Assembly: GCA_001800135.1 (NCBI GenBank)
Contig: MGUU01000014.1
Location: 62,001 to 126,000, forward strand
DNA from: Elusimicrobia bacterium RIFCSPLOWO2_02_FULL_39_32
GTDB taxonomy: Bacteria > Elusimicrobiota > Elusimicrobia > 2-02-FULL-39-32
DNA length: 64,000 bases
Reading direction: 5' to 3'
In this document: positions 1 through 64,000 of the stretch, one piece after another
How positions within the stretch are numbered: the stretch's first letter is position 1
How the letters are laid out: every line of letters begins with the position of its first letter
The notes under the pieces: model-generated
Seen by the model: only the letters and a program-made list of their open reading frames with translations
Database searches by the model: none
What the model was told of the DNA's origin: nothing
Position numbers and translations under genes: made by a program

Positions 1-2
1 AT

Positions 3-809
3 GGTTATGATATCGTTGATTGCCCTAAGTGTGAATTAGCTTTTGTCGCAGAAATGCCAACTGAGCATGATCTAAGCGGGCACTACGATGAAAACTATTT
101 TGAAGGGGATGTTTCAAAATTTGGATATGCGGATTATGAGAAAGAAAAAAAATGTCGCATGATAACTTATGCGGCAAAAAAAAGAGAAATTGAGCAGTTA
201 GTGCGTTCAGGAAGTTTATTGGATGTTGGCTGTGCGGATGGATCTTTTCTTGAATTATTTGACTCGTCATGGAAATGTGAGGGGGTTGAAATTTCTGAAT
301 CCATGGTTCAGCAAATCAGTGAAGAAAAACGTAAAAATATTTTTTGCGGGGACCTAATGAAATTAAATGGAAAGGAAAGAATATATGATGTCATAACGAT
401 GTGGGATTTAATTGATCATGTTCCTTTACCTCTTCAGGTTATAAAAAAAGCGAACGCTTTATTAAAACCTGACGGATTTCTTTTCTTAAATGTTGGGGAT
501 CGAAATAGTCTATTTGCAAAACTTAACCGTAAAAGATGGTATATCTTTATTCCTCCTACCCATCTCTATTACTACAATAAAAAATCCATTATTAAACTTT
601 TAGTGGAAGGCGATTTCAAAATTATTAAAATTAGCTATCCGGGAAAATACGTTACCTTAGGGCTATGCTTCTGGCGCTTAAGATACATCATCCCCTGCTC
701 TCTCATAAATCTACTAAGCAGCTGGGTTAACAAAAGTTTCTTATCTAACATAAAAATATATATTAACTTCTTTGACATCATGACTATAGCTGCTGTTAAG
801 CCTAAGTAA
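3..809 (+). CDS. SAM-dependent methyltransferase, 5' end cut by window edge
   Basis: The reading frame is open from the first bases of the window, so the gene starts upstream; the ATG at 54 is internal. The visible N-terminus carries a CPKC pair, probably half of a small zinc ribbon of the kind that precedes the methyltransferase domain in many sugar C-methyltransferase-like proteins. The class I Rossmann motif I (LLDVGCADGSFL) follows, then a motif II-like acidic strand and a post-motif GFLFLNVGD strand. It probably methylates a sugar or lipid-linked glycan, judged from the glycosyltransferase genes next to it. The substrate cannot be read from the sequence. Confidence 0.8.
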   Translation, partial: GYDIVDCPKCELAFVAEMPTEHDLSGHYDENYFEGDVSKFGYADYEKEKKCRMITYAAKKREIEQLVRSGSLLDVGCADGSFLELFDSSWKCEGVEISESMVQQISEEKRKNIFCGDLMKLNGKERIYDVITMWDLIDHVPLPLQVIKKANALLKPDGFLFLNVGDRNSLFAKLNRKRWYIFIPPTHLYYYNKKSIIKLLVEGDFKIIKISYPGKYVTLGLCFWRLRYIIPCSLINLLSSWVNKSFLSNIKIYINFFDIMTIAAVKPK

Positions 810-842
810 ATAAATGTTTTACATTGCTGCCATCCAGTTTTT

Positions 843-2042
843 ATGAGGATTTTATTTCTTTCCCATACTTTCCCTCTTCCAATAGATGACGGGGTCCGGC
901 TCCAGTGCTACTATCTACTTAAAGAACTTGCAAAGTCTCATTCTATTTATCTCCTTTGTTTGAACGATAGTGCAGTTTCCAATGATGCCAAAGAAAAAAT
1001 AAGGAGTTTGGGAATCAGACTAGTGGATGTTATTGAGCACCCCGTGCCCCGCAGTTTTTGGCAACGCCTTGCCAATAGTTTATTTGACCCTGTTCCTTTC
1101 TGTGTAAGACAATTTGAATCAAAATTGTTAAGGAAAACTCTAAAAAACTTCCTGTCCAACACGCCCATTGATGTTGTTCATGTTAATTATTTATCTATGT
1201 CTATTTATCGTGACGAATTTCCTTTGATCCCTTCTATTTTTTTCCCACTGGATGCAGTCTCTATGATGTTCGAGAGAAATATTCGCTTTGAGACAAATAT
1301 TTTTAGAAAATTTTATATGTACTTACAGTGGAAAAAAGTCATCAACTTTGAATCGAAAATTCTGCTAAAATTTGAAGAAAATATGGTTGTCTCTCCGGTA
1401 GATAAAGACCATTTGCTCAAGCGTTGCCCAAAAGCAAAAATTGAGGTCTCTCCTCTTGGACTAAATACTGATTATTTTATTCCGAAACAAAATGTCTTAG
1501 AAGAATCTGATTCTATTCTTTTTCGGGGGGTTATGAATTTTTTTCCAAATACGGATGCTGTTCGTTACTTCTATAAAACGATTTTCCCAATGGTGCGCAA
1601 ACAATCCCCTTCCGCAAAATTCTATGTGGTTGGCAAATCACCTTCTTCAGATATATTAGCGTGGGCTAAAGAAGATTCTGGATTGACTCTCACAGGGTTT
1701 GTGGATGATATAAGAATATGGATGGCGAGAGCTTCTGTTGTAGTATGTCCTATGAGAGTTGGTTCAGGTATAAAGATTAAAATTATGGAATCCATGTCCA
1801 TGGGAAAAGCAATCGTTTCTACCTCTTTAGCTTGCGCTGGTCTTGAAGTAAAAAATGAAGAGCATCTCTTAATAGAAGATGACCCTTTTCTATTTGCCCA
1901 AAAAATTGTTTATCTCCTTAAAGATAGGCAAGCTAGAATTAAACTGGGTAACAAAGCTCGTAAATTTGTATTAGAATCTTATTCTTGGAGTAAAAATACA
2001 GCAGATTTTGAAAAATTATATAAACGTGCTTTTTTACGTTAA
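843..2042 (+). CDS. GT4-family glycosyltransferase
   Basis: This 399-residue GT-B glycosyltransferase begins with the GT4 N-terminal strand and loop (MRILFLSHTFPLPIDDG). Its C-terminal donor-binding half contains the block GSGIKIKIME at residues 307-316, ending in the conserved Glu316, followed by GKAIVST. The pattern FRGVMNFFPN near residue 227 is typical of the PEP-CTERM/EpsH-associated sugar transferase branch. It has no membrane segment, so it should act on the cytoplasmic face on a lipid-linked acceptor. It sits 33 nt after the methyltransferase and 9 nt before a membrane glycosyltransferase. Donor and acceptor are unknown. Confidence 0.88.
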   Translation: MRILFLSHTFPLPIDDGVRLQCYYLLKELAKSHSIYLLCLNDSAVSNDAKEKIRSLGIRLVDVIEHPVPRSFWQRLANSLFDPVPFCVRQFESKLLRKTLKNFLSNTPIDVVHVNYLSMSIYRDEFPLIPSIFFPLDAVSMMFERNIRFETNIFRKFYMYLQWKKVINFESKILLKFEENMVVSPVDKDHLLKRCPKAKIEVSPLGLNTDYFIPKQNVLEESDSILFRGVMNFFPNTDAVRYFYKTIFPMVRKQSPSAKFYVVGKSPSSDILAWAKEDSGLTLTGFVDDIRIWMARASVVVCPMRVGSGIKIKIMESMSMGKAIVSTSLACAGLEVKNEEHLLIEDDPFLFAQKIVYLLKDRQARIKLGNKARKFVLESYSWSKNTADFEKLYKRAFLR

Positions 2043-2051
2043 ATCATTTAA

Positions 2052-3758
2052 ATGAAATCTATAACTGAAAATCAAAAAATCAAAGTCTTTTTAATTTTAA
2101 TTGTTTTGTTGAGCGCTTTTCTACGGGTGTGGGGAATAAATTGGGGATTGCCGTATGAATATCAAAGTGAAGAATATAAAGTCATTAAATATGCATTGCG
2201 TATGGGTGGGGGGGATTTAAACCCACACTCTTTTGAATATCCATCTTTGTATTATTATTTTATTCTATTTGTCTATGGATGTTATTTTTTGTTAGGAAAA
2301 TTTTTGGGAAGCTTTCAAAGTGTTAATGATTTTGCCCAATTATTTGTAAGAGATCCCACAAATTTCTATCTGATTGGCAGATCTCTGGAGACTTTATTTG
2401 GGATTGGTATTATCATTCTTACCTATCAAATAGGGAAAAAAATATTTTCAAGAAACGTTGGAGTAATTTCAGCATTTATGATGGCAATCTTGCCCAGCGC
2501 TATTAATACAGGTCATGTTACAAAAGGAGATTCAGCAGCTATATTTTTAGGATTACTTTTCTGGCTGTGTACCTATAAAATTTATGAGAGTGGGGAAAGA
2601 AAATATTATTGTTTATCGGGACTATTGTTGGGGGTAGCTATCTCTGCAAAATATTATATGGCCATCATGGGCATTAATCTTTTGATGGCCCATTTTTTGA
2701 GAGATCGGAAATCCTTAAATAATTTAATTTTTTCCTTAGTTCTTATTCCTTTATTTTTTGTTATCGGCAGCCCTTACTCACTTTTATCTTACCCGGAATT
2801 CCTAAAGTTTTTTAAAGATCAAAGCAACTCTTTTACTACATTCTCTGGGACTTCTATGAACTATGTCCAGCGGGCTCTGTTCGCTTTGCAACGCCTGTTA
2901 AATATGAGCGATTTAAAAAGAAATTTTTTACTTGGAAGTTATGGATTTGGTTTTCTTTCTCTAACAGGAGCGATATGTCTAGTATGGGGTCGAAAAAAAG
3001 AAACTTTCCTTTTGATAGTTCCTATTGTTACATATTTTCTAGTTGTAGCTACATTTTATCATCCAGCAGCAGGCTACCTAGCGCCAATTTTTCCTCTTTT
3101 TTCTATTTGCGGCTCTTATCTAGTGTGTGATGTATATAAAAAGATGCACTGGATGAGATGGATCATTTTTACGTTCTTTCTTTTAGCGATTCCTAGCTCT
3201 TTTGGAGAAAGTGTTCGAATCTCTTATTCCTATACTTTGCAGGATACTCGGACTATTGCTAAAAATTGGATTGATTCTAATATTCCAAAAGGAAGCAAAG
3301 TCTTGATGGACCAATTAGTAAGTTCACCTCCTTTAGAAATGAGCGAAAAGCAGTTAAGAAGATATTATGATATTGCGATTAAATCGAATCATTATAAAAA
3401 GGAATTTTTCCGATTAAAATTAGAAACTTTGGATCCTGCAAAAAAATCGTATGAGATATTTTTAATTAAAAGATCTGCAAATGAGATTGGTTCCCTGAAA
3501 CATCAAGTAATAGAGGTACAAAAGGTACAAGATTTAGTGGAAATCAGAGGAGACGAAAGCGATCTAGAAACTCTAAGAAAGAAAGGGATTCAGTATGTAA
3601 TCGTCAATAGTATAGCGAAAAAAAATGCAGTAGATAGCATCCCATGGCTGGCTAATTTCTATAATCATCTGCCCGGGTACGCGCAGCTAGTTAAAACTTT
3701 TGAACCAGAATCTTCCCTGCACCCTGGTCCAATCATACAAATTTACAAACTACTCTAA
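2052..3758 (+). CDS. Polytopic membrane glycosyltransferase, GT39/ArnT-like
   Basis: This 568-residue protein has about ten hydrophobic helices in its first two thirds and a soluble C-terminal domain. The first helix is followed by the loop INWGLPYEYQSEE with a pair of acidic residues, where GT-C enzymes of the GT39/PMT/ArnT group carry their catalytic acid. Such enzymes move a sugar from a polyprenyl-phosphate carrier to a lipid or protein acceptor on the outer face of the inner membrane. The gene contains a G7 run at 2208-2214 that does not break the frame. Acceptor identity is unknown. Confidence 0.8.
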   Translation: MKSITENQKIKVFLILIVLLSAFLRVWGINWGLPYEYQSEEYKVIKYALRMGGGDLNPHSFEYPSLYYYFILFVYGCYFLLGKFLGSFQSVNDFAQLFVRDPTNFYLIGRSLETLFGIGIIILTYQIGKKIFSRNVGVISAFMMAILPSAINTGHVTKGDSAAIFLGLLFWLCTYKIYESGERKYYCLSGLLLGVAISAKYYMAIMGINLLMAHFLRDRKSLNNLIFSLVLIPLFFVIGSPYSLLSYPEFLKFFKDQSNSFTTFSGTSMNYVQRALFALQRLLNMSDLKRNFLLGSYGFGFLSLTGAICLVWGRKKETFLLIVPIVTYFLVVATFYHPAAGYLAPIFPLFSICGSYLVCDVYKKMHWMRWIIFTFFLLAIPSSFGESVRISYSYTLQDTRTIAKNWIDSNIPKGSKVLMDQLVSSPPLEMSEKQLRRYYDIAIKSNHYKKEFFRLKLETLDPAKKSYEIFLIKRSANEIGSLKHQVIEVQKVQDLVEIRGDESDLETLRKKGIQYVIVNSIAKKNAVDSIPWLANFYNHLPGYAQLVKTFEPESSLHPGPIIQIYKLL

Positions 3759-3825
3759 ATAAAAATCTGTATGACCATTGGCCCACCGTGATTCTATTTC
3801 TTAACCTTACAAAAGAGGTGTGATG

Positions 3826-4308
3826 ATGAAAAAATTGATTAAGGAGACTCTTCAAAAATTTCCAAGACTCTATTTCTTTATCAAGAATTATATTCTCCAT
3901 CCTTTACGGTACTCGAAAGAAAGAGTTTATTTTGAAATAGAAAAGAAAAAACGAACCTATGTCTTAAAACAGATGGCTGCCATAAAAAAAGTTTTTAACC
4001 TTTCAGTTCTATCGAATTTAACTTTGCAAAAAGATGACATCATAGTGACCTTGAGAGATGGGAGAAAGTTCTTTTGGTATCCAGAAGAAAGTAACAGCCT
4101 TTTTACGATCCCAAGAGAAGGAATCTATGAACCTGAGGAAACTGAGGTTTTAAAGCATTTAATTTCCAAAGATGATATCGTTTTTGACATTGGCGCTAAC
4201 TTTGGATATTACACTATACTGATGCTTCGACAAATTTGGGGTGGGGGGGGGGGGGACATAGTTTTGAGCCCCTACCTGAAACATTCCTTAAACTTAAAAA
4301 AAATATAG
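3826..4308 (+). CDS. FkbM-type methyltransferase, N-terminal part (frame broken at poly-G)
   Basis: This is the upstream half of a class I methyltransferase of the FkbM family. Motif I (DIGANFGYYT) is intact, but the frame runs into a 13-G tract at 4243-4255 and stops at 4308 with unrelated residues. The next frame (to 4820) carries the rest of the domain, starting HSFEP. Adding one G or removing two would join them. Three start codons lie together (GTG 3820, ATG 3823, ATG 3826); the AGAGG at 3814-3818 best fits 3826. Either the gene is phase-variable and OFF here, or the base count is wrong. FkbM enzymes usually O-methylate sugars. Confidence 0.85.
   Translation: MKKLIKETLQKFPRLYFFIKNYILHPLRYSKERVYFEIEKKKRTYVLKQMAAIKKVFNLSVLSNLTLQKDDIIVTLRDGRKFFWYPEESNSLFTIPREGIYEPEETEVLKHLISKDDIVFDIGANFGYYTILMLRQIWGGGGGDIVLSPYLKHSLNLKKI
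4243..4255 (+). repeat. 13-nt poly-G tract inside FkbM methyltransferase gene
   Basis: Thirteen uninterrupted G residues follow GGGGT inside the coding sequence and separate two halves of one methyltransferase domain that lie in different frames. With 11 or 14 Gs the gene would be continuous. Homopolymers of this length slip easily in replication, which is the classic basis of phase variation in surface-glycan genes, and they are also a classic site of sequencing error. Other G runs in the window reach only 7-8. Confidence 0.95.
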
Positions 4309-4820
4309 CTCTAAATGGCTTTGCTGATAATATCTCATTGAATAATGTTGCCTTAGGAGAACGTAATGGAGAATTGACTATACGGTATCCAAAACGTTTT
4401 GGATCTGGATTGGCTACTTTTTCGGATCCCTATAATGATCTTCTATCTAAAAGAGTATGCTCTATAACAACGCTGGATAATTATATTTCAGAAAAAAATA
4501 TCAAAAATATTTCCTTTATTAAATGTGATGTGGAAGGATATGAATTGTTTGTATTAAAGGGCTTTCAATTACTTTCAAAATTGGAACTATTACCAATTTG
4601 GCTTTTAGAGACTCAATGGGTAACTACAAAGGGACTAGGCTATCATCCTAAAGATATCTTTTCATATCTTAAAAAATTTGGATACTGTTTTTACTACTGT
4701 TTTCAAAAAAAAATTTATTTGCTTAGGGATTTTGAGAATCTGCCGGGTTACAATTTTTTTTGTTTGAACCCAACTGTCCATTTCAAGCTAGCTAAGTTAG
4801 CTGGATTTCCCCAATTTTAA
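4257..4820 (+). CDS. FkbM-type methyltransferase, C-terminal part (second frame)
   Basis: This frame continues the FkbM domain immediately after the poly-G tract. It begins with the HSFEP strand (usually AFEP, motif II, binding the SAM ribose), continues with ETFLKLKKNI and the typical FkbM core containing KCDVEGYE, and ends at 4820. No credible ribosome-binding site or start lies at its beginning; the TTG at 4236 is part of the G-rich stretch. It is therefore best read as the second exon-like half of the gene starting at 3826, expressed only when the tract length restores the frame. Confidence 0.85.
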   Translation, partial: HSFEPLPETFLKLKKNIALNGFADNISLNNVALGERNGELTIRYPKRFGSGLATFSDPYNDLLSKRVCSITTLDNYISEKNIKNISFIKCDVEGYELFVLKGFQLLSKLELLPIWLLETQWVTTKGLGYHPKDIFSYLKKFGYCFYYCFQKKIYLLRDFENLPGYNFFCLNPTVHFKLAKLAGFPQF

Positions 4821-4836
4821 AGTCTGATCGGTCCGT

Positions 4837-4865
4837 TTGACAAAGAACAAAAGTCATGTTATAAT
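4837..4865 (+). promoter_or_regulatory. Consensus sigma70 promoter
   Basis: TTGACA at 4837-4842 and TATAAT at 4860-4865 are separated by exactly 17 nt, a perfect match to the bacterial housekeeping promoter. It lies about 31 nt before the GbsR-like regulator at 4896 and probably drives the genes from the regulator through the flippase and beyond. The predicted leader is about 24 nt and shows no clear Shine-Dalgarno motif. Confidence 0.8.
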
Positions 4866-4895
4866 ACGTTTATAATATTCTAAACATTCAAAATT

Positions 4896-5396
4896 ATGAT
4901 TGACCCTCAAATCGAAGATCTCTTTATTCAAACGGCAGGTGAGCTAGCTGAAAGTGTGAGCATAAATCGGGTGGTCGGACAGCTTTACGCTTTACTTTAT
5001 ATCCGTCCAGAACCTGTTTCTTTGGACAAGATGGCGGAAAAGCTAAAAATCTCAAAAGGATCAGCTAGCGTCAACATTCGAGTTTTAGAGACATGGAACG
5101 CGGTTAAAAAAGTTTGGATTCAAGGTTCCCGTAAAGATTTTTATACTGCTGAACCGGACATTCTTAAATTGATTTTAGAGCGGCTGGATTACGGTTTTAC
5201 AAGACGGATTGCTTTATCTAAGGCTAAAGTGGATTTAATTCATTCTATTTTAAATAGCAAAAATGAAAAAGCTTCCTTCTATAAAGAAAGGTTAAAACAA
5301 CTTGAAGAGCTCCAAAATCTTGTAGAGACTTTTTTAAAATTTTTGCCAAAAGTTCGTTCGTTAAAAAATCTTAAAAAGATTGCTTCTTTTCTTTAA
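4896..5396 (+). CDS. GbsR/MarR-type winged-helix transcriptional regulator
   Basis: This 166-residue protein has a winged-helix domain at about residues 20-95. The recognition region LDKMAEKLKISKGSASVNIRVLE is typical of the GbsR branch of MarR-like regulators. The C-terminus is helical and charged, probably for dimerisation. It lies right behind a perfect sigma70 promoter and 2 nt before the flippase gene, so it is probably co-transcribed with the glycan genes. Whether it controls this locus or itself is inference. GbsR-like regulators often respond to osmolytes, but no ligand can be deduced here. Confidence 0.82.
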   Translation: MIDPQIEDLFIQTAGELAESVSINRVVGQLYALLYIRPEPVSLDKMAEKLKISKGSASVNIRVLETWNAVKKVWIQGSRKDFYTAEPDILKLILERLDYGFTRRIALSKAKVDLIHSILNSKNEKASFYKERLKQLEELQNLVETFLKFLPKVRSLKNLKKIASFL

Positions 5397-5398
5397 AA

Positions 5399-6844
5399 AT
5401 GTCTAATTTACACCTCTATCAAAAAATTTTTCGTTTAACCTTCCTGCATTTCGGAATCCGTTCTTTTTTTTCTTTAACGACCGCTGTTTTAATGATTTTT
5501 ATCATGCGCAAAATGGGACCACAGGAATTTGGAAAATTTTCTTTAGTTTTGCAGCTTGCCGTTACTTCTGGTTTATTTCTTTCTTGGGGTTCTGCAAGCA
5601 CTTTATCGAAGTTCCTTCCTGAACTCAAAGTTCATCCCTCCCAAGCTCGTCTTTCTTCGCAAGCGATTGAAGTCAGCTTGATCTCAATGGGAGTTTTCCT
5701 GCTCTTCTTTTTCCTACTTTATTTTTTAGCCCCGTCAATTTTACCAGATGAGATTAAGTCAATTAAGTTAATTTTTGTTCTTTTTGTTGGATTGTTCGCT
5801 ATCTTCAATGTTTTTCAAGGAATTTTTCGAGGGCTTGGTAAATTTGTGCAATGGTCTTTAATTGAGGGCAGTAACGATTTTATTGCTAGAATTTTCACGC
5901 TCTTGTTGCTTTTATTTTCTAGCACGACTTATCAAAATACGCTTTATTGTTTTAGTATGAGTCTCTTAATTATGACTCTTTACTCTTTTTCTATTATCCG
6001 AAAACAATTTTTTCTTTCTGATTTAAAAATTGATCCAAAAGTGTCCCATTTTGCTGTCATTATGCTAATGGGATCGGTTATTTTTATTGTGGGAACTTCT
6101 GCTGACGCAGTTCTTTTAAGAGCGCTGCTCAAGGATCCTCAAGAAGTAGGATATTATTTTGCTGGAATCCGAATCCCTCAAATTTTTCAAAGTCTACTTT
6201 TAACACCTCTCTCGATCCCGTTTCTCTATTATTTTACTCATCCAGACACTTCGCATACTCGAGAACAAATTATTAAATTGGGCACCAAACTGCTTGGGCT
6301 CATTTGTGGAGTTGTATCTTTAATTTTTTTTAGTTTTGGCTCAATTATCGTCTCTTTGCTGTATGGGGATTCTTATTCAAAGAGCATTGATGTTTTACGA
6401 ATTTATGGGTTTGTATTTTTTATTATTGGGATGCAGTCGTTTGTCGGACCTTTTTTTGTGGCGATTAATAAAGTTCATGTTCAAATGTGGATTGGTTTTT
6501 TCTCGGTTCTCAGCTTGTTAGCTCTTGATTTTTTGTTGATCCCACATTGGAAATCAATGGGTTCAGCCTTGGCGAACGTCATCATGCTCAGCTTGCAAAC
6601 TATTTCTTACATTTATATTTTAGCAAACAACAAAATAGATATTGTCCGCTTTAGTCTTTTATTAAGCGGAGGCATGCTATTAAGTGTTAGTTTGGAGCTT
6701 TTTTTTCTTCCTTACAGCGCTCTTCCCTTTTTTCTTTTTTTTGTTTGGATAAGCCGGTTGTTTTCAAAAGAAGAAATAGATAAAATTTGGCTTGTGATTT
6801 CTTCTCAAAATAAAGAAAAGCTTACTGCTGAGTTGCCAGCATGA
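5399..6844 (+). CDS. Wzx-type polysaccharide flippase (MOP superfamily)
   Basis: This 481-residue protein has 12 or more predicted transmembrane helices and the architecture of O-antigen/teichoic-acid flippases: an N-terminal amphipathic stretch, then MGPQEFGKFSL after the first helix, the usual early loop of the family. It would move lipid-linked glycan units from the cytoplasmic to the outer leaflet of the inner membrane. It starts 2 nt after the regulator and overlaps the radical SAM gene by 4 nt, so translation is coupled. A flippase amid glycosyltransferases points to a Wzx/Wzy-type surface polysaccharide, though no Wzy polymerase is identified with confidence. Confidence 0.88.
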   Translation: MSNLHLYQKIFRLTFLHFGIRSFFSLTTAVLMIFIMRKMGPQEFGKFSLVLQLAVTSGLFLSWGSASTLSKFLPELKVHPSQARLSSQAIEVSLISMGVFLLFFFLLYFLAPSILPDEIKSIKLIFVLFVGLFAIFNVFQGIFRGLGKFVQWSLIEGSNDFIARIFTLLLLLFSSTTYQNTLYCFSMSLLIMTLYSFSIIRKQFFLSDLKIDPKVSHFAVIMLMGSVIFIVGTSADAVLLRALLKDPQEVGYYFAGIRIPQIFQSLLLTPLSIPFLYYFTHPDTSHTREQIIKLGTKLLGLICGVVSLIFFSFGSIIVSLLYGDSYSKSIDVLRIYGFVFFIIGMQSFVGPFFVAINKVHVQMWIGFFSVLSLLALDFLLIPHWKSMGSALANVIMLSLQTISYIYILANNKIDIVRFSLLLSGGMLLSVSLELFFLPYSALPFFLFFVWISRLFSKEEIDKIWLVISSQNKEKLTAELPA

Positions 6845-8196
6845 AAGTTGTATTGATATTTCCTCCGCTCGTTTTAAAACACCGTTACGCGCATAGTGTT
6901 GGGGATGCGGGTGGAAACCTTCCTCCTTTAGGGCTTCTTTATCTTGCTGCCGTCTTAGAAAAGGCCGGACATGAGGTACATATCATTGATTCTCCTGTAG
7001 AAAACCTTGATTTAGAACAGGTGATTGAACGGATCAATTCGTTGCAGCCGAATTTTATGGGAGTTTCGTCCATTACTTCTCTAGCAGAAAAGACGAAAAG
7101 TCTCTGCCAGGGGGTTCGCAAGCAGTTCCCTAATATCAAAATTTTTGTAGGCGGCCCTCACCCAACGGCTCTTCCGGAGGATGTTTTAAAGGAAACCGGA
7201 GCTGATGTCGTGATTCGGGAAGAGGCAGAGAATGTCATTTTAGATATGATCGAAAATTTTGAAAAGTATGCTCAGCAAAAAATTGTGGATGCGGGCAAAG
7301 TAAAAAATTTAGATGATTTGCCTTTCCCTGCACGACACTTAATTGATTTAAATCGGTATACCGCTTTACCGAACAATTATAAACGAACTCCAAATTCGAT
7401 CCATGTAGTGACGTCGCGCGGGTGCCCTTATCCATGCACTTTTTGTTTTGATGCAAAAAGCGGTTTTCGGCAAAGGAGCATCCCTCATGTGATGGATGAG
7501 CTTCGGCATTTAAAAAAAAAATATGGCGCGGTTGAGATCGCCTTCTGGGATGATACTTTTACAGTGAATCGAAAATGGGTGATAGAATTTTGTGAAACAA
7601 TGATCCGCGAAAAAATGAATATGATCTGGGGCTGCTACTCACGTTTAAACTTAGTTGATGCAGAACTTTTGAGAAAAATGAAAGAAGCGGGGTGTTGGAC
7701 GATGTTTTTTGGGATCGAATCCGGCGACCAAGAATTGTTAGACAACATCAAAAAACTGATGACGGTTAAGCAATTAAAAGAGAAGGTGAGGTTGGTCCAA
7801 TCTTTTGGAATTGAAATTCGTGGTTCCTTTATGGTAGGAATGCCTGGAGAGACTCCCGAGAAAGCGCGTAAAACCATTGATTTTGCAATTGATTTAGACC
7901 CTGACTACGCGCAGTTTTCCATTACGACGCCTTATCCAGGTACAGAACTCTATAAAGAAGTCTCTAAGTGGGGCACTTTAAGCGAAGAATATAGCGAGTT
8001 TCATGGCTGGTCCCCAGTTTTTGTACCGAAAGGATACAAAAGCGCAGAAGAGTTAAAAGCAATCAATCGAGAAGCGTTTGAAAAATTTTATTTTAGGCCA
8101 AAATTTATTTTAAAAAAACTTTTCAAGATTCGATCTTGGACTGATATTCGTCGCTATTGGAAAGGGTTTCGGTTTGTTTTAGGAATGACAAACTAA
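6841..8196 (+). CDS. B12-binding-domain radical SAM enzyme
   Basis: This 451-residue enzyme has an N-terminal cobalamin-binding-type Rossmann domain (to about residue 150, with GGPHPTALPE near 104-113). A radical SAM core follows with the cluster motif at C195, C199 and C202 (CPYPCTFC). Class members include BchE, hopanoid and lipid modifying enzymes and many glycan or natural-product methylases. The classic DxHxxG cobalamin lower-axial motif is not apparent, which is common in this class. It overlaps the flippase by 4 nt and abuts the next gene without any gap. It may modify the lipid or sugar part of the surface glycan; the substrate is unknown. Confidence 0.88.
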   Translation: MKVVLIFPPLVLKHRYAHSVGDAGGNLPPLGLLYLAAVLEKAGHEVHIIDSPVENLDLEQVIERINSLQPNFMGVSSITSLAEKTKSLCQGVRKQFPNIKIFVGGPHPTALPEDVLKETGADVVIREEAENVILDMIENFEKYAQQKIVDAGKVKNLDDLPFPARHLIDLNRYTALPNNYKRTPNSIHVVTSRGCPYPCTFCFDAKSGFRQRSIPHVMDELRHLKKKYGAVEIAFWDDTFTVNRKWVIEFCETMIREKMNMIWGCYSRLNLVDAELLRKMKEAGCWTMFFGIESGDQELLDNIKKLMTVKQLKEKVRLVQSFGIEIRGSFMVGMPGETPEKARKTIDFAIDLDPDYAQFSITTPYPGTELYKEVSKWGTLSEEYSEFHGWSPVFVPKGYKSAEELKAINREAFEKFYFRPKFILKKLFKIRSWTDIRRYWKGFRFVLGMTN

Positions 8197-9798
8197 ATGA
8201 CGATAGAAACTGCAATTTTTTTAACAATTATTCTTGTTTTAGCTTTCTTTTTGCGTTTTTATCATTTAAAAAAAAGAGGTCTTCTTTATTGGGATGACGG
8301 CGTACGCATGCAAGAAGTTCTATTTTTAGAGGAATTGGCTTCATTTCTGAAAAAAAATTTGAATCGAATTTTAGCCCGAGAAATTTCTTTAAAAGAGTCT
8401 GCTCCTCGTTTTCGAGGTCTCTATCATTTTGACAGCAATCCTCTAAACATTTTCTGTTATTGGGTTGTGTCTCTGTTTACAAAGAACATTGAATTTTCTG
8501 GATTAGTTGCAAATGCTGTTTTAGGAGTTCTTTCCGTTTTAGGAACTTTTTTCCTGGCACAACTTGTTTTTGGAACAACGGTAGGTCTTCTTTCTGCGCT
8601 TGTGTTAGCCCTTTCTGCTTATCATCTCAACTATTCGCGATCCATTTATGCAGAAGTCAGTTGCAGCGCTTTTTATGTTTGGGGAACTTATTTTTATTTT
8701 TTAAGTTTTAGAACCAATCATCCTTTATTGATCCTTTTAGCTGGATTTTTCATTGGATGCGCTTTTACCTGTAACTCTCGCCAATTTTATCTTCCTTTTT
8801 TCTTTGTGTTGTACGAACTGACATCGCTATTTTTCCAACCCTTTGACATAATATTTTCTCGACTGATTATGTTAGGGATTTCAATGTTTTTGCCTTTAAT
8901 GCTGATTGAAGAGTTTTTTGTATTTTTGCGCGCGGTTGGGTATCCTTATATGAGTTACTTTATGCAACTTTATGAGAGAACGGGACAAAGGCTAGCAATT
9001 GATTTACGATTTCCTTCCTTTAAAATCTTTTGGAAAACATTTTATTCGTTTGAGGGAATCTTGGCGTTGGGTTTTTTAATCTGGGGCGCCATTCTCAATT
9101 TGAAAAATCCTTCGTCTCCAGCGATTTTGATTTTAGCGCAGTGTTTTTTTCCAATTTTATTTTGGAGCTCTCGCCCAACCAACCTCTTAGAGTGTAGAAA
9201 AGGAAGTATCGGCACTTATCAGATTGCAGTTCCTAGGTTAGCCTCTAGTTGCATACATGGCTTGACGATTGTAGTGGCTGTAGGACTTAGTTCGTTAGGC
9301 AATTTCTTTCCTTATGGACTAGGAATTTTTATTGTTATCGCTCTTTGGAAATGTTGGAAAATAGTTTGCGTGGAATCGGGATACAAAAAAGCGATTGAGT
9401 TCATCCATAGTCAAGGGGATTGGAGTTACATCAGTTTTTGTCATCCTATTTCAGACTATTATGCAAGCCGTGAGAACGAGGTGATCCATTTTGATAAAGT
9501 GAATGCTCCTCTGGAAGAACTTTACAAAAAGAATCAATGTCGTTATTTGCTTTATGTGGATACATTGCACAAAAATAGTTTTCGCTTTTTAAAATTTTCT
9601 TACCTCGAACCAGTTTTATCTTCTTTGAATCCTATTTATTCTGTAGAATTAGGTTACGATCAAATTCTTCCGCTCTATTTTGAGGACAGTTGTCACGACC
9701 CACAGATTTTTAGTCCTTGTTTGATCAAAGTGTATGACCTTGCGCTCCTTTTTAAGCCAATGGCACAAGATTCAATAAAAAAACATGCGACTTTTTAG
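8197..9798 (+). CDS. Polytopic membrane glycosyltransferase, GT39-like
   Basis: This 533-residue integral membrane protein has about ten hydrophobic helices and a soluble C-terminal part. The first external loop carries LLYWDDGVRM, with an Asp pair where GT-C enzymes hold the catalytic acid, and SAYHLNYSRSIYAEV further on matches the GT39/ArnT-like group. Its ATG follows the stop of the radical SAM gene directly. It should use a polyprenyl-phosphate sugar, plausibly one made by the dolichyl-phosphate-sugar-synthase-like GT2 encoded at 10810. It differs in sequence from the other GT-C gene at 2052. Confidence 0.78.
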   Translation: MTIETAIFLTIILVLAFFLRFYHLKKRGLLYWDDGVRMQEVLFLEELASFLKKNLNRILAREISLKESAPRFRGLYHFDSNPLNIFCYWVVSLFTKNIEFSGLVANAVLGVLSVLGTFFLAQLVFGTTVGLLSALVLALSAYHLNYSRSIYAEVSCSAFYVWGTYFYFLSFRTNHPLLILLAGFFIGCAFTCNSRQFYLPFFFVLYELTSLFFQPFDIIFSRLIMLGISMFLPLMLIEEFFVFLRAVGYPYMSYFMQLYERTGQRLAIDLRFPSFKIFWKTFYSFEGILALGFLIWGAILNLKNPSSPAILILAQCFFPILFWSSRPTNLLECRKGSIGTYQIAVPRLASSCIHGLTIVVAVGLSSLGNFFPYGLGIFIVIALWKCWKIVCVESGYKKAIEFIHSQGDWSYISFCHPISDYYASRENEVIHFDKVNAPLEELYKKNQCRYLLYVDTLHKNSFRFLKFSYLEPVLSSLNPIYSVELGYDQILPLYFEDSCHDPQIFSPCLIKVYDLALLFKPMAQDSIKKHATF

Positions 9799-9816
9799 AA
9801 GTCATCGAAAAAAATC

Positions 9817-10797
9817 ATGATTATTGTTCAGACTCCGCTCCGAATCAGTTTTGCCGGGGGCGGAACCGATTTTTCTGAATTTTATAAAAACCATGAAAAA
9901 GGAATGGTGATTAATTCCGCTATTGATAAAAATACTTTTGTGATCGTCAAGGAAAGGTTCGATAAAAAAATTTATCTAAATTGGATGAAAAAAGAAATCG
10001 TGAACTCAGTTCAGGAAATCGAACATGAACTAATTCGAGAGGCGATGAAAAAAACCAAAGTTTCAGAAGGGATTGAAATCACAACTCTTTCTGATGTGCC
10101 TTCTGAAGGATCGGGGTTAGGTTCTTCAAGTAGTCTCACCGTTGGACTTTTGCATGCGCTTTACCTTTATAGCGGCAGAATGGTTGATGCAGAGACACTT
10201 GCACAAGAATCTTGCGAAATCGAAATAGAAATTTTAAAAAAGCCAATTGGAAAACAAGATCAATATATCACAGCTTATGGCGGTTTTAAAAGCTTTGAAT
10301 TTCATTCAAATGGAAAGGTAAAATATACTTCTATACAACTCCAAAATGAAAAATTGCGCAAATTCAATTCGCGTCTTCTTCTATTCTTTACTGGAAAAAC
10401 TAGAAACTCAGCAACAATTCTTTCTAAACAAAAAGAAAATATCAAAAATAAGCAAGAAATCCTTTTACAAATGAGAAGTCAAGTACCAACCATCGAAAAA
10501 TGCCTAAAGAGCAGTCAATTTGATCCTATTGGCTCGATTCTTCATCAAGGTTGGCTCTACAAAAAAGAGCTCGCTTCAAACATTTCTGATCCTATGATAG
10601 ATATTCTTTATGAAAAAGCTTGTAATGCAGGAGCTGTGGGGGGGAAAATTTTGGGCGCTGGGGGGGGAGGATTTTTGCTGCTTTACGTTCAACCGGAAAA
10701 CCAAGATCGCGTACGAGAAGCGCTTGCTGAGCTTAAAGAATTACCATTTAGTTTTCAAAAAGATGGGAGCAAAGCGATCTTTAATGTACGGAATTAA
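9817..10797 (+). CDS. hddA: GHMP sugar kinase, heptose-7-phosphate kinase type
   Basis: This 326-residue GHMP kinase opens with TPLRISFAGGGTDF, the start typical of D-glycero-D-manno-heptose 7-phosphate kinase and related sugar 1-kinases. The ATP-binding motif PSEGSGLGSSS lies at residues 95-105 and the third GHMP motif (GKILGAGGGG) near residue 280. The G-rich third motif is encoded with G7 and G8 runs (10638-10644, 10660-10667). It would make heptose 1,7-bisphosphate or a related sugar 1-phosphate for nucleotide activation. The nearby nucleotidyltransferase and GmhB-like fragment support the heptose reading; a fucokinase-like role is the main alternative. Confidence 0.75.
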   Translation: MIIVQTPLRISFAGGGTDFSEFYKNHEKGMVINSAIDKNTFVIVKERFDKKIYLNWMKKEIVNSVQEIEHELIREAMKKTKVSEGIEITTLSDVPSEGSGLGSSSSLTVGLLHALYLYSGRMVDAETLAQESCEIEIEILKKPIGKQDQYITAYGGFKSFEFHSNGKVKYTSIQLQNEKLRKFNSRLLLFFTGKTRNSATILSKQKENIKNKQEILLQMRSQVPTIEKCLKSSQFDPIGSILHQGWLYKKELASNISDPMIDILYEKACNAGAVGGKILGAGGGGFLLLYVQPENQDRVREALAELKELPFSFQKDGSKAIFNVRN

Positions 10798-10809
10798 TAT
10801 CCTTTTTCA

Positions 10810-11523
10810 ATGGGTCCCTATCTTTCAGTTTTAATTCCAGCTTACAATGAAGAAGATCGGCTTCCTCAAACGCTTCATAAAATTTTTCAGTTCCTTCAAA
10901 AACAGCCTTGGAGTTGGGAAATCATTGCAGTGGATGACGGAAGCAAAGATGGGACAGTCAAAGTAGTTCAAAATTTAGCTAAGCAAATCCCCCTGCGATT
11001 AATCCAACTCCCTCAGAATAAAGGAAAAGGAGCTGCAGTTAGAGAGGGGGTGCTGGCGACAGAAGGGAAATATGTTTTATTTTCTGATGCAGATTTAGCC
11101 ACACCGATAGAAGAGATTTATAAATTGTTGTCTGAAGTCACAGAGGAAAAATATTTAATAGTGATCGGTTCGCGCGCATTACAGAGATCGTTAGTGAGAC
11201 AGAATAATTCGTTTTTACGCGATTTGGCCGGTAAATTTTTTGGGTTATGTGGCCGCTTTTTGTTAGGATTGAACATTCGGGATACTCAATGCGGGTTTAA
11301 GATTTTTGAACGTAATGTTGCTCACTTGCTTTTTTCTAAACAGAAGTTAAACGGAGTCGTTTTTGATATGGAAATTCTTTATTTAGCTAAAAAAGAGGGT
11401 TATAACGTCAAAGAGGTTCCAGTGATTTGGGAACACAATTTTAATACGCGAATCCCCTACAATTTTTCTAAATCAATTGCAGTTTTTTTAGATTTAGTCA
11501 GAATTAAAATTTTTCATGGGTAA
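10810..11523 (+). CDS. GT2 polyprenyl-phosphate sugar synthase-like glycosyltransferase
   Basis: This 237-residue GT-A enzyme belongs to the dolichyl-phosphate glucose/mannose synthase-like branch of GT2. Visible motifs are VLIPAYNEEDRL, VDDGSKDGT (Asp42/Asp43) and the metal-binding SDAD at residues 92-95, then DTQCGFKIF. It would load a sugar from a nucleotide donor onto a polyprenyl phosphate, which GT-C enzymes then use outside the membrane. It has no C-terminal membrane anchor. The gene overlaps the downstream epimerase by 8 nt. Confidence 0.85.
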   Translation: MGPYLSVLIPAYNEEDRLPQTLHKIFQFLQKQPWSWEIIAVDDGSKDGTVKVVQNLAKQIPLRLIQLPQNKGKGAAVREGVLATEGKYVLFSDADLATPIEEIYKLLSEVTEEKYLIVIGSRALQRSLVRQNNSFLRDLAGKFFGLCGRFLLGLNIRDTQCGFKIFERNVAHLLFSKQKLNGVVFDMEILYLAKKEGYNVKEVPVIWEHNFNTRIPYNFSKSIAVFLDLVRIKIFHG

Positions 11524-12643
11524 AGGAAAAGTTCTGATCACCGGTGGAGCAGGTTTTATCGGATCGCATACAGCCGATCTATTGATTGCGGAAGGGTACG
11601 AGGTTCATATTTTAGATAACTTGACAGAACAAATTCATGACGGGTGTTGGCCCGATTACTTAGATTCTCGAATCGAAAAAATTAAAGGAGATGTTAGCCG
11701 TTTTGAGGATTTGGAGAAAGCGCTGGAAGGTATAGATTATGTTTTTCATCTGGCTGCTTATCAAGATTTGTTACCCAATTTTTCTAAATTTTTTTCTGTC
11801 AATACTGTAAGCACCGCTCTTTTATATGAACTAATAGTTAATCGAAAATTTCCAATAAAAAAAGTAGTCTTTGCCTCTTCTCAATTTGTTTATGGAGAAG
11901 GCCATTATCAATGTAGTGAACACGGTCTCTTTCATTCTGGGATGCGTACTATAGCTCATCTGGATCAAGGAAAATGGGACGTGCTCTGCCCGCATTGCCA
12001 GAAGAAAGCTTCCCCTGCGCTTTTAACGGAAGAATCGTTTGATCCCCAAAATCAATACTCTATTTCTAAATATACCCAAGAACTAATTGCGCTCACTTTT
12101 GGAAAAAGATATCAAATTCCAACGGTTGGTTTGAGGTATTCGATTGTGCAGGGAGCGCGCCAATCGTTCCGCAACGCTTATTCCGGAATTTTGAGAGTGT
12201 TCACTTTAAAAATGTTGAAAGGTGAACCTCCTCCGGTTTTTGAAGATGGATTGCAGTTTAGAGACTATGTGAACGTTTTAGATGTTGCCCGAGCGAATGT
12301 TTTAGTTTTGCAAAAAAAAGAGGCAAACTGGAATGTCTTTAACGTTGGTGGAGGGAAGGCTTATACGGTTTTAGATTTTGTATCAATTGTTAATCAAGTT
12401 TTAAAGACTAATATCCAACCACAGATCACTCATCGCTATCGAGTCGGAGATACGCGCCACAGTATATCCAATATTGAAAAAATTCGTTCTTTGGGTTGGA
12501 GCCCTACAAGAACGCCAAAAAATTCTGTAGAAGCTTATGTCCAATGGATTCAAAAACAAAATTTGAAAAAAGACTATGTTGCTGAAGCTGAGAACTTAAT
12601 GGAAAAGACTGGATGCATAAGAAAAGCGGTAACTCCAAAGTAG
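11516..12643 (+). CDS. NAD-dependent epimerase with zinc-type insert, dTDP-rhamnose 4-epimerase-like
   Basis: This 375-residue extended short-chain dehydrogenase has the NAD motif TGGAGFIG at 9-16 and the catalytic YxxxK at Tyr181/Lys185. Between them lies an insert with C133, H136, C158 and C161 (CSEH ... CPHC), a probable zinc site. I recall this insert from bacterial dTDP-L-rhamnose 4-epimerase-like proteins (L-rhamnose to L-talose configuration). It probably makes a nucleotide deoxysugar for the glycan. The exact substrate is inference. It overlaps both the upstream GT2 gene and a short phosphatase-like fragment downstream. Confidence 0.75.
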   Translation: MGKGKVLITGGAGFIGSHTADLLIAEGYEVHILDNLTEQIHDGCWPDYLDSRIEKIKGDVSRFEDLEKALEGIDYVFHLAAYQDLLPNFSKFFSVNTVSTALLYELIVNRKFPIKKVVFASSQFVYGEGHYQCSEHGLFHSGMRTIAHLDQGKWDVLCPHCQKKASPALLTEESFDPQNQYSISKYTQELIALTFGKRYQIPTVGLRYSIVQGARQSFRNAYSGILRVFTLKMLKGEPPPVFEDGLQFRDYVNVLDVARANVLVLQKKEANWNVFNVGGGKAYTVLDFVSIVNQVLKTNIQPQITHRYRVGDTRHSISNIEKIRSLGWSPTRTPKNSVEAYVQWIQKQNLKKDYVAEAENLMEKTGCIRKAVTPK

Positions 12644-12726
12644 CAATTTTTCTGGATCGGGATAGGCTCTTAACTGCTTTTGATTTTAAGAACCATCAGT
12701 CTCTCAATCGGTGGGTGGTGGGATGA
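12613..12726 (+). pseudogene. Short fragment resembling the N-terminus of a GmhB-type HAD phosphatase
   Basis: A 37-codon open frame starts inside the end of the epimerase gene and encodes SKVAIFLDRDRLLTA, close to the opening of D-glycero-D-manno-heptose 1,7-bisphosphate 7-phosphatases (usually FLDRDG with the two catalytic Asp). The rest of the domain, about 140 residues, is missing, and the frame ends in an ATGA overlap with the nucleotidyltransferase start. It is best read as a deletion remnant, with the coupling to the next gene kept. The heptose pathway context (kinase upstream, nucleotidyltransferase downstream) fits. A chance match cannot be excluded for so short a piece. Confidence 0.5.
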
Positions 12727-13442
12727 AAGCAATGATCTTAGCCGCTGGCTTAGGAACGCGATTACGTCCTTTTACTCAAAAAATGCCTAAAATTATGGTT
12801 CCGATTAATGGAAAACCTCTTTTAGCTTATCACCTTCGGATGCTCAAAAAACAGGGAATTAAAGAGATTGGAATTAACCTTCACCATTTTCCTGAAAAAA
12901 TCAATGGATTTCTTAAAAATGGAAAACAGTTTGGCATAAAAGTCCTTTATTCTTACGAAAAAAAGTTGCTTGGAACTGCAGGCGGTGTTAAAAAATTAGA
13001 AAATTTTTTTAAGGAAACTTTTTTGGTTTTGTATGGCGATAATTTGATTGCCGCAAATTTGGAACCGCTGATTCAATTTCATAAAAAGAAAAGAACACTT
13101 GTAACCATTGCGCTTTACCAGTGTTCAGAGCCATGGACACAAGGAGTGGTTCAACTGGATAAAAAAGCAAGAATCGTTGCGTTTATTGAGAAACCACCAA
13201 AAGAGCTGTGCTCTTCCAATGAACTTTCTAATGCAGGGATTTATGTTTTAGAACCAGAGATTTTTTCACATATCCCATCGGACTCTTTTTTCGATTTTGG
13301 GAAGAATTTGTTTCCGGCGCTGGTCTCTAAAAATATTCCGATGTATGGATTTCAACTAGATGGATATGTGAGAGATATTGGGAGTCCTGAACGTTTATCG
13401 AATGTGATTAAAGATATGAGACAAGGGAAGACCAAACAATGA
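12723..13442 (+). CDS. Sugar-1-phosphate nucleotidyltransferase (HddC/GMP-type)
   Basis: This 239-residue protein has the nucleotidyltransferase signature LAAGLGTRLRPFT at its start, VLYGDN as the metal-binding Asp motif and FIEKP before the sugar pocket. In context with the GHMP heptose kinase it is probably the D-glycero-D-manno-heptose 1-phosphate guanylyltransferase; mannose- or glucose-1-phosphate is an alternative. A GTG at 12711 would add MGGG, but the ATG at 12723, inside an ATGA overlap and preceded by a GGTGG-rich site, gives the family's usual start. It overlaps the next gene by 4 nt. Confidence 0.78.
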   Translation: MKAMILAAGLGTRLRPFTQKMPKIMVPINGKPLLAYHLRMLKKQGIKEIGINLHHFPEKINGFLKNGKQFGIKVLYSYEKKLLGTAGGVKKLENFFKETFLVLYGDNLIAANLEPLIQFHKKKRTLVTIALYQCSEPWTQGVVQLDKKARIVAFIEKPPKELCSSNELSNAGIYVLEPEIFSHIPSDSFFDFGKNLFPALVSKNIPMYGFQLDGYVRDIGSPERLSNVIKDMRQGKTKQ

Positions 13443-14356
13443 ATATTCTTTTAGCTTATCATTCACGTTGGCATATTCAGGGGTATTTTTTTGAAAATTA
13501 TTTGAATGAAAAGCATAGAATCTTTTATACTCCAATAGACAATTCAGCTTATTACGGAGACTGGAAAGGTCGCTTACCTTTTTATCTTCCCAAAAAAATC
13601 CCTACTACTATTGCTTCCCTAGAAAAAAAATTTTCTAATCAGTTTAATTTTATTATAGAATTGGATGGCGTTGGACAACATCACCTTTCTGGAATGCGCA
13701 GCAGTATGGCTGTTAAGGCTCTTTGGTCTTGCGATATTTTTAGGAAAGATAAAAAAAAATTCCATAAATGGATAGAAAAAGATTTTGATATTATTTTTGT
13801 CGCGCATAAAAACTACTTAAATTTTTTTGAACCCAAAAAAACAGAATGGTTACCCTATGCCTGTAATACCTCTACTTTTAAAAAATTGGATTTACCTAAA
13901 ATATATGATGTAGCCTATATAGGAAACTTAAATAAAGATCTCTATTCCGGGCGCATTAAAATTCTTAATGAAATCTCTAAAAAATTTAAAGTTTATATTT
14001 CAGATAATGTATATGGGGAAGAAATTTCAAAAATTTATTCGCAATCGAAAATAATTTTTAACTATTCCCAATTTTCAGAAATCAACATGAGAATTTTTGA
14101 AGCGCTCTCTTGTGGAAGTTTATTGGTTACAAATAGATTGGGGAAAGAAACTGGGCTAGAGGATCTTTTTCAAGATCAAACTCATCTTATTTTTTATGAT
14201 GATATTAATGATCTTAAAGAAAAATTGGATTACTATCTTTCTAATGAATCAGAAAGAGAATCTATTGCTTTAGGTGGATACAAGGAGGCTTTATCAAAGC
14301 ACACTTTCCAAGACCGATTTATTCAGATTTTAAATTATATTAAAAAATGTAACTAG
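13439..14356 (+). CDS. CgeB-like glycosyltransferase
   Basis: This 305-residue protein looks like the CgeB/YkvP branch of GT-B glycosyltransferases. The C-terminal half contains NYSQFSEINMRIFEALSCGSLLVTN, where the Glu-containing RIFEALSCG block matches the donor-binding site. Its ATG overlaps the upstream stop by 4 nt. From here to about 16 kb the DNA is visibly more AT-rich than the preceding genes, with long A/T runs, which may mean a different origin. Acceptor and donor unknown. Confidence 0.8.
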   Translation: MNILLAYHSRWHIQGYFFENYLNEKHRIFYTPIDNSAYYGDWKGRLPFYLPKKIPTTIASLEKKFSNQFNFIIELDGVGQHHLSGMRSSMAVKALWSCDIFRKDKKKFHKWIEKDFDIIFVAHKNYLNFFEPKKTEWLPYACNTSTFKKLDLPKIYDVAYIGNLNKDLYSGRIKILNEISKKFKVYISDNVYGEEISKIYSQSKIIFNYSQFSEINMRIFEALSCGSLLVTNRLGKETGLEDLFQDQTHLIFYDDINDLKEKLDYYLSNESERESIALGGYKEALSKHTFQDRFIQILNYIKKCN

Positions 14357-14389
14357 AAATAAATTCAGCTAAAGATTGACAACTACTTT

Positions 14390-15064
14390 ATGAGAATGAA
14401 TTGTAGAGATTTTGTAGTGATTGTGTCAGAAGTGATTGATTTGCCTGAACCCATATACGAATTTGGTTCAAGACAAGTAGCTGATCAAGGAGAATTTACT
14501 AATTTACGTTGTTTTTTTAAAGGAAAGTATTATGTTGGGTGTGATTATGTTAGTGGTACTGGAGTAGATAAAATTGAAAACATCATGTCTCTTTCTTTAA
14601 AAGATCAATCTGTAGGGACATGTTTACTTATTGAATCTTTAGAGCATATAGAAAACCCCTTCATTGCATTAGGTGAGATATATAGAGTATTAAAACCCAA
14701 TGGGGTTTTAATTTTAACAACTCCAATGAATTTTCCAATTCATGATTATCCTTATGATTATTGGAGATTCACACCTGAAGGAATTAGAACCTTGACAAAA
14801 TCTTTTGAAATCAAAATTGTCGGCTCACAAGGACCAGTAGATTTTCCACACACTTTATTCTGTGTTGCTTTTAAATCGGATTATCCTGCGATTGAACAGC
14901 TATTTGAAAAACTATGTAAAAGATTAGATAAGGATATGCGACAATATCAACAAGGACGTTTCGGTACAATTTTGAATCGTTATTATACTTGGAAAGCCTT
15001 AATTAGTTTAAATTTAAGAGAATGGATAAATAGAAATCAACTTCGTTTTAATTTATATAAATAA
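14390..15064 (+). CDS. Class I SAM-dependent methyltransferase
   Basis: This 224-residue protein is a compact type 11-like methyltransferase. It has a diverged motif I (IYEFGSRQV), an acidic strand ending CDYV, ESLEHIENP as the motif IV region with IYRVLKPNGVLILTTP after it, and a YDYWRFTPEG segment common in glycan-locus methyltransferases. It lies in the AT-rich part of the locus between two glycosyltransferase genes and probably modifies the same glycan. No substrate can be assigned. Confidence 0.8.
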   Translation: MRMNCRDFVVIVSEVIDLPEPIYEFGSRQVADQGEFTNLRCFFKGKYYVGCDYVSGTGVDKIENIMSLSLKDQSVGTCLLIESLEHIENPFIALGEIYRVLKPNGVLILTTPMNFPIHDYPYDYWRFTPEGIRTLTKSFEIKIVGSQGPVDFPHTLFCVAFKSDYPAIEQLFEKLCKRLDKDMRQYQQGRFGTILNRYYTWKALISLNLREWINRNQLRFNLYK

Positions 15065-15129
15065 TATCCTTCATATTCAATAAAAATGCAAAAATCCTTC
15101 AAATCGCTCTTCCTCTTCTATAACGATAG

Positions 15130-16002
15130 ATGAAAAATTTAGACTTAACCATCTCAATAGTAAATTTTAATACATCAAATTTACTGGAAAAATGTCTGAT
15201 TTCCATTTATCAACATCATAAAAAAATTTCTTTTGAAATATTTGTTGTTGACAATGCTTCTACAGATAGCAGCATTGCTATGGTGCAAGAGAAATTTCCT
15301 ATGGTAAATTTAATAAGAAATGATCAGAATCTTTTTTTTACAAAAGCTCACAACCAAGCTCTGAGTCAAGCTCAAGGTCGTTATTCTGTTATTTTAAATC
15401 CTGATTTATATTTTGAAGATAATGCTCTGGAAAAGATTATAAATTTTATGGATAAAAATAATTCTATTGGCGCCGCTGGGCCAAGAATTTTAAATTTAGA
15501 TGGCAGTGTTCAGGGAAGCGGTGACCAATTACCAAGTTTCTTATATGGCCTTTTTGAGGTGTTTTTAATCAATACCATTTGGAAAACAAACCCTATCCGC
15601 TCAAATAGAATCAGGCCTGATTGGAATAGAGATCAAACTGAATCGGTTGAATCTTTAAGTGGAGCATGTATGCTAGTGCGTTCCAGTTTATTTAAAGACA
15701 TCGGTCTATTGGATGAGAGATTCTTGATTTATTGGGAAGAGACAGATTGGTGTAAACGGATTTTAGAACAAGGTTATAAAATTTATCTTTTTTCAGAGGC
15801 AAAATTATATCATTTGGGCAGCGCGGGTATGGATTTACATGGAAAAGAAAAAAAAGAAAAAATTTTTTTTAACAGTATGTTAAAATACTATAAAAAACAT
15901 TATGGTTTTTTGGTTTATGCTTTGTTTAATTTGATTTACTTATTTTATAATGTCCCAATTTTAAAAATTATCAGAAAAATTAAAGGATGGATTAGATCAT
16001 GA
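15130..16002 (+). CDS. GT2 glycosyltransferase, rhamnosyltransferase-like
   Basis: This 290-residue GT-A protein carries ISIVNFNTSN, VVDNASTDSS and the NPDLYFED metal-site region. The acceptor-side block SLSGACMLVRSSLF ... LDERFLIYWEETDWC is highly typical of rhamnosyltransferase-like GT2 enzymes. A hydrophobic stretch near the C-terminus may touch the membrane. The stop overlaps the start of the epimerase gene by 4 nt. The sugar is a guess from family resemblance only. Confidence 0.87.
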   Translation: MKNLDLTISIVNFNTSNLLEKCLISIYQHHKKISFEIFVVDNASTDSSIAMVQEKFPMVNLIRNDQNLFFTKAHNQALSQAQGRYSVILNPDLYFEDNALEKIINFMDKNNSIGAAGPRILNLDGSVQGSGDQLPSFLYGLFEVFLINTIWKTNPIRSNRIRPDWNRDQTESVESLSGACMLVRSSLFKDIGLLDERFLIYWEETDWCKRILEQGYKIYLFSEAKLYHLGSAGMDLHGKEKKEKIFFNSMLKYYKKHYGFLVYALFNLIYLFYNVPILKIIRKIKGWIRS

Positions 16003-16994
16003 AATCAGTTGTTTTAGTTAGTGGGGGGGCAGGATTCATAGGATCTCATGTCACGGATCACCTAATTGAACGTGGGTGTAATGTTATTGTCCTAGATGAT
16101 TTAAGCGGTGGTTTTCTGGATAATGTGAATCCTAAAGCCAAATTCTATAAAGGTAGTATCTTGAATACTGTTTTAATCGAAAAAATTTTTAATTCTCATC
16201 CGATCAAATATGTTTTTCATCTTGCGGCTTACGCGGCAGAAGGTTTAAGCCACTTTATTAAGCGGTTTAATTACACAAATAACTTAATTGGCAGCATGAA
16301 TTTGATCAATGCATCTGTTAATCATGAAGTAAAATGTTTTGTTTTTACGTCTTCGATCGCAGTTTATGGGAAGAATCAGTTGCCGATGCGGGAAGATTTA
16401 ATGCCTTTGCCAGAGGATTCTTACGGGATTGCTAAATTTGCGGTTGAACTGGAGTTAAAAGCTTCCCATGAGATGTTTGGTTTACCTTATATTATTTTCC
16501 GTCCACATAATGTATATGGGCCGAAGCAAAACATTGGAGACCGTTACCGGAATGTGATCGGAATTTTTATGAATCAAATTATGAGAAAAGAGTCTCTGAC
16601 AGTGTTTGGAGACGGCAAACAGACACGGGCATTCAGTTATATTAACGATGTAGCTCCGATTATTGCGCGATCAGTAGAGGTAAAAAAGGCCTACAATCAA
16701 ATTTTTAATATCGGAGCAGATCACCCATATTCGATCAATCAATTGATCTGTGAAATTGGTGACTCCATGGGAGTAAAATCAAAGGTTCATTATCTTACAC
16801 CTCGAAAGGAAGTGATTCACGCATATTCAGATCACCAAAAAATTATGGAGGTATTTAATCCAGAAAAAACAGTGAGTTTATCTGAAGGGATCCGACAGAT
16901 GGCGGAGTGGTGCAAAAAAGCTGGACCGCGAAAAAGTAAACCTTTTGAAAATATAGAAATTTTAAAAAATCTTCCGTCTTCTTGGTTGAAATAA
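15999..16994 (+). CDS. NAD-dependent sugar-nucleotide epimerase, GalE-like
   Basis: This 331-residue extended short-chain dehydrogenase has SGGAGFIGSHV near residues 8-18, FTSSIAVYG and the catalytic YGIAK. HNVYGPKQNIGDRYRNVIG is typical of UDP-glucose/UDP-glucuronate 4-epimerase relatives. It would interconvert nucleotide hexoses for the glycan locus. The start codon lies in an ATGA overlap with the GT2 gene. It is the last gene of the contiguous coupled run; a structured intergenic region and tRNA-Ser follow. GalE itself or a UDP-GlcNAc 4-epimerase cannot be told apart here. Confidence 0.83.
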   Translation: MKSVVLVSGGAGFIGSHVTDHLIERGCNVIVLDDLSGGFLDNVNPKAKFYKGSILNTVLIEKIFNSHPIKYVFHLAAYAAEGLSHFIKRFNYTNNLIGSMNLINASVNHEVKCFVFTSSIAVYGKNQLPMREDLMPLPEDSYGIAKFAVELELKASHEMFGLPYIIFRPHNVYGPKQNIGDRYRNVIGIFMNQIMRKESLTVFGDGKQTRAFSYINDVAPIIARSVEVKKAYNQIFNIGADHPYSINQLICEIGDSMGVKSKVHYLTPRKEVIHAYSDHQKIMEVFNPEKTVSLSEGIRQMAEWCKKAGPRKSKPFENIEILKNLPSSWLK

Positions 16995-17066
16995 TATTCC
17001 AAATTGCACTGATGAGTGAAAATAAGCCGATTGAAGTTGTACAATCGCACTGATTTATCAAGTAAG

Positions 17067-17080
17067 AGGAGGGGTGGCCG
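17067..17080 (+). repeat. 14-bp copy of the 5' end of tRNA-Ser
   Basis: AGGAGGGGTGGCCG at 17067-17080 is repeated exactly at 17149-17162, where it forms the 5' end of the tRNA-Ser gene with one base in front. Such a short tRNA copy 82 bp away may be a remnant of integration or local duplication at the tRNA. Confidence 0.7.
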
Positions 17081-17126
17081 CACTTTATTCTTATTCCTTT
17101 GCATTAAGGAAAAAGTACAGGCCACC
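17073..17126 (+). other. Hairpin-forming element upstream of tRNA-Ser
   Basis: GGTGGCC at 17073-17079 pairs with GGCCACC at 17120-17126. Inside this, ACTTT pairs with AAAGT and TCCTT with AAGGA around a six-base loop, giving one long imperfect stem. It has no T-tract at its 3' end, so it is not a standard terminator. It could be a small mobile or structured RNA element, or a processing signal in front of the tRNA. Confidence 0.55.
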
Positions 17127-17149
17127 TAAGCTTAATAGATTTTTTTCAA

Positions 17150-17243
17150 GGAGGGGTGGCCGAGCGGCTTAAGGCGGCGGTTTGCTAAACCGCTGTATGC
17201 TTGAAAAGGTGTACCGAGGGTTCGAATCCCTCCCCCTCCGCCA
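17150..17243 (+). tRNA. tRNA-Ser (anticodon GCU)
   Basis: The acceptor stem GGAGGGG pairs with CCCCTCC; discriminator G and an encoded CCA follow. The anticodon stem GCGGT/ACCGC holds the loop TTGCTAA with anticodon GCT, reading AGC/AGU serine codons. The long variable arm after the anticodon stem is diagnostic of serine tRNAs. The T loop is TTCGAAT. Length is 94 nt with CCA. Confidence 0.95.
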
Positions 17244-17340
17244 GTTTTACATTCAGCGATATACGATTTATCCGAAGCAAAGTCAATGATAAATTAGTAT
17301 TATAAGATGCGGAAAAAATAATTCTAAAGTGAGTATTTAA

Positions 17341-18189
17341 ATGAATTTAATATGCCCTAATTGCGATTTTTTACTGGATGTTTCAATCAATCCCTATACA
17401 TGCCTTAACTGCAAAGAAACCTATCCTATCATTAATAATATTCCGCTTCTTTTTGATAAAAAACAGATGATAAAATATCGAATGAGCAAAGACACGCCAC
17501 AAGAATACTACCGTAATGTAGCTTCAATATATGGAAAGACTCACCACGTTTCATTATACGGAGCACGCCGTTTTTTACAAGATTTTGAAAATAAATTAAA
17601 ACCGTACTTTAACACCCAACCCAATATTTTAGAAATTGGATCTGGTACTGGTTTTGCAACTAACATTATTAACCGTCACTCAAAATCGGTGACTATCACA
17701 GATGCTTCTCTAGAAATGCTTTCGATAAATAAAATGAATCATAATGGAATTAACGCATTTTGCTGCGCAACAGAAAAATTACCTTTCCCAAATGAAACCT
17801 TTGATATGGTTATAGGAAATAACACATTTTATCTTGTGCCCGACAAACATCTTGGGGCAAAAAATATTGCGCGAGTTTTGCGTAAAGGGGGGAAACTCAT
17901 TTTATCTGAAATGAACCCCTACAATCCACTTTGGCCAATAATGTTTGCTGTTAAAGGTCATTATTTTGAACGTTCCATTTATGAAATCTTTCCTTTTCAA
18001 ATGAAATCTTATTTTAGTTCTATAGGAATGACGATTGAAGAAATTGACTACTACTCCTATATTCCTTACTTTGCGACTGAAAAATTAGCTAAAATAGAAA
18101 AACCTTTGCAATTTATGTTAGGAAAATCTAAATTGACTCGACGTTTTAGTGCTATTCGAATTTTTTATGTTTTCAAAAAATCATCATAA
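17341..18189 (+). CDS. Methyltransferase with N-terminal zinc ribbon
   Basis: This 282-residue protein begins with a small zinc ribbon (C5, C8, C21, C24), similar to the Trm112-like domain that precedes many class I methyltransferases. A SAM-binding core follows with ILEIGSGTGFAT near residue 100, the acidic strand ending TDAS, FDMVIGNNTFY and LRKGGKLILSE. The substrate could be a glycan, lipid or small molecule. It overlaps the deacetylase gene slightly and is separated from the main glycan run by tRNA-Ser, but both genes read in the same direction. Confidence 0.82.
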   Translation: MNLICPNCDFLLDVSINPYTCLNCKETYPIINNIPLLFDKKQMIKYRMSKDTPQEYYRNVASIYGKTHHVSLYGARRFLQDFENKLKPYFNTQPNILEIGSGTGFATNIINRHSKSVTITDASLEMLSINKMNHNGINAFCCATEKLPFPNETFDMVIGNNTFYLVPDKHLGAKNIARVLRKGGKLILSEMNPYNPLWPIMFAVKGHYFERSIYEIFPFQMKSYFSSIGMTIEEIDYYSYIPYFATEKLAKIEKPLQFMLGKSKLTRRFSAIRIFYVFKKSS

Positions 18190-19399
18190 ACTTTACACAA
18201 TAAAATTCCATAACAAAAGCCATTTTTCATGGTTTACAAACCAAGAATTTATTTCTCCATTAGTTGGGGTTAGAACCACTTCTAAATCTATAAAAAATGA
18301 AAATATTGTGGTTACCGCTAAAGAAGATCATTATTCAGATGATCTGCCATTAATTATAAAAGATTCTGACGGCAATTATGAATTTCTTTTTGACGTTTCT
18401 GCAACATTAGATTTCATTAGATATGAAAAATATCCAGGCAGTGCCCTAAAAGACTCAATCGCAAGTTACTTGCCTTTCGATTATACGCAATTACCCATGT
18501 GGTTAATAGGAACAGCATATCGCGCTTTAAATAAACCCATTGTCTTTTCAAAACTACCGAAATTCCCATCCTACCCCTTAGATTTTTCTGCGGACCTGCT
18601 AACTTGCTTATTAACACAAAATCATTTACCAATCCAATGGCCGGATCAAAAACAATATGCTATTGTTTTTACCCATGATGTAGATACAGAATGGGTTTTT
18701 GATAGCAGTGAAGGGAAAAAGTGGCTACACTCATTCTTAATGGTTGAAAAAGAGTATGGAATTCGTTCCGCATGGTATTGTGTTCCTACTTCTATAAAAT
18801 CAACAGCCAGTAAAAATGGGTTAAAAAATTTATTAGCAGAAGGACATGAAATCGGAATTCATGGTTTAACTCATGATCCTAATCTACCCAAACTATCTTT
18901 TAATAAACTGCAAGAAAAATTTACCGATGCAAAAAAATTAATGATGCCATATTGTAATGAATTTGGGTACCGAGCTCCATGGTTATCTCGGAGCGAAACA
19001 ATGTATAAAGCACTTTCTGCTTCTGGATACCTCTATGACACTAGCCTGCCTACCTCTGACGTCCAAAGAAATAATATTGAATCAAATAATGGTTGTTGCA
19101 CTGTATTTCCCTTTAAGAGAGAAAATATGGTTGTTCTACCAATTACATTGCCACAAGATTGTATGCGTTTGAGCTTGAGTATGTCGGCTGAACGCTTTTG
19201 GAACTGGATATATGATCTTATTAAGCAAATAAAAGAAGCAGGAGGATTAGCTCTTGTGTCAACCCACATTCAACCACATCATAGCGCCAATGAACCCATG
19301 CTGATTGGTTATAAAAAATTATTAAATAAATTATCTAAAGATAATGAAGCATGGACTACTTTGCCTAAAGAAGTTGCTCAGTGGACAAAAAGAAGTTAG
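18167..19399 (+). CDS. Polysaccharide deacetylase-like protein (NodB-type domain)
   Basis: This protein of about 410 residues has a NodB-like catalytic region in its middle. FTHDVDTEW supplies the Asp pair, and GHEIGIHGLTHD supplies the HxxxH metal ligands; RAPWLS follows, as in the family. The N-terminal 150 residues are not recognised. Such proteins remove acetyl groups from N-acetylated sugars, probably on the locus polysaccharide. No signal peptide is visible, so it may act in the cytoplasm on a precursor. An upstream in-frame ATG at 18149 would add six residues; 18167 gives a shorter overlap and was chosen. Confidence 0.78.
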   Translation: MFSKNHHKLYTIKFHNKSHFSWFTNQEFISPLVGVRTTSKSIKNENIVVTAKEDHYSDDLPLIIKDSDGNYEFLFDVSATLDFIRYEKYPGSALKDSIASYLPFDYTQLPMWLIGTAYRALNKPIVFSKLPKFPSYPLDFSADLLTCLLTQNHLPIQWPDQKQYAIVFTHDVDTEWVFDSSEGKKWLHSFLMVEKEYGIRSAWYCVPTSIKSTASKNGLKNLLAEGHEIGIHGLTHDPNLPKLSFNKLQEKFTDAKKLMMPYCNEFGYRAPWLSRSETMYKALSASGYLYDTSLPTSDVQRNNIESNNGCCTVFPFKRENMVVLPITLPQDCMRLSLSMSAERFWNWIYDLIKQIKEAGGLALVSTHIQPHHSANEPMLIGYKKLLNKLSKDNEAWTTLPKEVAQWTKRS

Positions 19400-19429
19400 T
19401 GTAATACTAAAAACTAATTAATAACATTT

Positions 19430-19505
19430 GCGCCCTTAGCTCAGTGGATAGAGCGTCTGTCTACGAAACAGAAGGCCATTGGTTCAAATCCAATAGGGCG
19501 CACCA
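19430..19505 (+). tRNA. tRNA-Arg (anticodon ACG)
   Basis: Acceptor GCGCCCT pairs with AGGGCGC. The D arm is GCTCAGTGGATAGAGC, and the anticodon stem TCTGT/ACAGA holds loop CTACGAA with anticodon ACG. The T arm is ATTGG-TTCAAAT-CCAAT; discriminator A and an encoded CCA end the gene. The A34 is normally edited to inosine by TadA, so it reads CGU, CGC and CGA. Confidence 0.96.
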
Positions 19506-19508
19506 AAT

Positions 19509-20303
19509 TTAGTAAACCAAAATTCTTGCGGCTATGCCGCAAACAACTGCAATGCTGTTCCCAAGCAGGATATTTAGCCAAGTTAGATCATAGACCTTTT
19601 TTACTTTATAAATGACAGTTCTCAATATCCAAACAGCAACTACCGCGAGCCACCAAGCGCCAGGCAAAAGAAAACAGCCCATGACTAAAACTCGTTCTGC
19701 CATAGTGATATATTTTTCTTTTGTTTCAGGAAAATCAAAACCAAAAAAATCCTTTTCCAAAAAATAAATGGTGACAGTTGTAAAATGGGTCACAAGGGCT
19801 ATCAGTATCCCGACAATGACCCAATTCTCTGAACGAACAATGTTAGAAAATCTGCTAACAATATCCATTCCCATGGCTTGATATGAATTTAAAACACCGG
19901 TAATTGGGGGATAATTCAGTAACCCATATTTTCCAGTGGAACCATCTACTACAGGAGAAAAAGCAAAAATAATGGCATAATGAATGGCCTGGTCCCAAAG
20001 ATAAAAAAAAGTATTGTCTGGCGCCCCTTTTTTTAAAACAGACCAAATCCTCCATTCATCCTCTATTAAATGAGCGATAAAAACCAGAAGAATACAGGTG
20101 CATCCTGTAAGTTTTATAGTCCCTATTTGAAGCCAAACCTGACCCACATAGTTCCATAATAAGATAGTATAAAGGATGGGATGAATTGCGCAATGAACTA
20201 TTAGCCCCCAAACATTGCGCCGTTTCCAGGCAGCGATATAGTTGGTTTGCAGAGTAAAATCCGCAATAAAATGGCCAAGCATCAGTCTCCAAAAAATTTC
20301 CAT
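19509..20303 (-). CDS. DUF3307-type integral membrane protein
   Basis: This 264-residue protein has about seven hydrophobic helices. Its start (GHFIADFTLQTNYIAAWK) and the downstream HCAIHP and AHLIEDEW histidine/acidic pairs resemble DUF3307 proteins, a membrane family of unknown function that shows weak likeness to metal-dependent membrane hydrolases. It is convergent with tRNA-Arg, ending 3 nt after it. It is separated by 114 nt from the cyclase gene upstream on the same strand, so it may be the tail of that operon or have its own promoter. Confidence 0.65.
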   Translation of the reverse strand: MEIFWRLMLGHFIADFTLQTNYIAAWKRRNVWGLIVHCAIHPILYTILLWNYVGQVWLQIGTIKLTGCTCILLVFIAHLIEDEWRIWSVLKKGAPDNTFFYLWDQAIHYAIIFAFSPVVDGSTGKYGLLNYPPITGVLNSYQAMGMDIVSRFSNIVRSENWVIVGILIALVTHFTTVTIYFLEKDFFGFDFPETKEKYITMAERVLVMGCFLLPGAWWLAVVAVWILRTVIYKVKKVYDLTWLNILLGNSIAVVCGIAARILVY

Positions 20304-20417
20304 TTATTTCTTCCTCATTAATATCACTAATTCTATCATCTTTTTAGACCGAATGTTAAACTAGCAAATGATACTATTTTTCGTCTCGCTTCTCATTTTC
20401 TAATGTCACATTCAGCT

Positions 20418-22472
20418 TTACTTAGTAGTCATCACATAAGCCCCATCCCAATCTTCAGGCGGGGGGGTACTTAAAAAATTCTCAATCCTCTGTAAGTATG
20501 TTTTTGTAGGCGCATCCTCTTTTATAAATTCAAAAACTTTTTTAAAAAAATTAGAAGCTTCTTTAAAATCCCGCTTGTGATAAAGATCTAAAGCTTTATG
20601 ATACCACTCAAAACCATTTTTTTGACTATCAGTTAAATCTCCTTTTTTAGATAAAAGTTCGAAAACTTTAATCGGAATTTTTTTACCTTTTACCCGCAAA
20701 AGATCTAATTCCCTGACTTCTACCCAATCTTTCACTTTTTCATAAGTCATTTCAGAAATCATCAAATTCGTTCCATACTCTTTGTTAGCTCCTTCCATGC
20801 GGGAAGCAAGATTCACAGAATCACCCATGACTGTATAGTTAAATTTTTGAGCAGAACCCATGTTTCCCACATTCATGGGACCTGTATTAATGCCGCATCT
20901 AGCGGACAATTTTTGCATTCCCAATTTTCCTAGTTCAAGGTTCAAATTTTCTAACTCCACTCTATTTTCTAAAGCGCTTAAACATGCCTGTTTGGCATGT
21001 TCTGGCTGAACCAGCGGCGCTCCCCAAAAAGCCATGATCGCATCCCCTTCATACTTATCCACTGTTCCATCATACCTCATAATAGTATCAGTCATTTTTG
21101 TTAAATATAAGTTTAATAGTTGAACTAGTTCCTGTGGAGAAAGTTTTTCTGAAATCGTTGTAAAACCAGCCACATCAGAAAACATGACACTCATCTCTCT
21201 TAATTCTCCGCCTAACTTTAGAGCCTCAGGATTTTTTGCAATCTGCTCTACCACATGCGGGTTTACATACACGCCAAAAGCTTTTTTTATGCCAGCCTTT
21301 TCTCTTTGCTCCACGATAAATCTGTAAAAAAATACCGCAATATAGTTGCCAATCAGAGAAACAGTAGGTCCTACTAATTCTAAAACTATAAGTTTTTTAA
21401 CCATTAAATAATATCCTACGCCCCAAAAACCTAAACTAAAGATTGCCACAAAACCAGCTCCTAAACTTGCTGGAACTCTGGGCACAAAAAGTCCGCAGAG
21501 TAGTCCAAAAATTAAGATTAATCCAAGGGAAACTAAGCTATTTAAAGGAGTTAGAAAATCATTGGACCAAAGATTATCAATCACATTAGCATGAAAATAA
21601 AGTCCTGGGAATGAGGAAGAAAATGGGGTGGGATAGTGATCATAAAGTCCCAAAGCTGTAGAACCGATCAAAATAATTTTATCTTTTAACCAGGCTGAAG
21701 GGATCATCCCTTCTAAAATATCAGCGCAGGAGTAGGTGGTGAAAGTACCTTCAGCAGCTCCTCGATAATTAATTAGAACTTCGCTTGAATGGTTTCCCCA
21801 AGAAACCGCATCTGTCAATGGAAGGTTTTTCAATAAACTTTCCACAGACTGTTCTTTAGCTATGCTGACAGCTTGAATATTAAGAGGGTAATAGGATTTT
21901 CCCTCAAATTCATAAACTAATGGAGCCCTGCGCAAGTATCCGTCTGGATCAGGAAAACAGTTGACATAACCCCGCTCTTTAGAGACTAAAGAAAGCTCTG
22001 GGAGCGGATCGCTTTTTGTCACTACAGACTCTTTCACCAGAGTTGTTTTGCCATTCTGATCTACTTTTGTGAATTGCTGTTCAGAATAATCAAAGCTAAA
22101 AGCTATGACAGTTTTTCCATTTTTTTCAATGGCTTGGGCAAAAAACTGATCATCCTCTGGCCGATCCTTGTCTGGTTCGTAAAAAAGCACATCAAAAATT
22201 ACAGCTTTTGCTCCTGCCTTGGTAAAAGTTTCAACCAGCTCCGCATGCGTTTTTCTTCGCCAAGGCCATTTTCCTATTCTTTCTAAAGCATTGTCATCCA
22301 CAGCCGCAATCACTACAGGTGATTTTGGTTTTTCAACACCTCTAAGTTTAAAACGAAAATCTAAAGAATTATTTTCAAAATTAAGGAAAATATCCTGCCA
22401 ATAAAGCAACCCAATGAGGATTGCGCCAAAAATGGCGATGAGGAGACTATTGCGATGGAGTTTACTCTTCAA
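20418..22472 (-). CDS. CHASE2-domain class III adenylate cyclase
   Basis: This 684-residue receptor-type cyclase has an N-terminal membrane helix (about 10-25), an extracytoplasmic CHASE2 sensor (about 30-300), three membrane helices (about 312-385) and a class III cyclase domain (about 420-605). Metal-binding Asp433 and Asp477, the Lys473/Thr547 pair that favours ATP, and transition-state residues Asn554/Arg558 are all present, so it should be active and make cAMP. A helical tail follows. Its start overlaps the channel gene by 4 nt, so enzyme and cAMP-responsive channel are translated together. Confidence 0.9.
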   Translation of the reverse strand: MKSKLHRNSLLIAIFGAILIGLLYWQDIFLNFENNSLDFRFKLRGVEKPKSPVVIAAVDDNALERIGKWPWRRKTHAELVETFTKAGAKAVIFDVLFYEPDKDRPEDDQFFAQAIEKNGKTVIAFSFDYSEQQFTKVDQNGKTTLVKESVVTKSDPLPELSLVSKERGYVNCFPDPDGYLRRAPLVYEFEGKSYYPLNIQAVSIAKEQSVESLLKNLPLTDAVSWGNHSSEVLINYRGAAEGTFTTYSCADILEGMIPSAWLKDKIILIGSTALGLYDHYPTPFSSSFPGLYFHANVIDNLWSNDFLTPLNSLVSLGLILIFGLLCGLFVPRVPASLGAGFVAIFSLGFWGVGYYLMVKKLIVLELVGPTVSLIGNYIAVFFYRFIVEQREKAGIKKAFGVYVNPHVVEQIAKNPEALKLGGELREMSVMFSDVAGFTTISEKLSPQELVQLLNLYLTKMTDTIMRYDGTVDKYEGDAIMAFWGAPLVQPEHAKQACLSALENRVELENLNLELGKLGMQKLSARCGINTGPMNVGNMGSAQKFNYTVMGDSVNLASRMEGANKEYGTNLMISEMTYEKVKDWVEVRELDLLRVKGKKIPIKVFELLSKKGDLTDSQKNGFEWYHKALDLYHKRDFKEASNFFKKVFEFIKEDAPTKTYLQRIENFLSTPPPEDWDGAYVMTTK

Positions 22473-23965
22473 TTTTTTAAATTAAAGAAATTTCTTATTT
22501 TTTTAGAAAGCACGCTTTTGTTTAAGGTTTGCTGCTGAACGATTTCAGATTTTTCTTGAATGCCGGATAGCGCGGTTTGTCTGGCAGTGACCACTTCCGC
22601 TAAATTGTCAGATAAGGCTGGATGACGATTTAATATCTCTTTAAAATCATTTTTTTCCAACATGAGTAGTTCAGAATCCTCTAAAGCTTTTACTGTGGCA
22701 GATATAGCTTCTCCTGTTAGCAAAGAAAGTTCTCCAAAAAATTGACCTTCTCCTAACTCTCCTAAAGTGATGGCATTACCATCTTTTAAAGTACGCATCA
22801 CCACTAACTTCCCTTTAAGCACAAGATAAAAAGAACTGCCCATCTGACCCTGCTCTACCACAATCTCTTTTTCTAAAAATGTTTGAAAATGAAATTTTTG
22901 GACTAAAACCTCTTTTTCTTCATTGGAAAGCATTTTAAAAAGATCAATTTTAGAAAGAAGTTCATCAAAATTCCTGGATTCTCCATCAATTTTTTTCTTA
23001 AAAAGTTGAACGGTTCGAATAGGAAATGGGATTTCCAAGCCTTCTCTTTTTAAAGCATACCAAACGCGCGTTGCCACATCGCTGGTTATTTTGCGCCAGA
23101 TCGCGTAATGATCAGTCCAAAAAGTTAAATTATAAATAATGGCGGAATCTCCATAAGATTTTAAAATCACTTCAGGTAGAGGATGGGCAACAATCCCTTC
23201 TAGATTTTGCAGACAATTTAAAAGCACGCTTTTTACCTTTTTAGGAGGCGCGCTATAAGAAACTCCAACTTCTAATTTGCAACGATGACGTTTTGACTTA
23301 TAACTATAATTTAAAAACATCCCTTTTTGTAATTCACTATTAGGAATAAAAAGGTGATCTCCTTCCCAACTGCGCAAAACCGTTCTTGCCCAGCTGATCT
23401 CAAGCACCTCTCCTTCTTTATCCCCAAGTTGTATCCAATCCCCAATATGCACCACTTTTGAAAGCGCGACTCCTGCAAAAAAGGTTTGAAAAGTATCCTT
23501 TAGCGCTATGCCAATGCCTAAAGAAAGTAAAGAGGTGGGGGCATACACTGCCCATGGATTAATGCTAAAAATTTTCTGTACTGCGATCACAACCGCAACC
23601 ACAAAACCAAAAAGAACCATGGCTTTTCTTAAAGGGGGAGAAATATAGATTTTCATCACTGTGCACAAAAAATATTCCACTAGGAACTGATCTAAAATAA
23701 AAATCATTACATAAAAAAATAAAAGTAAGGTGGCAAAAGTGGTCCATGTTAAGAACGTTTGATTTAAACTGCCTTCTAAAGGACCTTGGGTAAAAGAGGT
23801 AAGGAAAATCGTCAAAAAAGTTAAAAGGATCCAGAGAAAATCAAATCTGTGGGGCAAAGGAAAAGATCGTTTATAAGCAAAATAACGGACGGCAAAATAA
23901 ATGGCAACAGATAAAATTAAAATTCCAAATATGGCGATCAAAAGGGGAATAAAATTTTCAATCAT
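22469..23965 (-). CDS. MscS-type channel with C-terminal cyclic-nucleotide-binding domain
   Basis: This 498-residue protein has four or five N-terminal helices, an MscS pore helix and beta domain (about 110-320, including PTSLLSLGIGIALKDTF and WIQLGDKEGEVLEISWART), and a cNMP-binding domain (about 340-470). The phosphate-binding cassette reads FGELSLLTGEAISATV: Glu412 is there, but the usual Arg before SAT is Ile421 (codon ATA at 22703-22705, one base from AGA). Nucleotide binding may therefore be weak or lost. It starts 2 nt after atpC and overlaps the cyclase by 4 nt, making it part of the ATP synthase operon. Confidence 0.9.
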   Translation of the reverse strand: MIENFIPLLIAIFGILILSVAIYFAVRYFAYKRSFPLPHRFDFLWILLTFLTIFLTSFTQGPLEGSLNQTFLTWTTFATLLLFFYVMIFILDQFLVEYFLCTVMKIYISPPLRKAMVLFGFVVAVVIAVQKIFSINPWAVYAPTSLLSLGIGIALKDTFQTFFAGVALSKVVHIGDWIQLGDKEGEVLEISWARTVLRSWEGDHLFIPNSELQKGMFLNYSYKSKRHRCKLEVGVSYSAPPKKVKSVLLNCLQNLEGIVAHPLPEVILKSYGDSAIIYNLTFWTDHYAIWRKITSDVATRVWYALKREGLEIPFPIRTVQLFKKKIDGESRNFDELLSKIDLFKMLSNEEKEVLVQKFHFQTFLEKEIVVEQGQMGSSFYLVLKGKLVVMRTLKDGNAITLGELGEGQFFGELSLLTGEAISATVKALEDSELLMLEKNDFKEILNRHPALSDNLAEVVTARQTALSGIQEKSEIVQQQTLNKSVLSKKIRNFFNLKN

Positions 23966-23967
23966 TA

Positions 23968-24399
23968 TTATTTCTTTCTGGAAGCTCTGCGCGACATTCC
24001 TTCTGAAACTCTTAATCTAATCAGCGCCCTTCTTAAAGCAGCCTGAGCATTGGCTAATTCTTTTGGACTTATGGTTTCCTTTTCTAATTCTTTTTTTGCC
24101 CGCTCCGCGGCAACTCTTGCTCTTTCCATGTCAATTTCTTTAGACATCTCTGCGGTTTCCGCAAAAATTTCAACTTTATAAGGATGAATTTCAGCAAAGC
24201 CGCCTGAAACCGCTAAAATTTCCGTTTCATTTCCTTTGCTAAACCTTGCCTCTCCCTCTTTAAGTTGAACCAGCATGGGTTGGTGCCCAGGCAAAATACC
24301 GCACTCACCCTCAAAAGCCGGCAAAGCAATAAAATCCACCTCTTCTTGAAGGACTAAACGCTCAGGTGAAATCACTTCTAAATTAATTTTTTTTAACAT
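23968..24399 (-). CDS. atpC: ATP synthase epsilon subunit
   Basis: This 143-residue protein has the N-terminal beta-sandwich (LEVISPERLV ... LPAFEGECGILPGHQPML) and a C-terminal two-helix domain rich in Ala, Arg and Lys, as in F1 epsilon. It sits at the base of the central stalk, binds gamma and regulates ATP hydrolysis. It follows atpD by about 94 nt on the minus strand, and its stop is 2 nt before the channel gene. The family assignment is secure from sequence and position. Confidence 0.95.
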   Translation of the reverse strand: MLKKINLEVISPERLVLQEEVDFIALPAFEGECGILPGHQPMLVQLKEGEARFSKGNETEILAVSGGFAEIHPYKVEIFAETAEMSKEIDMERARVAAERAKKELEKETISPKELANAQAALRRALIRLRVSEGMSRRASRKK

Positions 24400-24493
24400 A
24401 AATTTTTTTTCTTACTTCTCTTTTGGCAACGGTAGTTGCTCGCTGAAAATGAAATTTCCTCACCGTTTCATCTTAAAAAAATTTTTGTTTCTA

Positions 24494-25918
<1,425 letters not shown>

Positions 25919-25923
25919 TTAAA

Positions 25924-26814
25924 CTATTTTAAAGCTTCCGCTCCACCCACAAGTTCTGCGATTTCCCGGGTGATAATAGCCTGACGCGTGCGATTGAGCT
26001 TTAAAGTCAGTAAATCAATTAGTTCACTCGCGTTTTTTGTAGCGGAATCCATTGCAGCCATTCTTGCTCCTAATTCCGCCGCGGAGGATTCCAGCAAAAT
26101 TCTAAAAATTTGAGATTTTACATAGCGGGGAAGCAACCCTTCTAATAGCAACTCTTTTTTAGGTTCATAAATAAAATCAGTTTTTTGTTCCTGAGAAATT
26201 TGCAAAGGTTTTGCAATAGGCAATAAGCGCTCTACCACTAACCTTTGCTGAATCACAGATTTAAATTCATTGTAAACCACCACCACTTCTGCAAGCTGGT
26301 TTTGAAGATAAGCCTTAATTAATTCTGATCCGATCAGCTCTGCGTGAATATAAGAAAGATTATTAAAAATATTGATCGTTTCACCGCTAATAGAAGCGCC
26401 CACTCTTTTAAAAAAATCCCTTCCCTTTCTACCCACTACAAAAAAAAGAATCTCTTTATTCTCATTTTCCTTTAATACTTCAACTGCTTTTTTTATGAGA
26501 TTGGTATTAAAAGAGCCGCATAGCCCTTTATCCGCAGTGACTAATAAAAGCGCGATCCGATTTGTTTGATTAGTTCTTAATAAAGGATGGAGCGTTGAAA
26601 AAAGTTCTTCGGCGTTGGAATCTTCATTTTGCAAGATTCGGGCAGCTAAATCGCTTAACAAGTCGCGCATCTTAAACGCAAAAGGACGAGCTGCAAGAAT
26701 TCTACTCTGCGCCCTGCGCAAACGTGCAGCAGCTACCATCTTCATTGCTTTGGTAATTTGTTCAGTGGAACGAATCGTCTTAATTTTTTTTCTATATTCT
26801 CTTAAAGAAGACAT
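25924..26814 (-). CDS. atpG: ATP synthase gamma subunit
   Basis: This 296-residue rotor-shaft subunit has both conserved termini: RKKIKTIRSTEQITKAMKMVAAARLRRAQ at the start and RTRQAIITREIAELVGGAEAL at the end. These form the antiparallel coiled coil inside the alpha/beta ring. ITADKGLCGSFN appears as VTADKGLCGSFN, as expected. It is separated from atpA by the inserted heptose-epimerase gene but is otherwise in the standard order. Confidence 0.97.
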   Translation of the reverse strand: MSSLREYRKKIKTIRSTEQITKAMKMVAAARLRRAQSRILAARPFAFKMRDLLSDLAARILQNEDSNAEELFSTLHPLLRTNQTNRIALLLVTADKGLCGSFNTNLIKKAVEVLKENENKEILFFVVGRKGRDFFKRVGASISGETINIFNNLSYIHAELIGSELIKAYLQNQLAEVVVVYNEFKSVIQQRLVVERLLPIAKPLQISQEQKTDFIYEPKKELLLEGLLPRYVKSQIFRILLESSAAELGARMAAMDSATKNASELIDLLTLKLNRTRQAIITREIAELVGGAEALK

Positions 26815-26841
26815 TTTATTTAACTCTTCCTTTTAGACTTT

Positions 26842-27768
26842 TTAAACAAATGAGGACTTTCCTGATTCCTTTTCTAAAATCTTCACATAATCTCGAATTC
26901 CAGATTCAGGACTAAACTGGCATTTAAACCCTAAAACCTGATTGGAAAAACCCATATCCGCTTGGGTCTGATCCTGATAAAAATCATACGGGTTATCAAA
27001 ATAGTCTGTAGGTTTATTTGCGCCTAAAGCGGAATTTATAATTTGAATGATTTGGTTAAAAGTGGTGGGGATTCCAGTGCCCACATTAAAAACCCCGCTG
27101 CCAGAAAATTCCCATGCTTTTAAATTAGCCAGCGCCACATCCTTTACATAGATAAAATCCCTAAATTGCTCTCCCCATTTAAAAATTCTGGGGGATTTTC
27201 CAGAGGCAATCTGAGAGTATAACTGAAACACCATGCTGGCTGCGTTTAATTTATGCGTTTCATTGGGTCCATAAACATTAAAATAACGAAGCCCTACTAA
27301 AGAAATCTGTGGATTTTTTTTCGCAAATAATAAAGCTGCTTTTTCCATCTCAACTTTACTCTCCCCATAAATATTGGCTGGGGCGGGGATGTCAGTTTCC
27401 CGCATGGGAACTTTTCCCTTGCCATAGGTTGCGGCGCTGGAGGCATAAACCACTTTTTTGCAGCCAGTTCTTAAAGCAAATTCAAGGATCTTTATAAACG
27501 CTTCAACATTAGTCCCCAACATTAATTCTTTATCCATCACGGTCGTATCAGTGATCGCTGCCTGATGAAAAATAGCGTCGAATTTTCCCAAAGAATCATA
27601 GTCAAAAAAACGAATATCCCCTTTAAAGAATTCGCCTTTAAAATTTTTTAAATTTTCTTTGGAGCCGGGCGTTGAATTGCACAAACCAACAACAGAACCT
27701 TTTTTCTGCAATTCAAAAGCTAGGTTAGAGCCAATAAAACCAGTTGCGCCAGTGACTAAAAAACGCAT
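26842..27768 (-). CDS. hldD: ADP-glyceromanno-heptose 6-epimerase-like enzyme inside the atp operon
   Basis: This 308-residue extended short-chain dehydrogenase has GATGFIG at 7-13 and the catalytic Tyr134/Lys138 in ANIYGESK. FHQAAITDTTVMD and GLRYFNVYGPNE are characteristic of ADP-L-glycero-D-manno-heptose 6-epimerases, which make the activated heptose for LPS inner core. It lies between atpA (3 nt away) and atpG (27 nt away) on the same strand, an unusual place. A different NDP-sugar epimerase is the alternative. Its substrate differs from the GDP-heptose-type kinase of the glycan locus. Confidence 0.72.
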   Translation of the reverse strand: MRFLVTGATGFIGSNLAFELQKKGSVVGLCNSTPGSKENLKNFKGEFFKGDIRFFDYDSLGKFDAIFHQAAITDTTVMDKELMLGTNVEAFIKILEFALRTGCKKVVYASSAATYGKGKVPMRETDIPAPANIYGESKVEMEKAALLFAKKNPQISLVGLRYFNVYGPNETHKLNAASMVFQLYSQIASGKSPRIFKWGEQFRDFIYVKDVALANLKAWEFSGSGVFNVGTGIPTTFNQIIQIINSALGANKPTDYFDNPYDFYQDQTQADMGFSNQVLGFKCQFSPESGIRDYVKILEKESGKSSFV

Positions 27769-27771
27769 GAG

Positions 27772-29286
27772 TTAATAACTAAAACCTTTTTTAAAATTTT
27801 CAATGGCAAGAATAATTTTTTGTTTTAAATCTTCCTCAATCACTTTTTTTTCTTTAACCATGGAAAGAATTTCCGGGACATTTTGATCTAAAAATTGAAA
27901 AAACTCTTTTTCAAACTTACCTATGGCGCTTACAGGCAGCTCATCCAAAAATCCATTCACTCCGGCAAAAATAATCAGGATCTGTTTTTCTACAGGAAGA
28001 GGCTGGTACTGATCCTGTTTAAGCAATTCCACCATTCTTTCCCCTCTGGAAAGCTGCTGTTTAGAAGCTTTATCTAAATCAGATCCAAACTGAGCAAACG
28101 CGGCTAGCTCATTATACTGGGCTAAATCTAAACGCAAACGGCCAGCCACCTGCCGCATCGCTTTAATTTGCGCGCTGCCGCCCACTCTGGATACGGAAAG
28201 CCCTACATTCACCGCAGGCCTCACTCCAGAATAAAAAAGTCCAGACTCTAAATAAATTTGACCATCCGTAATAGAAATGACATTTGTGGGAATATAGGCA
28301 GAAACATCTCCAGCTTGAGTTTCTATAATGGGAAGCGCGGTTAAAGAACCTCCTCCATTTTTTTCATTTAATTTACAGGCCCGCTCCAGCAGTCTTGAAT
28401 GGAGATAAAATACATCTCCAGGATAAGCTTCCCGTCCCGGAGGTCTGCGCAAAAGCAAAGAGATTTGACGATAAGCCTGAGCGTGCTTGGAAAGATCATC
28501 ATAAATACAAAGCGCATGTTTTCCCTGCCACAAAAATTCTTCGCCAATGGTACAGCCTGAATAAGGCGCGATATATTGCACGGGAGCAGGATCAGAAGCA
28601 GTGGCAGAAACTACAATAGTATATTCCATGGCTCCATGATCCTCTAGCTTCTGCACAACCTGGGCCACTGTGGATTGTTTCTGTCCTATCGCCACATAAA
28701 TACAAATTACATTCTGTCCTTTTTGGTTAATAATAGTGTCCACAGCAATTGCGGTTTTACCGGTTTGCCTATCCCCAATAATAAGTTCTCTTTGCCCTCG
28801 TCCAATTGGAATCATAGAATCTATGGCTTTAAGCCCTGTTTGCAAAGGCTCTTTTACAGGTTGACGTTCTACCACACCGGGCGCGATCACTTCCAAAGGC
28901 CGATCCTGATCTGATTGAATCGCTCCTTTTCCATCTATGGGTTGACCTAAAGGGTTAATGACCCGGCCGATCAAAGATTGGCCCACTGGAATACTCATGA
29001 TTTTTCCAGTGCGTTTAGCTTCATCTCCCTCCTTAATAAGATGACTCTCTCCCAATAAGACCACGCCCACGCTTTCTCTCTCTAAATTTAAAACCATCCC
29101 GGAGACGCCGTGGGGGAATTCAAGCATTTCACCAGCCATGGCATTTTCTAAACCCCAAACCCGGGCAATTCCATCCCCACTCTGAAGGACATAACCTACT
29201 TCCTTAAGTTCTGTCTTAAGGTTAAATCCCTCAATCTCTTTTTTTAAAACACTGGTAATTTCTTCAGATTTAATTGTCATATCCAA
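27772..29286 (-). CDS. atpA: ATP synthase alpha subunit
   Basis: This 504-residue regulatory nucleotide-binding subunit of F1 has the Walker A motif [18 protein letters not shown], and the Arg-finger region [10 protein letters not shown]. The length is normal. The ATG at 29286 overlaps atpH by 17 nt; an internal ATG at 29280 would shorten this slightly. Downstream comes hldD rather than atpG, only 3 nt away. Confidence 0.98.
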
Positions 29287-29827
29287 ACCTCAATTTCATT
29301 CTATTTAATTGTGATTTTAAGCTATGATCCAGAACCATGTCTCCGGCTTGAATCATTAGCCCTGCTATCAGCTCAGGATGAACGCTAACTTCCAAAATAA
29401 CTTTTTTTTTAAAAATTTGAAAAAGCATCTGCTCCAGATTTTTTTTTGCTTTTTCATCCAAAAGCGCGGCAGATTTTACAACTGCTTTAACCTGATCATT
29501 TTCCTCATCCGTAAAATGATCAAAACGCATAAAAATTAAAGCAAGGAGGTTCAACCTTTTTTTAGCCAAAAGCAAATCTAAAAAACGCATTAAAACTTCT
29601 GCAAATTCATAAGGTTCAGATGAAAGAGCCTTTCTTAAAACCTTTTGCTTAAATTGGCAAGGTAAAAGAGCATGCTCCAACGCTTTAGAACACTCTTCAT
29701 TTGAACGAATGAGTTCCAGAACTTTATGCAATTGATCCTTTACTTCCTTAAAGGAATGAATTTTTTCTTCTTTTACCGCAAGAAAAAAAGCTCTTGCATA
29801 TCGTTGGGCTAAAGCGCTGTCTTTCAT
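29270..29827 (-). CDS. atpH: ATP synthase delta subunit
   Basis: This 185-residue protein begins [12 protein letters not shown], the family's typical start, and has the C-terminal segment [31 protein letters not shown] that binds the b subunit and alpha. It forms the top of the peripheral stalk. Its start is adjacent to the atpF stop, and its end overlaps atpA, which points to translational coupling. Confidence 0.95.
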
Positions 29828-30343
29828 TTAAAAGTATGATTTCTCTTTTTTATAATCTTTTAGATCCGCTAAAAAGTCCTGCAGAAATTTTTCCTGCACT
29901 TTTTTATCCACGCTCTGCTGCAATAATTTTTCAGCCATTAAAAGAGAAATAGAACCAACTTCTTTTTTTAGATCCGCTAAAAGTTTGTCTTTTTCAAGAT
30001 TCAGTTGTTCCTTGCCTTTTTCCAGAATCTGCCTCGCCTTGGCATCTGCTGTTTTTAAGATTGTCTCCTGGATTTGAAGCCCTTTTTTCTCCGCTTCCCC
30101 TAAAAGAACTTGAGTCCTGGATTGAATCTCTGCGAGCTGAACTTCATACTCTTTTTTTAGTTTTTCCAGATCCTCTTTATTTTTCTCTGCAGCTTCAATC
30201 TCATTTTTAAGTTTAGCTTCCCTCTCATCAATTAATTTTAAGATAGGGATCCAAGCCAATTTTTTTAAGATAAAGACCATGGCTAAAAAAGTAACCACAG
30301 TCCAAAACATTAAACCAACATCTGGTTTTAATAAATTTTCCAT
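29828..30343 (-). CDS. atpF: ATP synthase b subunit
   Basis: This 171-residue peripheral-stalk subunit has one N-terminal membrane helix (about 8-27), then a long charged helical region rich in Glu, Lys and Ala that ends in the delta-binding part. The start DVGLMFWTVVTFLAMVFIL is typical. Only one b-type gene is seen, so a homodimeric stalk is likely. Confidence 0.94.
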   Translation of the reverse strand: MENLLKPDVGLMFWTVVTFLAMVFILKKLAWIPILKLIDEREAKLKNEIEAAEKNKEDLEKLKKEYEVQLAEIQSRTQVLLGEAEKKGLQIQETILKTADAKARQILEKGKEQLNLEKDKLLADLKKEVGSISLLMAEKLLQQSVDKKVQEKFLQDFLADLKDYKKEKSYF

Positions 30344-30404
30344 ATTTTTGGATCCGCTTTTTGTTTTTTATTTAAGTTCATGCATGACTCTTTAAGCGCA
30401 AACT

Positions 30405-30695
30405 TTATCTATTTGCTTCTACAGCGCTTGCAGCATGACCTTCTGTTCCAGAAGATTTTGGCAGACCTAAATTTAAGGCCACTAAAAGACAAATCACCAA
30501 TCCAAAAAAACCAAGACCTTCAATTAAAGCTGCTGGAATAATCATGGATGTTCTTAAAGCTCCTGCTGCCTCTGGCTGCCTAGCGGTGCCTTCTAAAGCC
30601 GCGCTTGCAAGCCGCGCAATTCCAAAAGCTGCAGCTAATAAACAAAGACCTGCGCCAAGACCTGCGCCCAAATAACCTAACCCTAAGTAGAGCAT
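30405..30695 (-). CDS. atpE: ATP synthase c subunit, probably proton-type
   Basis: This 96-residue hairpin of two membrane helices has the polar loop RQPEA (39-43) and the ion-carrying Glu59 in helix two (ALIEGLGFF). The Ser/Thr that follows the carboxylate in sodium-type rings is replaced by Gly60, and helix one has no Gln at the matching position, so proton coupling is inferred. A hydrophilic tail of about 15 residues after the second helix is longer than usual. Confidence 0.95.
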   Translation of the reverse strand: MLYLGLGYLGAGLGAGLCLLAAAFGIARLASAALEGTARQPEAAGALRTSMIIPAALIEGLGFFGLVICLLVALNLGLPKSSGTEGHAASAVEANR

Positions 30696-30717
30696 TGTTT
30701 TACTTCCTCCTTATCAT

Positions 30718-31488
30718 TTAATGTTCTGGATGTATAGCAGCGCCCACAAAAAGCGCTGTTAAAAATGTAAAAATAAAAGCTTGTAAAGGAACCACAATCG
30801 CCAATTCAAGCAAATAGATAAATAAAGACATGACAATAGAAAAAGGAGCGGTGGACAACCCTACCCAAGGATTGATCGCGCCAAAAATAAAAATAAGCCC
30901 TAAAAAAGCCAAAACCACAATATGGCCTGCGATCATGTTCATAAAAAGACGGATACAAAGCGCGAATGTTTTGGTAAGGAATCCTATTAGTTCAACTGGA
31001 ATCATTAAAGGAAGAAGCCAGACAGGAAGTCCATGAGGCACAATACTTTTAAGATAATGCTTGACTCCCTGCTGCCTGATGCCTGCCAAATGAATCAGAC
31101 AAAAAGTGCATAAAGAGAGCGTGGCAGTTACAGCGATATTGCCTGTGGGGCAAGCGGCTCCGGGAATAAGTCCTAAAAGATTACAAACCAAAATAAAAAA
31201 GAATAAGGTTAAAAAGTAGTGTAGATAGTTTTTGCCTTCCTTGCCTAAAGCAGGCAAAACCACTTCATCTCGGATAAATTGCACAATCGCCTCAATACAT
31301 ATTTTCACTCTGCGAGAGGCTTGAGCGGAACCGTATTTTAAAAAAAGGAAAAGAGAGATGAGTAAAAAAGAAGATATCCACATCATTAAAAGATGTTTGC
31401 TTAAAACTAAAGGAACATTCCCAATAAAAAACAGAGATTTAAAAGAATGGTCTAAAATGTGGTGCTCTAAAATTGTTTTAAAATCCAT
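30718..31488 (-). CDS. atpB: ATP synthase a subunit
   Basis: This 256-residue multi-helix protein forms the ion half-channels. The essential Arg of helix four/five lies in LCIRLFMNMIAGH, and the C-terminal helix has VPLQAFIFTFLTALF, both typical. Its start overlaps the atpI-like gene by 11 nt. Confidence 0.95.
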   Translation of the reverse strand: MDFKTILEHHILDHSFKSLFFIGNVPLVLSKHLLMMWISSFLLISLFLFLKYGSAQASRRVKICIEAIVQFIRDEVVLPALGKEGKNYLHYFLTLFFFILVCNLLGLIPGAACPTGNIAVTATLSLCTFCLIHLAGIRQQGVKHYLKSIVPHGLPVWLLPLMIPVELIGFLTKTFALCIRLFMNMIAGHIVVLAFLGLIFIFGAINPWVGLSTAPFSIVMSLFIYLLELAIVVPLQAFIFTFLTALFVGAAIHPEH

Positions 31489-31882
31489 AGCGATGATTCA
31501 ATCTGTGGTCGCCGCAAACATTTTTAAGGATCAGAGTAATCCCTAAACCTGTAAACAAAAAAGTAAATAACACCAAACCTATAAGCGCAAAAACTAAATC
31601 AAAATCTTGATTTTTAAAAATAAAAAAAGCAGTGAATCCAAGAACCAACATTTTCCAAGCCAGGTTACTGAAAAAAACTCCAAAGAACATTGCATTCGAC
31701 TTTTTCCATGCGACATTTAAAGAGAGAAAAGAAGCGATTCCATTGAAACAGGAAAGAACTGCCGCCAGCATTAAACTATTTTGAATGGGAAGGCTGAGCT
31801 GAAAGTTCTTGAAACCAAAAATTAGCAAAAAAGCTATGAGAATAAATAAAATAATGCCATGAATCACTTTAATTTGAATCAT
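31478..31882 (-). CDS. Small membrane protein, ATP synthase protein I-like
   Basis: This 134-residue protein has four predicted membrane helices and charged short loops, the layout of AtpI/UncI proteins that sit at the head of atp operons and help c-ring assembly. Sequence resemblance alone is weak; the assignment rests on topology and position between the AtpZ-like gene and atpB, with overlaps at both ends (14 nt and 11 nt). Confidence 0.65.
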   Translation of the reverse strand: MIQIKVIHGIILFILIAFLLIFGFKNFQLSLPIQNSLMLAAVLSCFNGIASFLSLNVAWKKSNAMFFGVFFSNLAWKMLVLGFTAFFIFKNQDFDLVFALIGLVLFTFLFTGLGITLILKNVCGDHRLNHRYGF

Positions 31883-32090
31883 TTTTACCTTCGTTTTTAA
31901 ATTGACTGATCAACTGATAAAGACCAATGAAAAGGCCTAAAAAACCACCAACCAATGTAAGCCACGGAAGACAATTAAATTTTTTGTCCAGCCAATAGCC
32001 TATGAAAAAACAAATGAGAATTGTTCCTGCCAGCTCTAATCCCACTCCCAAATAGCTCAAGGAACTTGAAGGCCCAAACCAATTTTTCAT
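31869..32090 (-). CDS. AtpZ-like small membrane protein (ATP synthase gene 1 type)
   Basis: This 73-residue protein with two membrane helices has LGVGLELAGTILICFFIGYWLDKK and GGFLGLFIGLYQLI, matching the AtpZ/F0F1-ATPase subunit family. That family is found first in many atp operons and is thought to form a cation transporter with AtpI. It is the first gene of this operon, with a likely promoter just upstream at 32137-32165. Confidence 0.8.
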   Translation of the reverse strand: MKNWFGPSSSLSYLGVGLELAGTILICFFIGYWLDKKFNCLPWLTLVGGFLGLFIGLYQLISQFKNEGKNDSN

Positions 32091-32136
32091 TGAATTTCAG
32101 TTTTCATGAAATTTGAGAGGAAAGACTAAGTTTTTT

Positions 32137-32165
32137 ATTTTACAAAAATGAACTTAAGAATTCAA
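32137..32165 (-). promoter_or_regulatory. Probable promoter of the ATP synthase operon
   Basis: On the minus strand, TTGAAT (32160-32165) and TAAAAT (32137-32142) are 17 nt apart, matching sigma70 elements at 4/6 and 5/6 positions. The site is about 47 nt upstream of the AtpZ-like start codon. It is moderate rather than strong. Transcription could also read through from the glycosyltransferase gene upstream. Confidence 0.45.
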
Positions 32166-32182
32166 ATAAATTCAGCAAGTGG

Positions 32183-33340
32183 TTAAGAAATTAAATTTTT
32201 CTTTTTTAACTCTTGCAAATAAAAAGATTCCAGACGCTTTGCAATTAAGCTTGCTTCAAAATTTTCTTCTGCCCTTTGCCTTGCGCACTCACCCATTTCT
32301 AAACGTAAAAATTTTTTTTCGCATAATAATTTTAAAACTTCAGCATATTTCTTCCAATCGTTCTGCGGCGCCACAAAACCGCATTCTTTAGTCAGGAGTT
32401 CAGCCTGAGCATTGCGAATGTGGGAAAAATGAGAAACCACAGGCTTTCCATGGATCATGGCTTCAGCAATGACGCAGCCAAAGGTTTCACCGTCTAATCT
32501 TGCATGGGCTAAAACATCAATCGTATTATAAAACTTGCTTAAAAATAAATCAGAGATCTCTGGTTCCAAAAAAAGAATTCTTCTAATGCCCATTTTTTTT
32601 GAGTCCTCTTTCATTTTGGGCGGCGCGGAAAGAACTAAAAATAGGGTCTGGTCTGTTTCAATCTGTTTATAAGCTCCCAGAGAAATTGGATCATAAATGT
32701 CATCTGCATTTCTGCCAATTCTTCCCAATACAAAACAATCCTTTTCAATCTTCAATTCTTTTCTTAAATTCTCTTTTGTCTGCGGCTTTTCTACAGGGCA
32801 GTAAAGCACATCACAACGCGGGTCTTCTTTAGACCAGCTTTGCGTAGCCTCTTTCAGCCAATAGGAAGGAAACAAAATCTTATTTAATTTATATTGAAAG
32901 TAAGACTCATCTCTAAAACCAAAAACATTAATGGTAAATAAAAGCGGTATTTGGTCAATCACTTTAGGATGGTTAAAAGGCCGGGACATAAGACCGCTAT
33001 GATGCACATGCAAAATATGAGGAGAAATTTTTCTCATGATTTTAGCTAAAGTAAAATCAGTATAAAGAATGACTCTCTCCTCTCCCAATACTTTTATAAA
33101 TTCTGGAACCCGGGCATGCAAATAATGATTTTGTTGTTTGCGCGCAAGGGCTGCTTTTGATCCAAAAAAAGCTTTTACATGATCTGAAAAGAGCCGATGC
33201 AAAGGAACCGGATAATATGGGGCTAGAGCGTAAATTTCAAAAAGATCTTTATTCAGATATTTACACAAAAGCTGCATCTCTTTTTCCGTGCCGCCTAAAC
33301 CCAGCTGATTAGAATGATGAACAATCCGAATTTTATTCAT
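32183..33340 (-). CDS. GT4-family glycosyltransferase
   Basis: This 385-residue GT-B enzyme opens with RIVHHSNQLGLGGTEKEMQLL, the Gly-rich GGTE loop of GT4 enzymes. It continues with ILHVHHSGL and LGRIGRNADDIYDP before the donor-binding half (FGCVIAEAMIHGKPVVSH, with the catalytic-type Glu). It should add a sugar to a lipid-linked glycan in the cytoplasm. It is divergent from the polyamine operon and lies just upstream of the atp operon on the same strand. Confidence 0.88.
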   Translation of the reverse strand: MNKIRIVHHSNQLGLGGTEKEMQLLCKYLNKDLFEIYALAPYYPVPLHRLFSDHVKAFFGSKAALARKQQNHYLHARVPEFIKVLGEERVILYTDFTLAKIMRKISPHILHVHHSGLMSRPFNHPKVIDQIPLLFTINVFGFRDESYFQYKLNKILFPSYWLKEATQSWSKEDPRCDVLYCPVEKPQTKENLRKELKIEKDCFVLGRIGRNADDIYDPISLGAYKQIETDQTLFLVLSAPPKMKEDSKKMGIRRILFLEPEISDLFLSKFYNTIDVLAHARLDGETFGCVIAEAMIHGKPVVSHFSHIRNAQAELLTKECGFVAPQNDWKKYAEVLKLLCEKKFLRLEMGECARQRAEENFEASLIAKRLESFYLQELKKKNLIS

Positions 33341-33442
33341 AAAACCTTTAAAATTTTACAATATCTGACTTTCAATTACCGCAAATTTCGGATTTAAAAA
33401 AACTGTATGCAATTTATTTTATCTGATTGTTTTCAAAATCGC

Positions 33443-33470
33443 TTGACAGATTTATAAAAACATCTATAAT
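33443..33470 (+). promoter_or_regulatory. Consensus sigma70 promoter of the polyamine operon
   Basis: TTGACA at 33443-33448 and TATAAT at 33465-33470 match consensus exactly, with a 16-nt spacer. The expected transcription start (near 33477) is only about 8 nt before the speH ATG, and no Shine-Dalgarno site is visible, so the mRNA would be nearly leaderless. Confidence 0.8.
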
Positions 33471-33484
33471 GAGTAGTCACCAAA

Positions 33485-33871
33485 ATGAAATGTTTAGGAC
33501 GACATCTCTTAGTTGAATATTATTCATGCAATCCAAAAATTTTAATGGATGTAAGCCGCATTGAAGATTTGCTGGTAGGGGCCGCAAAATACGCAAAAGC
33601 TCACATTGTAGATGTTGTTTTTCATACTTTTAATCCTCATGGCGTTTCCGGCGTAGTAGTGGTAGAAGAATCACACCTTGCCATTCATACCTGGCCAGAA
33701 CATAAGTTTGCCTCTGTGGATATTTATACCTGCGGAGACAGTATTGACCCTTGGCAAGCTTATAAATACCTGTTAAAAGGGCTAAAAGCTAAACACTCCA
33801 CAGCAACGGAAATGAAACGGGGAGTGCTGCATACTAAAAAAGATAAAAAAAGTATTTATTTAAAAACTTAA
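33485..33871 (+). CDS. speH: S-adenosylmethionine decarboxylase proenzyme
   Basis: This 128-residue prokaryotic AdoMet decarboxylase self-cleaves between Glu62 and Ser63 (EESHLAIHTWPEH) to form a pyruvoyl group; His68 and Cys83 are the processing and catalytic residues. It makes decarboxylated AdoMet, the aminopropyl donor for the enzyme encoded 6 nt downstream. Length is normal for the class 1b form. The strong promoter at 33443 suggests high expression. Confidence 0.95.
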   Translation: MKCLGRHLLVEYYSCNPKILMDVSRIEDLLVGAAKYAKAHIVDVVFHTFNPHGVSGVVVVEESHLAIHTWPEHKFASVDIYTCGDSIDPWQAYKYLLKGLKAKHSTATEMKRGVLHTKKDKKSIYLKT

Positions 33872-33877
33872 ACTAAA

Positions 33878-34813
33878 ATGACTCATCCTCATGACCATTC
33901 GTCCAATCATTACTTTAAAGAGTGGTTAACACCCCATGAAGTTCATAGTCATCACTTAAAAAAAATCCTTGTTAAGAAAAAAACAAAATTCCAAAATGCG
34001 ATGGTAAGCGATACCTATTCTTTTGGCCGAGTCCTGATTTTAGATGGGGAAATGCAATCCGCCCAGTTGGATGAATTTATCTATCACGAGGCTCTGATCC
34101 ATCCCTCGCTCACAAGCCACCCTCAGCCAAAAACCGCGTTAATCTTAGGCGGCGGCGAAGGAGCCACGATCAGAGAAATCCTTAAACACCCGACCATTGA
34201 AAAAAACGCCATGGTTGACATTGACTCGGAAGTAATCGCTTTTTGCAAAAAATATTTAAAAACCTGGCACCAAGGGTCGTTTGAAAACCCAAAAACAGAA
34301 ATCGTGATTGGAGACGCAAAAAAATTTATTGAAGATTCAAAAAATAAGTTTGACATTATTATTTCCGACCTCCCTTCTCCCATGGAAAAAGGGCCGGCTT
34401 CTCAACTCTACACCATAGAATTCTATAAAACTTTAAGTTCAAGACTAAACTCAAATGGAATTTTTACGCTTCAGGCTGGGTCCGGAAACTTATTGCAGCT
34501 TGAGCTTCATCTTAAACTCTATAACACTCTTAAAAAAATATTCCCGTTGGTTCGTTCTTATTCAGCTTTTATTCCTTCTTTTGACGTGCCTTGGTCGTTT
34601 TTATTCTGCGGCAATTCTCTAAAGCGCGACCCTTTTAAAATTTCAGCAAAAGAAATAGATGCGCGCCTTAAAGCAAGAAACATAAAATCATTAAAATTCT
34701 ATGACGGCATGACCCATGAAGGACTTTTTAGAATTCCCAAATATTTGAGGACTGCGTTAGAAAAAGAAAAAGGGGAGATCTCCCTTAAAAAACCAGTTTA
34801 CTTTTATAAATAA
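33878..34813 (+). CDS. speE: Polyamine aminopropyltransferase (spermidine synthase family)
   Basis: This 311-residue protein has the nucleotide-binding GGGEGA at 91-96, DID at 114-116 for the donor, and DLPSPMEKGPASQLY at 164-178. In typical spermidine synthases the last block is DxxDP; here the first Asp164 is kept, but the second acidic residue is Ser167, which may change amine choice. The sequence after it (GPASQLYT) is nearer the thermospermine/agmatine branch. Product is therefore uncertain: spermidine, aminopropylagmatine or another triamine. It lies between speH and a decarboxylase in one operon. Confidence 0.9.
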   Translation: MTHPHDHSSNHYFKEWLTPHEVHSHHLKKILVKKKTKFQNAMVSDTYSFGRVLILDGEMQSAQLDEFIYHEALIHPSLTSHPQPKTALILGGGEGATIREILKHPTIEKNAMVDIDSEVIAFCKKYLKTWHQGSFENPKTEIVIGDAKKFIEDSKNKFDIIISDLPSPMEKGPASQLYTIEFYKTLSSRLNSNGIFTLQAGSGNLLQLELHLKLYNTLKKIFPLVRSYSAFIPSFDVPWSFLFCGNSLKRDPFKISAKEIDARLKARNIKSLKFYDGMTHEGLFRIPKYLRTALEKEKGEISLKKPVYFYK

Positions 34814-34837
34814 GTTTAGTATTAATACTCTTTCTAA

Positions 34838-36292
34838 ATGAATAAACAAGCGCAAGCGCCTATCTTTGAAACTTTGCTCGCTCGGGCAAAAAGAAAGGTA
34901 ACCTCCTTTCACACGCCCGGACATAAAAACGGCAAAGGTCTGGATAAAAAACTAAAAGAATTTACCGGCAAATCCGCCTATTATTTTGACGTAACTGTTT
35001 TCCCAGAAGTGGATTCTTTGCACGACCCGGTGAGTTCCATTAAAAAAGCTCAAAGCTTAATGGCAGATGCCTATGGAGTTAAAAATTCATTTTTCTTAGT
35101 CAATGGCTCAACTGTTGGCAATCAGGCCATGCTGCTTTCCGCCTGTAACCCGGGAGATTCTGTGATTGTTTCTAGGAACGCTCATAAATCTATTCTTGCC
35201 GGCATTATTCTTTCTGGGGTCTGGCCCATCTGGCTGCAGCCAAAAGTAGATCAAAATTTAGATATTCTTTTTGAGCCCCAGCCAGAACAGATTGAAGCAG
35301 CTCTCAACCAATTTCCAGAAGCTAAGGCGGTTTTTATCACCAGCCCCACCTATAATGGAGTCACAGCGGACTTAGTTAAAATTTCTGAAATTGTGCATCG
35401 TCACGGAAAATTTTTGCTGGTAGATGAAGCCCATGGACCTCATTTAAAATTTCATGAAGATTTGCCCATTTCAGCTGTGGAAGCAGGCGCGGATCTCTGC
35501 GTGCAATCCACTCATAAAGTTCTTTCCGCGCTTTCCCAAGGCTCTGTCTTGCATTTTAATTCAGAAATTCTAGATATTAACCGGGTTAAAAAAGTGATCT
35601 CCATGCTGCAGACCACAAGCCCCAATTACCTGATCCTCGCCTCCATTGACTTAGCCCGCAGACAAGCGATTCAAAATGGGGAAAAAATATTAGAGAGGGT
35701 GATTCGCATTGCAGAATATGCCAGAAAAAAACTAAACCAAACGCGTCATTTCTTTTCCTTTACCAGAAAAGAAATTCAAGCCAGAAGCTATGACCTGGAT
35801 GTGACCAAACTAACCATCAATGTAACTAAGAGCGGACTCTCTGGCCAGGAAATTGATGCTATCCTCTCTAAAGAATATAACATTCAAGTGGATGCCGCAG
35901 ACCTTTTTAATTTGATAGCGATCCTTGGCACTGGAACAGATAAAACGGACATAGACCATTTAGTTAAGACTTTGGAAGAAATTGATTCTAAATACCGAGG
36001 CACAGCAAAAAACTGGACTTTGCAGATTCCATCCCTTTCCACAGAAATGGTGATGATGCCTCGGGAAGTGTTTCTTTCCAAAAAAACTAAAAGGGTTCCT
36101 CTTTCAAAAGCAGCAGGGCATATCTCAGCGCAAACCCTGACGCCCTACCCTCCTGGAATTCCTGTTTTAATACCCGGGGAAAGAATCACAGAAGAAATTT
36201 GCAACTACCTGACCAATCTATCTGAAAAAGAGTTGAGGGTCTCTGGACAGGAAACAGATACTTTAAGAACCATTAAAGTGGTGACTGTATAA
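34838..36292 (+). CDS. PLP-dependent Arg/Orn/Lys decarboxylase
   Basis: This 484-residue fold-type I decarboxylase is of the short biosynthetic form (Bacillus SpeA/YaaO-like). HTPGHKNGKG lies at its start, DEAHG near 196-200 has the cofactor-binding Asp, and STHKVLSALSQG contains the PLP-binding Lys227. It supplies agmatine, putrescine or cadaverine for the aminopropyltransferase next door. Which amino acid is used cannot be read safely. No agmatinase or agmatine deiminase is in the window. It follows speE by 24 nt. Confidence 0.9.
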   Translation: MNKQAQAPIFETLLARAKRKVTSFHTPGHKNGKGLDKKLKEFTGKSAYYFDVTVFPEVDSLHDPVSSIKKAQSLMADAYGVKNSFFLVNGSTVGNQAMLLSACNPGDSVIVSRNAHKSILAGIILSGVWPIWLQPKVDQNLDILFEPQPEQIEAALNQFPEAKAVFITSPTYNGVTADLVKISEIVHRHGKFLLVDEAHGPHLKFHEDLPISAVEAGADLCVQSTHKVLSALSQGSVLHFNSEILDINRVKKVISMLQTTSPNYLILASIDLARRQAIQNGEKILERVIRIAEYARKKLNQTRHFFSFTRKEIQARSYDLDVTKLTINVTKSGLSGQEIDAILSKEYNIQVDAADLFNLIAILGTGTDKTDIDHLVKTLEEIDSKYRGTAKNWTLQIPSLSTEMVMMPREVFLSKKTKRVPLSKAAGHISAQTLTPYPPGIPVLIPGERITEEICNYLTNLSEKELRVSGQETDTLRTIKVVTV

Positions 36293-36326
36293 TTTTTACA
36301 CATAAAGAATAGGAAGGAGAAAATCC

Positions 36327-36749
36327 ATGAGCAAAACAAAAAAGAAAAAAGTTTCCAAATCAAGCAAAAAAAAATTAGAGAAAAAAAACTCTAAAAAAAC
36401 ATTCAAACCTCAAAAAGGGACTAAAAACTTTTCAGAACTACTGAGCCGTAAAAGGGAAGAGATTTTACAAACCGTAAAGCAAAAAGAAATGGATCTAAGC
36501 TCTGGAGAAATTGGGGATGAAGCTGATGTTGCCAGCCAAACTTTTGAAAGGGAAATGATGTATGAGATGACCAATGGGGAGCGCATGGTTTTAGATGACA
36601 TAGAAGCCAGTTTAAGAAAAATAGAAAGAAACGAATTTGGAACCTGTGAATCCTGCAAAAAAAAGATATCCAATCAAAGATTGCGCGCCATGCCCTGGGC
36701 GCGTTACTGTATTGGCTGCCAATCTAAGGCAGAATCCCCAAGAGCTTAA
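36327..36749 (+). CDS. dksA: DksA/TraR-type zinc-finger protein
   Basis: This 140-residue protein has a Lys-rich N-terminal tail of about 35 residues, then the coiled-coil part with GEIGDEADVASQTFEREM and a four-cysteine zinc finger (CESCKKK ... CIGCQ). DksA proteins bind the RNA polymerase secondary channel and modify initiation, often with ppGpp. A strong AGGAAGGAG ribosome site sits 6 nt before the ATG, and a TATAAT at 36288-36293 may be part of its promoter. The Lys-rich tail is an extension over the E. coli protein. Confidence 0.88.
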   Translation: MSKTKKKKVSKSSKKKLEKKNSKKTFKPQKGTKNFSELLSRKREEILQTVKQKEMDLSSGEIGDEADVASQTFEREMMYEMTNGERMVLDDIEASLRKIERNEFGTCESCKKKISNQRLRAMPWARYCIGCQSKAESPRA

Positions 36750-36846
36750 AAGCAGGCGATTCATGAAAACGATCCTTAAGTACCAGCTGATCTGATTAAA
36801 GTCCGAATAGTTTTTATTTATTGAACTGGCGCACATCCCATAGAAG

Positions 36847-37533
36847 ATGGACTCTCTTTACTTAAAACAAATTGAAGTAGGGCCCATGGCTAATTTTGTC
36901 TATTTAATTGGAGATGCTTTTACAAAAGAGGTCTTGATCGTTGACCCAGCCTGGCAAATAGATACTCTTTTTAAAATCATCCACTCTGAAAATCTAAAAT
37001 TAAGAGGAGCTCTGATCAGCCACGCTCATTTTGATCACACCAATGGCTTGAGTGAACTTCTGAATCTAGCAGACATTCCAATTTATATTCAAAAAGAAGA
37101 AGCGGATTTCGTAAAATCCGTGGGAAAAGCAGAATCTCTTTTTCCTTTGCTGCCTGAAGAACATTTAAAAAAAGTGGGGAATGAAGAAAAAATTACAGTA
37201 GGAAAAATTGAAATTACTCTCATACACACTCCCGGACATACTCCCGGCTCTCAATGCTTTTTAATAAAAGACAATCTTATTTCAGGAGATACTCTATTTA
37301 TAAGAACGTGCGGCCGCTCTGATCTGCCAGGGAGCGATCCTAAAAAAATGTATGAATCCCTAACGCAAAAGCTAATGAAACTTCCCTCAAAAACCGTGCT
37401 TTATCCCGGCCACAACTATGGAGACCTTAGCTCCTCAACCTTAGAGGAAGAGAAAAAGAAAAATCCATATCTCCTTTGCGAATCTCTGGAAACTTTTCTA
37501 ATGCTCTCTGGTCACACAAGGAGAAAAATATGA
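36847..37533 (+). CDS. MBL-fold metallohydrolase, glyoxalase II-like
   Basis: This 228-residue protein has the metal motif SHAHFDH, HTPGHTPGS for the second metal shell, GDTLF with the bridging Asp, and a final GHNYG His. It matches the small glyoxalase II/hydroxyacylglutathione hydrolase-like group, which hydrolyses thioesters or persulfide-type substrates. The stop overlaps the DJ-1-like gene by 4 nt, and glyoxalase-type activity would fit a carbonyl-stress pair. The real substrate is unknown. Confidence 0.88.
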   Translation: MDSLYLKQIEVGPMANFVYLIGDAFTKEVLIVDPAWQIDTLFKIIHSENLKLRGALISHAHFDHTNGLSELLNLADIPIYIQKEEADFVKSVGKAESLFPLLPEEHLKKVGNEEKITVGKIEITLIHTPGHTPGSQCFLIKDNLISGDTLFIRTCGRSDLPGSDPKKMYESLTQKLMKLPSKTVLYPGHNYGDLSSSTLEEEKKKNPYLLCESLETFLMLSGHTRRKI

Positions 37534-38057
37534 AACTTGAAAATAAAAATATTGTTATTTTAGTGGAGCAACAATACCAAGATCTGGAAGTTTGGTATCC
37601 TTATTATCGTTTAAAAGAAGAAGGCGCAAAGGTCATTTTGGCAGGGACTGGCAGCGCAAACACTTATATGGGGAAATTTGGAGTTCCAGCAAAAGTAGAT
37701 TTTTCCATTGATGAACTTAAAGTTAAGAATCATGACGCTGTTCTTATCCCCGGAGGTTGGGCTCCGGACTTTTTAAGACGGTATGAAACAGTGATTAAAT
37801 TTGTGCAACAAATGCATAAAGCGGGAAAATTGATCGCGAGCATCTGCCATGGGGGATGGGTTCTAGCGTCTTGTGGAATTATAGAAAAAAGAACCTTAAC
37901 CTCCTTTTTTGCAATTAAGGACGATTTAATAAACGCGGGGGCAAAGTTTGTGGACAAAGAGGTAGTGGTGGACAAAAATTTAATTACTTCCCGCACGCCG
38001 GATGATTTACCATTATTTGTCTTTGAAATAATTAAAAACTTGAGTCGGGGGAAATAA
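37530..38057 (+). CDS. DJ-1/PfpI family protein
   Basis: This 175-residue alpha/beta protein has the nucleophile elbow ASICHGGW, with the reactive Cys followed by His, and IPGGWAPD near the middle. The family includes proteases, deglycase/glyoxalase III-type enzymes and chaperone-like proteins. The ATG at 37530, with AAGGAG just upstream and an ATGA overlap with the MBL gene, is preferred over an in-frame ATG at 37476. The pairing suggests both act on reactive carbonyls, which is inference. Confidence 0.88.
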   Translation: MKLENKNIVILVEQQYQDLEVWYPYYRLKEEGAKVILAGTGSANTYMGKFGVPAKVDFSIDELKVKNHDAVLIPGGWAPDFLRRYETVIKFVQQMHKAGKLIASICHGGWVLASCGIIEKRTLTSFFAIKDDLINAGAKFVDKEVVVDKNLITSRTPDDLPLFVFEIIKNLSRGK

Positions 38058-38061
38058 ATTC

Positions 38062-38649
38062 ATGGAATATAAAGTAATTTATGAAAAAAATGATTGCATT
38101 TCAGCGAACCGCTGCATGGGAATCCATCCAGAACTTTGGGACAAAGATCAGGATGGAAAAGCGATTTTAAAAAAAGGAAATCTAAATTCCCAAACAAAAA
38201 AATATGAGTTAGCCATTCAAGAAAAAGAGCTGCCTGCCTATAAAGAATCCGCATTAATTTGCCCGGTTTTTGTGATTGATATTGTGGAGTTAGAATCAGG
38301 AAAAAGTATCCTTAACATAAAACCAACAAAAACCCCGGAAAAAGAAGATGTGCCTGTATTAAAAGCCCACTATGAATCTAGAAAAGAATGGGCCATGGAT
38401 CCTAAAGGATTTTTTACCATTAAACCATTCCCGGAAGAACAACTGATTCGAGCCAGGTATTATGGAGAAGATTATGCTTTGAAAATAGTGATTGAAGGCA
38501 AAAATGCGGAAGAGATTTATAACACTATTGTCCGAGAAAAACTTGTATCCACGTTTCAACACGCAGCCTATGTTGGCTGTGAGTTAATGAAAGCAGAAAT
38601 CGCCATGAAAAAAAATCTCTCTTATGTGCAGGATGACCCATTGCCTTGA
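38062..38649 (+). CDS. [3Fe-4S]-type ferredoxin domain fused to DUF4346-like domain
   Basis: Residues 1-72 form a small ferredoxin with C12-x5-C18 and a distal C67-Pro, the spacing of [3Fe-4S] ferredoxins whose second Cys is replaced. Residues from about 100 to 195 (ARYYGEDYALKIVIEGKNAEEIYNTI ... HAAYVGCEL ... YVQDDPL) resemble the DUF4346 domain, as I recall it, which is found beside corrinoid or pterin enzymes. The protein is cytoplasmic and probably an electron carrier or assembly factor. It lies 4 nt after the DJ-1 gene. The second domain call is tentative. Confidence 0.65.
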   Translation: MEYKVIYEKNDCISANRCMGIHPELWDKDQDGKAILKKGNLNSQTKKYELAIQEKELPAYKESALICPVFVIDIVELESGKSILNIKPTKTPEKEDVPVLKAHYESRKEWAMDPKGFFTIKPFPEEQLIRARYYGEDYALKIVIEGKNAEEIYNTIVREKLVSTFQHAAYVGCELMKAEIAMKKNLSYVQDDPLP

Positions 38650-38658
38650 AGACTCTCC

Positions 38659-39795
38659 ATGCGAATCGTCATAGCGCCAGATTCATTTAAGGAAAGCCTT
38701 TCCGCTGAGAACTGCTGTAAAGCGATCCAAAAAGGAATAAAAAAAATCCTTCCAGATGCTGCCACTCTCCTTATCCCCATGGCAGACGGCGGAGAAGGCA
38801 CACTCTCTTGTCTCTTCAATTCTGTTAAAGGAAAAATAATCCGCTGCAAAGTTCATGATCCTTTAAGCCGACAAATCACAGCTTCCTATGGGATCATGGA
38901 AAAGGGCAAAACAGCCCTGATCGAAATGGCAGAGGCTTCTGGTCTTACTTTAATCCCTCCTAAAAAAAGAAACCCAATGATCACCACTTCTTTTGGAACT
39001 GGGGAACTAATACGAGATGCTTTAGAAAAAGGGTGTGAAAAAATTATTCTAACCCTAGGCGGAGTCGCAACCAATGACGCTGGCATAGGCATGGCCCAAG
39101 CTTTAGGATTTAAATTTTTAGACAAAAAGGGAAAAGAGATTCCTAAAGGAGCTTATGGATTAAAATTTTTAGACCGGATTGATACTGCTTTGGTTCATCC
39201 TAAACTTAAAAACACTGAGTTCTTCCTTTGTTGCGATGTAAAAAATCCTCTCTGCGGAAAAAATGGATCAGCTCAAATCTATGGCCCGCAAAAAGGGGCA
39301 AGCCCAAAAATGGTAAAAGAGATAGATAAAAATCTATTCCATTTATCAAAAATTATAAAAAAGGATTTGGGACTATCCATCTTAAAAAAAGCCGGCACAG
39401 GCGCTGCTGGCGGAGCAGGGGGCGGAGCCATCGCTTTTTTTAATGGAAAGGTTCAATCTGGAATTAAAACTGTGATTGAATTAACAAATTTAGAAGAAAA
39501 AATTAAAGGAGCTGACATGGTGATAACAGGAGAAGGAAAAATTGATCAGCAAACCCTCTTTGGCAAAACAGTGGCTGGAGTTGCCAGTCTGGCAAAAAAA
39601 CAGCATGTTCCTGTGATCGCTTTTTGCGGCCAAATTTCAGGGGAGATTAAAAAACTTCATGATCTGGGAATAACTGCGATCTTTTCCATTGTGCCCGGCC
39701 CCATTAAAGAGGAAGAATCCCTTAAAAAAACATCTCTATATTTGCAAAGGAAAACCGAAGAGGTCATGCGAGTTCTTAAAATTTTTATAAAATAA
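38659..39795 (+). CDS. Glycerate kinase, type 1 (GarK/GlxK family)
   Basis: This 378-residue kinase has IAPDSFKESLSA at the N-terminus, PMADGGEGT, LGGVATNDAG and VITGEGKIDQQTLFGK, all landmarks of family I glycerate kinases. It phosphorylates D-glycerate to 2-phosphoglycerate. The gene after it encodes a hydroxyacid dehydrogenase of the glyoxylate/hydroxypyruvate reductase type, so the two could form a short route from glyoxylate or hydroxypyruvate into glycolysis. Confidence 0.93.
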   Translation: MRIVIAPDSFKESLSAENCCKAIQKGIKKILPDAATLLIPMADGGEGTLSCLFNSVKGKIIRCKVHDPLSRQITASYGIMEKGKTALIEMAEASGLTLIPPKKRNPMITTSFGTGELIRDALEKGCEKIILTLGGVATNDAGIGMAQALGFKFLDKKGKEIPKGAYGLKFLDRIDTALVHPKLKNTEFFLCCDVKNPLCGKNGSAQIYGPQKGASPKMVKEIDKNLFHLSKIIKKDLGLSILKKAGTGAAGGAGGGAIAFFNGKVQSGIKTVIELTNLEEKIKGADMVITGEGKIDQQTLFGKTVAGVASLAKKQHVPVIAFCGQISGEIKKLHDLGITAIFSIVPGPIKEEESLKKTSLYLQRKTEEVMRVLKIFIK

Positions 39796-39880
39796 AAAAT
39801 ACTTTTAATAACCATCTCGGTTGTCACTAGAAAAAATGGGCTTCTGCTGCAACTTTCAATGAGAACTAACTTACTTGGCT

Positions 39881-40861
39881 ATGAAAAAATTTAATATTTA
39901 TATTACGAGAAAAATTCCTGAAATTGGACTAAAGCTCATTCAAAAAGAATGCGGCGGTTACCAAATCAATCCTCATAACCGGGTTCTTAAAAAACAGGAA
40001 CTAATAAAAGCAGTAAAAGATCAAGATGCGCTTCTTTGTCTTTTAACAGATAAAATTGATAAGGAGGTGATCCTTGCAGCAGGTCCAAAATTAAAAGTGA
40101 TCTCCGCCTATTCTGCGGGATATGAAAATATTGATCTTAAAACAGCTACGGATAAAAGAATAGTGGTCACAAATACTCCCGGGGTATTAAGCATTGCTAC
40201 CGCAGAAACCGCATGGGCACTGATGCTTGCAGCAGCTAGAAAAATTGTGGATGGGGATCTTTTTATGCGCAAAGGAAAATTTAAAGGGTGGGATCCTCTT
40301 CTTTTTTTAGGACAAGAAATCTCTGGTAAGACCTTAGGGATTATAGGCGCAGGAAGAATAGGAACTGAATTTGGACTCATGTCTAAAGGGTTCAGAATGA
40401 ATGTTTTGTATAATAGTAACAAAGTTAACAATCTTTTAGAAAAAGAAATTAACGCTAAAAAGGTCTCTTTAAAAACTTTGCTTAAAAAATCAGAACTGAT
40501 CAGTCTGCATGTGCCCTTAAATTCAAAAACCTATCACTTAATAGGAAAAAAAGAGTTCGCCCTAATGAAACCTACAGCAATTTTAATTAATACTGCCCGG
40601 GGTCCAGTTGTAGATGAAAATGCGCTTGTAATGGCTCTAAAAAATAAAAAAATATTTGGCGCAGCTCTGGATGTTTATGAAAATGAACCGGAACTAACCC
40701 TTGGACTCTCTCAACTTCCTAATGTAGTTTTAGCAGCTCATATTGGCAGCGCTACCACGCAAACCCGTGAGGCAATGGCAAGGCTTGCGGCGGAAAATCT
40801 GATCCTGGCTCTTAAAAAACAAAAACCAAAAAATTGCGTGAACCCGGAAGTTTTAGAATGA
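39881..40861 (+). CDS. D-2-hydroxyacid dehydrogenase, glyoxylate/hydroxypyruvate reductase type
   Basis: This 326-residue NAD(P)-dependent enzyme has the nucleotide motif GIIGAGRIGTEF, the substrate Arg in NTARGPVVDENAL, the catalytic Glu in YENEP and the His in LAAHIGSAT. The substrate loop CLLTDKID is typical of glyoxylate reductases. A TTG at 39875 would add two residues; the ATG at 39881 is the better start. It overlaps the next small gene by 4 nt. Confidence 0.9.
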   Translation: MKKFNIYITRKIPEIGLKLIQKECGGYQINPHNRVLKKQELIKAVKDQDALLCLLTDKIDKEVILAAGPKLKVISAYSAGYENIDLKTATDKRIVVTNTPGVLSIATAETAWALMLAAARKIVDGDLFMRKGKFKGWDPLLFLGQEISGKTLGIIGAGRIGTEFGLMSKGFRMNVLYNSNKVNNLLEKEINAKKVSLKTLLKKSELISLHVPLNSKTYHLIGKKEFALMKPTAILINTARGPVVDENALVMALKNKKIFGAALDVYENEPELTLGLSQLPNVVLAAHIGSATTQTREAMARLAAENLILALKKQKPKNCVNPEVLE

Positions 40862-41121
40862 TCAACCTTGTTTTTGGAATACTTTTGATATTTGGCATAG
40901 TCTGGGCCGCAAAAAAATTCTATTTTCCAACAGAGATTGCCGAGCATCCAGATCGTTATCCAATAAAACAAGAGACTAAAATTTCTAAAAGAGAGCTAGC
41001 CATGCTTCTTTCTCATTTACAGCGCTGGAAAAAAGAGGGGAAATTGACCAGAGAAGAATACGACCATTTAACGGATCTTTGTTTAGGAGAAATGCGGGAT
41101 TTTCCAAAAGGAGAATCTTAA
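40858..41121 (+). CDS. Small membrane-anchored protein with SHOCT-like C-terminus
   Basis: This 87-residue protein has one N-terminal membrane helix (INLVFGILLIFGIVWAAKKF). A short soluble part then ends in LLSHLQRWKKEGKLTREEYDHL, which resembles the SHOCT motif often found at protein ends, of unknown function. It starts at ATG 40858 within an ATGA overlap with the dehydrogenase. It could be a small membrane adaptor, but no role can be assigned. Confidence 0.65.
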   Translation: MINLVFGILLIFGIVWAAKKFYFPTEIAEHPDRYPIKQETKISKRELAMLLSHLQRWKKEGKLTREEYDHLTDLCLGEMRDFPKGES

Positions 41122-41246
41122 AAGTAAAGAGCCCCCGGTTTAAATTAACTTTAATCCTTGATTAGCAGATGAGCAACAAGACGAAAAAGATCAGAGACAA
41201 TTTTAAGGATAGATAATAAAGATCAAAAAAATAGGAGGAAGATAAA

Positions 41247-41531
41247 TTGTTTAACCAGCTTAAAGAGATGTATGAATTGCAAAAAAAGGCAAAGGAAATC
41301 CAAAAAAAATTAGAAAATATTTTTGTAGAACAGAGTGACAATGGAATTACCATAAAAGTCAATGGCCTCTTTAAAGTAGATTCTTTAAACATTGATTCCA
41401 GCTATTGCGCGCTGGAAAAAAAAGAAAAATTAGAATCTCTCTTAAAAAAACTTTTTACAGAAGCGGTGCAAGAGGTGCAAAAAAAATCAGCCATGGAATC
41501 TAAAGACTTACTAAAAAGTTTTAACTTATAG
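41247..41531 (+). CDS. YbaB/EbfC-type nucleoid-associated protein
   Basis: This 94-residue protein starts FNQLKEMYELQKKAKEIQKKLE, the coiled N-terminal helix of YbaB/EbfC, followed by a small beta region (GITIKVNGLFKVDSLNID) and a C-terminal helix. YbaB proteins bind DNA as dimers and often sit near recombination genes. The start codon is TTG at 41247, decided by the AGGAGG-type ribosome site at 41233. Homology is inferred from layout and short motifs. Confidence 0.7.
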   Translation: MFNQLKEMYELQKKAKEIQKKLENIFVEQSDNGITIKVNGLFKVDSLNIDSSYCALEKKEKLESLLKKLFTEAVQEVQKKSAMESKDLLKSFNL

Positions 41532-41546
41532 AGGAAAAAAAGGGAA

Positions 41547-42914
41547 GTGAAAAAAGGGAGGATTAGACAGAGCTTAAAAATTTCTTTTATAGAAGGTCTT
41601 TTCGCTTCTGCCATGTTAGGGCTTACAGAAAATTTCTGGGTAGCTTGTGGAGAAGCTCTAAAGGTAACTGCTTTAAAAGCTGGTTTAGTCAGCACCCTCC
41701 CCCATTTAATATCTTCTTTTTTACAAATTGCAGTTGGATCTCTCACTGAAAAATGTGGGGGCAGGCTCAAAACCCTTAAAAAAATTATTGCGCTGCAATG
41801 GCTTTTCCTTTTACCTCTAACCCTCTTACCTATCATCTCAGCTGAAAATCGTTACCCATTATTGCTTGTTTGCGCTATCTTTTTTGCCATTGGCGGAAGC
41901 CTCCCAGGCCCTGCCTGGCTTTCCTTAATGAGCGATCACCTTCCTCCACGGTCCACAGGAAAATATTTTGGCTGGAGAAATAGAATTTTTGGATTGGTCT
42001 CTTTAGGGTGCGGTCTTTTTGCAGGACAGTTTTTACAAATTTTTAAAAAAAATATTTTATGGGGATTTGCGCTTTTATTTGGCTTAGCCTGTATTTTACG
42101 CTTTATTTCCTGGTCTTTAGTCATCCGCATGTTTGATCCTAAAAGAATAAAAAATTCATTGCCTCAGGCTCAAAATGGACAAGCTCTGCCAAGAAATTTT
42201 TTTAGTTTTCTAAAAATAGGGATGGAACACAGTTGGGTTCGCTTTGTTTTTTTTATAGGGATGTTCATGTTTTCAGTTAATATTAGCGCTCCTTACTTAG
42301 CAGTCTATATGTTAAGGGATCTTCATTATTCCTACACAACGTTTAGTTATGTTACTTTTTCAGCGACATTAGCCGCTATCTTTGGGGTTAAAGTCTGGGG
42401 AGAACTTGCCGACCGTTTTGGACATCTGAATGTGATTCGGGCTACAACACTTTTTATCTCTATTATTCCCTTGCTTTGGTTTGCTTCCGGAGATCCTCTC
42501 TGGTTAGTGCTGGTACAAATTTGCGCGGGATTTATCTGGTCTGGTTTCCAGCTTTGCACCATGACTTTTGCCTTTTCTGAAATTTCCTCTGAAGACAGAA
42601 CCCATGCGCTGGGATACCTTGCTGCCTTAAACGGCTTAGGGATTTTTCTAGGCTCTACTTTCGGAGGATTTTTAGTAAATGTTCTTCCTAAGATTGGCCC
42701 TTCCCAATTTCTTGGTCTCTTTTTAATTTCAGCGTTTATGAGATTCTTAAGCTGCTTACTTTTTTTTAAAAAACTTAAAGAAAGCCGTTTGGTTCAGTCC
42801 ACCACTATTTTAAATCTTTACATGGATGCTTTGGGTCTCTACCCTCTTTTCCAATCTGGAAAAGAAACCCTGGAAATTGAATATAAGAAAAAAGATGAGA
42901 AAAAAACTTTTTAG
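41547..42914 (+). CDS. MFS-type transporter
   Basis: This 455-residue membrane protein has 12 predicted helices. GSLTEKCGGRLKTLK between helices two and three and GELADRFGHLNVIR in the second half match the MFS loop motif. Substrate unknown. It starts with GTG at 41547 behind an AGGAAAAAAAGGGA ribosome site, and its end overlaps the D15 barrel gene by 20 nt. The MFS/D15 pairing may point to export or assembly of a membrane component, which is inference. Confidence 0.83.
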   Translation: MKKGRIRQSLKISFIEGLFASAMLGLTENFWVACGEALKVTALKAGLVSTLPHLISSFLQIAVGSLTEKCGGRLKTLKKIIALQWLFLLPLTLLPIISAENRYPLLLVCAIFFAIGGSLPGPAWLSLMSDHLPPRSTGKYFGWRNRIFGLVSLGCGLFAGQFLQIFKKNILWGFALLFGLACILRFISWSLVIRMFDPKRIKNSLPQAQNGQALPRNFFSFLKIGMEHSWVRFVFFIGMFMFSVNISAPYLAVYMLRDLHYSYTTFSYVTFSATLAAIFGVKVWGELADRFGHLNVIRATTLFISIIPLLWFASGDPLWLVLVQICAGFIWSGFQLCTMTFAFSEISSEDRTHALGYLAALNGLGIFLGSTFGGFLVNVLPKIGPSQFLGLFLISAFMRFLSCLLFFKKLKESRLVQSTTILNLYMDALGLYPLFQSGKETLEIEYKKKDEKKTF

Positions 42915-44106
42915 TTTGCTGCTGCTCCAAATTTTCTCCTCATTTTTTATTTCTGCAAAAGAAAATAATAAACTGATTGAAAAAACCAAAAAAACCGTGG
43001 AAAAGGTCACTAAAAAAATCGCAGAGCCAATTACAGATCCTAAAGCTGCGTTTTCTTACTGGTTTGACTTTGATCCCAGAATAGAACGGGGAGAAAAAAC
43101 AAATTTTAATATTCTTCCCTTAGTGGTTAGCTCGCCTGAGAGAGGCTTTGGTTTAGGGCTGCAATTTGCGCAAGAATCTCTTTTACGCCAAAAAGATATT
43201 GTGCGAATTAGAACGATCCAAACTTTAAAAAATAAATCTTCCTATCGTTTTATTTATCAGCTTCCTCCCAGCTTTTTTAAACACCGTTTATTCGATCGAG
43301 TGGGCGGTGAAATTGAGATGGGCTATGAAAATTACGGACGCTTTTATTATGGGATCGGCAACCACACCATGCAGGAGGATGAAAGCGAATATATCCCTGA
43401 ATTTTTTGATCTAAAAATTCCCTTGCTCTATGGGCTTACCCCTAAAATATCAGCAGGGCTTTCTTTAAATTTTCAAAATTGGAAAGTGGTTGAGGTAAGT
43501 CAAAGCGGGGTATTAAAAAAAGAATTGCCCAGCTTAATTGGAAAAGACGGCAGCCGTCTTTATACCACAACTTTTTTGCTGCGATGGGACAGCCGCAATT
43601 CTAAAACAAACCCTTCTCAAGGAACTTTTGCAGAAGGCAAAGTGGAATACTCTAAAAAACTATTAAAAAGTGAGGCAGATTTTACACGCTCCACTCTGGA
43701 AATGAGAGGGTTTCATCCCATCCTGCAAAAAGAGGACCATATTTTTGGAGTGAGGCTCTTCCTTGATTATAAATCCGGAGATGTGCCCTTTTATCTTTTA
43801 CCAGAACTGGGGGGAATATTTTTTAATCGCGGACTGATTGAAGGCAGGTTTAGAGACACGCTTTCAGTTTCCGGCAACTGGGAATACCGGTTAAAAATTT
43901 TCCAGCGCCTGCACTGGGCATTCTTTGTGGATGCGGGCAATGTTTATTCTGAATTTAAAACCATCCAGATAAAACGAATTAAAATTACTGGCGGCACTGG
44001 CATGCGCTATTATGTTCCACCAGGAAACCTCCTCTTAGCGCGCATTGATGGCGGCTATAGCTCTGAAGGCTTGCAAATCTACCTCACCTTCGACCATCCA
44101 TTTTAA
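42895..44106 (+). CDS. D15/Omp85-type outer-membrane beta-barrel protein without POTRA domains
   Basis: This protein of about 403 residues has an N-terminal signal peptide (MRKKLFSLLLLQIFSSFFISA), a short charged helix, and a beta-barrel with typical D15 traits: FNRGLIEGRFRD, a WEYR strand, FVDAGNVYSEF, GTGMRYYVP and a C-terminal Phe that marks outer-membrane insertion. POTRA repeats are absent, so it is closer to a bare bacterial surface antigen barrel than to BamA. The ATG at 42895 fits the signal peptide better than upstream starts. Confidence 0.83.
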   Translation: MRKKLFSLLLLQIFSSFFISAKENNKLIEKTKKTVEKVTKKIAEPITDPKAAFSYWFDFDPRIERGEKTNFNILPLVVSSPERGFGLGLQFAQESLLRQKDIVRIRTIQTLKNKSSYRFIYQLPPSFFKHRLFDRVGGEIEMGYENYGRFYYGIGNHTMQEDESEYIPEFFDLKIPLLYGLTPKISAGLSLNFQNWKVVEVSQSGVLKKELPSLIGKDGSRLYTTTFLLRWDSRNSKTNPSQGTFAEGKVEYSKKLLKSEADFTRSTLEMRGFHPILQKEDHIFGVRLFLDYKSGDVPFYLLPELGGIFFNRGLIEGRFRDTLSVSGNWEYRLKIFQRLHWAFFVDAGNVYSEFKTIQIKRIKITGGTGMRYYVPPGNLLLARIDGGYSSEGLQIYLTFDHPF

Positions 44107-44204
44107 AAAGCCGTTAACCCAAATCATTTACTTGTTTCTGAAATTTAAGATAAGCTTTCCTGCTTATATTGACATAATTAGCACATTGCCAAACAGATAT
44201 TCGC

Positions 44205-44220
44205 CTCCTATACTGTTATT
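44205..44220 (+). repeat. 16-bp direct repeat, left copy
   Basis: CTCCTATACTGTTATT occurs at 44205-44220 and exactly again at 47223-47238. The two copies bracket the first restriction-modification pair and the DUF5677-like gene. In the left copy, CTCCTA also pairs with the following TAGGAG to make a small hairpin. This may be an insertion footprint. Confidence 0.8.
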
Positions 44221-44275
44221 AGGAGAACTGCTCATCTTGAGTTAAAGATCTAATAAAACTATAATTCAAAAAATA

Positions 44276-45136
44276 ATGACGCTTTGGAACAATGATACCG
44301 ATATACAATTTTTTACGGAAGCATTAAAAAATTTTGCTTCACCTGAACAGCTTTTCTACAACCTTCAAGGAGGTTATTACGCGTATATACCTAAAGGTTC
44401 AGATGCCGAAGGACAAACACTACAAAGCCGCAACTCACTCATAGGACAGTTCACGGAAAAGTGGAGCAAAACACTTTTCGAACCAATCGCCAAAGAATTA
44501 GGACTTTTTGCAGTGAATGGCGTTGTATGTGAAGATCTCGGATTAACAAAACAATCAAGCGCTGATCTTGCTTTATGCACAACAAATAATATTACTCAAC
44601 AACCAGAAAACATCAAACTTCTTTTTGAAATTAAAATGAGTGTTATCTCAAACTACAAATTTACTCAACCTAATAAAGTAGATTTTGTTGGTGATTATAA
44701 ACAACACAGGGGTAATCCTTCTTTACTTCGTTCCGACTCAATGCTAAAAGCAATCGGCAAGTCAATCAATATAAGGGTTTCAGGGCTTTTATCAACAAAA
44801 ATTCCAATCATCATTTTAGGCAATAGCCCAATACAAGAGAGTTATCAAAAAAAAGTTGACTTCTTAAAAACTTCTGGAATTATTCAAGGTTTCTGGTCGC
44901 TAAATCCACAACCAACAAACAGCCAGTACATAAAAGAAACCGCCAAGAAAGGATTTCAGACAATCACAAAAGTTGAAACAATCTTGGAACTCTCAAAAGA
45001 ATTAATTGTAAGCGATATGAATTATTTTTCATCCATGATAGCAAAAACTGATTTAGGAAAAATTATTTCAGATGCAAATAAAGAAAGTTCGGATATTGCA
45101 AAAGCAGAAAAATTCTTGTCATTAATCCGAGGCTAA
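44276..45136 (+). CDS. Type II restriction endonuclease-like protein (PD-ExK)
   Basis: This 286-residue protein shows a PD-(D/E)xK nuclease core: Asp97 in SADLAL, then Glu118-Ile-Lys120 in LFEIKMS. It is encoded 1 nt before a DNA methyltransferase on the same strand, the arrangement of a type II restriction-modification pair. The recognition site is unknown. Its codons and spacing differ little from neighbours, but the surroundings look like an island. Confidence is high for nuclease fold, moderate for restriction function. Confidence 0.75.
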   Translation: MTLWNNDTDIQFFTEALKNFASPEQLFYNLQGGYYAYIPKGSDAEGQTLQSRNSLIGQFTEKWSKTLFEPIAKELGLFAVNGVVCEDLGLTKQSSADLALCTTNNITQQPENIKLLFEIKMSVISNYKFTQPNKVDFVGDYKQHRGNPSLLRSDSMLKAIGKSINIRVSGLLSTKIPIIILGNSPIQESYQKKVDFLKTSGIIQGFWSLNPQPTNSQYIKETAKKGFQTITKVETILELSKELIVSDMNYFSSMIAKTDLGKIISDANKESSDIAKAEKFLSLIRG

Positions 45137-45137
45137 A

Positions 45138-46049
45138 ATGAAACGACTAAAAGGAACAGAAACGAGTGTTTTTGGAACAAACGGAAGAATCAATCATGAC
45201 AGTTCAAAATTTTACAATTCAAAAATGTATTCTACGCTTGAAGAAAAAAAGGTCATTGACAAAACTGAAAATAAACTACCCGATGAATTTATGAATAAAT
45301 TTATTCTTGGCTCTGCTGAGAATATGAAAGAGCTGCCAAAGAACTCTATTCATTTAATGATTACTTCCCCTCCTTATAATGTTTCAAAAGAGTATGATAA
45401 TGACCTCTCGCTAAAAGAGTATCTACAATTGCTTAAAAATTCTTTTAAAGAAACTTATAGGGTACTGATTAATGGCGGACGCGCTTGTATTAATGTAGCT
45501 AATCTTGGCCGGAAACCATACATACCTCTTTCCGACTATATTTCAAAAATGATGATGGATATTGGCTTTAATATGCGTGGAGAAATTATTTGGAACAAAG
45601 CAGCAAGCGCAAGCCCATCTACCGCATGGGGAAGTTGGTTAAGCGCTGCTAATCCAATTCTACGCGACATTCATGAATACATTTTAATTTTTTCTAAAGG
45701 TGACTACAACAGAATTGGAAAAGACAAGCAGAGTTCGATTACAAAAGAACAGTTTATGGAGTGGACAAAGTCCATTTGGACGATGAACGCTGAAAGCGCA
45801 AGACGAATTGGACATCCTGCGCCATTTCCAGAACAATTGCCATATCGTTTAATCCAACTCTATTCATTCAAAGATGATATTATCCTTGATCCGTTTATGG
45901 GCAGCGGGACTACAGCGGTTTCAGCAATTAAATCTGAAAGAAAATTTGTAGGATATGAAATTAATAATGAATACATCACACTTGCAAAAAATAGATTGAA
46001 CCCATACTTGATGCAAACGAAAATGACCTTTGTATCAGATGCAGTTTAG
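45138..46049 (+). CDS. Beta-class DNA methyltransferase, probably N4-cytosine
   Basis: This 303-residue methyltransferase has TSPPY at 76-80 as motif IV before DPFMGSGTT as motif I (about 253-261), the beta-class order. The SPPY form is common in N4-cytosine methyltransferases, though N6-adenine cannot be excluded. GIRVNG-like target regions lie between. It protects the host against the endonuclease encoded 1 nt upstream. Confidence 0.9.
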   Translation: MKRLKGTETSVFGTNGRINHDSSKFYNSKMYSTLEEKKVIDKTENKLPDEFMNKFILGSAENMKELPKNSIHLMITSPPYNVSKEYDNDLSLKEYLQLLKNSFKETYRVLINGGRACINVANLGRKPYIPLSDYISKMMMDIGFNMRGEIIWNKAASASPSTAWGSWLSAANPILRDIHEYILIFSKGDYNRIGKDKQSSITKEQFMEWTKSIWTMNAESARRIGHPAPFPEQLPYRLIQLYSFKDDIILDPFMGSGTTAVSAIKSERKFVGYEINNEYITLAKNRLNPYLMQTKMTFVSDAV

Positions 46050-46114
46050 AGTAGGCAAGGATTAATGACTTTTTGACTTATTGGAATTTATAACTTCGTC
46101 CGATTGTACCTTAA

Positions 46115-46139
46115 AAATCAATATCATTGATATGGATTT
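46115..46139. promoter_or_regulatory. 25-bp palindromic operator-like sequence
   Basis: AAATCAATATCA and TGATATGGATTT are inverted copies, with one mismatch, around a central T. The site lies in the 158-nt gap between the first methyltransferase and the DUF5677-like gene. There is no T-tract, so a protein-binding dyad (operator or recombination site) is more likely than a terminator. Confidence 0.5.
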
Positions 46140-46207
46140 GTTTGAAAATAACCAAATTCCCATGATAATAACATCCTCTCTAAAAACTGATCGCGATAAA
46201 TGGATAA

Positions 46208-47074
46208 ATGATAATGAATGATGATGTCTATGATGCAATTGAACCTTTGAATGACTCTACTATTAAAGCTATATACCAAACTAACAAAAAACTATTTGAT
46301 CTTGCTATGAAACTATCGAAATTGGCTCATTCAGTTATTCCAATTGGATTTAAGCTAGAGGAAAACACCTTAAATCCAACAGTAGAGAAAACTTTGGTCG
46401 CATTATACACTCAATCATATAGGCTCTACCGCTCAATAATAATACTTTGTAAGTCTGGTCTTGGTATAGAATCTTTAATAATGTTGAGATCCCTTCAAGA
46501 GACGGGGACATACTTGCTCTATATAGCAGAAAAAGATCATGATGTACGTTTGGAACATTATTGGTATTCAACAATACTATCTCAGCATGGCCGAGCTAAA
46601 GAGTATCTTGAATATTTTCCAGATGATAAGGTTAAGATAAATTTTGCTCTCTTTGAAAAAGAGAAAGAAGAGGCGTTGCAATATTTTAGAAAAAAACATG
46701 GCAAAAACGTCTCTGAGTCAGATATTAAAAAAAAATATACATTAAAAACAGTGAATATTGTGCAAGATCTGTATGAGCCAAAAATGGTAAAAAATTATAA
46801 AATAATCTTCCGTGATGCGTCATCAGTAGCTCATGGAGAAAATATTAGGAAATATATTAAACCTAATAACACTAATCTTAATACTTTTTATCTAACTGTT
46901 AGCCCTACAGACAATTATGTAATTCTCTCAATAACGCATTCGATGATGTATATTTTTCACGAAATGAAAAGAATAAATGAGCTACTCAAGATCATTGACT
47001 CAAAATTAATCAATGATCTTGAAGCAGAAATATTAGAATTGCTAAAAAAACTTGGGCGCGATGTTCCTTTATAA
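46208..47074 (+). CDS. DUF5677-like helical protein
   Basis: This 288-residue, mostly helical protein has SYRLYRSIIILCKSGLGIESLIMLRSLQETGTYLLYI in its first half, similar to the RSLFE-type helix of DUF5677 proteins, which are often found in islands and near defence genes. The function of the family is not known. It lies between the two restriction-modification pairs. The ATG at 46208 or 46214 could be the start. Confidence 0.6.
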   Translation: MIMNDDVYDAIEPLNDSTIKAIYQTNKKLFDLAMKLSKLAHSVIPIGFKLEENTLNPTVEKTLVALYTQSYRLYRSIIILCKSGLGIESLIMLRSLQETGTYLLYIAEKDHDVRLEHYWYSTILSQHGRAKEYLEYFPDDKVKINFALFEKEKEEALQYFRKKHGKNVSESDIKKKYTLKTVNIVQDLYEPKMVKNYKIIFRDASSVAHGENIRKYIKPNNTNLNTFYLTVSPTDNYVILSITHSMMYIFHEMKRINELLKIIDSKLINDLEAEILELLKKLGRDVPL

Positions 47075-47115
47075 ATATTTGTAGCCGGGAATGGTGCAGA
47101 AGTTTGCATAGAAGC

Positions 47116-47151
47116 AAGAAATTCCCAAATCCTCATGTGAGGAAATTTCTT
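47116..47151 (+). other. Hairpin, possibly an IS200/IS605-type element end
   Basis: AAGAAATT (47116-47123) pairs with AATTTCTT (47144-47151), and inside it TCCTCA pairs with TGAGGA around two bases. The preceding sequence (AGAAGCAAGAAATTCCC) reminds me of the structured right ends of IS200/IS605-family elements. No transposase or TnpB gene is present. Without a search this is only a resemblance. Confidence 0.4.
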
Positions 47152-47165
47152 CGTCTTTAGACCAC

Positions 47166-47181
47166 TTCACCACTTGGTGAA
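47166..47181 (+). other. Small perfect hairpin TTCACC/GGTGAA
   Basis: A 6-bp perfect stem with loop ACTT lies 14 nt after the larger hairpin, and TCTCGAGA, an 8-bp palindrome, follows shortly. Together they make the 47075-47297 gap unusually rich in symmetry. Confidence 0.55.
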
Positions 47182-47222
47182 AAATGCTCTCTCGAGACAT
47201 GGGCGTTACATGATCTTTTGGG

Positions 47223-47238
47223 CTCCTATACTGTTATT
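47223..47238 (+). repeat. 16-bp direct repeat, right copy
   Basis: This is an exact second copy of the 16-bp sequence at 44205-44220, on the same strand and about 3.0 kb away. The copy continues into a TTGACA (47237-47242) that, with TAGAGT 17 nt on (47260-47265), could be a promoter for the second methyltransferase. Confidence 0.8.
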
Positions 47239-47297
47239 GACATATGCTGATTGAAATTTTAGAGTGGAAGTGATAATATTTTTTTGAGGTGGACTCC

Positions 47298-48284
47298 ATG
47301 AAAAGTAAACTATCTTCATACAAAATAAATTTAAAAACAGACAGTGTAATCAGAGACTTATCAAATGCCTTGGGGTCAGAAGAATTAAAGACTGGAAAAT
47401 TCCACAAGGTTATTAATGGGAATTGTGAACAAATTTTAGAGGAAAATAATTTCAAAAAAGAGACTGGGCTTTATCATGCTATTGACTTAACCTTTCTCGA
47501 CCCGCCCTTTAATCAGGATAAAGAGTACGCTGAATATGACGATAATTTACCGACAGAAAAATACTGGGGATGGATGGGACAAATTACAAAACAAATTTAT
47601 GATTTGACAACTGCTGGTGGCGCAATTTATTTTATGCAAAGAGAAAAGAATGCCGAACTTGTCCTTAAATGTTTACGAAAATCGGGTTGGTGTTTTCAAA
47701 ATCTCATTGTTTGGAAGAAAAAAACTTCAGCAGTTCCCGGAGCCATCCGTTTTGGAAAGCACTACCAAATTATCGTATTTGCAACTAAAGGTCATCGCCC
47801 AAGGGTATTTAATCGGCTGCGCATTGACCCACCACTTCCACCTCAATATAAGCACGAACGTGAAAATGGAATGTTTGTTACAGATGTATGGGACGATATA
47901 CGAGAACTAACTTCTGGGTATTTTGCTGGGGATGAAGCGATTCGTGACAGCTCAGGAATAAGATTACACAAACAGCAATCTCCTATTTCTTTGCTCTTAA
48001 GAATTATCTTGTCTTCATCAATGCCAGGAGATCTAGTTCTAGATCCTTTTGCTGGGACCGGAACCACTTCGGTTGCATCCTCACAATTACAAAGGAATTC
48101 AATTGCTATCGAGTTAGACCCAATCAATGTGAGAGCTATTCAGGATCGTCTTACTTCATTGAGGGTAAGCGATCGTATTCAAAGATTTATCAATGATTAC
48201 AGATATACACCAGATTTCCAAAAAATTTATCCGAATTCATCTGAAATAAGAGTAGTGAAAAACAAGCAGTTGGAGTTTGCTTAA
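47298..48284 (+). CDS. Beta-class DNA methyltransferase, probably N6-adenine
   Basis: This 328-residue enzyme has DPPF at 68-71 as motif IV and DPFAGTGTTSVASS as motif I near residue 250, so it is beta class; the DPPF form suggests N6-adenine. It is followed 6 nt later by a nuclease-like gene and forms a second restriction-modification pair. A GTG at 47289 is in frame, but AGGTGG fits the ATG at 47298 better. Its target site is unknown. Confidence 0.9.
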   Translation: MKSKLSSYKINLKTDSVIRDLSNALGSEELKTGKFHKVINGNCEQILEENNFKKETGLYHAIDLTFLDPPFNQDKEYAEYDDNLPTEKYWGWMGQITKQIYDLTTAGGAIYFMQREKNAELVLKCLRKSGWCFQNLIVWKKKTSAVPGAIRFGKHYQIIVFATKGHRPRVFNRLRIDPPLPPQYKHERENGMFVTDVWDDIRELTSGYFAGDEAIRDSSGIRLHKQQSPISLLLRIILSSSMPGDLVLDPFAGTGTTSVASSQLQRNSIAIELDPINVRAIQDRLTSLRVSDRIQRFINDYRYTPDFQKIYPNSSEIRVVKNKQLEFA

Positions 48285-48290
48285 TTTTTC

Positions 48291-49124
48291 GTGTACTCAA
48301 TTTACCACTTTTTTAAAAATCTTGCTGCTAGCAAAAAATATTTCCTAAAGACAAAAGACCTCCAAGAATTCCCATACGATCTTTCATTACTCTCATGCAG
48401 AAATAAAGGGACATTCCCTGATATGGCAATCAGAATAAATTCAAATAAATCCACTTTTACGGGTGGTGAATTAATAGAATTGAAGGACAGTAATAGTTAT
48501 ATAGTATCCTCATTTAATTCAACCATCCCTACTGGAAGGAAGGATGTTGATAAGATCATAACTGGGCAGAATAGCAGAATAAAACAGCAAATGATAGAAG
48601 CTGGTAATGATATTTATTCGTTACCAACGAGGGAAGTATTTTATTTGGTAAGAGGGAAAAAACACACTATTACAAAAGTTTGTCTGGTTCATGGTAGTTT
48701 TTTTGAAACTATCGGCGTTGACAAGTTAATTAACCAGGCTTTTTCCCAAGTTTTAGAAGAAAGGTTGAAAGAAACCGGCGAACATATTTCTGATGAGCTT
48801 AAAGCGCAGCTCTTAGATATTTTTTCTAAACAAGACAATTTTAGCAAAGTTAGGGACGTAGAAAGGGCATCTGTTAAGATTCGCTTTCGAATAATGACTG
48901 AGGTAAAAGCAGAAGGCAATATATTAAACTCAAAAAAATACCCTGAAATTAAGGATAACACCCTAAATTTTATCCTGCCTTTTCATAACCAGGACGAGGA
49001 AAAAGAACATTTAGAAAAAATGAAAATAGTTTTTGGAGAGAAAAATTTTAACTCTTTCGATTCATTCAAAATAAAACATCATTTTAATGGATATTTCCTT
49101 GCCTTTCAAATATTGCTTCGGTAG
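48291..49124 (+). CDS. Type II restriction endonuclease-like protein (PD-ExK)
   Basis: This 277-residue protein has Pro43-Asp44 (FPDMAI), then Glu63-Leu-Lys65 in GELIELKDS, a PD-(D/E)xK site. It lies 6 nt after an N6-adenine-type methyltransferase and is probably its partner endonuclease. The start is GTG at 48291. It shares no clear similarity with the nuclease at 44276, so the two pairs are different systems rather than a duplication. Confidence 0.72.
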   Translation: MYSIYHFFKNLAASKKYFLKTKDLQEFPYDLSLLSCRNKGTFPDMAIRINSNKSTFTGGELIELKDSNSYIVSSFNSTIPTGRKDVDKIITGQNSRIKQQMIEAGNDIYSLPTREVFYLVRGKKHTITKVCLVHGSFFETIGVDKLINQAFSQVLEERLKETGEHISDELKAQLLDIFSKQDNFSKVRDVERASVKIRFRIMTEVKAEGNILNSKKYPEIKDNTLNFILPFHNQDEEKEHLEKMKIVFGEKNFNSFDSFKIKHHFNGYFLAFQILLR

Positions 49125-49510
49125 CAGTGCTAATAATGCGCCTATCTGACTTTATGAAAGACTTTACATAAACTTTATGTACAATATTTACTCTCAAATT
49201 TCTAGTCTCTCCTCGCGACTATAAGCTTCTAGAGGATATTTCCTGCATTCGTGAGCAACTCCGCATGTCGTTAGTGAAAGTCCCTTGGGTTCCTTCCCTA
49301 CCTAGTACGAGCTGCCATGCCTGTGCCGCATAGGGGTCAACCGCTATTGAAGGATGCACCCTCTCTGTAGAAAGCTGTTCATTGGCTCATGGAAGGCAAG
49401 GCAGCAGTAGGACTATGTCTCAAGAAATCTACAACTTTGAGAAGTATTTGGTAGCAGATACTAGAAATAATCAAAAATGGACGTAAACCTTAGATTTAAG
49501 TAAAAGGAAT
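49125..49510 (+). other. 386-nt noncoding stretch, possibly a degraded group II intron or other structured RNA
   Basis: There is no credible gene. The middle part is more GC-rich than the flanking island genes and contains GTTAGTGAAAGTCCC, CTACCTAGTACGAGC and CATAGGGGTCAACCGC, which remind me of the conserved domain I region of group II introns. No reverse transcriptase and no convincing domain V is seen. It may instead be a promoter region for the protease gene with unrelated remnants. Confidence 0.3.
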
Positions 49511-50383
49511 ATGAAAAAAATAAAATGCATATTATCTATTTTTATTATTTTCGGACTGATATTTTTTATAAGCGGCTTTGAAGTAATGGCGAAAGGACAA
49601 GACCATTTAGGCACAGAAATTATGGAACATACTTATTTAGTTATAGATTCTACTAATAATAAAAATGGTGATTTTAACTTTGGGACATGTTTTCTAATAG
49701 CAGCTCCTCTGGGTGACAGATACGTTCAAGTTCTTGTTACTGCAAATCATGTCTTGAAAGATATGTTAGGGAATGATGTCATAGTTAAATTAAGGACCCG
49801 AGGTGATAACAAAAAACTGACCCCATTCGATTACAAACTTCCTATAAGGAGTGGCGGTAAAGAGCTATGGGTAAAACACAAAAATGCGGATGTTGCAGTA
49901 ATACATTCGGCAATGCCGGATGAATACCTTGATATTGATAAGAGTTTAATTCCTACTATTGATATTCTTGCAGATGATGACCACTGGAAAAATTTTCATT
50001 TAAAAGTTGGGGCACACATTACCTGCGTTGGTTACCCGGGAGCGTTTAGTTCACAAGGCTCTTATACTCTACATGGTTATCCCGTTTTAAGAACAGGAGC
50101 AATTGCATCTTATCCTCCTAATGACCCCGAAAATTCTTTTTTTATGCTAGATAGAGACATATTGGGAGGCAATAGCGGCGGTCCTTGTTTTTATAATGGA
50201 ATTATTGATACTTACAAAGGTGATTTTAGCTCATACGAAGTCAGATCCATTCTTGGATTAGTTACGCATCGGTATGGTAATGTCAAAAATGGAAATATTG
50301 AACAACCATTTGACTACACAGGAGTTGTTCATGCAAAATATATTAAAGAAACTATACATGAACTTCTAACTAATAAAAAATAA
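49511..50383 (+). CDS. Exported trypsin-like serine protease
   Basis: This 290-residue protein has an N-terminal signal sequence (about 25 residues, MKKIKCILSIFIIFGLIFFISG). The chymotrypsin-fold catalytic triad is His80 in TANHVL, Asp127 in NADVAV and Ser222 in GGNSGGP. No PDZ domain follows, unlike DegP/HtrA. It probably acts in the periplasm. Its stop is 1 nt before the PIN-like gene. Confidence 0.88.
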   Translation: MKKIKCILSIFIIFGLIFFISGFEVMAKGQDHLGTEIMEHTYLVIDSTNNKNGDFNFGTCFLIAAPLGDRYVQVLVTANHVLKDMLGNDVIVKLRTRGDNKKLTPFDYKLPIRSGGKELWVKHKNADVAVIHSAMPDEYLDIDKSLIPTIDILADDDHWKNFHLKVGAHITCVGYPGAFSSQGSYTLHGYPVLRTGAIASYPPNDPENSFFMLDRDILGGNSGGPCFYNGIIDTYKGDFSSYEVRSILGLVTHRYGNVKNGNIEQPFDYTGVVHAKYIKETIHELLTNKK

Positions 50384-50384
50384 A

Positions 50385-51203
50385 TTGAAAATATATCTCG
50401 ATCAAAATATCTGGGAATATGTGATTCAAGAATTCACTGTTAGTTCTTTCCTGGAAAGAATAAAAAGGAAACAATTTGAACTCTGTTTAGGACTTCATAA
50501 CATTTATGAATTTGGACGGTGTTTTTTAGAAAATGACATGACTAAGATTGAGAAAGGTAAAATTATATTCAAATATTTACATGATCTTAAAATAGAGTTT
50601 TTTGCGAATACTGAAAAGTGTCTGATAGAATCTGACATAACATATGCAAAATATGGGGGTAGGACTATACCATTCCCATGGCTGGATTCCTTAAATATAG
50701 TTGCAACAAAACAGGAAATTTATCACCTATCAATTGGTAATTTCAGCAAAGCTAAACAGTTTATTAAAAATCGAGAAGACGGCTTAACAAAGAATACGCC
50801 TGTGTTTAGGCAAGCGGTCATTAGTAATAACTCTGAACAAGATAAACCATTGAATGTACAGATTTTAATGAATGATTGGGGATGTAGAAGGGATATTATC
50901 AATCAGACAAAATACGCTACAATGGCAAAAAATATCTCAGATTCAGTACTTTTTTCTGAGCCAACGAAGTATCCATTTTTAAATACTTTCATAAATGTAA
51001 ATATACACTTAAACTTCATAGCGCTGGCAAAGCCACAGGGGCCAAGCAAAAAACGCACGAGTGATTATCGTCACCTAATTATCTCGAATGCTGCAGATAT
51101 TTTTGTGACAAATGATATGAATTTAAAAAAAAATTCCTTAACATTATGTCCCCATCATAAGGTTCTAGATACAACCGAATTTAAAGAGATGCTTACTAAA
51201 TAA
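50385..51203 (+). CDS. PIN-like domain protein, predicted ribonuclease
   Basis: This 272-residue protein has the PIN acidic set at Asp6 (IYLDQN), Glu42 (NIYEFGR), Asp227 (DYRHL) and Asp244 (VTNDMN). These four residues, in the usual order and near the usual sequence signs, point to a metal-dependent RNase. It is longer than most VapC toxins, with an insert between Glu42 and Asp227. TTG at 50385 is the start codon. It is coupled to the protease gene; no antitoxin gene was found. Confidence 0.7.
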   Translation: MKIYLDQNIWEYVIQEFTVSSFLERIKRKQFELCLGLHNIYEFGRCFLENDMTKIEKGKIIFKYLHDLKIEFFANTEKCLIESDITYAKYGGRTIPFPWLDSLNIVATKQEIYHLSIGNFSKAKQFIKNREDGLTKNTPVFRQAVISNNSEQDKPLNVQILMNDWGCRRDIINQTKYATMAKNISDSVLFSEPTKYPFLNTFINVNIHLNFIALAKPQGPSKKRTSDYRHLIISNAADIFVTNDMNLKKNSLTLCPHHKVLDTTEFKEMLTK

Positions 51204-51371
51204 ACTTATCGAACAAAGTAAATGACACTTTACAGATCAAAACAAAATTTTTGGATAATTTATAGGAAAGAATTATGCCATTGCTGACGGTTGCAGAGGT
51301 ATGACGAAGCAAAAAATCCAGGTTCATTGACCAGCCGACGACCGATTTAGTACCATAAATCTTGAAGTCTT

Positions 51372-52511
51372 ATGAAATTTTTTGTGGAAACTTTTGGTTG
51401 TCAAATGAATGCTGCGGACTCAAATGAAATGAGTCTTGAGCTTACTAAAAAAGGATGGACGCCTACCGAAAATAAAGAAGAAGCAGACCTGCTTCTTTTA
51501 AATACCTGCACTGTAAGGCAGCATGCTGAAGATAAAGCTCTTTCCTTTATTGGCCGTTTAAAACCCTGGAAAAAGAAAAAACTGGATAGAAAAATTATTG
51601 TCACAGGCTGCGCCGCTGAACGCATTAAAAAAACCTTGCAAAAACGCTTTCCCCATGTTGACTTAGTGATTGGGGCTAAAAGCATTGAACAGTTTCCAAA
51701 GATCCTTAATTCTTTCATAAAAGATGCAGAAAAAAATTCAAAGGATTTCAATTGGTTTGAAGAAAGTAAAACCTTTTTTGGAAAAGGGGATTTGCGTTCT
51801 GGGGGCAAGCCGCTTGTGTTAGGGCAAGAAGGAGATTGCGCTTTTGTCACTATCATGCGCGGATGTAATTATTCTTGTTCCTACTGCATTGTGCCTATGG
51901 TAAGAGGAAGAGAAATCTATTTGCCTAAAGAAAAAATTTTAAATGAGGTTGAGGATAAGGTGAATGAAGGAGCTAAAGAGGTCATGCTCCTTGGCCAAAC
52001 TGTAAACTCTTATTGGCAAAAAAGTGAGGAAGGAAAAATTTATGATTTCGGAGATTTGCTGCTGGAAGTAGAAAAAATCAAAGGTTTGGAAACCATAAAA
52101 TTTATGAGCCCTCACCCTCATTATATGAGCGATAAACTTATCCAAACTTTAGGAAAATCTGAAAAATTTTCTAGCCAAATCCATTTGCCGGTTCAATCCG
52201 GCTCCAACAAAATTTTAAAAAAAATGAAAAGAAACTATACCAGGGAAGACTATCTCGCCATGGCTAAAAAACTAAAAAAAGAGATGCCTCATCTGCAACT
52301 TTCCACGGATTTTATTGTAGGTTTCCCAGGGGAAACAGATCTGGATTTTAAAGAGACTATTTCCTTGGCAAAAGAAATAAACTTTTCTCTTGCTTATTGT
52401 TTTAAATATTCCCCAAGAGCAGGCACTGAATCTTTTCAAATGGAAGATGATGTTTCTCAAACCATAAAGGAAGATCGGCTCTCGACAATTCTAGCATGCT
52501 GCGCCGTTTAA
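51372..52511 (+). CDS. miaB: tRNA 2-methylthio-N6-isopentenyladenosine synthase MiaB, lacking TRAM domain
   Basis: This 379-residue methylthiotransferase binds two iron-sulfur clusters: C10, C46 and C80 in the UPF0004 domain and C165, C169, C172 in the radical SAM core (CNYSCSYC). MiaB adds the 2-methylthio group to i6A37 of tRNAs. The protein ends right after EDRLSTILA, where the family normally continues into a TRAM domain of about 60 residues, so it is C-terminally short. The next gene starts inside its end (52496). The related miaA is downstream. Confidence 0.85.
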   Translation: MKFFVETFGCQMNAADSNEMSLELTKKGWTPTENKEEADLLLLNTCTVRQHAEDKALSFIGRLKPWKKKKLDRKIIVTGCAAERIKKTLQKRFPHVDLVIGAKSIEQFPKILNSFIKDAEKNSKDFNWFEESKTFFGKGDLRSGGKPLVLGQEGDCAFVTIMRGCNYSCSYCIVPMVRGREIYLPKEKILNEVEDKVNEGAKEVMLLGQTVNSYWQKSEEGKIYDFGDLLLEVEKIKGLETIKFMSPHPHYMSDKLIQTLGKSEKFSSQIHLPVQSGSNKILKKMKRNYTREDYLAMAKKLKKEMPHLQLSTDFIVGFPGETDLDFKETISLAKEINFSLAYCFKYSPRAGTESFQMEDDVSQTIKEDRLSTILACCAV

Positions 52512-53104
52512 AAATTCTATCTTTTTTTCTTTTAGCTGGATTCCTCATCCTTGGTTTTTTAGGGGATATCCCTGGAAGAATAAAACTGGTTGAATCTCTC
52601 CTCCATCCAGTTTTTCACAAAGAGATCATTAATCACTATGCAAGTTACTATCATGAAGACCCTCTTTTTGTAACCGCTTTAATTAAAGCTGAATCCAATT
52701 TTTTTAAAAAAGCGAAATCTCAAAGAGGAGCCAGAGGGCTCATGCAAATTATGCCTAACACAGCCAGAGAAATCGCGGATGAATTAAAAATTAAAAATTT
52801 TAAATTAGAACATCTGGAGAACCCTGAAACCAATATTCATTTTGGCTGCTACCACCTTTCTAAATTAAGAAAAGAATTTGGCAGGGATTCAATCAATGTG
52901 CTTGCAGCTTACAATGCTGGCAGTAAAACCGCTAAAAAATGGCTTAGGAACAATAGAACTAGAACTTTAGACCTTGAGGATATTGAATTTTATGAAACCA
53001 AAAAATTTGCGCAAAACGTTCTAAAAACATATCAATGGCTGAAAAAATTCCAAATCTGGCGGTCAAAACTATTCAAATGGTACAATAAAAAACATGAGTC
53101 TTAA
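52496..53104 (+). CDS. Lytic transglycosylase, SLT type
   Basis: This 202-residue protein has an N-terminal membrane or signal helix and an SLT domain with the catalytic Glu in ALIKAESNF, then GARGLMQIMPNTA and LAAYNAGS, all hallmarks of family 1 lytic transglycosylases. It cleaves peptidoglycan glycan strands in the periplasm. It overlaps miaB by 16 nt and mutS by 11 nt. Confidence 0.93.
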   Translation: MLRRLKILSFFLLAGFLILGFLGDIPGRIKLVESLLHPVFHKEIINHYASYYHEDPLFVTALIKAESNFFKKAKSQRGARGLMQIMPNTAREIADELKIKNFKLEHLENPETNIHFGCYHLSKLRKEFGRDSINVLAAYNAGSKTAKKWLRNNRTRTLDLEDIEFYETKKFAQNVLKTYQWLKKFQIWRSKLFKWYNKKHES

Positions 53105-55673
53105 CCAAACCCTAGCCTCCTCCCTAAAAGAAAATAATAAAGAAAATCCTACTCCTTTGATGGCTCAATATGAAAAAATTAAAAATAGCCATCCTGAGGA
53201 GATCGTTCTTTTCCGTTTAGGCGACTTCTATGAAATGTTTGGGGAGGACGCAAAAAAAGCAGCTCCCATCCTAGAAGTTGTTTTAACCCAACGCCAAGGC
53301 AACCCCATGTGTGGCATCCCCTACCATGCTCTAAATCGTTATCTTTCTAAACTCCTTAAATCCGGCTTAAGGGTTGCGATTGCGGAACAACTAGAAGATC
53401 CCTCTCAAGTAAAAGGCATTGTAAAAAGAGATATTGTGCGGGTTATTTCCAGCGGCACCATCATTGAAGAAAATCTTCTGGAAGAAAAAACAAATAATTT
53501 TCTTCTAGCTCTCTCTTTAGGATCTAAAACTTCTAAAGTTGGCCTGGCTGGTTTAGATATTTCTACAGGAGAGTGGACCATAAAAGAGATTGAAACTGAT
53601 GAGGATGATGCTAAAATTTTAAATGAAATCAGCTTGATAAACCCAGCTGAAATCTTAATCCATGCGGAAACCAAAGATCGTTTTCCAAATATAGAAAGAA
53701 TTCCTATTCAATTTTTTGATCCTCAAGAATTAAATTTAAATGAGCTAGATTTAGATCTTAAGAAAAAATTAGAAACCTTGAAAATTTTCCCAGAAGTTTT
53801 TTGCGCGGTTCAAATGGCGATCGGCTATACACAAAAAATGAACCCAGCTTTTTTAAAAAATCTGCAAACGCCTGCTTTAAGCCCAAACCAAGAGAACATG
53901 ACTCTGGATAAAGAAACCATTGAAAATCTTGAAATCTTAAAAAATCGAGATGACGGCACAAGCAAAAAAACTCTTTTAGAATTTCTGGATCAGACTTTAA
54001 CAGCCATGGGCGGGCGTCTCCTTAAAAACTGGCTTCTTGCCCCATTAATAAAATTAGAAAAAATCCAGTCTAGGATAGAAGTTGTGGATTTTTTTAAACA
54101 AGAACTTAATTTAAGAAAAAAGGCAAGAGAAACTCTTAAAGGATGCTCTGACCTTGAAAGGTTAATGGTAAGAGTCAGCTCTAAATCTGTGGGTCCCAGA
54201 GATCTTTTGGGCTTAAAATTTTCTCTTCTAAAAATAGAGAAACTAAAAAAATTAGCGCTATACCATTCATCTGCAAATGAAGAAAAGATTTGGCTGCAAA
54301 ATTTAGAAAATAAAGAAAAAGAAGAGCCTCATATTTCCTCCTTTAAAAACGAGAACTCTTCCCTTAAACTACCAAAAGAGATTGAAACCATCCTGAATGA
54401 AATGGAAGATGAATCTGATCTTATCTCTTTGCTGCAAAATGCTTTAGAGGACGATCCTCCTATCCAGTTAGAGCAAGGGGGAGCGATCCGCAATGGTTAC
54501 AATTCCCATTTGGATGAAAAACGAGCTGCTGCAAATGAAGGAAAGATTTGGCTGCAAAATTTAGAAAGTAAAGAAAAAGAAGCTACTCATATTTCCACAT
54601 TAAAGGTAGGCTATACCTCAATCTTTGGATATTATCTGGAGGTGACTAAATCTCATCTTAGCAAAGTGCCCCAACACTGGCACAGGAAACAGACTTTAAT
54701 TAATACAGAAAGATTTATAAATGAGGAGTTAAAAAGTTTAGAAGAAAAAATTTTAGGCGCTGAAGAACAGGCTTTCAGAATTGAAAAAAAACTTTTTCAA
54801 GAACTGATCCTGGCTGTAGAAGTTCGCTATCGTCAAATTCAAAAAAGCGCTAAAAGCATTGCAAAACTGGACTGCTTTCTTTCCTTAGCTGAGGTCGCTG
54901 ATCTCAAAGCTCTTGCTAAACCCCAAGTGGAAGAATCTGACGAACTTCTCATTAAAGATGGCTGGCATCCAATTGTAAAAGAATCTCTTGCTGCAGGCGC
55001 TTTTGTTCCAAACGATACTTTTTTAAACTCTAAAGAGCATCAAATCATTATTCTAACCGGGCCAAACATGGCTGGAAAATCCACTTATCTTCGACAAAAT
55101 GCGCTCATTGCCTTAATGGCTCAAATCGGCTCTTTTGTGCCTGCAAAAGAGCTAAAACTTGGGGTGGTGGATCGTATCTTCACCCGCATTGGTTCTGGAG
55201 ACAAGCTGGCTCAGGGGGAATCTACCTTTATGGTTGAAATGAGAGAGACCTCAAAAATTTTAAAAGAGTCTTCAGAAAAAAGTTTAATTATCTTAGATGA
55301 GGTGGGCAGAGGCACCTCTACCTATGACGGCATCTCTATTGCCTGGGCAACCATAGAATATTTAAGTCAAAAAAAAGCTAAAGTCTTATTTGCAACTCAC
55401 TACTTTGAATTAACTAAACTTGCGTCTGAAATGGATCAAGTCAAAAACTACAATGTAGAAGCTAAAGAGTGGAAGGATACAGTTCTATTTTTACATAAAA
55501 TTGTGCCTGGACCGGCAGACCGATCTTACGGCATTCATGTAGCCCAGCTTGCGGGTCTGCCCAATGAAATAATCTTAAGGGCAAAAAAAATCTTAAATAA
55601 ATTGGAACAAGAGCGCATTTCTGTGTTATACTCTAACCAGAAGGAGTTAAACCAACCAGAGCTTTTCAAATGA
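53094..55673 (+). CDS. mutS: DNA mismatch repair ATPase MutS with internal duplication
   Basis: This 859-residue protein has the mismatch-binding domain with FYEMF (Phe wedge and Glu) in LGDFYEMFGEDA, the ATPase Walker A GPNMAGKST, and Walker B ILDEVGRGTST. It finds mismatches and recruits MutL. A stretch of 72 nt at 54271-54342 is about 90% identical to 54529-54600; the second copy is at the usual place before KVGYTSIFGYY, so the first is an extra insert in the lever region. Start ATG at 53094 overlaps the transglycosylase gene. Confidence 0.97.
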   Translation: MSLNQTLASSLKENNKENPTPLMAQYEKIKNSHPEEIVLFRLGDFYEMFGEDAKKAAPILEVVLTQRQGNPMCGIPYHALNRYLSKLLKSGLRVAIAEQLEDPSQVKGIVKRDIVRVISSGTIIEENLLEEKTNNFLLALSLGSKTSKVGLAGLDISTGEWTIKEIETDEDDAKILNEISLINPAEILIHAETKDRFPNIERIPIQFFDPQELNLNELDLDLKKKLETLKIFPEVFCAVQMAIGYTQKMNPAFLKNLQTPALSPNQENMTLDKETIENLEILKNRDDGTSKKTLLEFLDQTLTAMGGRLLKNWLLAPLIKLEKIQSRIEVVDFFKQELNLRKKARETLKGCSDLERLMVRVSSKSVGPRDLLGLKFSLLKIEKLKKLALYHSSANEEKIWLQNLENKEKEEPHISSFKNENSSLKLPKEIETILNEMEDESDLISLLQNALEDDPPIQLEQGGAIRNGYNSHLDEKRAAANEGKIWLQNLESKEKEATHISTLKVGYTSIFGYYLEVTKSHLSKVPQHWHRKQTLINTERFINEELKSLEEKILGAEEQAFRIEKKLFQELILAVEVRYRQIQKSAKSIAKLDCFLSLAEVADLKALAKPQVEESDELLIKDGWHPIVKESLAAGAFVPNDTFLNSKEHQIIILTGPNMAGKSTYLRQNALIALMAQIGSFVPAKELKLGVVDRIFTRIGSGDKLAQGESTFMVEMRETSKILKESSEKSLIILDEVGRGTSTYDGISIAWATIEYLSQKKAKVLFATHYFELTKLASEMDQVKNYNVEAKEWKDTVLFLHKIVPGPADRSYGIHVAQLAGLPNEIILRAKKILNKLEQERISVLYSNQKELNQPELFK
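54271..54342 (+). repeat. Extra copy of a 72-bp segment of mutS
   Basis: This segment encodes ANEEKIWLQNLENKEKE and matches 54529-54600 (ANEGKIWLQNLESKEKE) at about 65 of 72 bases, 258 nt (86 codons) apart and in frame. High DNA identity means the duplication is recent. Confidence 0.85.
54529..54600 (+). repeat. Original copy of the duplicated mutS segment
   Basis: This copy lies just ahead of LKVGYTSIFGYYLEV, the position at which canonical MutS has a similar acidic/basic helix (LEARERE-type). It is therefore probably the ancestral copy, with 54271-54342 as the added one. Confidence 0.85.
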
Positions 55674-56179
55674 TTGAAGAACGCAGAAAAGATATCCGAT
55701 TCCCTGTAATGCGCAATGTTGGGGAACCCATTGTTCTCAAGGTTGCGATTGACCATAAAATTCTTTCTCTTCCCGGATTCATTTTAAATCTCTCTGCAGG
55801 CGGAATGAAAATCGTGACTCTGGGCAGTCAAGTGTCGCAATTAAAAGAAGGCATCCCCTTTGACCTGGATTTAAAAATTCCTAATCTTTCAACCCACCAT
55901 ATTGAAGGCAAAATCGTACGCATTAAAAAGGGTGACAAAGCTAAACTGCACCACTCCAATGATGAATGGTTCTTAGGTCTCCTCTTCACAAAAATTAAAT
56001 CTACCGTAGCGCACGAGATTAACCGCATGGCAGAAGATTGGAGCGTGTGTGAAACAAAAATCCAAATGTCTTTGCCGGATATCTGTTTTCGTGAATGCTC
56101 TTATTGGGACCTGTGTGAAAAAAACGTAAAACTTCCTGAAGAAAAAAATGCAAGGCAAAATAAAGCTGCTCAGCGATGA
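55670..56179 (+). CDS. PilZ-domain protein with C-terminal four-cysteine cluster
   Basis: This 169-residue protein has the cyclic-di-GMP motif RxxxR (Arg6, Arg10) and NxSxxG (Asn40-Gly45), so it should bind c-di-GMP. A C-terminal part carries C127, C139, C143 and C149, which could hold a metal or iron-sulfur centre. Its start overlaps mutS by 4 nt and its end overlaps mutL by 32 nt, an odd place for a signalling protein. Function unknown. Confidence 0.85.
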   Translation: MIEERRKDIRFPVMRNVGEPIVLKVAIDHKILSLPGFILNLSAGGMKIVTLGSQVSQLKEGIPFDLDLKIPNLSTHHIEGKIVRIKKGDKAKLHHSNDEWFLGLLFTKIKSTVAHEINRMAEDWSVCETKIQMSLPDICFRECSYWDLCEKNVKLPEEKNARQNKAAQR

Positions 56180-57908
56180 CTGCATACAAAAAATTGCGGC
56201 TGGCGAGGTCATAGAACGTCCCAGTAATGTTGTTAAAGAACTTCTGGAAAACTCAGCTGACGCAGGCAGTTCTACTATCTCTTTAGAAATTAAAGGCGCT
56301 GGAAAAGAGCTCATCCGCATTGCGGACAATGGTTGCGGCATCTTAAAAGAAGAAGTTCCATTAGCCCTTCAAAAACATAGCACATCTAAAATCCAGTCAT
56401 TAGAAGATCTTCAAACCTTAACTACTTTTGGCTTTAGAGGAGAAGCACTGCCTTGCATCGCCTCGATTTCTAAGATGGAACTTATCACCCGTTCTAAGGA
56501 AGAGAACTCTGGCAGCCAAACAACTCTTATAGGAGGGAAAATTGTCGCTCAAAAAGAATGCGGCAGGTCCGAGGGAACAACCATAGAAGTAAAAGAACTT
56601 TTTTTCAATACCCCAGCTCGCCTCAAATTTTTAAAATCTGACAGCACTGAAAAAAATAGGATGTTGCGCACTTTTGAAGAAAGCGCGTTAAGCCATCCAG
56701 AGATCGCTTATGAACTTAAAAACGAGAACTCCTCTAAAGAACTCCCGTCTCGCAAAGATTTAAAAGACCGAATCTTAGATTTGTGGGGGGAACATTTAAA
56801 AATAGAGGATTTAATCCCCTTAAATTTAACCCATCCCTTTATCCAAATTAAAGGCTGGATTTCAAACCCGCAAAGCCATAAACCTAGCAAATCTTATCAG
56901 ATTTTCTATATCAATAAACGACCAATTATTTCTCGCGCCTTAAATCATGCTCTCTATGAAGCTTATCGAGATTGTTTGCCTCAAGGCAGACATCCTGTGG
57001 GCATCATTTCTATAACCATGGATCCGTCACAAGTAGATTTTAATGTGCATCCTACAAAAAGGGAAGTAAGGTTCCGCAATGAATCCCAAATTTATGATCT
57101 TTTAATTAAAGAGATCCGCTTAAAACGAAGTTTAATTTCAACACCACCCTCTCTTTTTAAAAAAGAGTTGGAGTTGAACGATCTCCAAAGCTCATTCCAA
57201 ACAAATCAAAATCATTTTGAAAAGTTTGAAACTTTGTCTGGAAATCACCCCAACCTAAAAGAGTCCATTGGATCTTTAGAAAAATATAATTTTTCGCGCT
57301 CTGCCTCTGAAGCTGCCAAATCCACACTCTTAATTAAACAACCGGCAAAAGTTCTTGCTCAATTTCATTCCCTTTATATCTTAGCGGAACAAAATCATCA
57401 TCTTATTATTATAGACCAGCATGCTGCCGCAGAACGAATTTTATATGAAAAATTTAAGCAATGTTTATCTAAAGGACTTCCTGTGCCTACTCAAGCGCTT
57501 TTACTTCCCTTGCTTTGGAATGTCTCTTTGCCACAAGCTGAACTGGTTCGAGGCGCGCTAGTCTCCTTACGCAAATTAGGATTCTTTATTGAAGAATTTG
57601 GAGAAAAAACTTTTCGCATCCAAGAAGCTCCAGCCATGATCCCTGAATCAGAACTGCAAAAAAGCTTAGATGAAATTTTATCTTCTTTAGAAAAAGAGCT
57701 GGAGCCAAGCTATCCTGTGGAAGAAAAAATAATGCATGCTGCCTGCCGCTCTGCGATTAAAGCGAATGAAGCGCTTTCTCACCCAGAACTTTCCAAACTG
57801 CTTGAGGAGCTGGAACTCTGCAGCAACCCCCACACCTGCCCGCATGGAAGACCCATTACCCTCACTATTTCTAAACAGGAGCTGGATAAAAAATTCGGCA
57901 GGATCTAA
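56148..57908 (+). CDS. mutL: DNA mismatch repair protein MutL, endonuclease-type
   Basis: This 586-residue GHKL ATPase has the N-terminal motif ELLENSADAG, DNGCGI, and FGFRGEALPCIASIS. The C-terminal domain has DQHAAAERILYE, the metal-binding endonuclease motif DQHA-x2-E-x4-E, with ACRSAIKA and CPHGRP as further ligand blocks. It would nick DNA at mismatches in a MutH-free pathway. The start codon at 56148 overlaps the PilZ gene by 32 nt. Confidence 0.97.
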   Translation: MQGKIKLLSDDCIQKIAAGEVIERPSNVVKELLENSADAGSSTISLEIKGAGKELIRIADNGCGILKEEVPLALQKHSTSKIQSLEDLQTLTTFGFRGEALPCIASISKMELITRSKEENSGSQTTLIGGKIVAQKECGRSEGTTIEVKELFFNTPARLKFLKSDSTEKNRMLRTFEESALSHPEIAYELKNENSSKELPSRKDLKDRILDLWGEHLKIEDLIPLNLTHPFIQIKGWISNPQSHKPSKSYQIFYINKRPIISRALNHALYEAYRDCLPQGRHPVGIISITMDPSQVDFNVHPTKREVRFRNESQIYDLLIKEIRLKRSLISTPPSLFKKELELNDLQSSFQTNQNHFEKFETLSGNHPNLKESIGSLEKYNFSRSASEAAKSTLLIKQPAKVLAQFHSLYILAEQNHHLIIIDQHAAAERILYEKFKQCLSKGLPVPTQALLLPLLWNVSLPQAELVRGALVSLRKLGFFIEEFGEKTFRIQEAPAMIPESELQKSLDEILSSLEKELEPSYPVEEKIMHAACRSAIKANEALSHPELSKLLEELELCSNPHTCPHGRPITLTISKQELDKKFGRI

Positions 57909-57931
57909 CCCTTGAAGGGTTTAACCCTCCC

Positions 57932-58849
57932 ATGGAAAAAAATAAAAGAGATATATTTGTTATCTTAGGACCCACAGGCTCTGGCAAAAGCGCTTGCGCT
58001 CTGGAGCTGGCAAAAAAAATAGATGGGGAAATCGTGAATGGAGATTCACGACAAATTTATAAAATTCTTTCCTATGGCACTTGTAAACCAAAACAAGAGC
58101 AGCAAGCATCTGTTCCACACCACCTTTATGACTTTTTAGAGCCACATCATCCCTACAATGCAGGCAGGTACGCAAAAGACGCGGAAAAAATTATTTTAGA
58201 AATTTTAAAAAGAGAAAAAAATCCAATAGTGGTAGGAGGCACAGGCCTCTATATTTCAGCTCTTTTTGACGGGCTGGCAGAACTCCCTGAAAAAGATGAG
58301 TCTGTAAGAGCTTACTGGTTAAAAATTGCAAACGAACATGGAAAAGAAGCCCTCCACAACTGTTTAAAAAAAAAAGATCCAGAAGCTGCGGAAAAAATCC
58401 CATACCAAAACATACAAAGAACCTTAAGGGCCTTAGAAGTTTTTAGCCTTACTGGTAAAAAAATATCTTTTTTGCAAAAAACTGCTCCTAAAAAAAACTC
58501 CATCTTTAATCCTTTATTCTATGGGCTATGGTGGGAAAAACCAGTTTTAAAAGAAAGGCTGCTTAAACGCGCAAAAGAGATCCTGCCTGGCCTAATCCTA
58601 GAAACTGAATGGCTCATCCAGCATGGTTTTAAAGGACATGAGCCTGCTTTACAAAGCTTAGGCTATCAACAAACGATCCGTTACTTAAATAAAGAGATCG
58701 GCAAAGAGAATCTTCTAAATTCATTAGTTCTGGATACCCTCCACTATGCAAAAAGGCAAATCACTTATTTTAAACGGGATCATCGTATCCATTGGATCAA
58801 GATGGAAGAACCTTTTAACCCTAAGACCATTTTAGAGAAAATGCTATAA
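57932..58849 (+). CDS. miaA: tRNA dimethylallyltransferase MiaA
   Basis: This 305-residue enzyme has the Walker A motif GPTGSGKS, INGDSRQIY-type (VNGDSRQIYK) substrate loop, VVGGTGLYISAL and the C-terminal TIRYLNKE and YAKRQITYFKRD blocks. It transfers dimethylallyl to A37 of tRNAs, the substrate for MiaB encoded upstream. It lies 23 nt after mutL, with a short palindrome (CCCTTGAAGGG) between. Confidence 0.96.
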   Translation: MEKNKRDIFVILGPTGSGKSACALELAKKIDGEIVNGDSRQIYKILSYGTCKPKQEQQASVPHHLYDFLEPHHPYNAGRYAKDAEKIILEILKREKNPIVVGGTGLYISALFDGLAELPEKDESVRAYWLKIANEHGKEALHNCLKKKDPEAAEKIPYQNIQRTLRALEVFSLTGKKISFLQKTAPKKNSIFNPLFYGLWWEKPVLKERLLKRAKEILPGLILETEWLIQHGFKGHEPALQSLGYQQTIRYLNKEIGKENLLNSLVLDTLHYAKRQITYFKRDHRIHWIKMEEPFNPKTILEKML

Positions 58850-58864
58850 TAAAAAAAATTCTTC

Positions 58865-60148
58865 ATGGAAAAAGTTTTTCTTATCGGCATTCATTTAAAA
58901 TCACAAAATAAAAAATTGCGGGAATCCCTCCAATCGTTAGCAGAACTAGCCCGGCTTACAGAAACTGCCGGTGGAACGGTCGTGGGACAAATGATGCTTT
59001 CCTTACCTAAAGTTCATGCCTCAACTTTTATTGGCAGTGGCAAGGTCAGTGAACTTGCCCAACTTTCTCAAAAAAAAGAATTTGCAACCCTTATTTTTGA
59101 TGAGGAATTAAAACCAGCGCAGCAAAAAAACCTTTCAGATTTAATCCCTGTAAAAATTCTAGACAGAACACGCCTTATCTTAGATATCTTTGCTAAAAGA
59201 GCGCGCACCAAAGAAGGCATCCTGCAGGTAGAGCTTGCCCAGCTCTCCTATCATTTACCCAGGATCACTGAAAGATATGGACGATTTGAACAACAAGTAG
59301 GAGGCATTGGCACTAGAGGCCCTGGAGAAAGAAAATTAGAGGTAGAGGCCCGTGTGATTCGGGATAAAATGGCGGCATTAAAAAAAGAATTGGAAAGGGT
59401 TAAACTGCATCGTGAGGTTGCCAGACAAAGAAGAGAAAGCGTGCCTTTTCCTATTGTAGCCCTGGTAGGCTATACCAATGCGGGAAAATCTACATTGCTC
59501 AATAAGCTGGTAGAAAGTGTTGGATCCCCTAAAGAAGCGATTTATGCGGACAATAAACTTTTTGCAACGTTAGATCCAACCACTCGCCGCATAAAACTAC
59601 CTAGCGGGCGTTGGGCTCTTTTTACAGACACAGTGGGTTTTATTAAAAAACTTCCGCACCATTTAATCGCGGCTTTTCGCTCTACTTTAGAAGAAGCCTT
59701 GAGCGCAGACATCCTCATTCATCTGGAGGATGCGAGCGATCCGGAAAAAAAGGAACATTCAAAAGTAGTTTTAGAAACTTTAAAAAGTTTACAGCCTGAA
59801 AATAAAACGCTCTTAGAAAAAATGATAGTGGTTTATAACAAAATAGATCGGATAAAAGGAGAGGAAAAAAGAATCTTGCTTGAAAATGGTCAAGAAATTT
59901 GGAATGCTATTCCTATTAGCGCTTTGCAAGGAGAAGGGATTCAAAAACTTCTTTTGGCTGTGGAAGATAAACTCTCTTTAAATCTATTTGAAACTGATCT
60001 TTATCTGCCATTTAAAAAATTCAGCCTACTCCCTTCTTTGTATAGATTGGGGAAAGTAGAAAGCGTCAGACATCAAAAAAAAGGGATCCATTTGCATTTA
60101 AAATTAGAAAAATCTCATCTTCATAAGCTTCAACAACTGCTTGGCTAA
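58865..60148 (+). CDS. hflX: Ribosome-associated GTPase HflX
   Basis: This 427-residue GTPase has the HflX N-terminal domain with GSGKVSEL, the GPGERKLE linker, then the G1 motif GYTNAGKST, the G3 motif DTVGFI and NKID as G4. HflX splits stalled ribosomes under stress. The start is 15 nt after miaA. A C-terminal domain of about 80 residues completes a normal length. Confidence 0.95.
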
Positions 60149-60160
60149 AAAAATAATGGC

Positions 60161-60700
60161 ATGACTCTAGCGAACCGAATTACCATCCTGCGCATTGTTT
60201 TAATCCCAATTTTTGTGGTGCTTTATTTGCAAAAAAGCAAATTCCCTGTATTGGAAAATTGGACTTTAGCTGTTTTTTCTTTTGCTATTCTAACGGATTG
60301 GCTGGATGGAATTGCAGCCAGAACAAAAAAACAAAAAACTCAGCTGGGAAGTTTTCTAGACCCTTTGGCGGATAAACTGCTGCTTACCGCCACTTTTATT
60401 TTATTGGTTTATAGCGGAAAAATTGATCTTTGGGTTTTTGTAACTATTTTTTCCAGAGATTTATTGATTGTTCTTGGTTGGGTGATTATTTACATTCTAA
60501 CCTCTTCATCTGAAATCGCTCCGCGCATGTTGGGAAAAATTTCCACTGGATTACAGATGGTCTCTAGCATCATGCTTTTATTTCCTTTGCCAGAGCAATT
60601 TGCCAGTTGGACAGTTCGGGCCATGGTTAGTTTTACAGTTATTTCCGCAATTGACTATATCTGGGTTGGCTCTAAACGGCTGGATCTTATCCCTAAATGA
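60161..60700 (+). CDS. pgsA: CDP-diacylglycerol-glycerol-3-phosphate 3-phosphatidyltransferase
   Basis: This 179-residue integral membrane protein has the CDP-alcohol phosphotransferase motif D-G-x2-A-R-x8-G-x3-D-x3-D: DWLDGIAARTKKQKTQLGSFLDPLADK. It makes phosphatidylglycerophosphate. Four to five helices are visible. It overlaps plsY by 4 nt. Confidence 0.95.
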   Translation: MTLANRITILRIVLIPIFVVLYLQKSKFPVLENWTLAVFSFAILTDWLDGIAARTKKQKTQLGSFLDPLADKLLLTATFILLVYSGKIDLWVFVTIFSRDLLIVLGWVIIYILTSSSEIAPRMLGKISTGLQMVSSIMLLFPLPEQFASWTVRAMVSFTVISAIDYIWVGSKRLDLIPK

Positions 60701-61296
60701 AAACTTTTCCCTTTTGGATTTTTTTTAGTTATCTTTGCGGAGCCATACCCACAGCTTATTTGATGGGAAAATTTCTTAAAGGAATTGACATCAGGCAGCA
60801 TGGTTCCGGCAATCCGGGCGCAACCAATGTGTTTAGAGTGGTTGGAAAAACTGCTGGAATTATTACGCTTTTAGTGGATGGCTTAAAAGGTTTTTTACCA
60901 GTGGCTCTTGCCTTAAAATTTTTTCCGGAAAACCTTGCTTTTGTCATTGGCATAGGTTTAGCAGCCATTCTAGGTCACAATTGGACGATCTTTTTAAAAT
61001 TTAAAGGGGGGAAAGGGGTAGCGACCTCTTGCGGCGTATTTCTGGCTCTCCTTCCCATCCCAACCCTTATCTCCCTGATTTTTTTCACTTTAGGGTTACT
61101 TTTGACCGGCCATGTTTCTTTAGGTTCCATGTTTGGAGCCTTTAGCCTTGTGATGAGTTCCTGGATCCTAGATTACCCAAAAATTTTAACTTTTTTTTCT
61201 CTATTTTGCTCTCTTTTAATTTTCTATTTGCACAAAAAAAATATCCAAAGAATCATCCAAGGCCAAGAGCCAAAAATATCTATATTCCATGACTAA
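60697..61296 (+). CDS. plsY: Glycerol-3-phosphate acyltransferase PlsY
   Basis: This 199-residue membrane protein has the GSGNPGATNVFR signature and KGGKGVATS, two of the PlsY motifs that bind glycerol 3-phosphate and acyl phosphate. It starts phospholipid synthesis and uses acyl phosphate made by PlsX (not in the window). It overlaps gpsA by 8 nt, consistent with a lipid-synthesis operon. Confidence 0.96.
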   Translation: MKTFPFWIFFSYLCGAIPTAYLMGKFLKGIDIRQHGSGNPGATNVFRVVGKTAGIITLLVDGLKGFLPVALALKFFPENLAFVIGIGLAAILGHNWTIFLKFKGGKGVATSCGVFLALLPIPTLISLIFFTLGLLLTGHVSLGSMFGAFSLVMSSWILDYPKILTFFSLFCSLLIFYLHKKNIQRIIQGQEPKISIFHD

Positions 61297-62320
61297 AACA
61301 AATCCTAAAATCTGCGTATTAGGAGGCGGGTCCTGGGGAGCTACCATCGCCTCGCACCTGGCTAAAAAGGAATATTCTGTTCATCTCTGGGAATTTATGG
61401 ATTCGCAAGTAGAGGAGATGAAAAAAAATAGGACGCTCCCTTTTCTTAAACAACTTCAAATACCTCAGTCGCTTTTTATTAGTTCAAACATGGAGGAAGC
61501 TTTGCAAGGAACTTCCATCATCTTCTCTGTGGTTCCTTCCCAGTTTGTCCGTTCCACCTGGAAAAAAGCTAAACCTTTTATATCAGAGTTAGAGCTGGTG
61601 GCCAGCTTTTCTAAAGGAATTGAAAGCGATACATTAAAAAGAATGTCTGAAGTAATTGTAGAAGAATGCCCCATGGCCTCTGAAAAAATCGCAGCGGTCT
61701 CTGGGCCAAGCCACGCGGAAGAGGTAGCGGTTAGCATTCCCACTGCAATTGTAGCTGCTTCCAAACATAAAGCTATTGCTGAAAGTACGCAGAATCTTTT
61801 ATCCACTTCTAATTTAAGAATTTATACGAATCCGGATGTGATTGGAATTGAGCTTTCCGGAGCTTTAAAAAATATCTTTGCGATCGCTTGCGGAGCTTGC
61901 GATGGACTTCATCTAGGGGACAACACCAAATCTGCCTTGATTACCCGGGGTTTAAATGAAATGTCTAAATTGGGGGAAAAAATGGGAGCCAAAGAAACTA
62001 CTTTTTTTGGCTTGGCTGGAATGGGAGATTTGGTTGTGACCTGTCTTTCCCAGCATTCCCGCAATCGTCTCTTAGGAGAAAAAATTGGGATTGGCAAATC
62101 AGTTAAAGAGGCTTTAAAAGAAATGACCATGGTGGCAGAAGGTTACCCAACAACAAAATCCGCGTACCAGCTGGTAAAAAAATATAATTCAGATTGTCCC
62201 ATTATCATGGAAATCTACCATGTTCTTTATGAAGGTAAAAATATTAAAGACTCCATGCATGATCTTCTGGCAAGACCAGCGCATGGGGAAATAGAAAACA
62301 TGCAGTGGAACCTGCAATGA
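61289..62320 (+). CDS. gpsA: NAD(P)-dependent glycerol-3-phosphate dehydrogenase
   Basis: This 343-residue enzyme has the N-terminal nucleotide motif LGGGSWGATIA, KGIE and the catalytic-domain blocks GPSHAEEV, LSGALKNIFAIACG and GLAGMGDLVVTC. It makes glycerol 3-phosphate, the substrate of PlsY and PgsA encoded just upstream. Its stop overlaps the HU-like start by an ATGA. Confidence 0.96.
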   Translation: MTKTNPKICVLGGGSWGATIASHLAKKEYSVHLWEFMDSQVEEMKKNRTLPFLKQLQIPQSLFISSNMEEALQGTSIIFSVVPSQFVRSTWKKAKPFISELELVASFSKGIESDTLKRMSEVIVEECPMASEKIAAVSGPSHAEEVAVSIPTAIVAASKHKAIAESTQNLLSTSNLRIYTNPDVIGIELSGALKNIFAIACGACDGLHLGDNTKSALITRGLNEMSKLGEKMGAKETTFFGLAGMGDLVVTCLSQHSRNRLLGEKIGIGKSVKEALKEMTMVAEGYPTTKSAYQLVKKYNSDCPIIMEIYHVLYEGKNIKDSMHDLLARPAHGEIENMQWNLQ

Positions 62321-62577
62321 AAAAACAAGATTTTATTAGAGAACTAACCTCTGTGTTAGGTCAAAGAAAAGATGCGGAAATCGCAGTTACAAAATTCCTA
62401 AAATCAATTAGGGACTCCCTAAAAAAGGGAGACAAAGTGGTCTTGACTGGGATCGGAAGTCTTTATCCAAAACTGCGCAAAGCGCAAAAAAGACACAATC
62501 CAAAAACCATGCAGCCCGTGGAAGTTCCTCCAAAAAGAGCCGTGAGATTCGTTGCATCGGAAGAATTATTTCATTGA
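62317..62577 (+). CDS. HU/IHF-type DNA-binding protein
   Basis: This 86-residue protein has KKQDFIRELTSVLG at the start, GDKVVLTGIGSLYPKLRKAQKRHNP in the middle (the beta-arm with the Pro-containing DNA-intercalating tip) and VPPKRAVRFVASEEL at the end. It binds DNA as a dimer. The ATG at 62317 within the gpsA stop is the most fitting start. HU and IHF cannot be separated. Confidence 0.88.
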   Translation: MKKQDFIRELTSVLGQRKDAEIAVTKFLKSIRDSLKKGDKVVLTGIGSLYPKLRKAQKRHNPKTMQPVEVPPKRAVRFVASEELFH

Positions 62578-62610
62578 CTTTTAGCTCTGCTTTTGATTCA
62601 ATAATCGCCC

Positions 62611-62958
62611 ATGAATCTCCCGGAAAAAGAGTATTTTTCTATTGGAGAGGCAAGCGACATTACCAAAGTGCCCTCATATGTTTTGCGCTATTGGGAAAAT
62701 GAATTTAAAATCTTACGGCCTTCCCGAAGGGATTCTGGCCATAGGAAATATAACCATAAAGACATAGAAAATATTTTAAAAGTTAAAGAACTGCTGCAGG
62801 CTAAAGGATTTACCATTTCCGGCGCAAAAAAATTTTTAATTCAGGAAAATAGAAAGAACCCTGAGCAGATAAAAATGGAACTAACAGATAACGGAGCTGC
62901 TCTGGAACTTTTAAAAGAAACCAAGACGATTTTAGAAGATTTAATAAAAATTCTTTGA
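62611..62958 (+). CDS. MerR-family transcriptional regulator
   Basis: This 115-residue protein has a winged helix at its N-terminus (YFSIGEASDITKVPSYVLRYWENEF ... RDSGHRKYNHKDIENI), typical of MerR, and a short coiled-coil helix after it. No effector domain is present, so it may respond to nothing or pair with a partner. This small form often sits next to HU-like genes in candidate phyla. Its stop is 6 nt before tRNA-Pro. Confidence 0.9.
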   Translation: MNLPEKEYFSIGEASDITKVPSYVLRYWENEFKILRPSRRDSGHRKYNHKDIENILKVKELLQAKGFTISGAKKFLIQENRKNPEQIKMELTDNGAALELLKETKTILEDLIKIL

Positions 62959-62964
62959 TCCATG

Positions 62965-63035
62965 CGGGGTGTAGTATAATGGCAGTACGCGCCCTTGGGG
63001 TGGGTGTAGCCCGAGTTCGATTCTCGGCACCCCGA
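62965..63035 (+). tRNA. tRNA-Pro (anticodon GGG)
   Basis: Acceptor CGGGGTG pairs with CACCCCG, with discriminator A. The D arm is GTATAATGGCAGTAC, and the anticodon stem CGCCC/GGGTG holds loop TTGGGGT, so the anticodon is GGG (Pro, CCC/CCU). G37 fits m1G. T arm CCGAG-TTCGATT-CTCGG. No CCA is encoded. The gene sits only 6 nt after the MerR-type gene and 6 nt before the next coding start. Confidence 0.9.
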
Positions 63036-63041
63036 TAAAAA

Positions 63042-64000
63042 ATGAATCCCAGTTTTGAGAACCAGGAACAGATTCTTTTTCTCTACGCTTCCCCAAACAG
63101 CGGACACAAATCTTGCGCAGAAGCAGTAAGAAAAGTCCTAGATAACTGCTATCCTTCCTCTGTTTATTCCATAGGGATTGATACAATTACCCACCTTTAT
63201 CCCATCTTAGGTTCAGTGGTTGCAAAAACCTATTTAGAAATTTTGCGCCATACGCCCCAGCTCTGGAATTTTCTCTACGATAACCCTGATGTGGAGGAAC
63301 TGACCCGGGAAATCAGGCAAATTTTTAGCTTTTTTAATGCGCAAAAACTTAAATCCCTTTTAGAAGAATACAGCCCAACCGCTTTAGTCTGTACCCACGC
63401 AGTGCCTTGCGGCGTGATTGCGGAACAGAAAAAAAGAGGCAATTGCAATATCCCCCTAATCGGCATTATTACGGATTACGCGATTCACTCTTATTGGCTT
63501 CACTCCCATGTGGATCTTTACATTGTGGCTAATCAAGAATCCGCTAAAACCATGGAGATGAAAGGCATTGAAAAAAACAAAATCAAAGTTTGTGGAATCC
63601 CAGTAGATCCTTGCTTCAACAAAAAGATACTCAAGAGCGAAGCCCGCAAAAAACTCTTGCTAGACCCTGCTAAAAATACCCTGCTAGTCATGGGGGGAAC
63701 CCATGGGTGGGGGCCCATCAGAGAAATCACTCAGGAGCTTTCTTCTCTAAAAGGGGTTTGGCAAATTTTAGTTGTCACAGGAGCGAATAAAGAGTTGGAA
63801 AAAGAACTTACTTTTACTCAAACTTTAAAAAATATAAAAATTGTTGGTTTTTCAAATGATATATCATTGTTGATGGATGCCAGTGATCTTCTGATCACAA
63901 AACCAGGCGGCATAACCCTTTCCGAATCTTTGATTAAAGAATTGCCCATGATTTTAGTAAACCCTATTCCCGGACAGGAAGAAAGAAACGCGTCCTACCT
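63042..64000 (+). CDS. MGDG-synthase-like glycosyltransferase, 3' end cut by window edge
   Basis: The frame is open from ATG 63042 to the window end (319 codons), so it is a partial gene. The N-terminal region (ASPNSGHKSCAEAVRKVL) and IIGIITDYAIHSYW match the MGDG synthase N-terminal domain; the GT28-type C-terminal half appears in VMGGTHGWGP and ITKPGGITLSES, which binds the UDP-sugar. Such enzymes glycosylate diacylglycerol, making mono- or diglucosyl lipids. The position after pgsA, plsY and gpsA fits membrane lipid synthesis. Confidence 0.88.
   Translation, partial: MNPSFENQEQILFLYASPNSGHKSCAEAVRKVLDNCYPSSVYSIGIDTITHLYPILGSVVAKTYLEILRHTPQLWNFLYDNPDVEELTREIRQIFSFFNAQKLKSLLEEYSPTALVCTHAVPCGVIAEQKKRGNCNIPLIGIITDYAIHSYWLHSHVDLYIVANQESAKTMEMKGIEKNKIKVCGIPVDPCFNKKILKSEARKKLLLDPAKNTLLVMGGTHGWGPIREITQELSSLKGVWQILVVTGANKELEKELTFTQTLKNIKIVGFSNDISLLMDASDLLITKPGGITLSESLIKELPMILVNPIPGQEERNASY

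What the first reader, a model, noticed from the sequence alone, without database searches (positions are those of the whole stretch)
4231..4262. Poly-G tract of 13 splits an FkbM methyltransferase: phase-variation candidate
Upstream and downstream frames (3826-4308 and 4257-4820) encode the two parts of one domain, with motif I before and HSFEP after the tract. Eleven or fourteen Gs would restore it; thirteen is OFF. Eleven places motif I and HSFEP 28 residues apart, the spacing I expect in the family. Homopolymer slippage is a known switch in surface glycan genes. An assembly or sequencing error at the tract is the rival reading.
Basis: partly seen in the sequence, partly recalled or inferred. 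Interest (0 to 1): 0.72.

Follow-up and report, generated by a model that had tools for sequence, protein, structure and literature searches.

The report
Poly-G switch in glycan methyltransferase gene
A run of 13 Gs throws a sugar-coat methyltransferase gene out of frame in a groundwater Elusimicrobia genome; the evidence fits a slippage on/off switch of a kind known from pathogens, but only the raw reads can rule out a consensus error.

Summary
The tract is real in the sequence: GGGGT then 13 Gs at 4243-4255, inside an FkbM-family (PF05050) methyltransferase gene. It is the only G/C run of 10 or more in the 2.52-Mb genome and splits the domain into two frames. The only same-genus genome held (a groundwater Elusimicrobia MAG) has the gene intact, 92% identical, with a G-rich but interrupted tract (longest run 9). 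Both halves show purifying selection like neighbouring genes (dN/dS 0.19 and 0.13), and this is the only broken gene among about 60 syntenic ORFs. So the frame was kept until very recently: the break is a switch state, a fresh mutation, or a consensus error. The tract encodes a loop between a helix and a strand, where length changes should be tolerated. Other Elusimicrobia show similar splits: a polysaccharide pyruvyl transferase in an exopolysaccharide locus (same family), another methyltransferase, a pilin. Haemophilus influenzae has a published G12 tract in an FkbM gene, so the kind is known. I put phase variation at 0.58 and consensus error at 0.24; read-level data decide.

The parts
3826..4242 (+). 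5' part of the FkbM methyltransferase gene, with SAM motif I (its frame stays open to 4308)
   Evidence: aligned to the intact same-genus gene at 92% identity, dN/dS 0.19
4243..4255 (+). Uninterrupted G13 tract, encoding a loop between helix and strand of the methyltransferase fold
   Evidence: loop position from the model of the intact same-genus protein
4256..4820 (+). 3' part of the FkbM gene in another frame, from HSFEP to the stop
   Evidence: PF05050 E 3.4e-11, TIGR01444 E 2.2e-20; dN/dS 0.127
54..3758 (+). Upstream neighbours: Methyltransf_23 methyltransferase, group 1 glycosyltransferase, PMT_2-type membrane transferase
5399..13442 (+). Downstream neighbours: polysaccharide flippase, B12-binding radical SAM enzyme, GHMP kinase, GT2, epimerase, sugar nucleotidyltransferase (surface-glycan locus)

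Best explanation
A contingency (phase-variable) gene. The long G tract gains or loses single Gs by replication slippage. In about one register of three the FkbM methyltransferase is made whole and can O-methylate a sugar of the cell-surface glycan. In the others translation stops shortly after the tract and the enzyme is cut just after motif I. The assembled genome shows an OFF register. Shown: split domain, intact relative, selection on both halves, uniqueness of the tract, loop position. Inferred: slippage in living cells, mixed lengths in the population, and the glycan as substrate.
For: Only G/C run of 10 or more in the genome. Same-genus gene intact, with a G-rich tract at the same place. 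dN/dS 0.19 and 0.127 on the two halves, neighbours 0.06-0.20. Only broken gene among about 60 syntenic ORFs. Tract falls in a loop, top fold match FkbM 2py6. Surface-glycan locus. Similar split of a polysaccharide pyruvyl transferase by G10 in an exopolysaccharide locus of a genome of the same family, and of a methyltransferase by G13. Precedent: (G)12 in an FkbM gene of H. influenzae (PMC2651432); G runs of 7 or more are treated as phase-variable in Campylobacter (PMC6321876).
Against: No length variation seen: one MAG consensus only. The same-genus gene has no long pure tract. There is just one such tract in the genome, where known users of this switch often have many. The organism is a groundwater bacterium with no known host.
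Confidence: 0.58

Rival explanations
1. Consensus error: the tract's true length keeps the frame, and the assembler or the reads gave a wrong count. The gene would be a normal, always-on methyltransferase.
For: Purifying selection on both halves and the intact same-genus gene fit this equally well. Illumina data can give spurious indels in homopolymers, above all beyond 14 bases (PMC8808543). Several poly-G runs of 12 or more in other genomes lie at contig ends.
Against: All other syntenic genes are intact despite A/T runs of 8-10 and G runs of 7-8. The tract is mid-contig. Named core genes with G/C runs of 10 or more in other genomes were in frame in the sample, so such runs are usually counted well enough to keep a frame. 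Even a corrected length would leave a long, slippage-prone tract.
Confidence: 0.24
2. A fresh, ordinary loss-of-function indel in a run that grew long by chance: a young pseudogene with no selected switching.
For: The same-genus tract is interrupted, so switching is not conserved; low dN/dS cannot tell a young break from a switch.
Against: Pure runs this long are hardly expected by chance, and slippage at G13 would itself make the break reversible.
Confidence: 0.13
3. The break is bypassed: ribosomal or transcriptional slippage on the G run makes some whole enzyme from the out-of-frame gene.
For: Long G runs are slippery for polymerases and ribosomes (own knowledge); a -1 shift would enter the downstream frame.
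Against: No stimulatory structure downstream (fold z-score +1.0). The same-genus gene needs no frameshift.
Confidence: 0.05

Closest known systems
Haemophilus influenzae 86-028NP ntHI0694, FkbM-family methyltransferase gene with a (G)12 repeat (PMC2651432)
   Same: Same protein family, nearly the same G-run length, low-GC genome (38%), proposed role in O-methylation of a surface glycan
   Different: There the repeat is in the 5' end of the gene; here it is in mid-domain, between motif I and HSFEP. Host-adapted bacterium versus groundwater Elusimicrobia.
Campylobacter poly-G phase-variable genes, including SAM-dependent methyltransferases (PMC6321876)
   Same: G runs inside reading frames, frame-dependent ON/OFF states, methyltransferases among the targets
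   Different: Campylobacter has many such tracts with length differences recorded between isolates; here there is one tract and no variation data
Split polysaccharide pyruvyl transferase in an Elusimicrobia genome of the same family (L039/L099)
   Same: A G run (10) splits a glycan-decorating enzyme inside an exopolysaccharide locus
   Different: Different enzyme family; also known from one MAG consensus only

Membership tests
FkbM-family methyltransferase (PF05050 / TIGR01444) | Match to the family profile above the curated cut-off | tested here: met
   3' part 44 bits against a cut-off of 22.7 and 73.6 against 37.7; intact same-genus protein 58.3 bits over profile positions 1-171
FkbM-family methyltransferase (PF05050 / TIGR01444) | SAM-binding motif I and FEP motif at family spacing, Rossmann-like fold | tested here: met
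   Motifs present but in two frames; family spacing 25-28; fold of the same-genus protein best matches FkbM 2py6
Repeat-mediated phase-variable (contingency) gene | A long simple repeat inside the reading frame, well beyond chance | tested here: met
   G13, the only run of 10 or more in the genome
Repeat-mediated phase-variable (contingency) gene | An otherwise functional gene, with the frame kept by selection | tested here: met
   dN/dS 0.19 and 0.127; intact same-genus gene
Repeat-mediated phase-variable (contingency) gene | Repeat length varies between cells or strains and changes expression reversibly | not testable with these tools
   No reads and no second genome of the species; the same-genus tract differs in make-up and length but is another species
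Repeat-mediated phase-variable (contingency) gene | Long repeat kept at the same place in relatives | tested here: inconclusive
   Same-genus gene is G-rich at the place but interrupted, longest run 9; distant homologues have no G run over 6

The most novel reading that the evidence does not exclude
Elusimicrobia, including free-living groundwater lineages, use poly-G slippage to switch surface-glycan and pilus genes on and off: an unreported contingency-gene strategy in this phylum, perhaps driven by phages or grazers rather than host immunity.
Probability: 0.35. Interest if true: 0.6.

Novelty: new member of a known kind. Interest (0 to 1): 0.42.

Why it matters
Phase variation by homopolymer slippage is mostly described in host-adapted bacteria. 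A switchable glycan methyltransferase in an uncultured groundwater lineage would suggest that pressure from phages or grazers is enough to select it, and it can be tested directly on metagenome reads. It also warns that such genes are called as two broken ORFs in metagenome-assembled genomes.

Tried and rejected
Frame breaks first suspected in a thiolase (L066), an LptF-like permease (L077), a NuoL-like gene (L182) and a methyltransferase (L194) turned out in frame on reading all three frames. Programmed frameshifting: no downstream structure. The same-genus genome's own 13-G run lies at the very end of a CheY-like gene (L041); no close orthologue was found in the window's genome. Class-wide enrichment of long G/C runs in glycan genes is suggestive, not significant. 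No paper on phase variation in Elusimicrobia was found in the held library.

Full report
What is there. The window holds GGGG-T-G13 at 4238-4255, with G13 at 4243-4255 as reported. The upstream frame (3826-4308) carries SAM motif I; the downstream frame (to 4820) carries HSFEP and the rest of an FkbM domain. The tract is the only G/C run of 10 or more in the 2.52-Mb genome. Extrapolating the window's run-length decay, 0.005-0.03 runs of 13 or more would be expected by chance in the genome.

What the relatives show. The only same-genus genome held is a groundwater Elusimicrobia MAG (JACPBF010000001.1). It has one open frame of 340 codons (332 aa from the ATG) across the gene, 92% identical, and its PF05050 match runs across the tract. 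Its tract reads GGGTGGGAGGAGGGGGGGGGAGG: G-rich but interrupted, longest run 9. More distant homologues have no G run longer than 6 there, and their motif spacing is 25-28 residues, most often 28; the same-genus gene has 31. The G-rich loop is therefore seen only in this genus, and the pure G13 only here.

Is the gene dead? There is no sign of it. dN/dS against the same-genus gene is 0.19 (5' part) and 0.127 (3' part), inside the range of the intact neighbours, 0.06-0.20. Among about 60 syntenic ORFs this is the only one whose frame breaks (one other two-frame match is an antisense ORF), although the region holds dozens of A/T runs of 8-10 and several G runs of 7-8. The break is thus recent, reversible, or an artefact of the consensus.

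Where the tract falls in the protein. A model of the intact same-genus protein (mean pLDDT 76; about 87-92 around the tract) puts the tract in the loop between helix 128-137 and strand 145-149, and its best PDB match is FkbM 2py6. A loop there should tolerate a varying number of glycines (inference). An out-of-frame tract removes most of the fold.

Setting. The genes around it encode a flippase, glycosyltransferases, a PMT-type transferase, a GHMP kinase, an epimerase and a sugar nucleotidyltransferase: a surface-glycan locus. That the enzyme acts on this glycan is inference from the setting.

The wider class. In a sample of long G/C runs from Elusimicrobia genomes I found other genes split in the same manner. 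A polysaccharide pyruvyl transferase is split by G10 inside an exopolysaccharide locus of a genome of the same family (L039, L099; the neighbours in L099 were judged by reading). A methyltransferase domain is split by G13, both parts matching Methyltransf_23 (L154). A pilin gene is interrupted by G10 (L046). A PMT-like membrane protein is interrupted by G17, by reading only (L200; no Pfam match). Named core genes with such runs (pantothenate kinase, SAM synthetase, a thiolase, a NuoL-like gene) were in frame. The contrast is suggestive (p about 0.05 on small numbers, with classes drawn after seeing the data). Glycan genes among tract-bearing genes against loci at arbitrary places: 6/20 versus 1/17, p = 0.07, not significant. 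Several runs of 12 or more in other genomes lie at contig ends, a reminder that poly-G also marks assembly trouble; the present one is mid-contig.

Comparison with the known. A (G)12 tract in an FkbM methyltransferase gene is published for H. influenzae 86-028NP (PMC2651432), and Campylobacter has many poly-G tracts in methyltransferase genes (PMC6321876). What it works like is thus known. Membership among phase-variable genes needs observed length variation, which could not be tested here.

Verdict. Observation confirmed. Phase variation is the best-supported reading (0.58); consensus error is the main rival (0.24). The kind is known; the phylum and the free-living setting would be new.

Noticed in passing
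L043, L073-L076 (genome G041): Poly-C runs of 10-12 sit in a similar leader sequence a few dozen codons upstream of several type IV pilin genes (GFTLIELLVVVLIIGI) in one Elusimicrobia genome: possible contingency loci for pilins.
   Followed up: partly
L123 and L127 (genomes G197, G202): C15 and C30 runs at the same place, a proline-rich linker, of one gene in two species of a genus; both consensus sequences are out of frame after the run.
   Followed up: partly
L039 / L099:6488-7775 (genome G008): G10 splits a polysaccharide pyruvyl transferase gene inside an exopolysaccharide locus, in a genome of the window's family.
   Followed up: yes
L150, L153, L155, L158, L159 (genome G152): One MAG has 29 matches to G runs of 12 or more; several lie within 100 bases of contig ends, which looks like an assembly artefact, while one mid-contig run splits a methyltransferase (L154).
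   Followed up: partly
L041 (genome G001): The same-genus genome's only G run of 10 or more, also 13 long, lies at the very end of a CheY-like gene and sets its last residues.
   Followed up: partly

What the first reader, a model, noticed from the sequence alone, without database searches (positions are those of the whole stretch)
49511..51203. Exported trypsin-like protease coupled to a PIN-like RNase
The two genes are 1 nt apart, both look catalytically complete, and they sit in an accessory island beside two restriction-modification pairs. A protease and a nuclease in one unit is common in defence and toxin systems, but here the protease has a signal peptide, so the two partners would be in different compartments. 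I do not recognise a named system.
Basis: partly seen in the sequence, partly recalled or inferred. Interest (0 to 1): 0.62.

Follow-up and report, generated by a model that had tools for sequence, protein, structure and literature searches.

The report
Exported protease paired with PIN nuclease
A bacterium carries, in a stretch of DNA its nearest relative lacks, a two-gene unit for a protein-cutting enzyme sent out of the cytoplasm and a probable RNA-cutting enzyme kept inside it; both resemble known or suspected anti-virus genes, but nobody has tested this pair.

Summary
Window 49511-50383 encodes a 290-aa exported trypsin-like serine protease (His80/Asp127/Ser222). One nucleotide later, 50385-51203 (TTG start) encodes a 272-aa PIN-like protein. 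Both lie in about 5.25 kb that the sister genome (94% DNA identity) lacks. The protease is sound: Trypsin_2, PADLOC candidate PDC-S45 (E 1.2e-15), triad invariant in 28 of 28 aligned sequences. The PIN assignment is probable: no Pfam family, split acidic motifs, one full-length homologue, and a weak model whose nearest folds are VapC/PIN domains.

This exact pair was not found elsewhere: 0 of 80 best protease loci carry this PIN, and the one PIN homologue has no protease upstream. But another genome of the same class encodes XRE-ImmA, a PDC-S70-type PIN and an exported PDC-S45-like protease, the last two overlapping as ATGA, beside a type I R-M system. Exported relatives also occur in integron arrays (two loci) and 24 nt behind a defence-type helicase-methylase operon.

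Best reading: a mobile accessory bicistron of two defence-type enzymes in different compartments, probably independent layers, resembling a secreted anti-phage Salinispora protease and the split-PIN defence protein DS-3. A single obligate two-component system is possible but unproven.

The parts
49511..50383 (+). Exported trypsin-like (S1, Trypsin_2) serine protease, 290 aa, PADLOC PDC-S45-like; triad His80, Asp127, Ser222
49511..49594 (+). Signal-peptide-like N-terminus (about residues 1-28, ...VMA-KG); could also be an uncleaved anchor
   Evidence: hydropathy; aligned N-termini; no signal-peptide predictor was available
50385..51203 (+). PIN-like protein, 272 aa, TTG start one base after the protease stop; PIN motifs split between N-terminus (Asp6, Glu42) and C-terminus (Asp227, Asp244)
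46056..51310 (.). Accessory segment absent from sister genome G053 (118 unrelated bases there)
   Evidence: blastn; junction sequences
46208..47074 (+). DUF5677 protein, first gene of the accessory segment
   Evidence: E 7.2e-15
47289..48284 (+). N6/N4 DNA methyltransferase of the second R-M pair
48291..49124 (+). Putative restriction endonuclease partner (PD...ELK-like stretch by eye; no profile match)
49125..49510 (.). 386-base spacer between the R-M pair and the protease: no ORF of 80 aa or more, no Rfam family, no attC-like site
44276..46049 (+). First R-M-like pair (ORF without profile match plus type II methyltransferase), shared with the sister genome

Best explanation
The unit is a horizontally moving bicistron of two defence-type enzymes acting in different compartments. 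The first gene makes a serine protease exported by a Sec-type signal; the second, translated after re-initiation at a TTG one base behind the stop, makes a cytoplasmic PIN-type RNase whose fold is split by a helical insert and which has no antitoxin next to it. Most likely they are parallel layers that share a promoter and a mobile history: the protease works at or outside the envelope on incoming phage or foreign proteins, and the PIN RNase, held inactive by itself, cuts tRNA or other RNA once infection is sensed inside. Shown: ORFs, one-base gap, protease family and triad, accessory location, defence- or mobile-element contexts of relatives. Inferred: export, co-transcription, PIN catalysis, substrates, the anti-phage role, and independence of the two parts.
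For: Protease: Trypsin_2 and PDC-S45 profiles, triad invariant in 28 of 28, signal-like N-terminus shared with relatives. PIN: C-terminal match to the PIN part of PDC-M11A (E 0.0011); full-length homologue L161 with D6/D227/D244 conserved; first Foldseek hits to a 2-sequence model are VapC chains (E 0.34-0.52, not significant); VIA second look topped by PIN domain 1o4w (Z 5.8, 72 residues, 2.5 A) and VapCs. Accessory: absent from the sister genome. Contexts of exported relatives: PDC-S70 PIN + protease with ATGA overlap beside type I R-M; 24 nt behind a DrmMI-like methylase and DpdE/DrmD-like helicase in L042; integron arrays with integron integrases L166 and L035, attC-like repeats bracketing the L166 protease. 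Precedents: a secreted S1 protease, sometimes beside defence systems, that lowers phage titre (PMC13175485; abstract, Discussion, passages); one-protein split-PIN defence DS-3 without antitoxin (PMC13092281; passages).
Against: No experiment. Most relatives kept by the scan are Caulobacterales or other alphaproteobacterial proteins that look cytoplasmic and showed no defence context in the few neighbours read, so the family is not defence-specific. The contexts of exported relatives were tallied by eye without a control set. The authors of the Salinispora paper say homologues of their protease are not enriched near defence systems, and its kinship to this one was not tested. The PIN model is poor (mean pLDDT 44.7) and Glu42 is not conserved.
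Confidence: 0.45

Rival explanations
1. One obligate two-component system: the exported protease is part of the trigger or control of the PIN RNase (for example it cuts an envelope protein whose fragment or signal releases the RNase), so neither works alone.
For: One-base gap here and ATGA overlap in the second genome, both beside R-M; arrival at the same kind of pair with a different PIN family and swapped order suggests selection for the combination.
Against: Different PIN families and swapped order argue against a fixed interaction; 0 of 80 protease loci have this PIN nearby; the PIN homologue L161 has no protease upstream; no known path from a periplasmic protease to a cytoplasmic RNase. 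The background rate of PIN adjacency was not measured.
Confidence: 0.2
2. Chance neighbours: two unrelated cargo genes in an accessory island, with no shared function; the protease does a general envelope or nutritional job.
For: Pair of these families not found elsewhere; exported relatives in Desulfuromonadales (L041) and Verrucomicrobia (L067) have ordinary or no recognisable neighbours; many relatives look cytoplasmic.
Against: One-base spacing on the same strand with no room for a promoter; a second PIN plus exported protease unit in the same class; integron and defence-operon contexts of other exported relatives.
Confidence: 0.3
3. A toxin-antitoxin-like unit with PIN as VapC-type toxin and the first gene as its partner.
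For: PIN fold similarity to VapC; adjacency.
Against: The partner is an exported serine protease, not a small DNA-binding antitoxin; no antitoxin-like ORF between or after the genes.
Confidence: 0.05

Closest known systems
PDC-S45 (PADLOC phage-defence candidate, trypsin-like protease)
   Same: Same profile over residues 25-264 (E 1.2e-15); single-gene candidate family; five exported relatives score E 2e-22 to 1e-24
   Different: Here in a bicistron with a PIN gene; no PDC-S45 member is known to me to be tested against phage (recall; the only held paper naming it, PMC12429752, lists it as a candidate)
Secreted Salinispora anti-phage protease (PMC13175485)
   Same: Exported S1-type serine protease (GDSGGP there, GNSGGP here) seen beside defence systems
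   Different: Tat signal, actinobacterial host, no PIN partner reported in the passages read; sequence kinship not tested
DS-3 split-PIN defence protein (DefensePredictor, PMC13092281)
   Same: PIN halves at the N- and C-terminus of one protein; no cognate antitoxin
   Different: One-gene system; sequence not held, so homology untested; no protease
XRE-ImmA / PDC-S70 PIN / exported protease operon in G173 (L165)
   Same: PIN and exported PDC-S45-like protease overlapping in one operon beside R-M
   Different: Order swapped, unrelated short PIN (152 aa), dedicated XRE-ImmA gene upstream; proteases about 19-23% identical
HtrA/DegP-type periplasmic proteases
   Same: Exported chymotrypsin-fold protease; best PDB sequence matches of profile A4
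   Different: No PDZ domain matched; 290 aa in all

Membership tests
Trypsin-like S1 peptidases (Trypsin_2, PF13365) | Profile above gathering score and His/Asp/Ser triad | tested here: met
   36.2 bits against 27.6; H80, D127, S222 invariant in 28 of 28 rows
PADLOC PDC-S45 | Match to profile PDLC05022 over most of its length | tested here: met
   E 1.2e-15, residues 25-264 against 10-247 of 293; the tool gives no PADLOC cut-off
PADLOC PDC-S45 | Anti-phage activity | not testable with these tools
   needs phage challenge
PIN-domain superfamily | PIN fold | tested here: inconclusive
   low-confidence model (pLDDT 44.7); VapC/PIN chains are first in Foldseek but E >= 0.34, VIA Z 5.8 at most
PIN-domain superfamily | Recognised PIN family profile | tested here: inconclusive
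   no Pfam, NCBIfam or PHROG PIN family; PDC-M11A PIN part E 0.0011 on residues 205-271
PIN-domain superfamily | Three to four conserved acidic residues | tested here: met
   D6, D227, D244 kept in the only homologue; fourth (E42) is Val there
VapBC toxin-antitoxin | Small antitoxin gene next to the PIN toxin | tested here: not met
   neighbours are the exported protease and, after 168 bases, miaB-like 51372-52511
DS-3 split-PIN defence protein | PIN halves at both ends, single protein, no antitoxin | tested here: met
   architecture only: motifs at 6-42 and 227-244 of 272; paper passages
DS-3 split-PIN defence protein | Sequence homology to DS-3 | not tested
   DS-3 sequence not held here
HtrA/DegP | C-terminal PDZ domain | tested here: not met
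   no PDZ match; 68 residues follow Ser222

The most novel reading that the evidence does not exclude
A two-compartment immune unit: an exported serine protease attacks phage tail or ejection proteins at the envelope while its operon partner, a self-inhibited split-PIN RNase, stops translation if DNA still gets in; the combination has been assembled more than once from different PIN families in this bacterial class.
Probability: 0.2. Interest if true: 0.8.

Novelty: new variant of a known kind. Interest (0 to 1): 0.5.

Why it matters
Nearly all characterised anti-phage systems act inside the cell (stated in the abstract of PMC13175485). An exported protease that travels with defence genes, integron cassettes and PIN nucleases would be a route to envelope-level immunity, and the pair makes that testable with two point mutants. 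The integron and defence-operon contexts also give PDC-S45, so far only a computed candidate, a more specific sub-group to test: the exported one.

Tried and rejected
PIN homologues: single-sequence scans of genome contigs and viral contigs found none; tblastn in plasmids and phages up to E 10 gave nothing credible; 294 genomes of the phylum gave only the window itself at E <= 0.001, and weak hits at E <= 10, of which the one inspected, L025, runs antisense through a membrane-protein-like gene; 178 genomes of another phylum gave 1; 174 of a third gave one partial match with an internal stop, not accepted; the order of the positive genome holds 3 genomes, only itself positive. L161 as query found nothing in plasmids or phages, nor did a two-row profile in viral contigs or the PDB.

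Structure: single-sequence model useless (pLDDT 30.7). NADPH_Ox and AH_C Pfam hits are sub-threshold noise. An Rfam snoRNA hit at 46155-46251 is half its gathering score and overlaps a coding region. Promoter and terminator scans do not exceed shuffles, so they say nothing about co-transcription. The window is not an integron by attC search. A regular-expression search for other PINs near proteases found 0, but it also missed the real PIN of L006, so it is not used as evidence of absence. Literature: no held paper has 'trypsin-like', 'PIN domain', 'anti-phage defense' and 'operon' together or the five envelope-protease terms together; these searches do not cover preprints or most subscription papers.

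Counts to read with care: (PDC-S45 profile in 294 genomes) did not report the window's own protease although hmmscan does, so it under-counts. In one search, 12 of 80 proteins pass the hydropathy threshold; I set six aside by eye (L045, L083, L087, L091, L098, L111) because most of those stretches lie at the start of the protease domain, and L083 is ambiguous. Searches covered 34 hand-chosen neighbour ORFs of protease loci (plus the window PIN), not all of them.

Full report
Observation. The two ORFs exist as described: 49511-50383 (290 aa, ATG) and 50385-51203 (272 aa, TTG), same strand, one base apart. The TTG start is supported by the protein itself, because the first PIN-type strand (KIYLD) begins at residue 2 (inference).

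Protease. It matches Trypsin_2 above its gathering score, PADLOC's candidate PDC-S45 (E 1.2e-15) and PHROG 7688 of unknown function (E 3e-16). His80, Asp127 and Ser222 are invariant in a 28-row alignment. A profile of it finds HtrA-type proteases in the PDB, but no PDZ domain was matched. The six closest relatives outside the Caulobacterales and other alphaproteobacteria (Scalindua, two Verrucomicrobia, a Desulfuromonadales MAG, a Riflebacteria MAG and a MAG labelled Cyanobacteria) have a signal-like N-terminus 60-72 residues before the catalytic His. The alphaproteobacterial ones mostly start close to the protease domain and look cytoplasmic. Export is therefore a feature of the window's branch, not of the whole family. 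No signal-peptide predictor was available, and an uncleaved anchor is not excluded.

PIN-like protein. No Pfam, NCBIfam or PHROG family matches. PADLOC's PDC-M11A, whose members begin with a PIN-like domain followed by what looks like an acetyltransferase (by eye), matches residues 205-271 at E 0.0011. A small PIN profile built from M11A members and two other PINs aligns its C-terminal motif to the same place and, weakly, its N-terminal motif to residues 4-14. One full-length homologue was found, in 1 of 178 genomes of another phylum (L161): 22-27% identity over the whole length, Asp6, Asp227, His230, Asp238, Thr242 and Asp244 conserved, Glu42 replaced by Val. A model from these two sequences is poor (mean pLDDT 44.7; residues 4-73 mostly 50-66). 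Yet the first three Foldseek matches are VapC chains (E 0.34-0.52) and the VIA list is led by PIN domain 1o4w (Z 5.8, 72 aligned, 2.5 A) and VapCs. By the tool's own note such Z values can be non-specific. I read it as a PIN fold split by a long helical insert, probability about 0.85.

Locus. The nearest genome held (G053, same genus) is 93-94% identical on both sides. It has the first R-M pair directly followed, after 118 other bases, by miaB. The window instead has 46056-51310: a DUF5677 gene, a methyltransferase with a probable endonuclease partner, a 386-base spacer, and the protease-PIN unit. Two other genomes of the family lack both R-M pairs here, by eye (L132, L133). Gain in the window's lineage is the simpler reading; loss in G053 is not excluded.

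Is the pair conserved? Not as such. None of the 80 best protease loci has a relative of this PIN in the flanks held, up to 8 kb each side, and a search of 27 of those 80 whole genomes gave nothing credible. L161 has no protease upstream on its 3.2-kb contig; the nearest upstream gene runs the other way.

A second, analogous pair. In G173, of the same class, an XRE-ImmA regulator (Peptidase_M78 plus HTH) is followed by a 152-aa PIN (PADLOC PDC-S70, E 1.8e-10; PDC-S70 is called a PIN nuclease in PMC12988326, passages read). Then comes an exported PDC-S45-like protease whose ATG overlaps the PIN stop as ATGA. The unit lies convergent to an HsdR-type gene (E 1.9e-163) with M- and S-like ORFs (by eye) and an Abi_C protein. 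The PIN is of another family and the order is swapped, so this is recurrence of a combination, not orthology. One case besides the index case, without a measured background, is suggestive only.

Other contexts of exported relatives, read by eye without controls. In L042 (Riflebacteria) the protease starts 24 nt after a DrmMI-like methylase, itself behind a helicase whose best match is DpdE (E 2.3e-250; DrmD 1.9e-83) and an MZB-domain protein: a defence-type operon. In L166 (same family as the window) and L035 (Scalindua) the protease lies in integron arrays with TIGR02249 integron integrases above cut-off. In L166 attC-like repeats at about 5157-5267 and 6155-6266 bracket exactly the protease ORF 5291-6151. 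In L035 attC-like starts at about 7302 and 8823 bracket a 177-aa membrane-protein-like gene plus the protease. In L157 (viral contig) an exported relative follows phage structural-type genes. L036 has a convergent PIN-like DUF5615 gene just downstream. L040, L041, L067 and L168 show nothing of the kind.

Literature. PADLOC's PDC genes come from guilt-by-embedding and are mostly unvalidated (PMC12988326, passages). A secreted GDSGGP protease from Salinispora, sometimes next to defence systems, reduces phage titre outside the cell; escape maps to a tail protein, and the S219A mutant is inactive. Its authors warn that homologues are not enriched near defence systems (PMC13175485; abstract, Discussion and passages). 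DS-3 is a one-protein defence system with a PIN domain split between both ends and no antitoxin; catalytic mutants lose defence (PMC13092281; passages). SNIPE shows that defence can act at the membrane during injection (PMC13190303; abstract). The window pair looks like one gene of each of the first two kinds placed in one operon; homology to either was not tested.

Mechanism and verdict. I favour two defence-type enzymes sharing an operon and a mobile history but working as separate layers (0.45), over chance neighbours (0.3) and an obligate two-component system (0.2). The step from adjacency to joint function is unproven.

Noticed in passing
L166 (G238) 1435-11060: Integron array: IntI-type integrase, repeated attC-like sites, BrnT and DUF4160 (DhiT-like) toxin-type genes, and the exported PDC-S45-like protease as a one-gene cassette.
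   Followed up: partly
L042 3-8819: MZB-domain protein, DpdE/DrmD-like helicase, DrmMI-like methylase, then an exported PDC-S45-like protease 24 nt downstream; followed by an unknown 441-aa gene.
   Followed up: partly
L165 1798-2919: An Abi_C protein lies between type I R-M-like genes (S-like before, R after) in the locus of the second protease-PIN pair.
   Followed up: no
window 54271-54346 and 54531-54595: MutS holds an extra near-copy of a segment of about 22 residues (ANE.KIWLQNLE.KEKE.HIS); the sister genome's mutS matches across the two copies too.
   Followed up: no
L131 6110-6970 (sister genome): The counterpart of window ORF 44276-45136 (putative endonuclease of R-M pair 1) is interrupted by an in-frame stop in the sister genome, while its methyltransferase is intact.
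   Followed up: no
window 49125-49510: 386-base spacer before the protease, slightly higher in G+C than the genes around it, with no ORF of 80 aa or more and no Rfam match; possibly a relic of another element.
   Followed up: partly
L159 6425-8074: RT-protease fusion (PADLOC RT-Protease_XI, E 3.4e-193) next to what look like P2-type prophage genes.
   Followed up: no
L035 4031-13191: Scalindua integron array carrying HAD-, kinase- and phosphatase-like genes, a gene with a TIR-like or deoxyribosyltransferase-like N-terminus (by eye), ankyrin-like and DUF4160 genes beside the exported protease.
   Followed up: no
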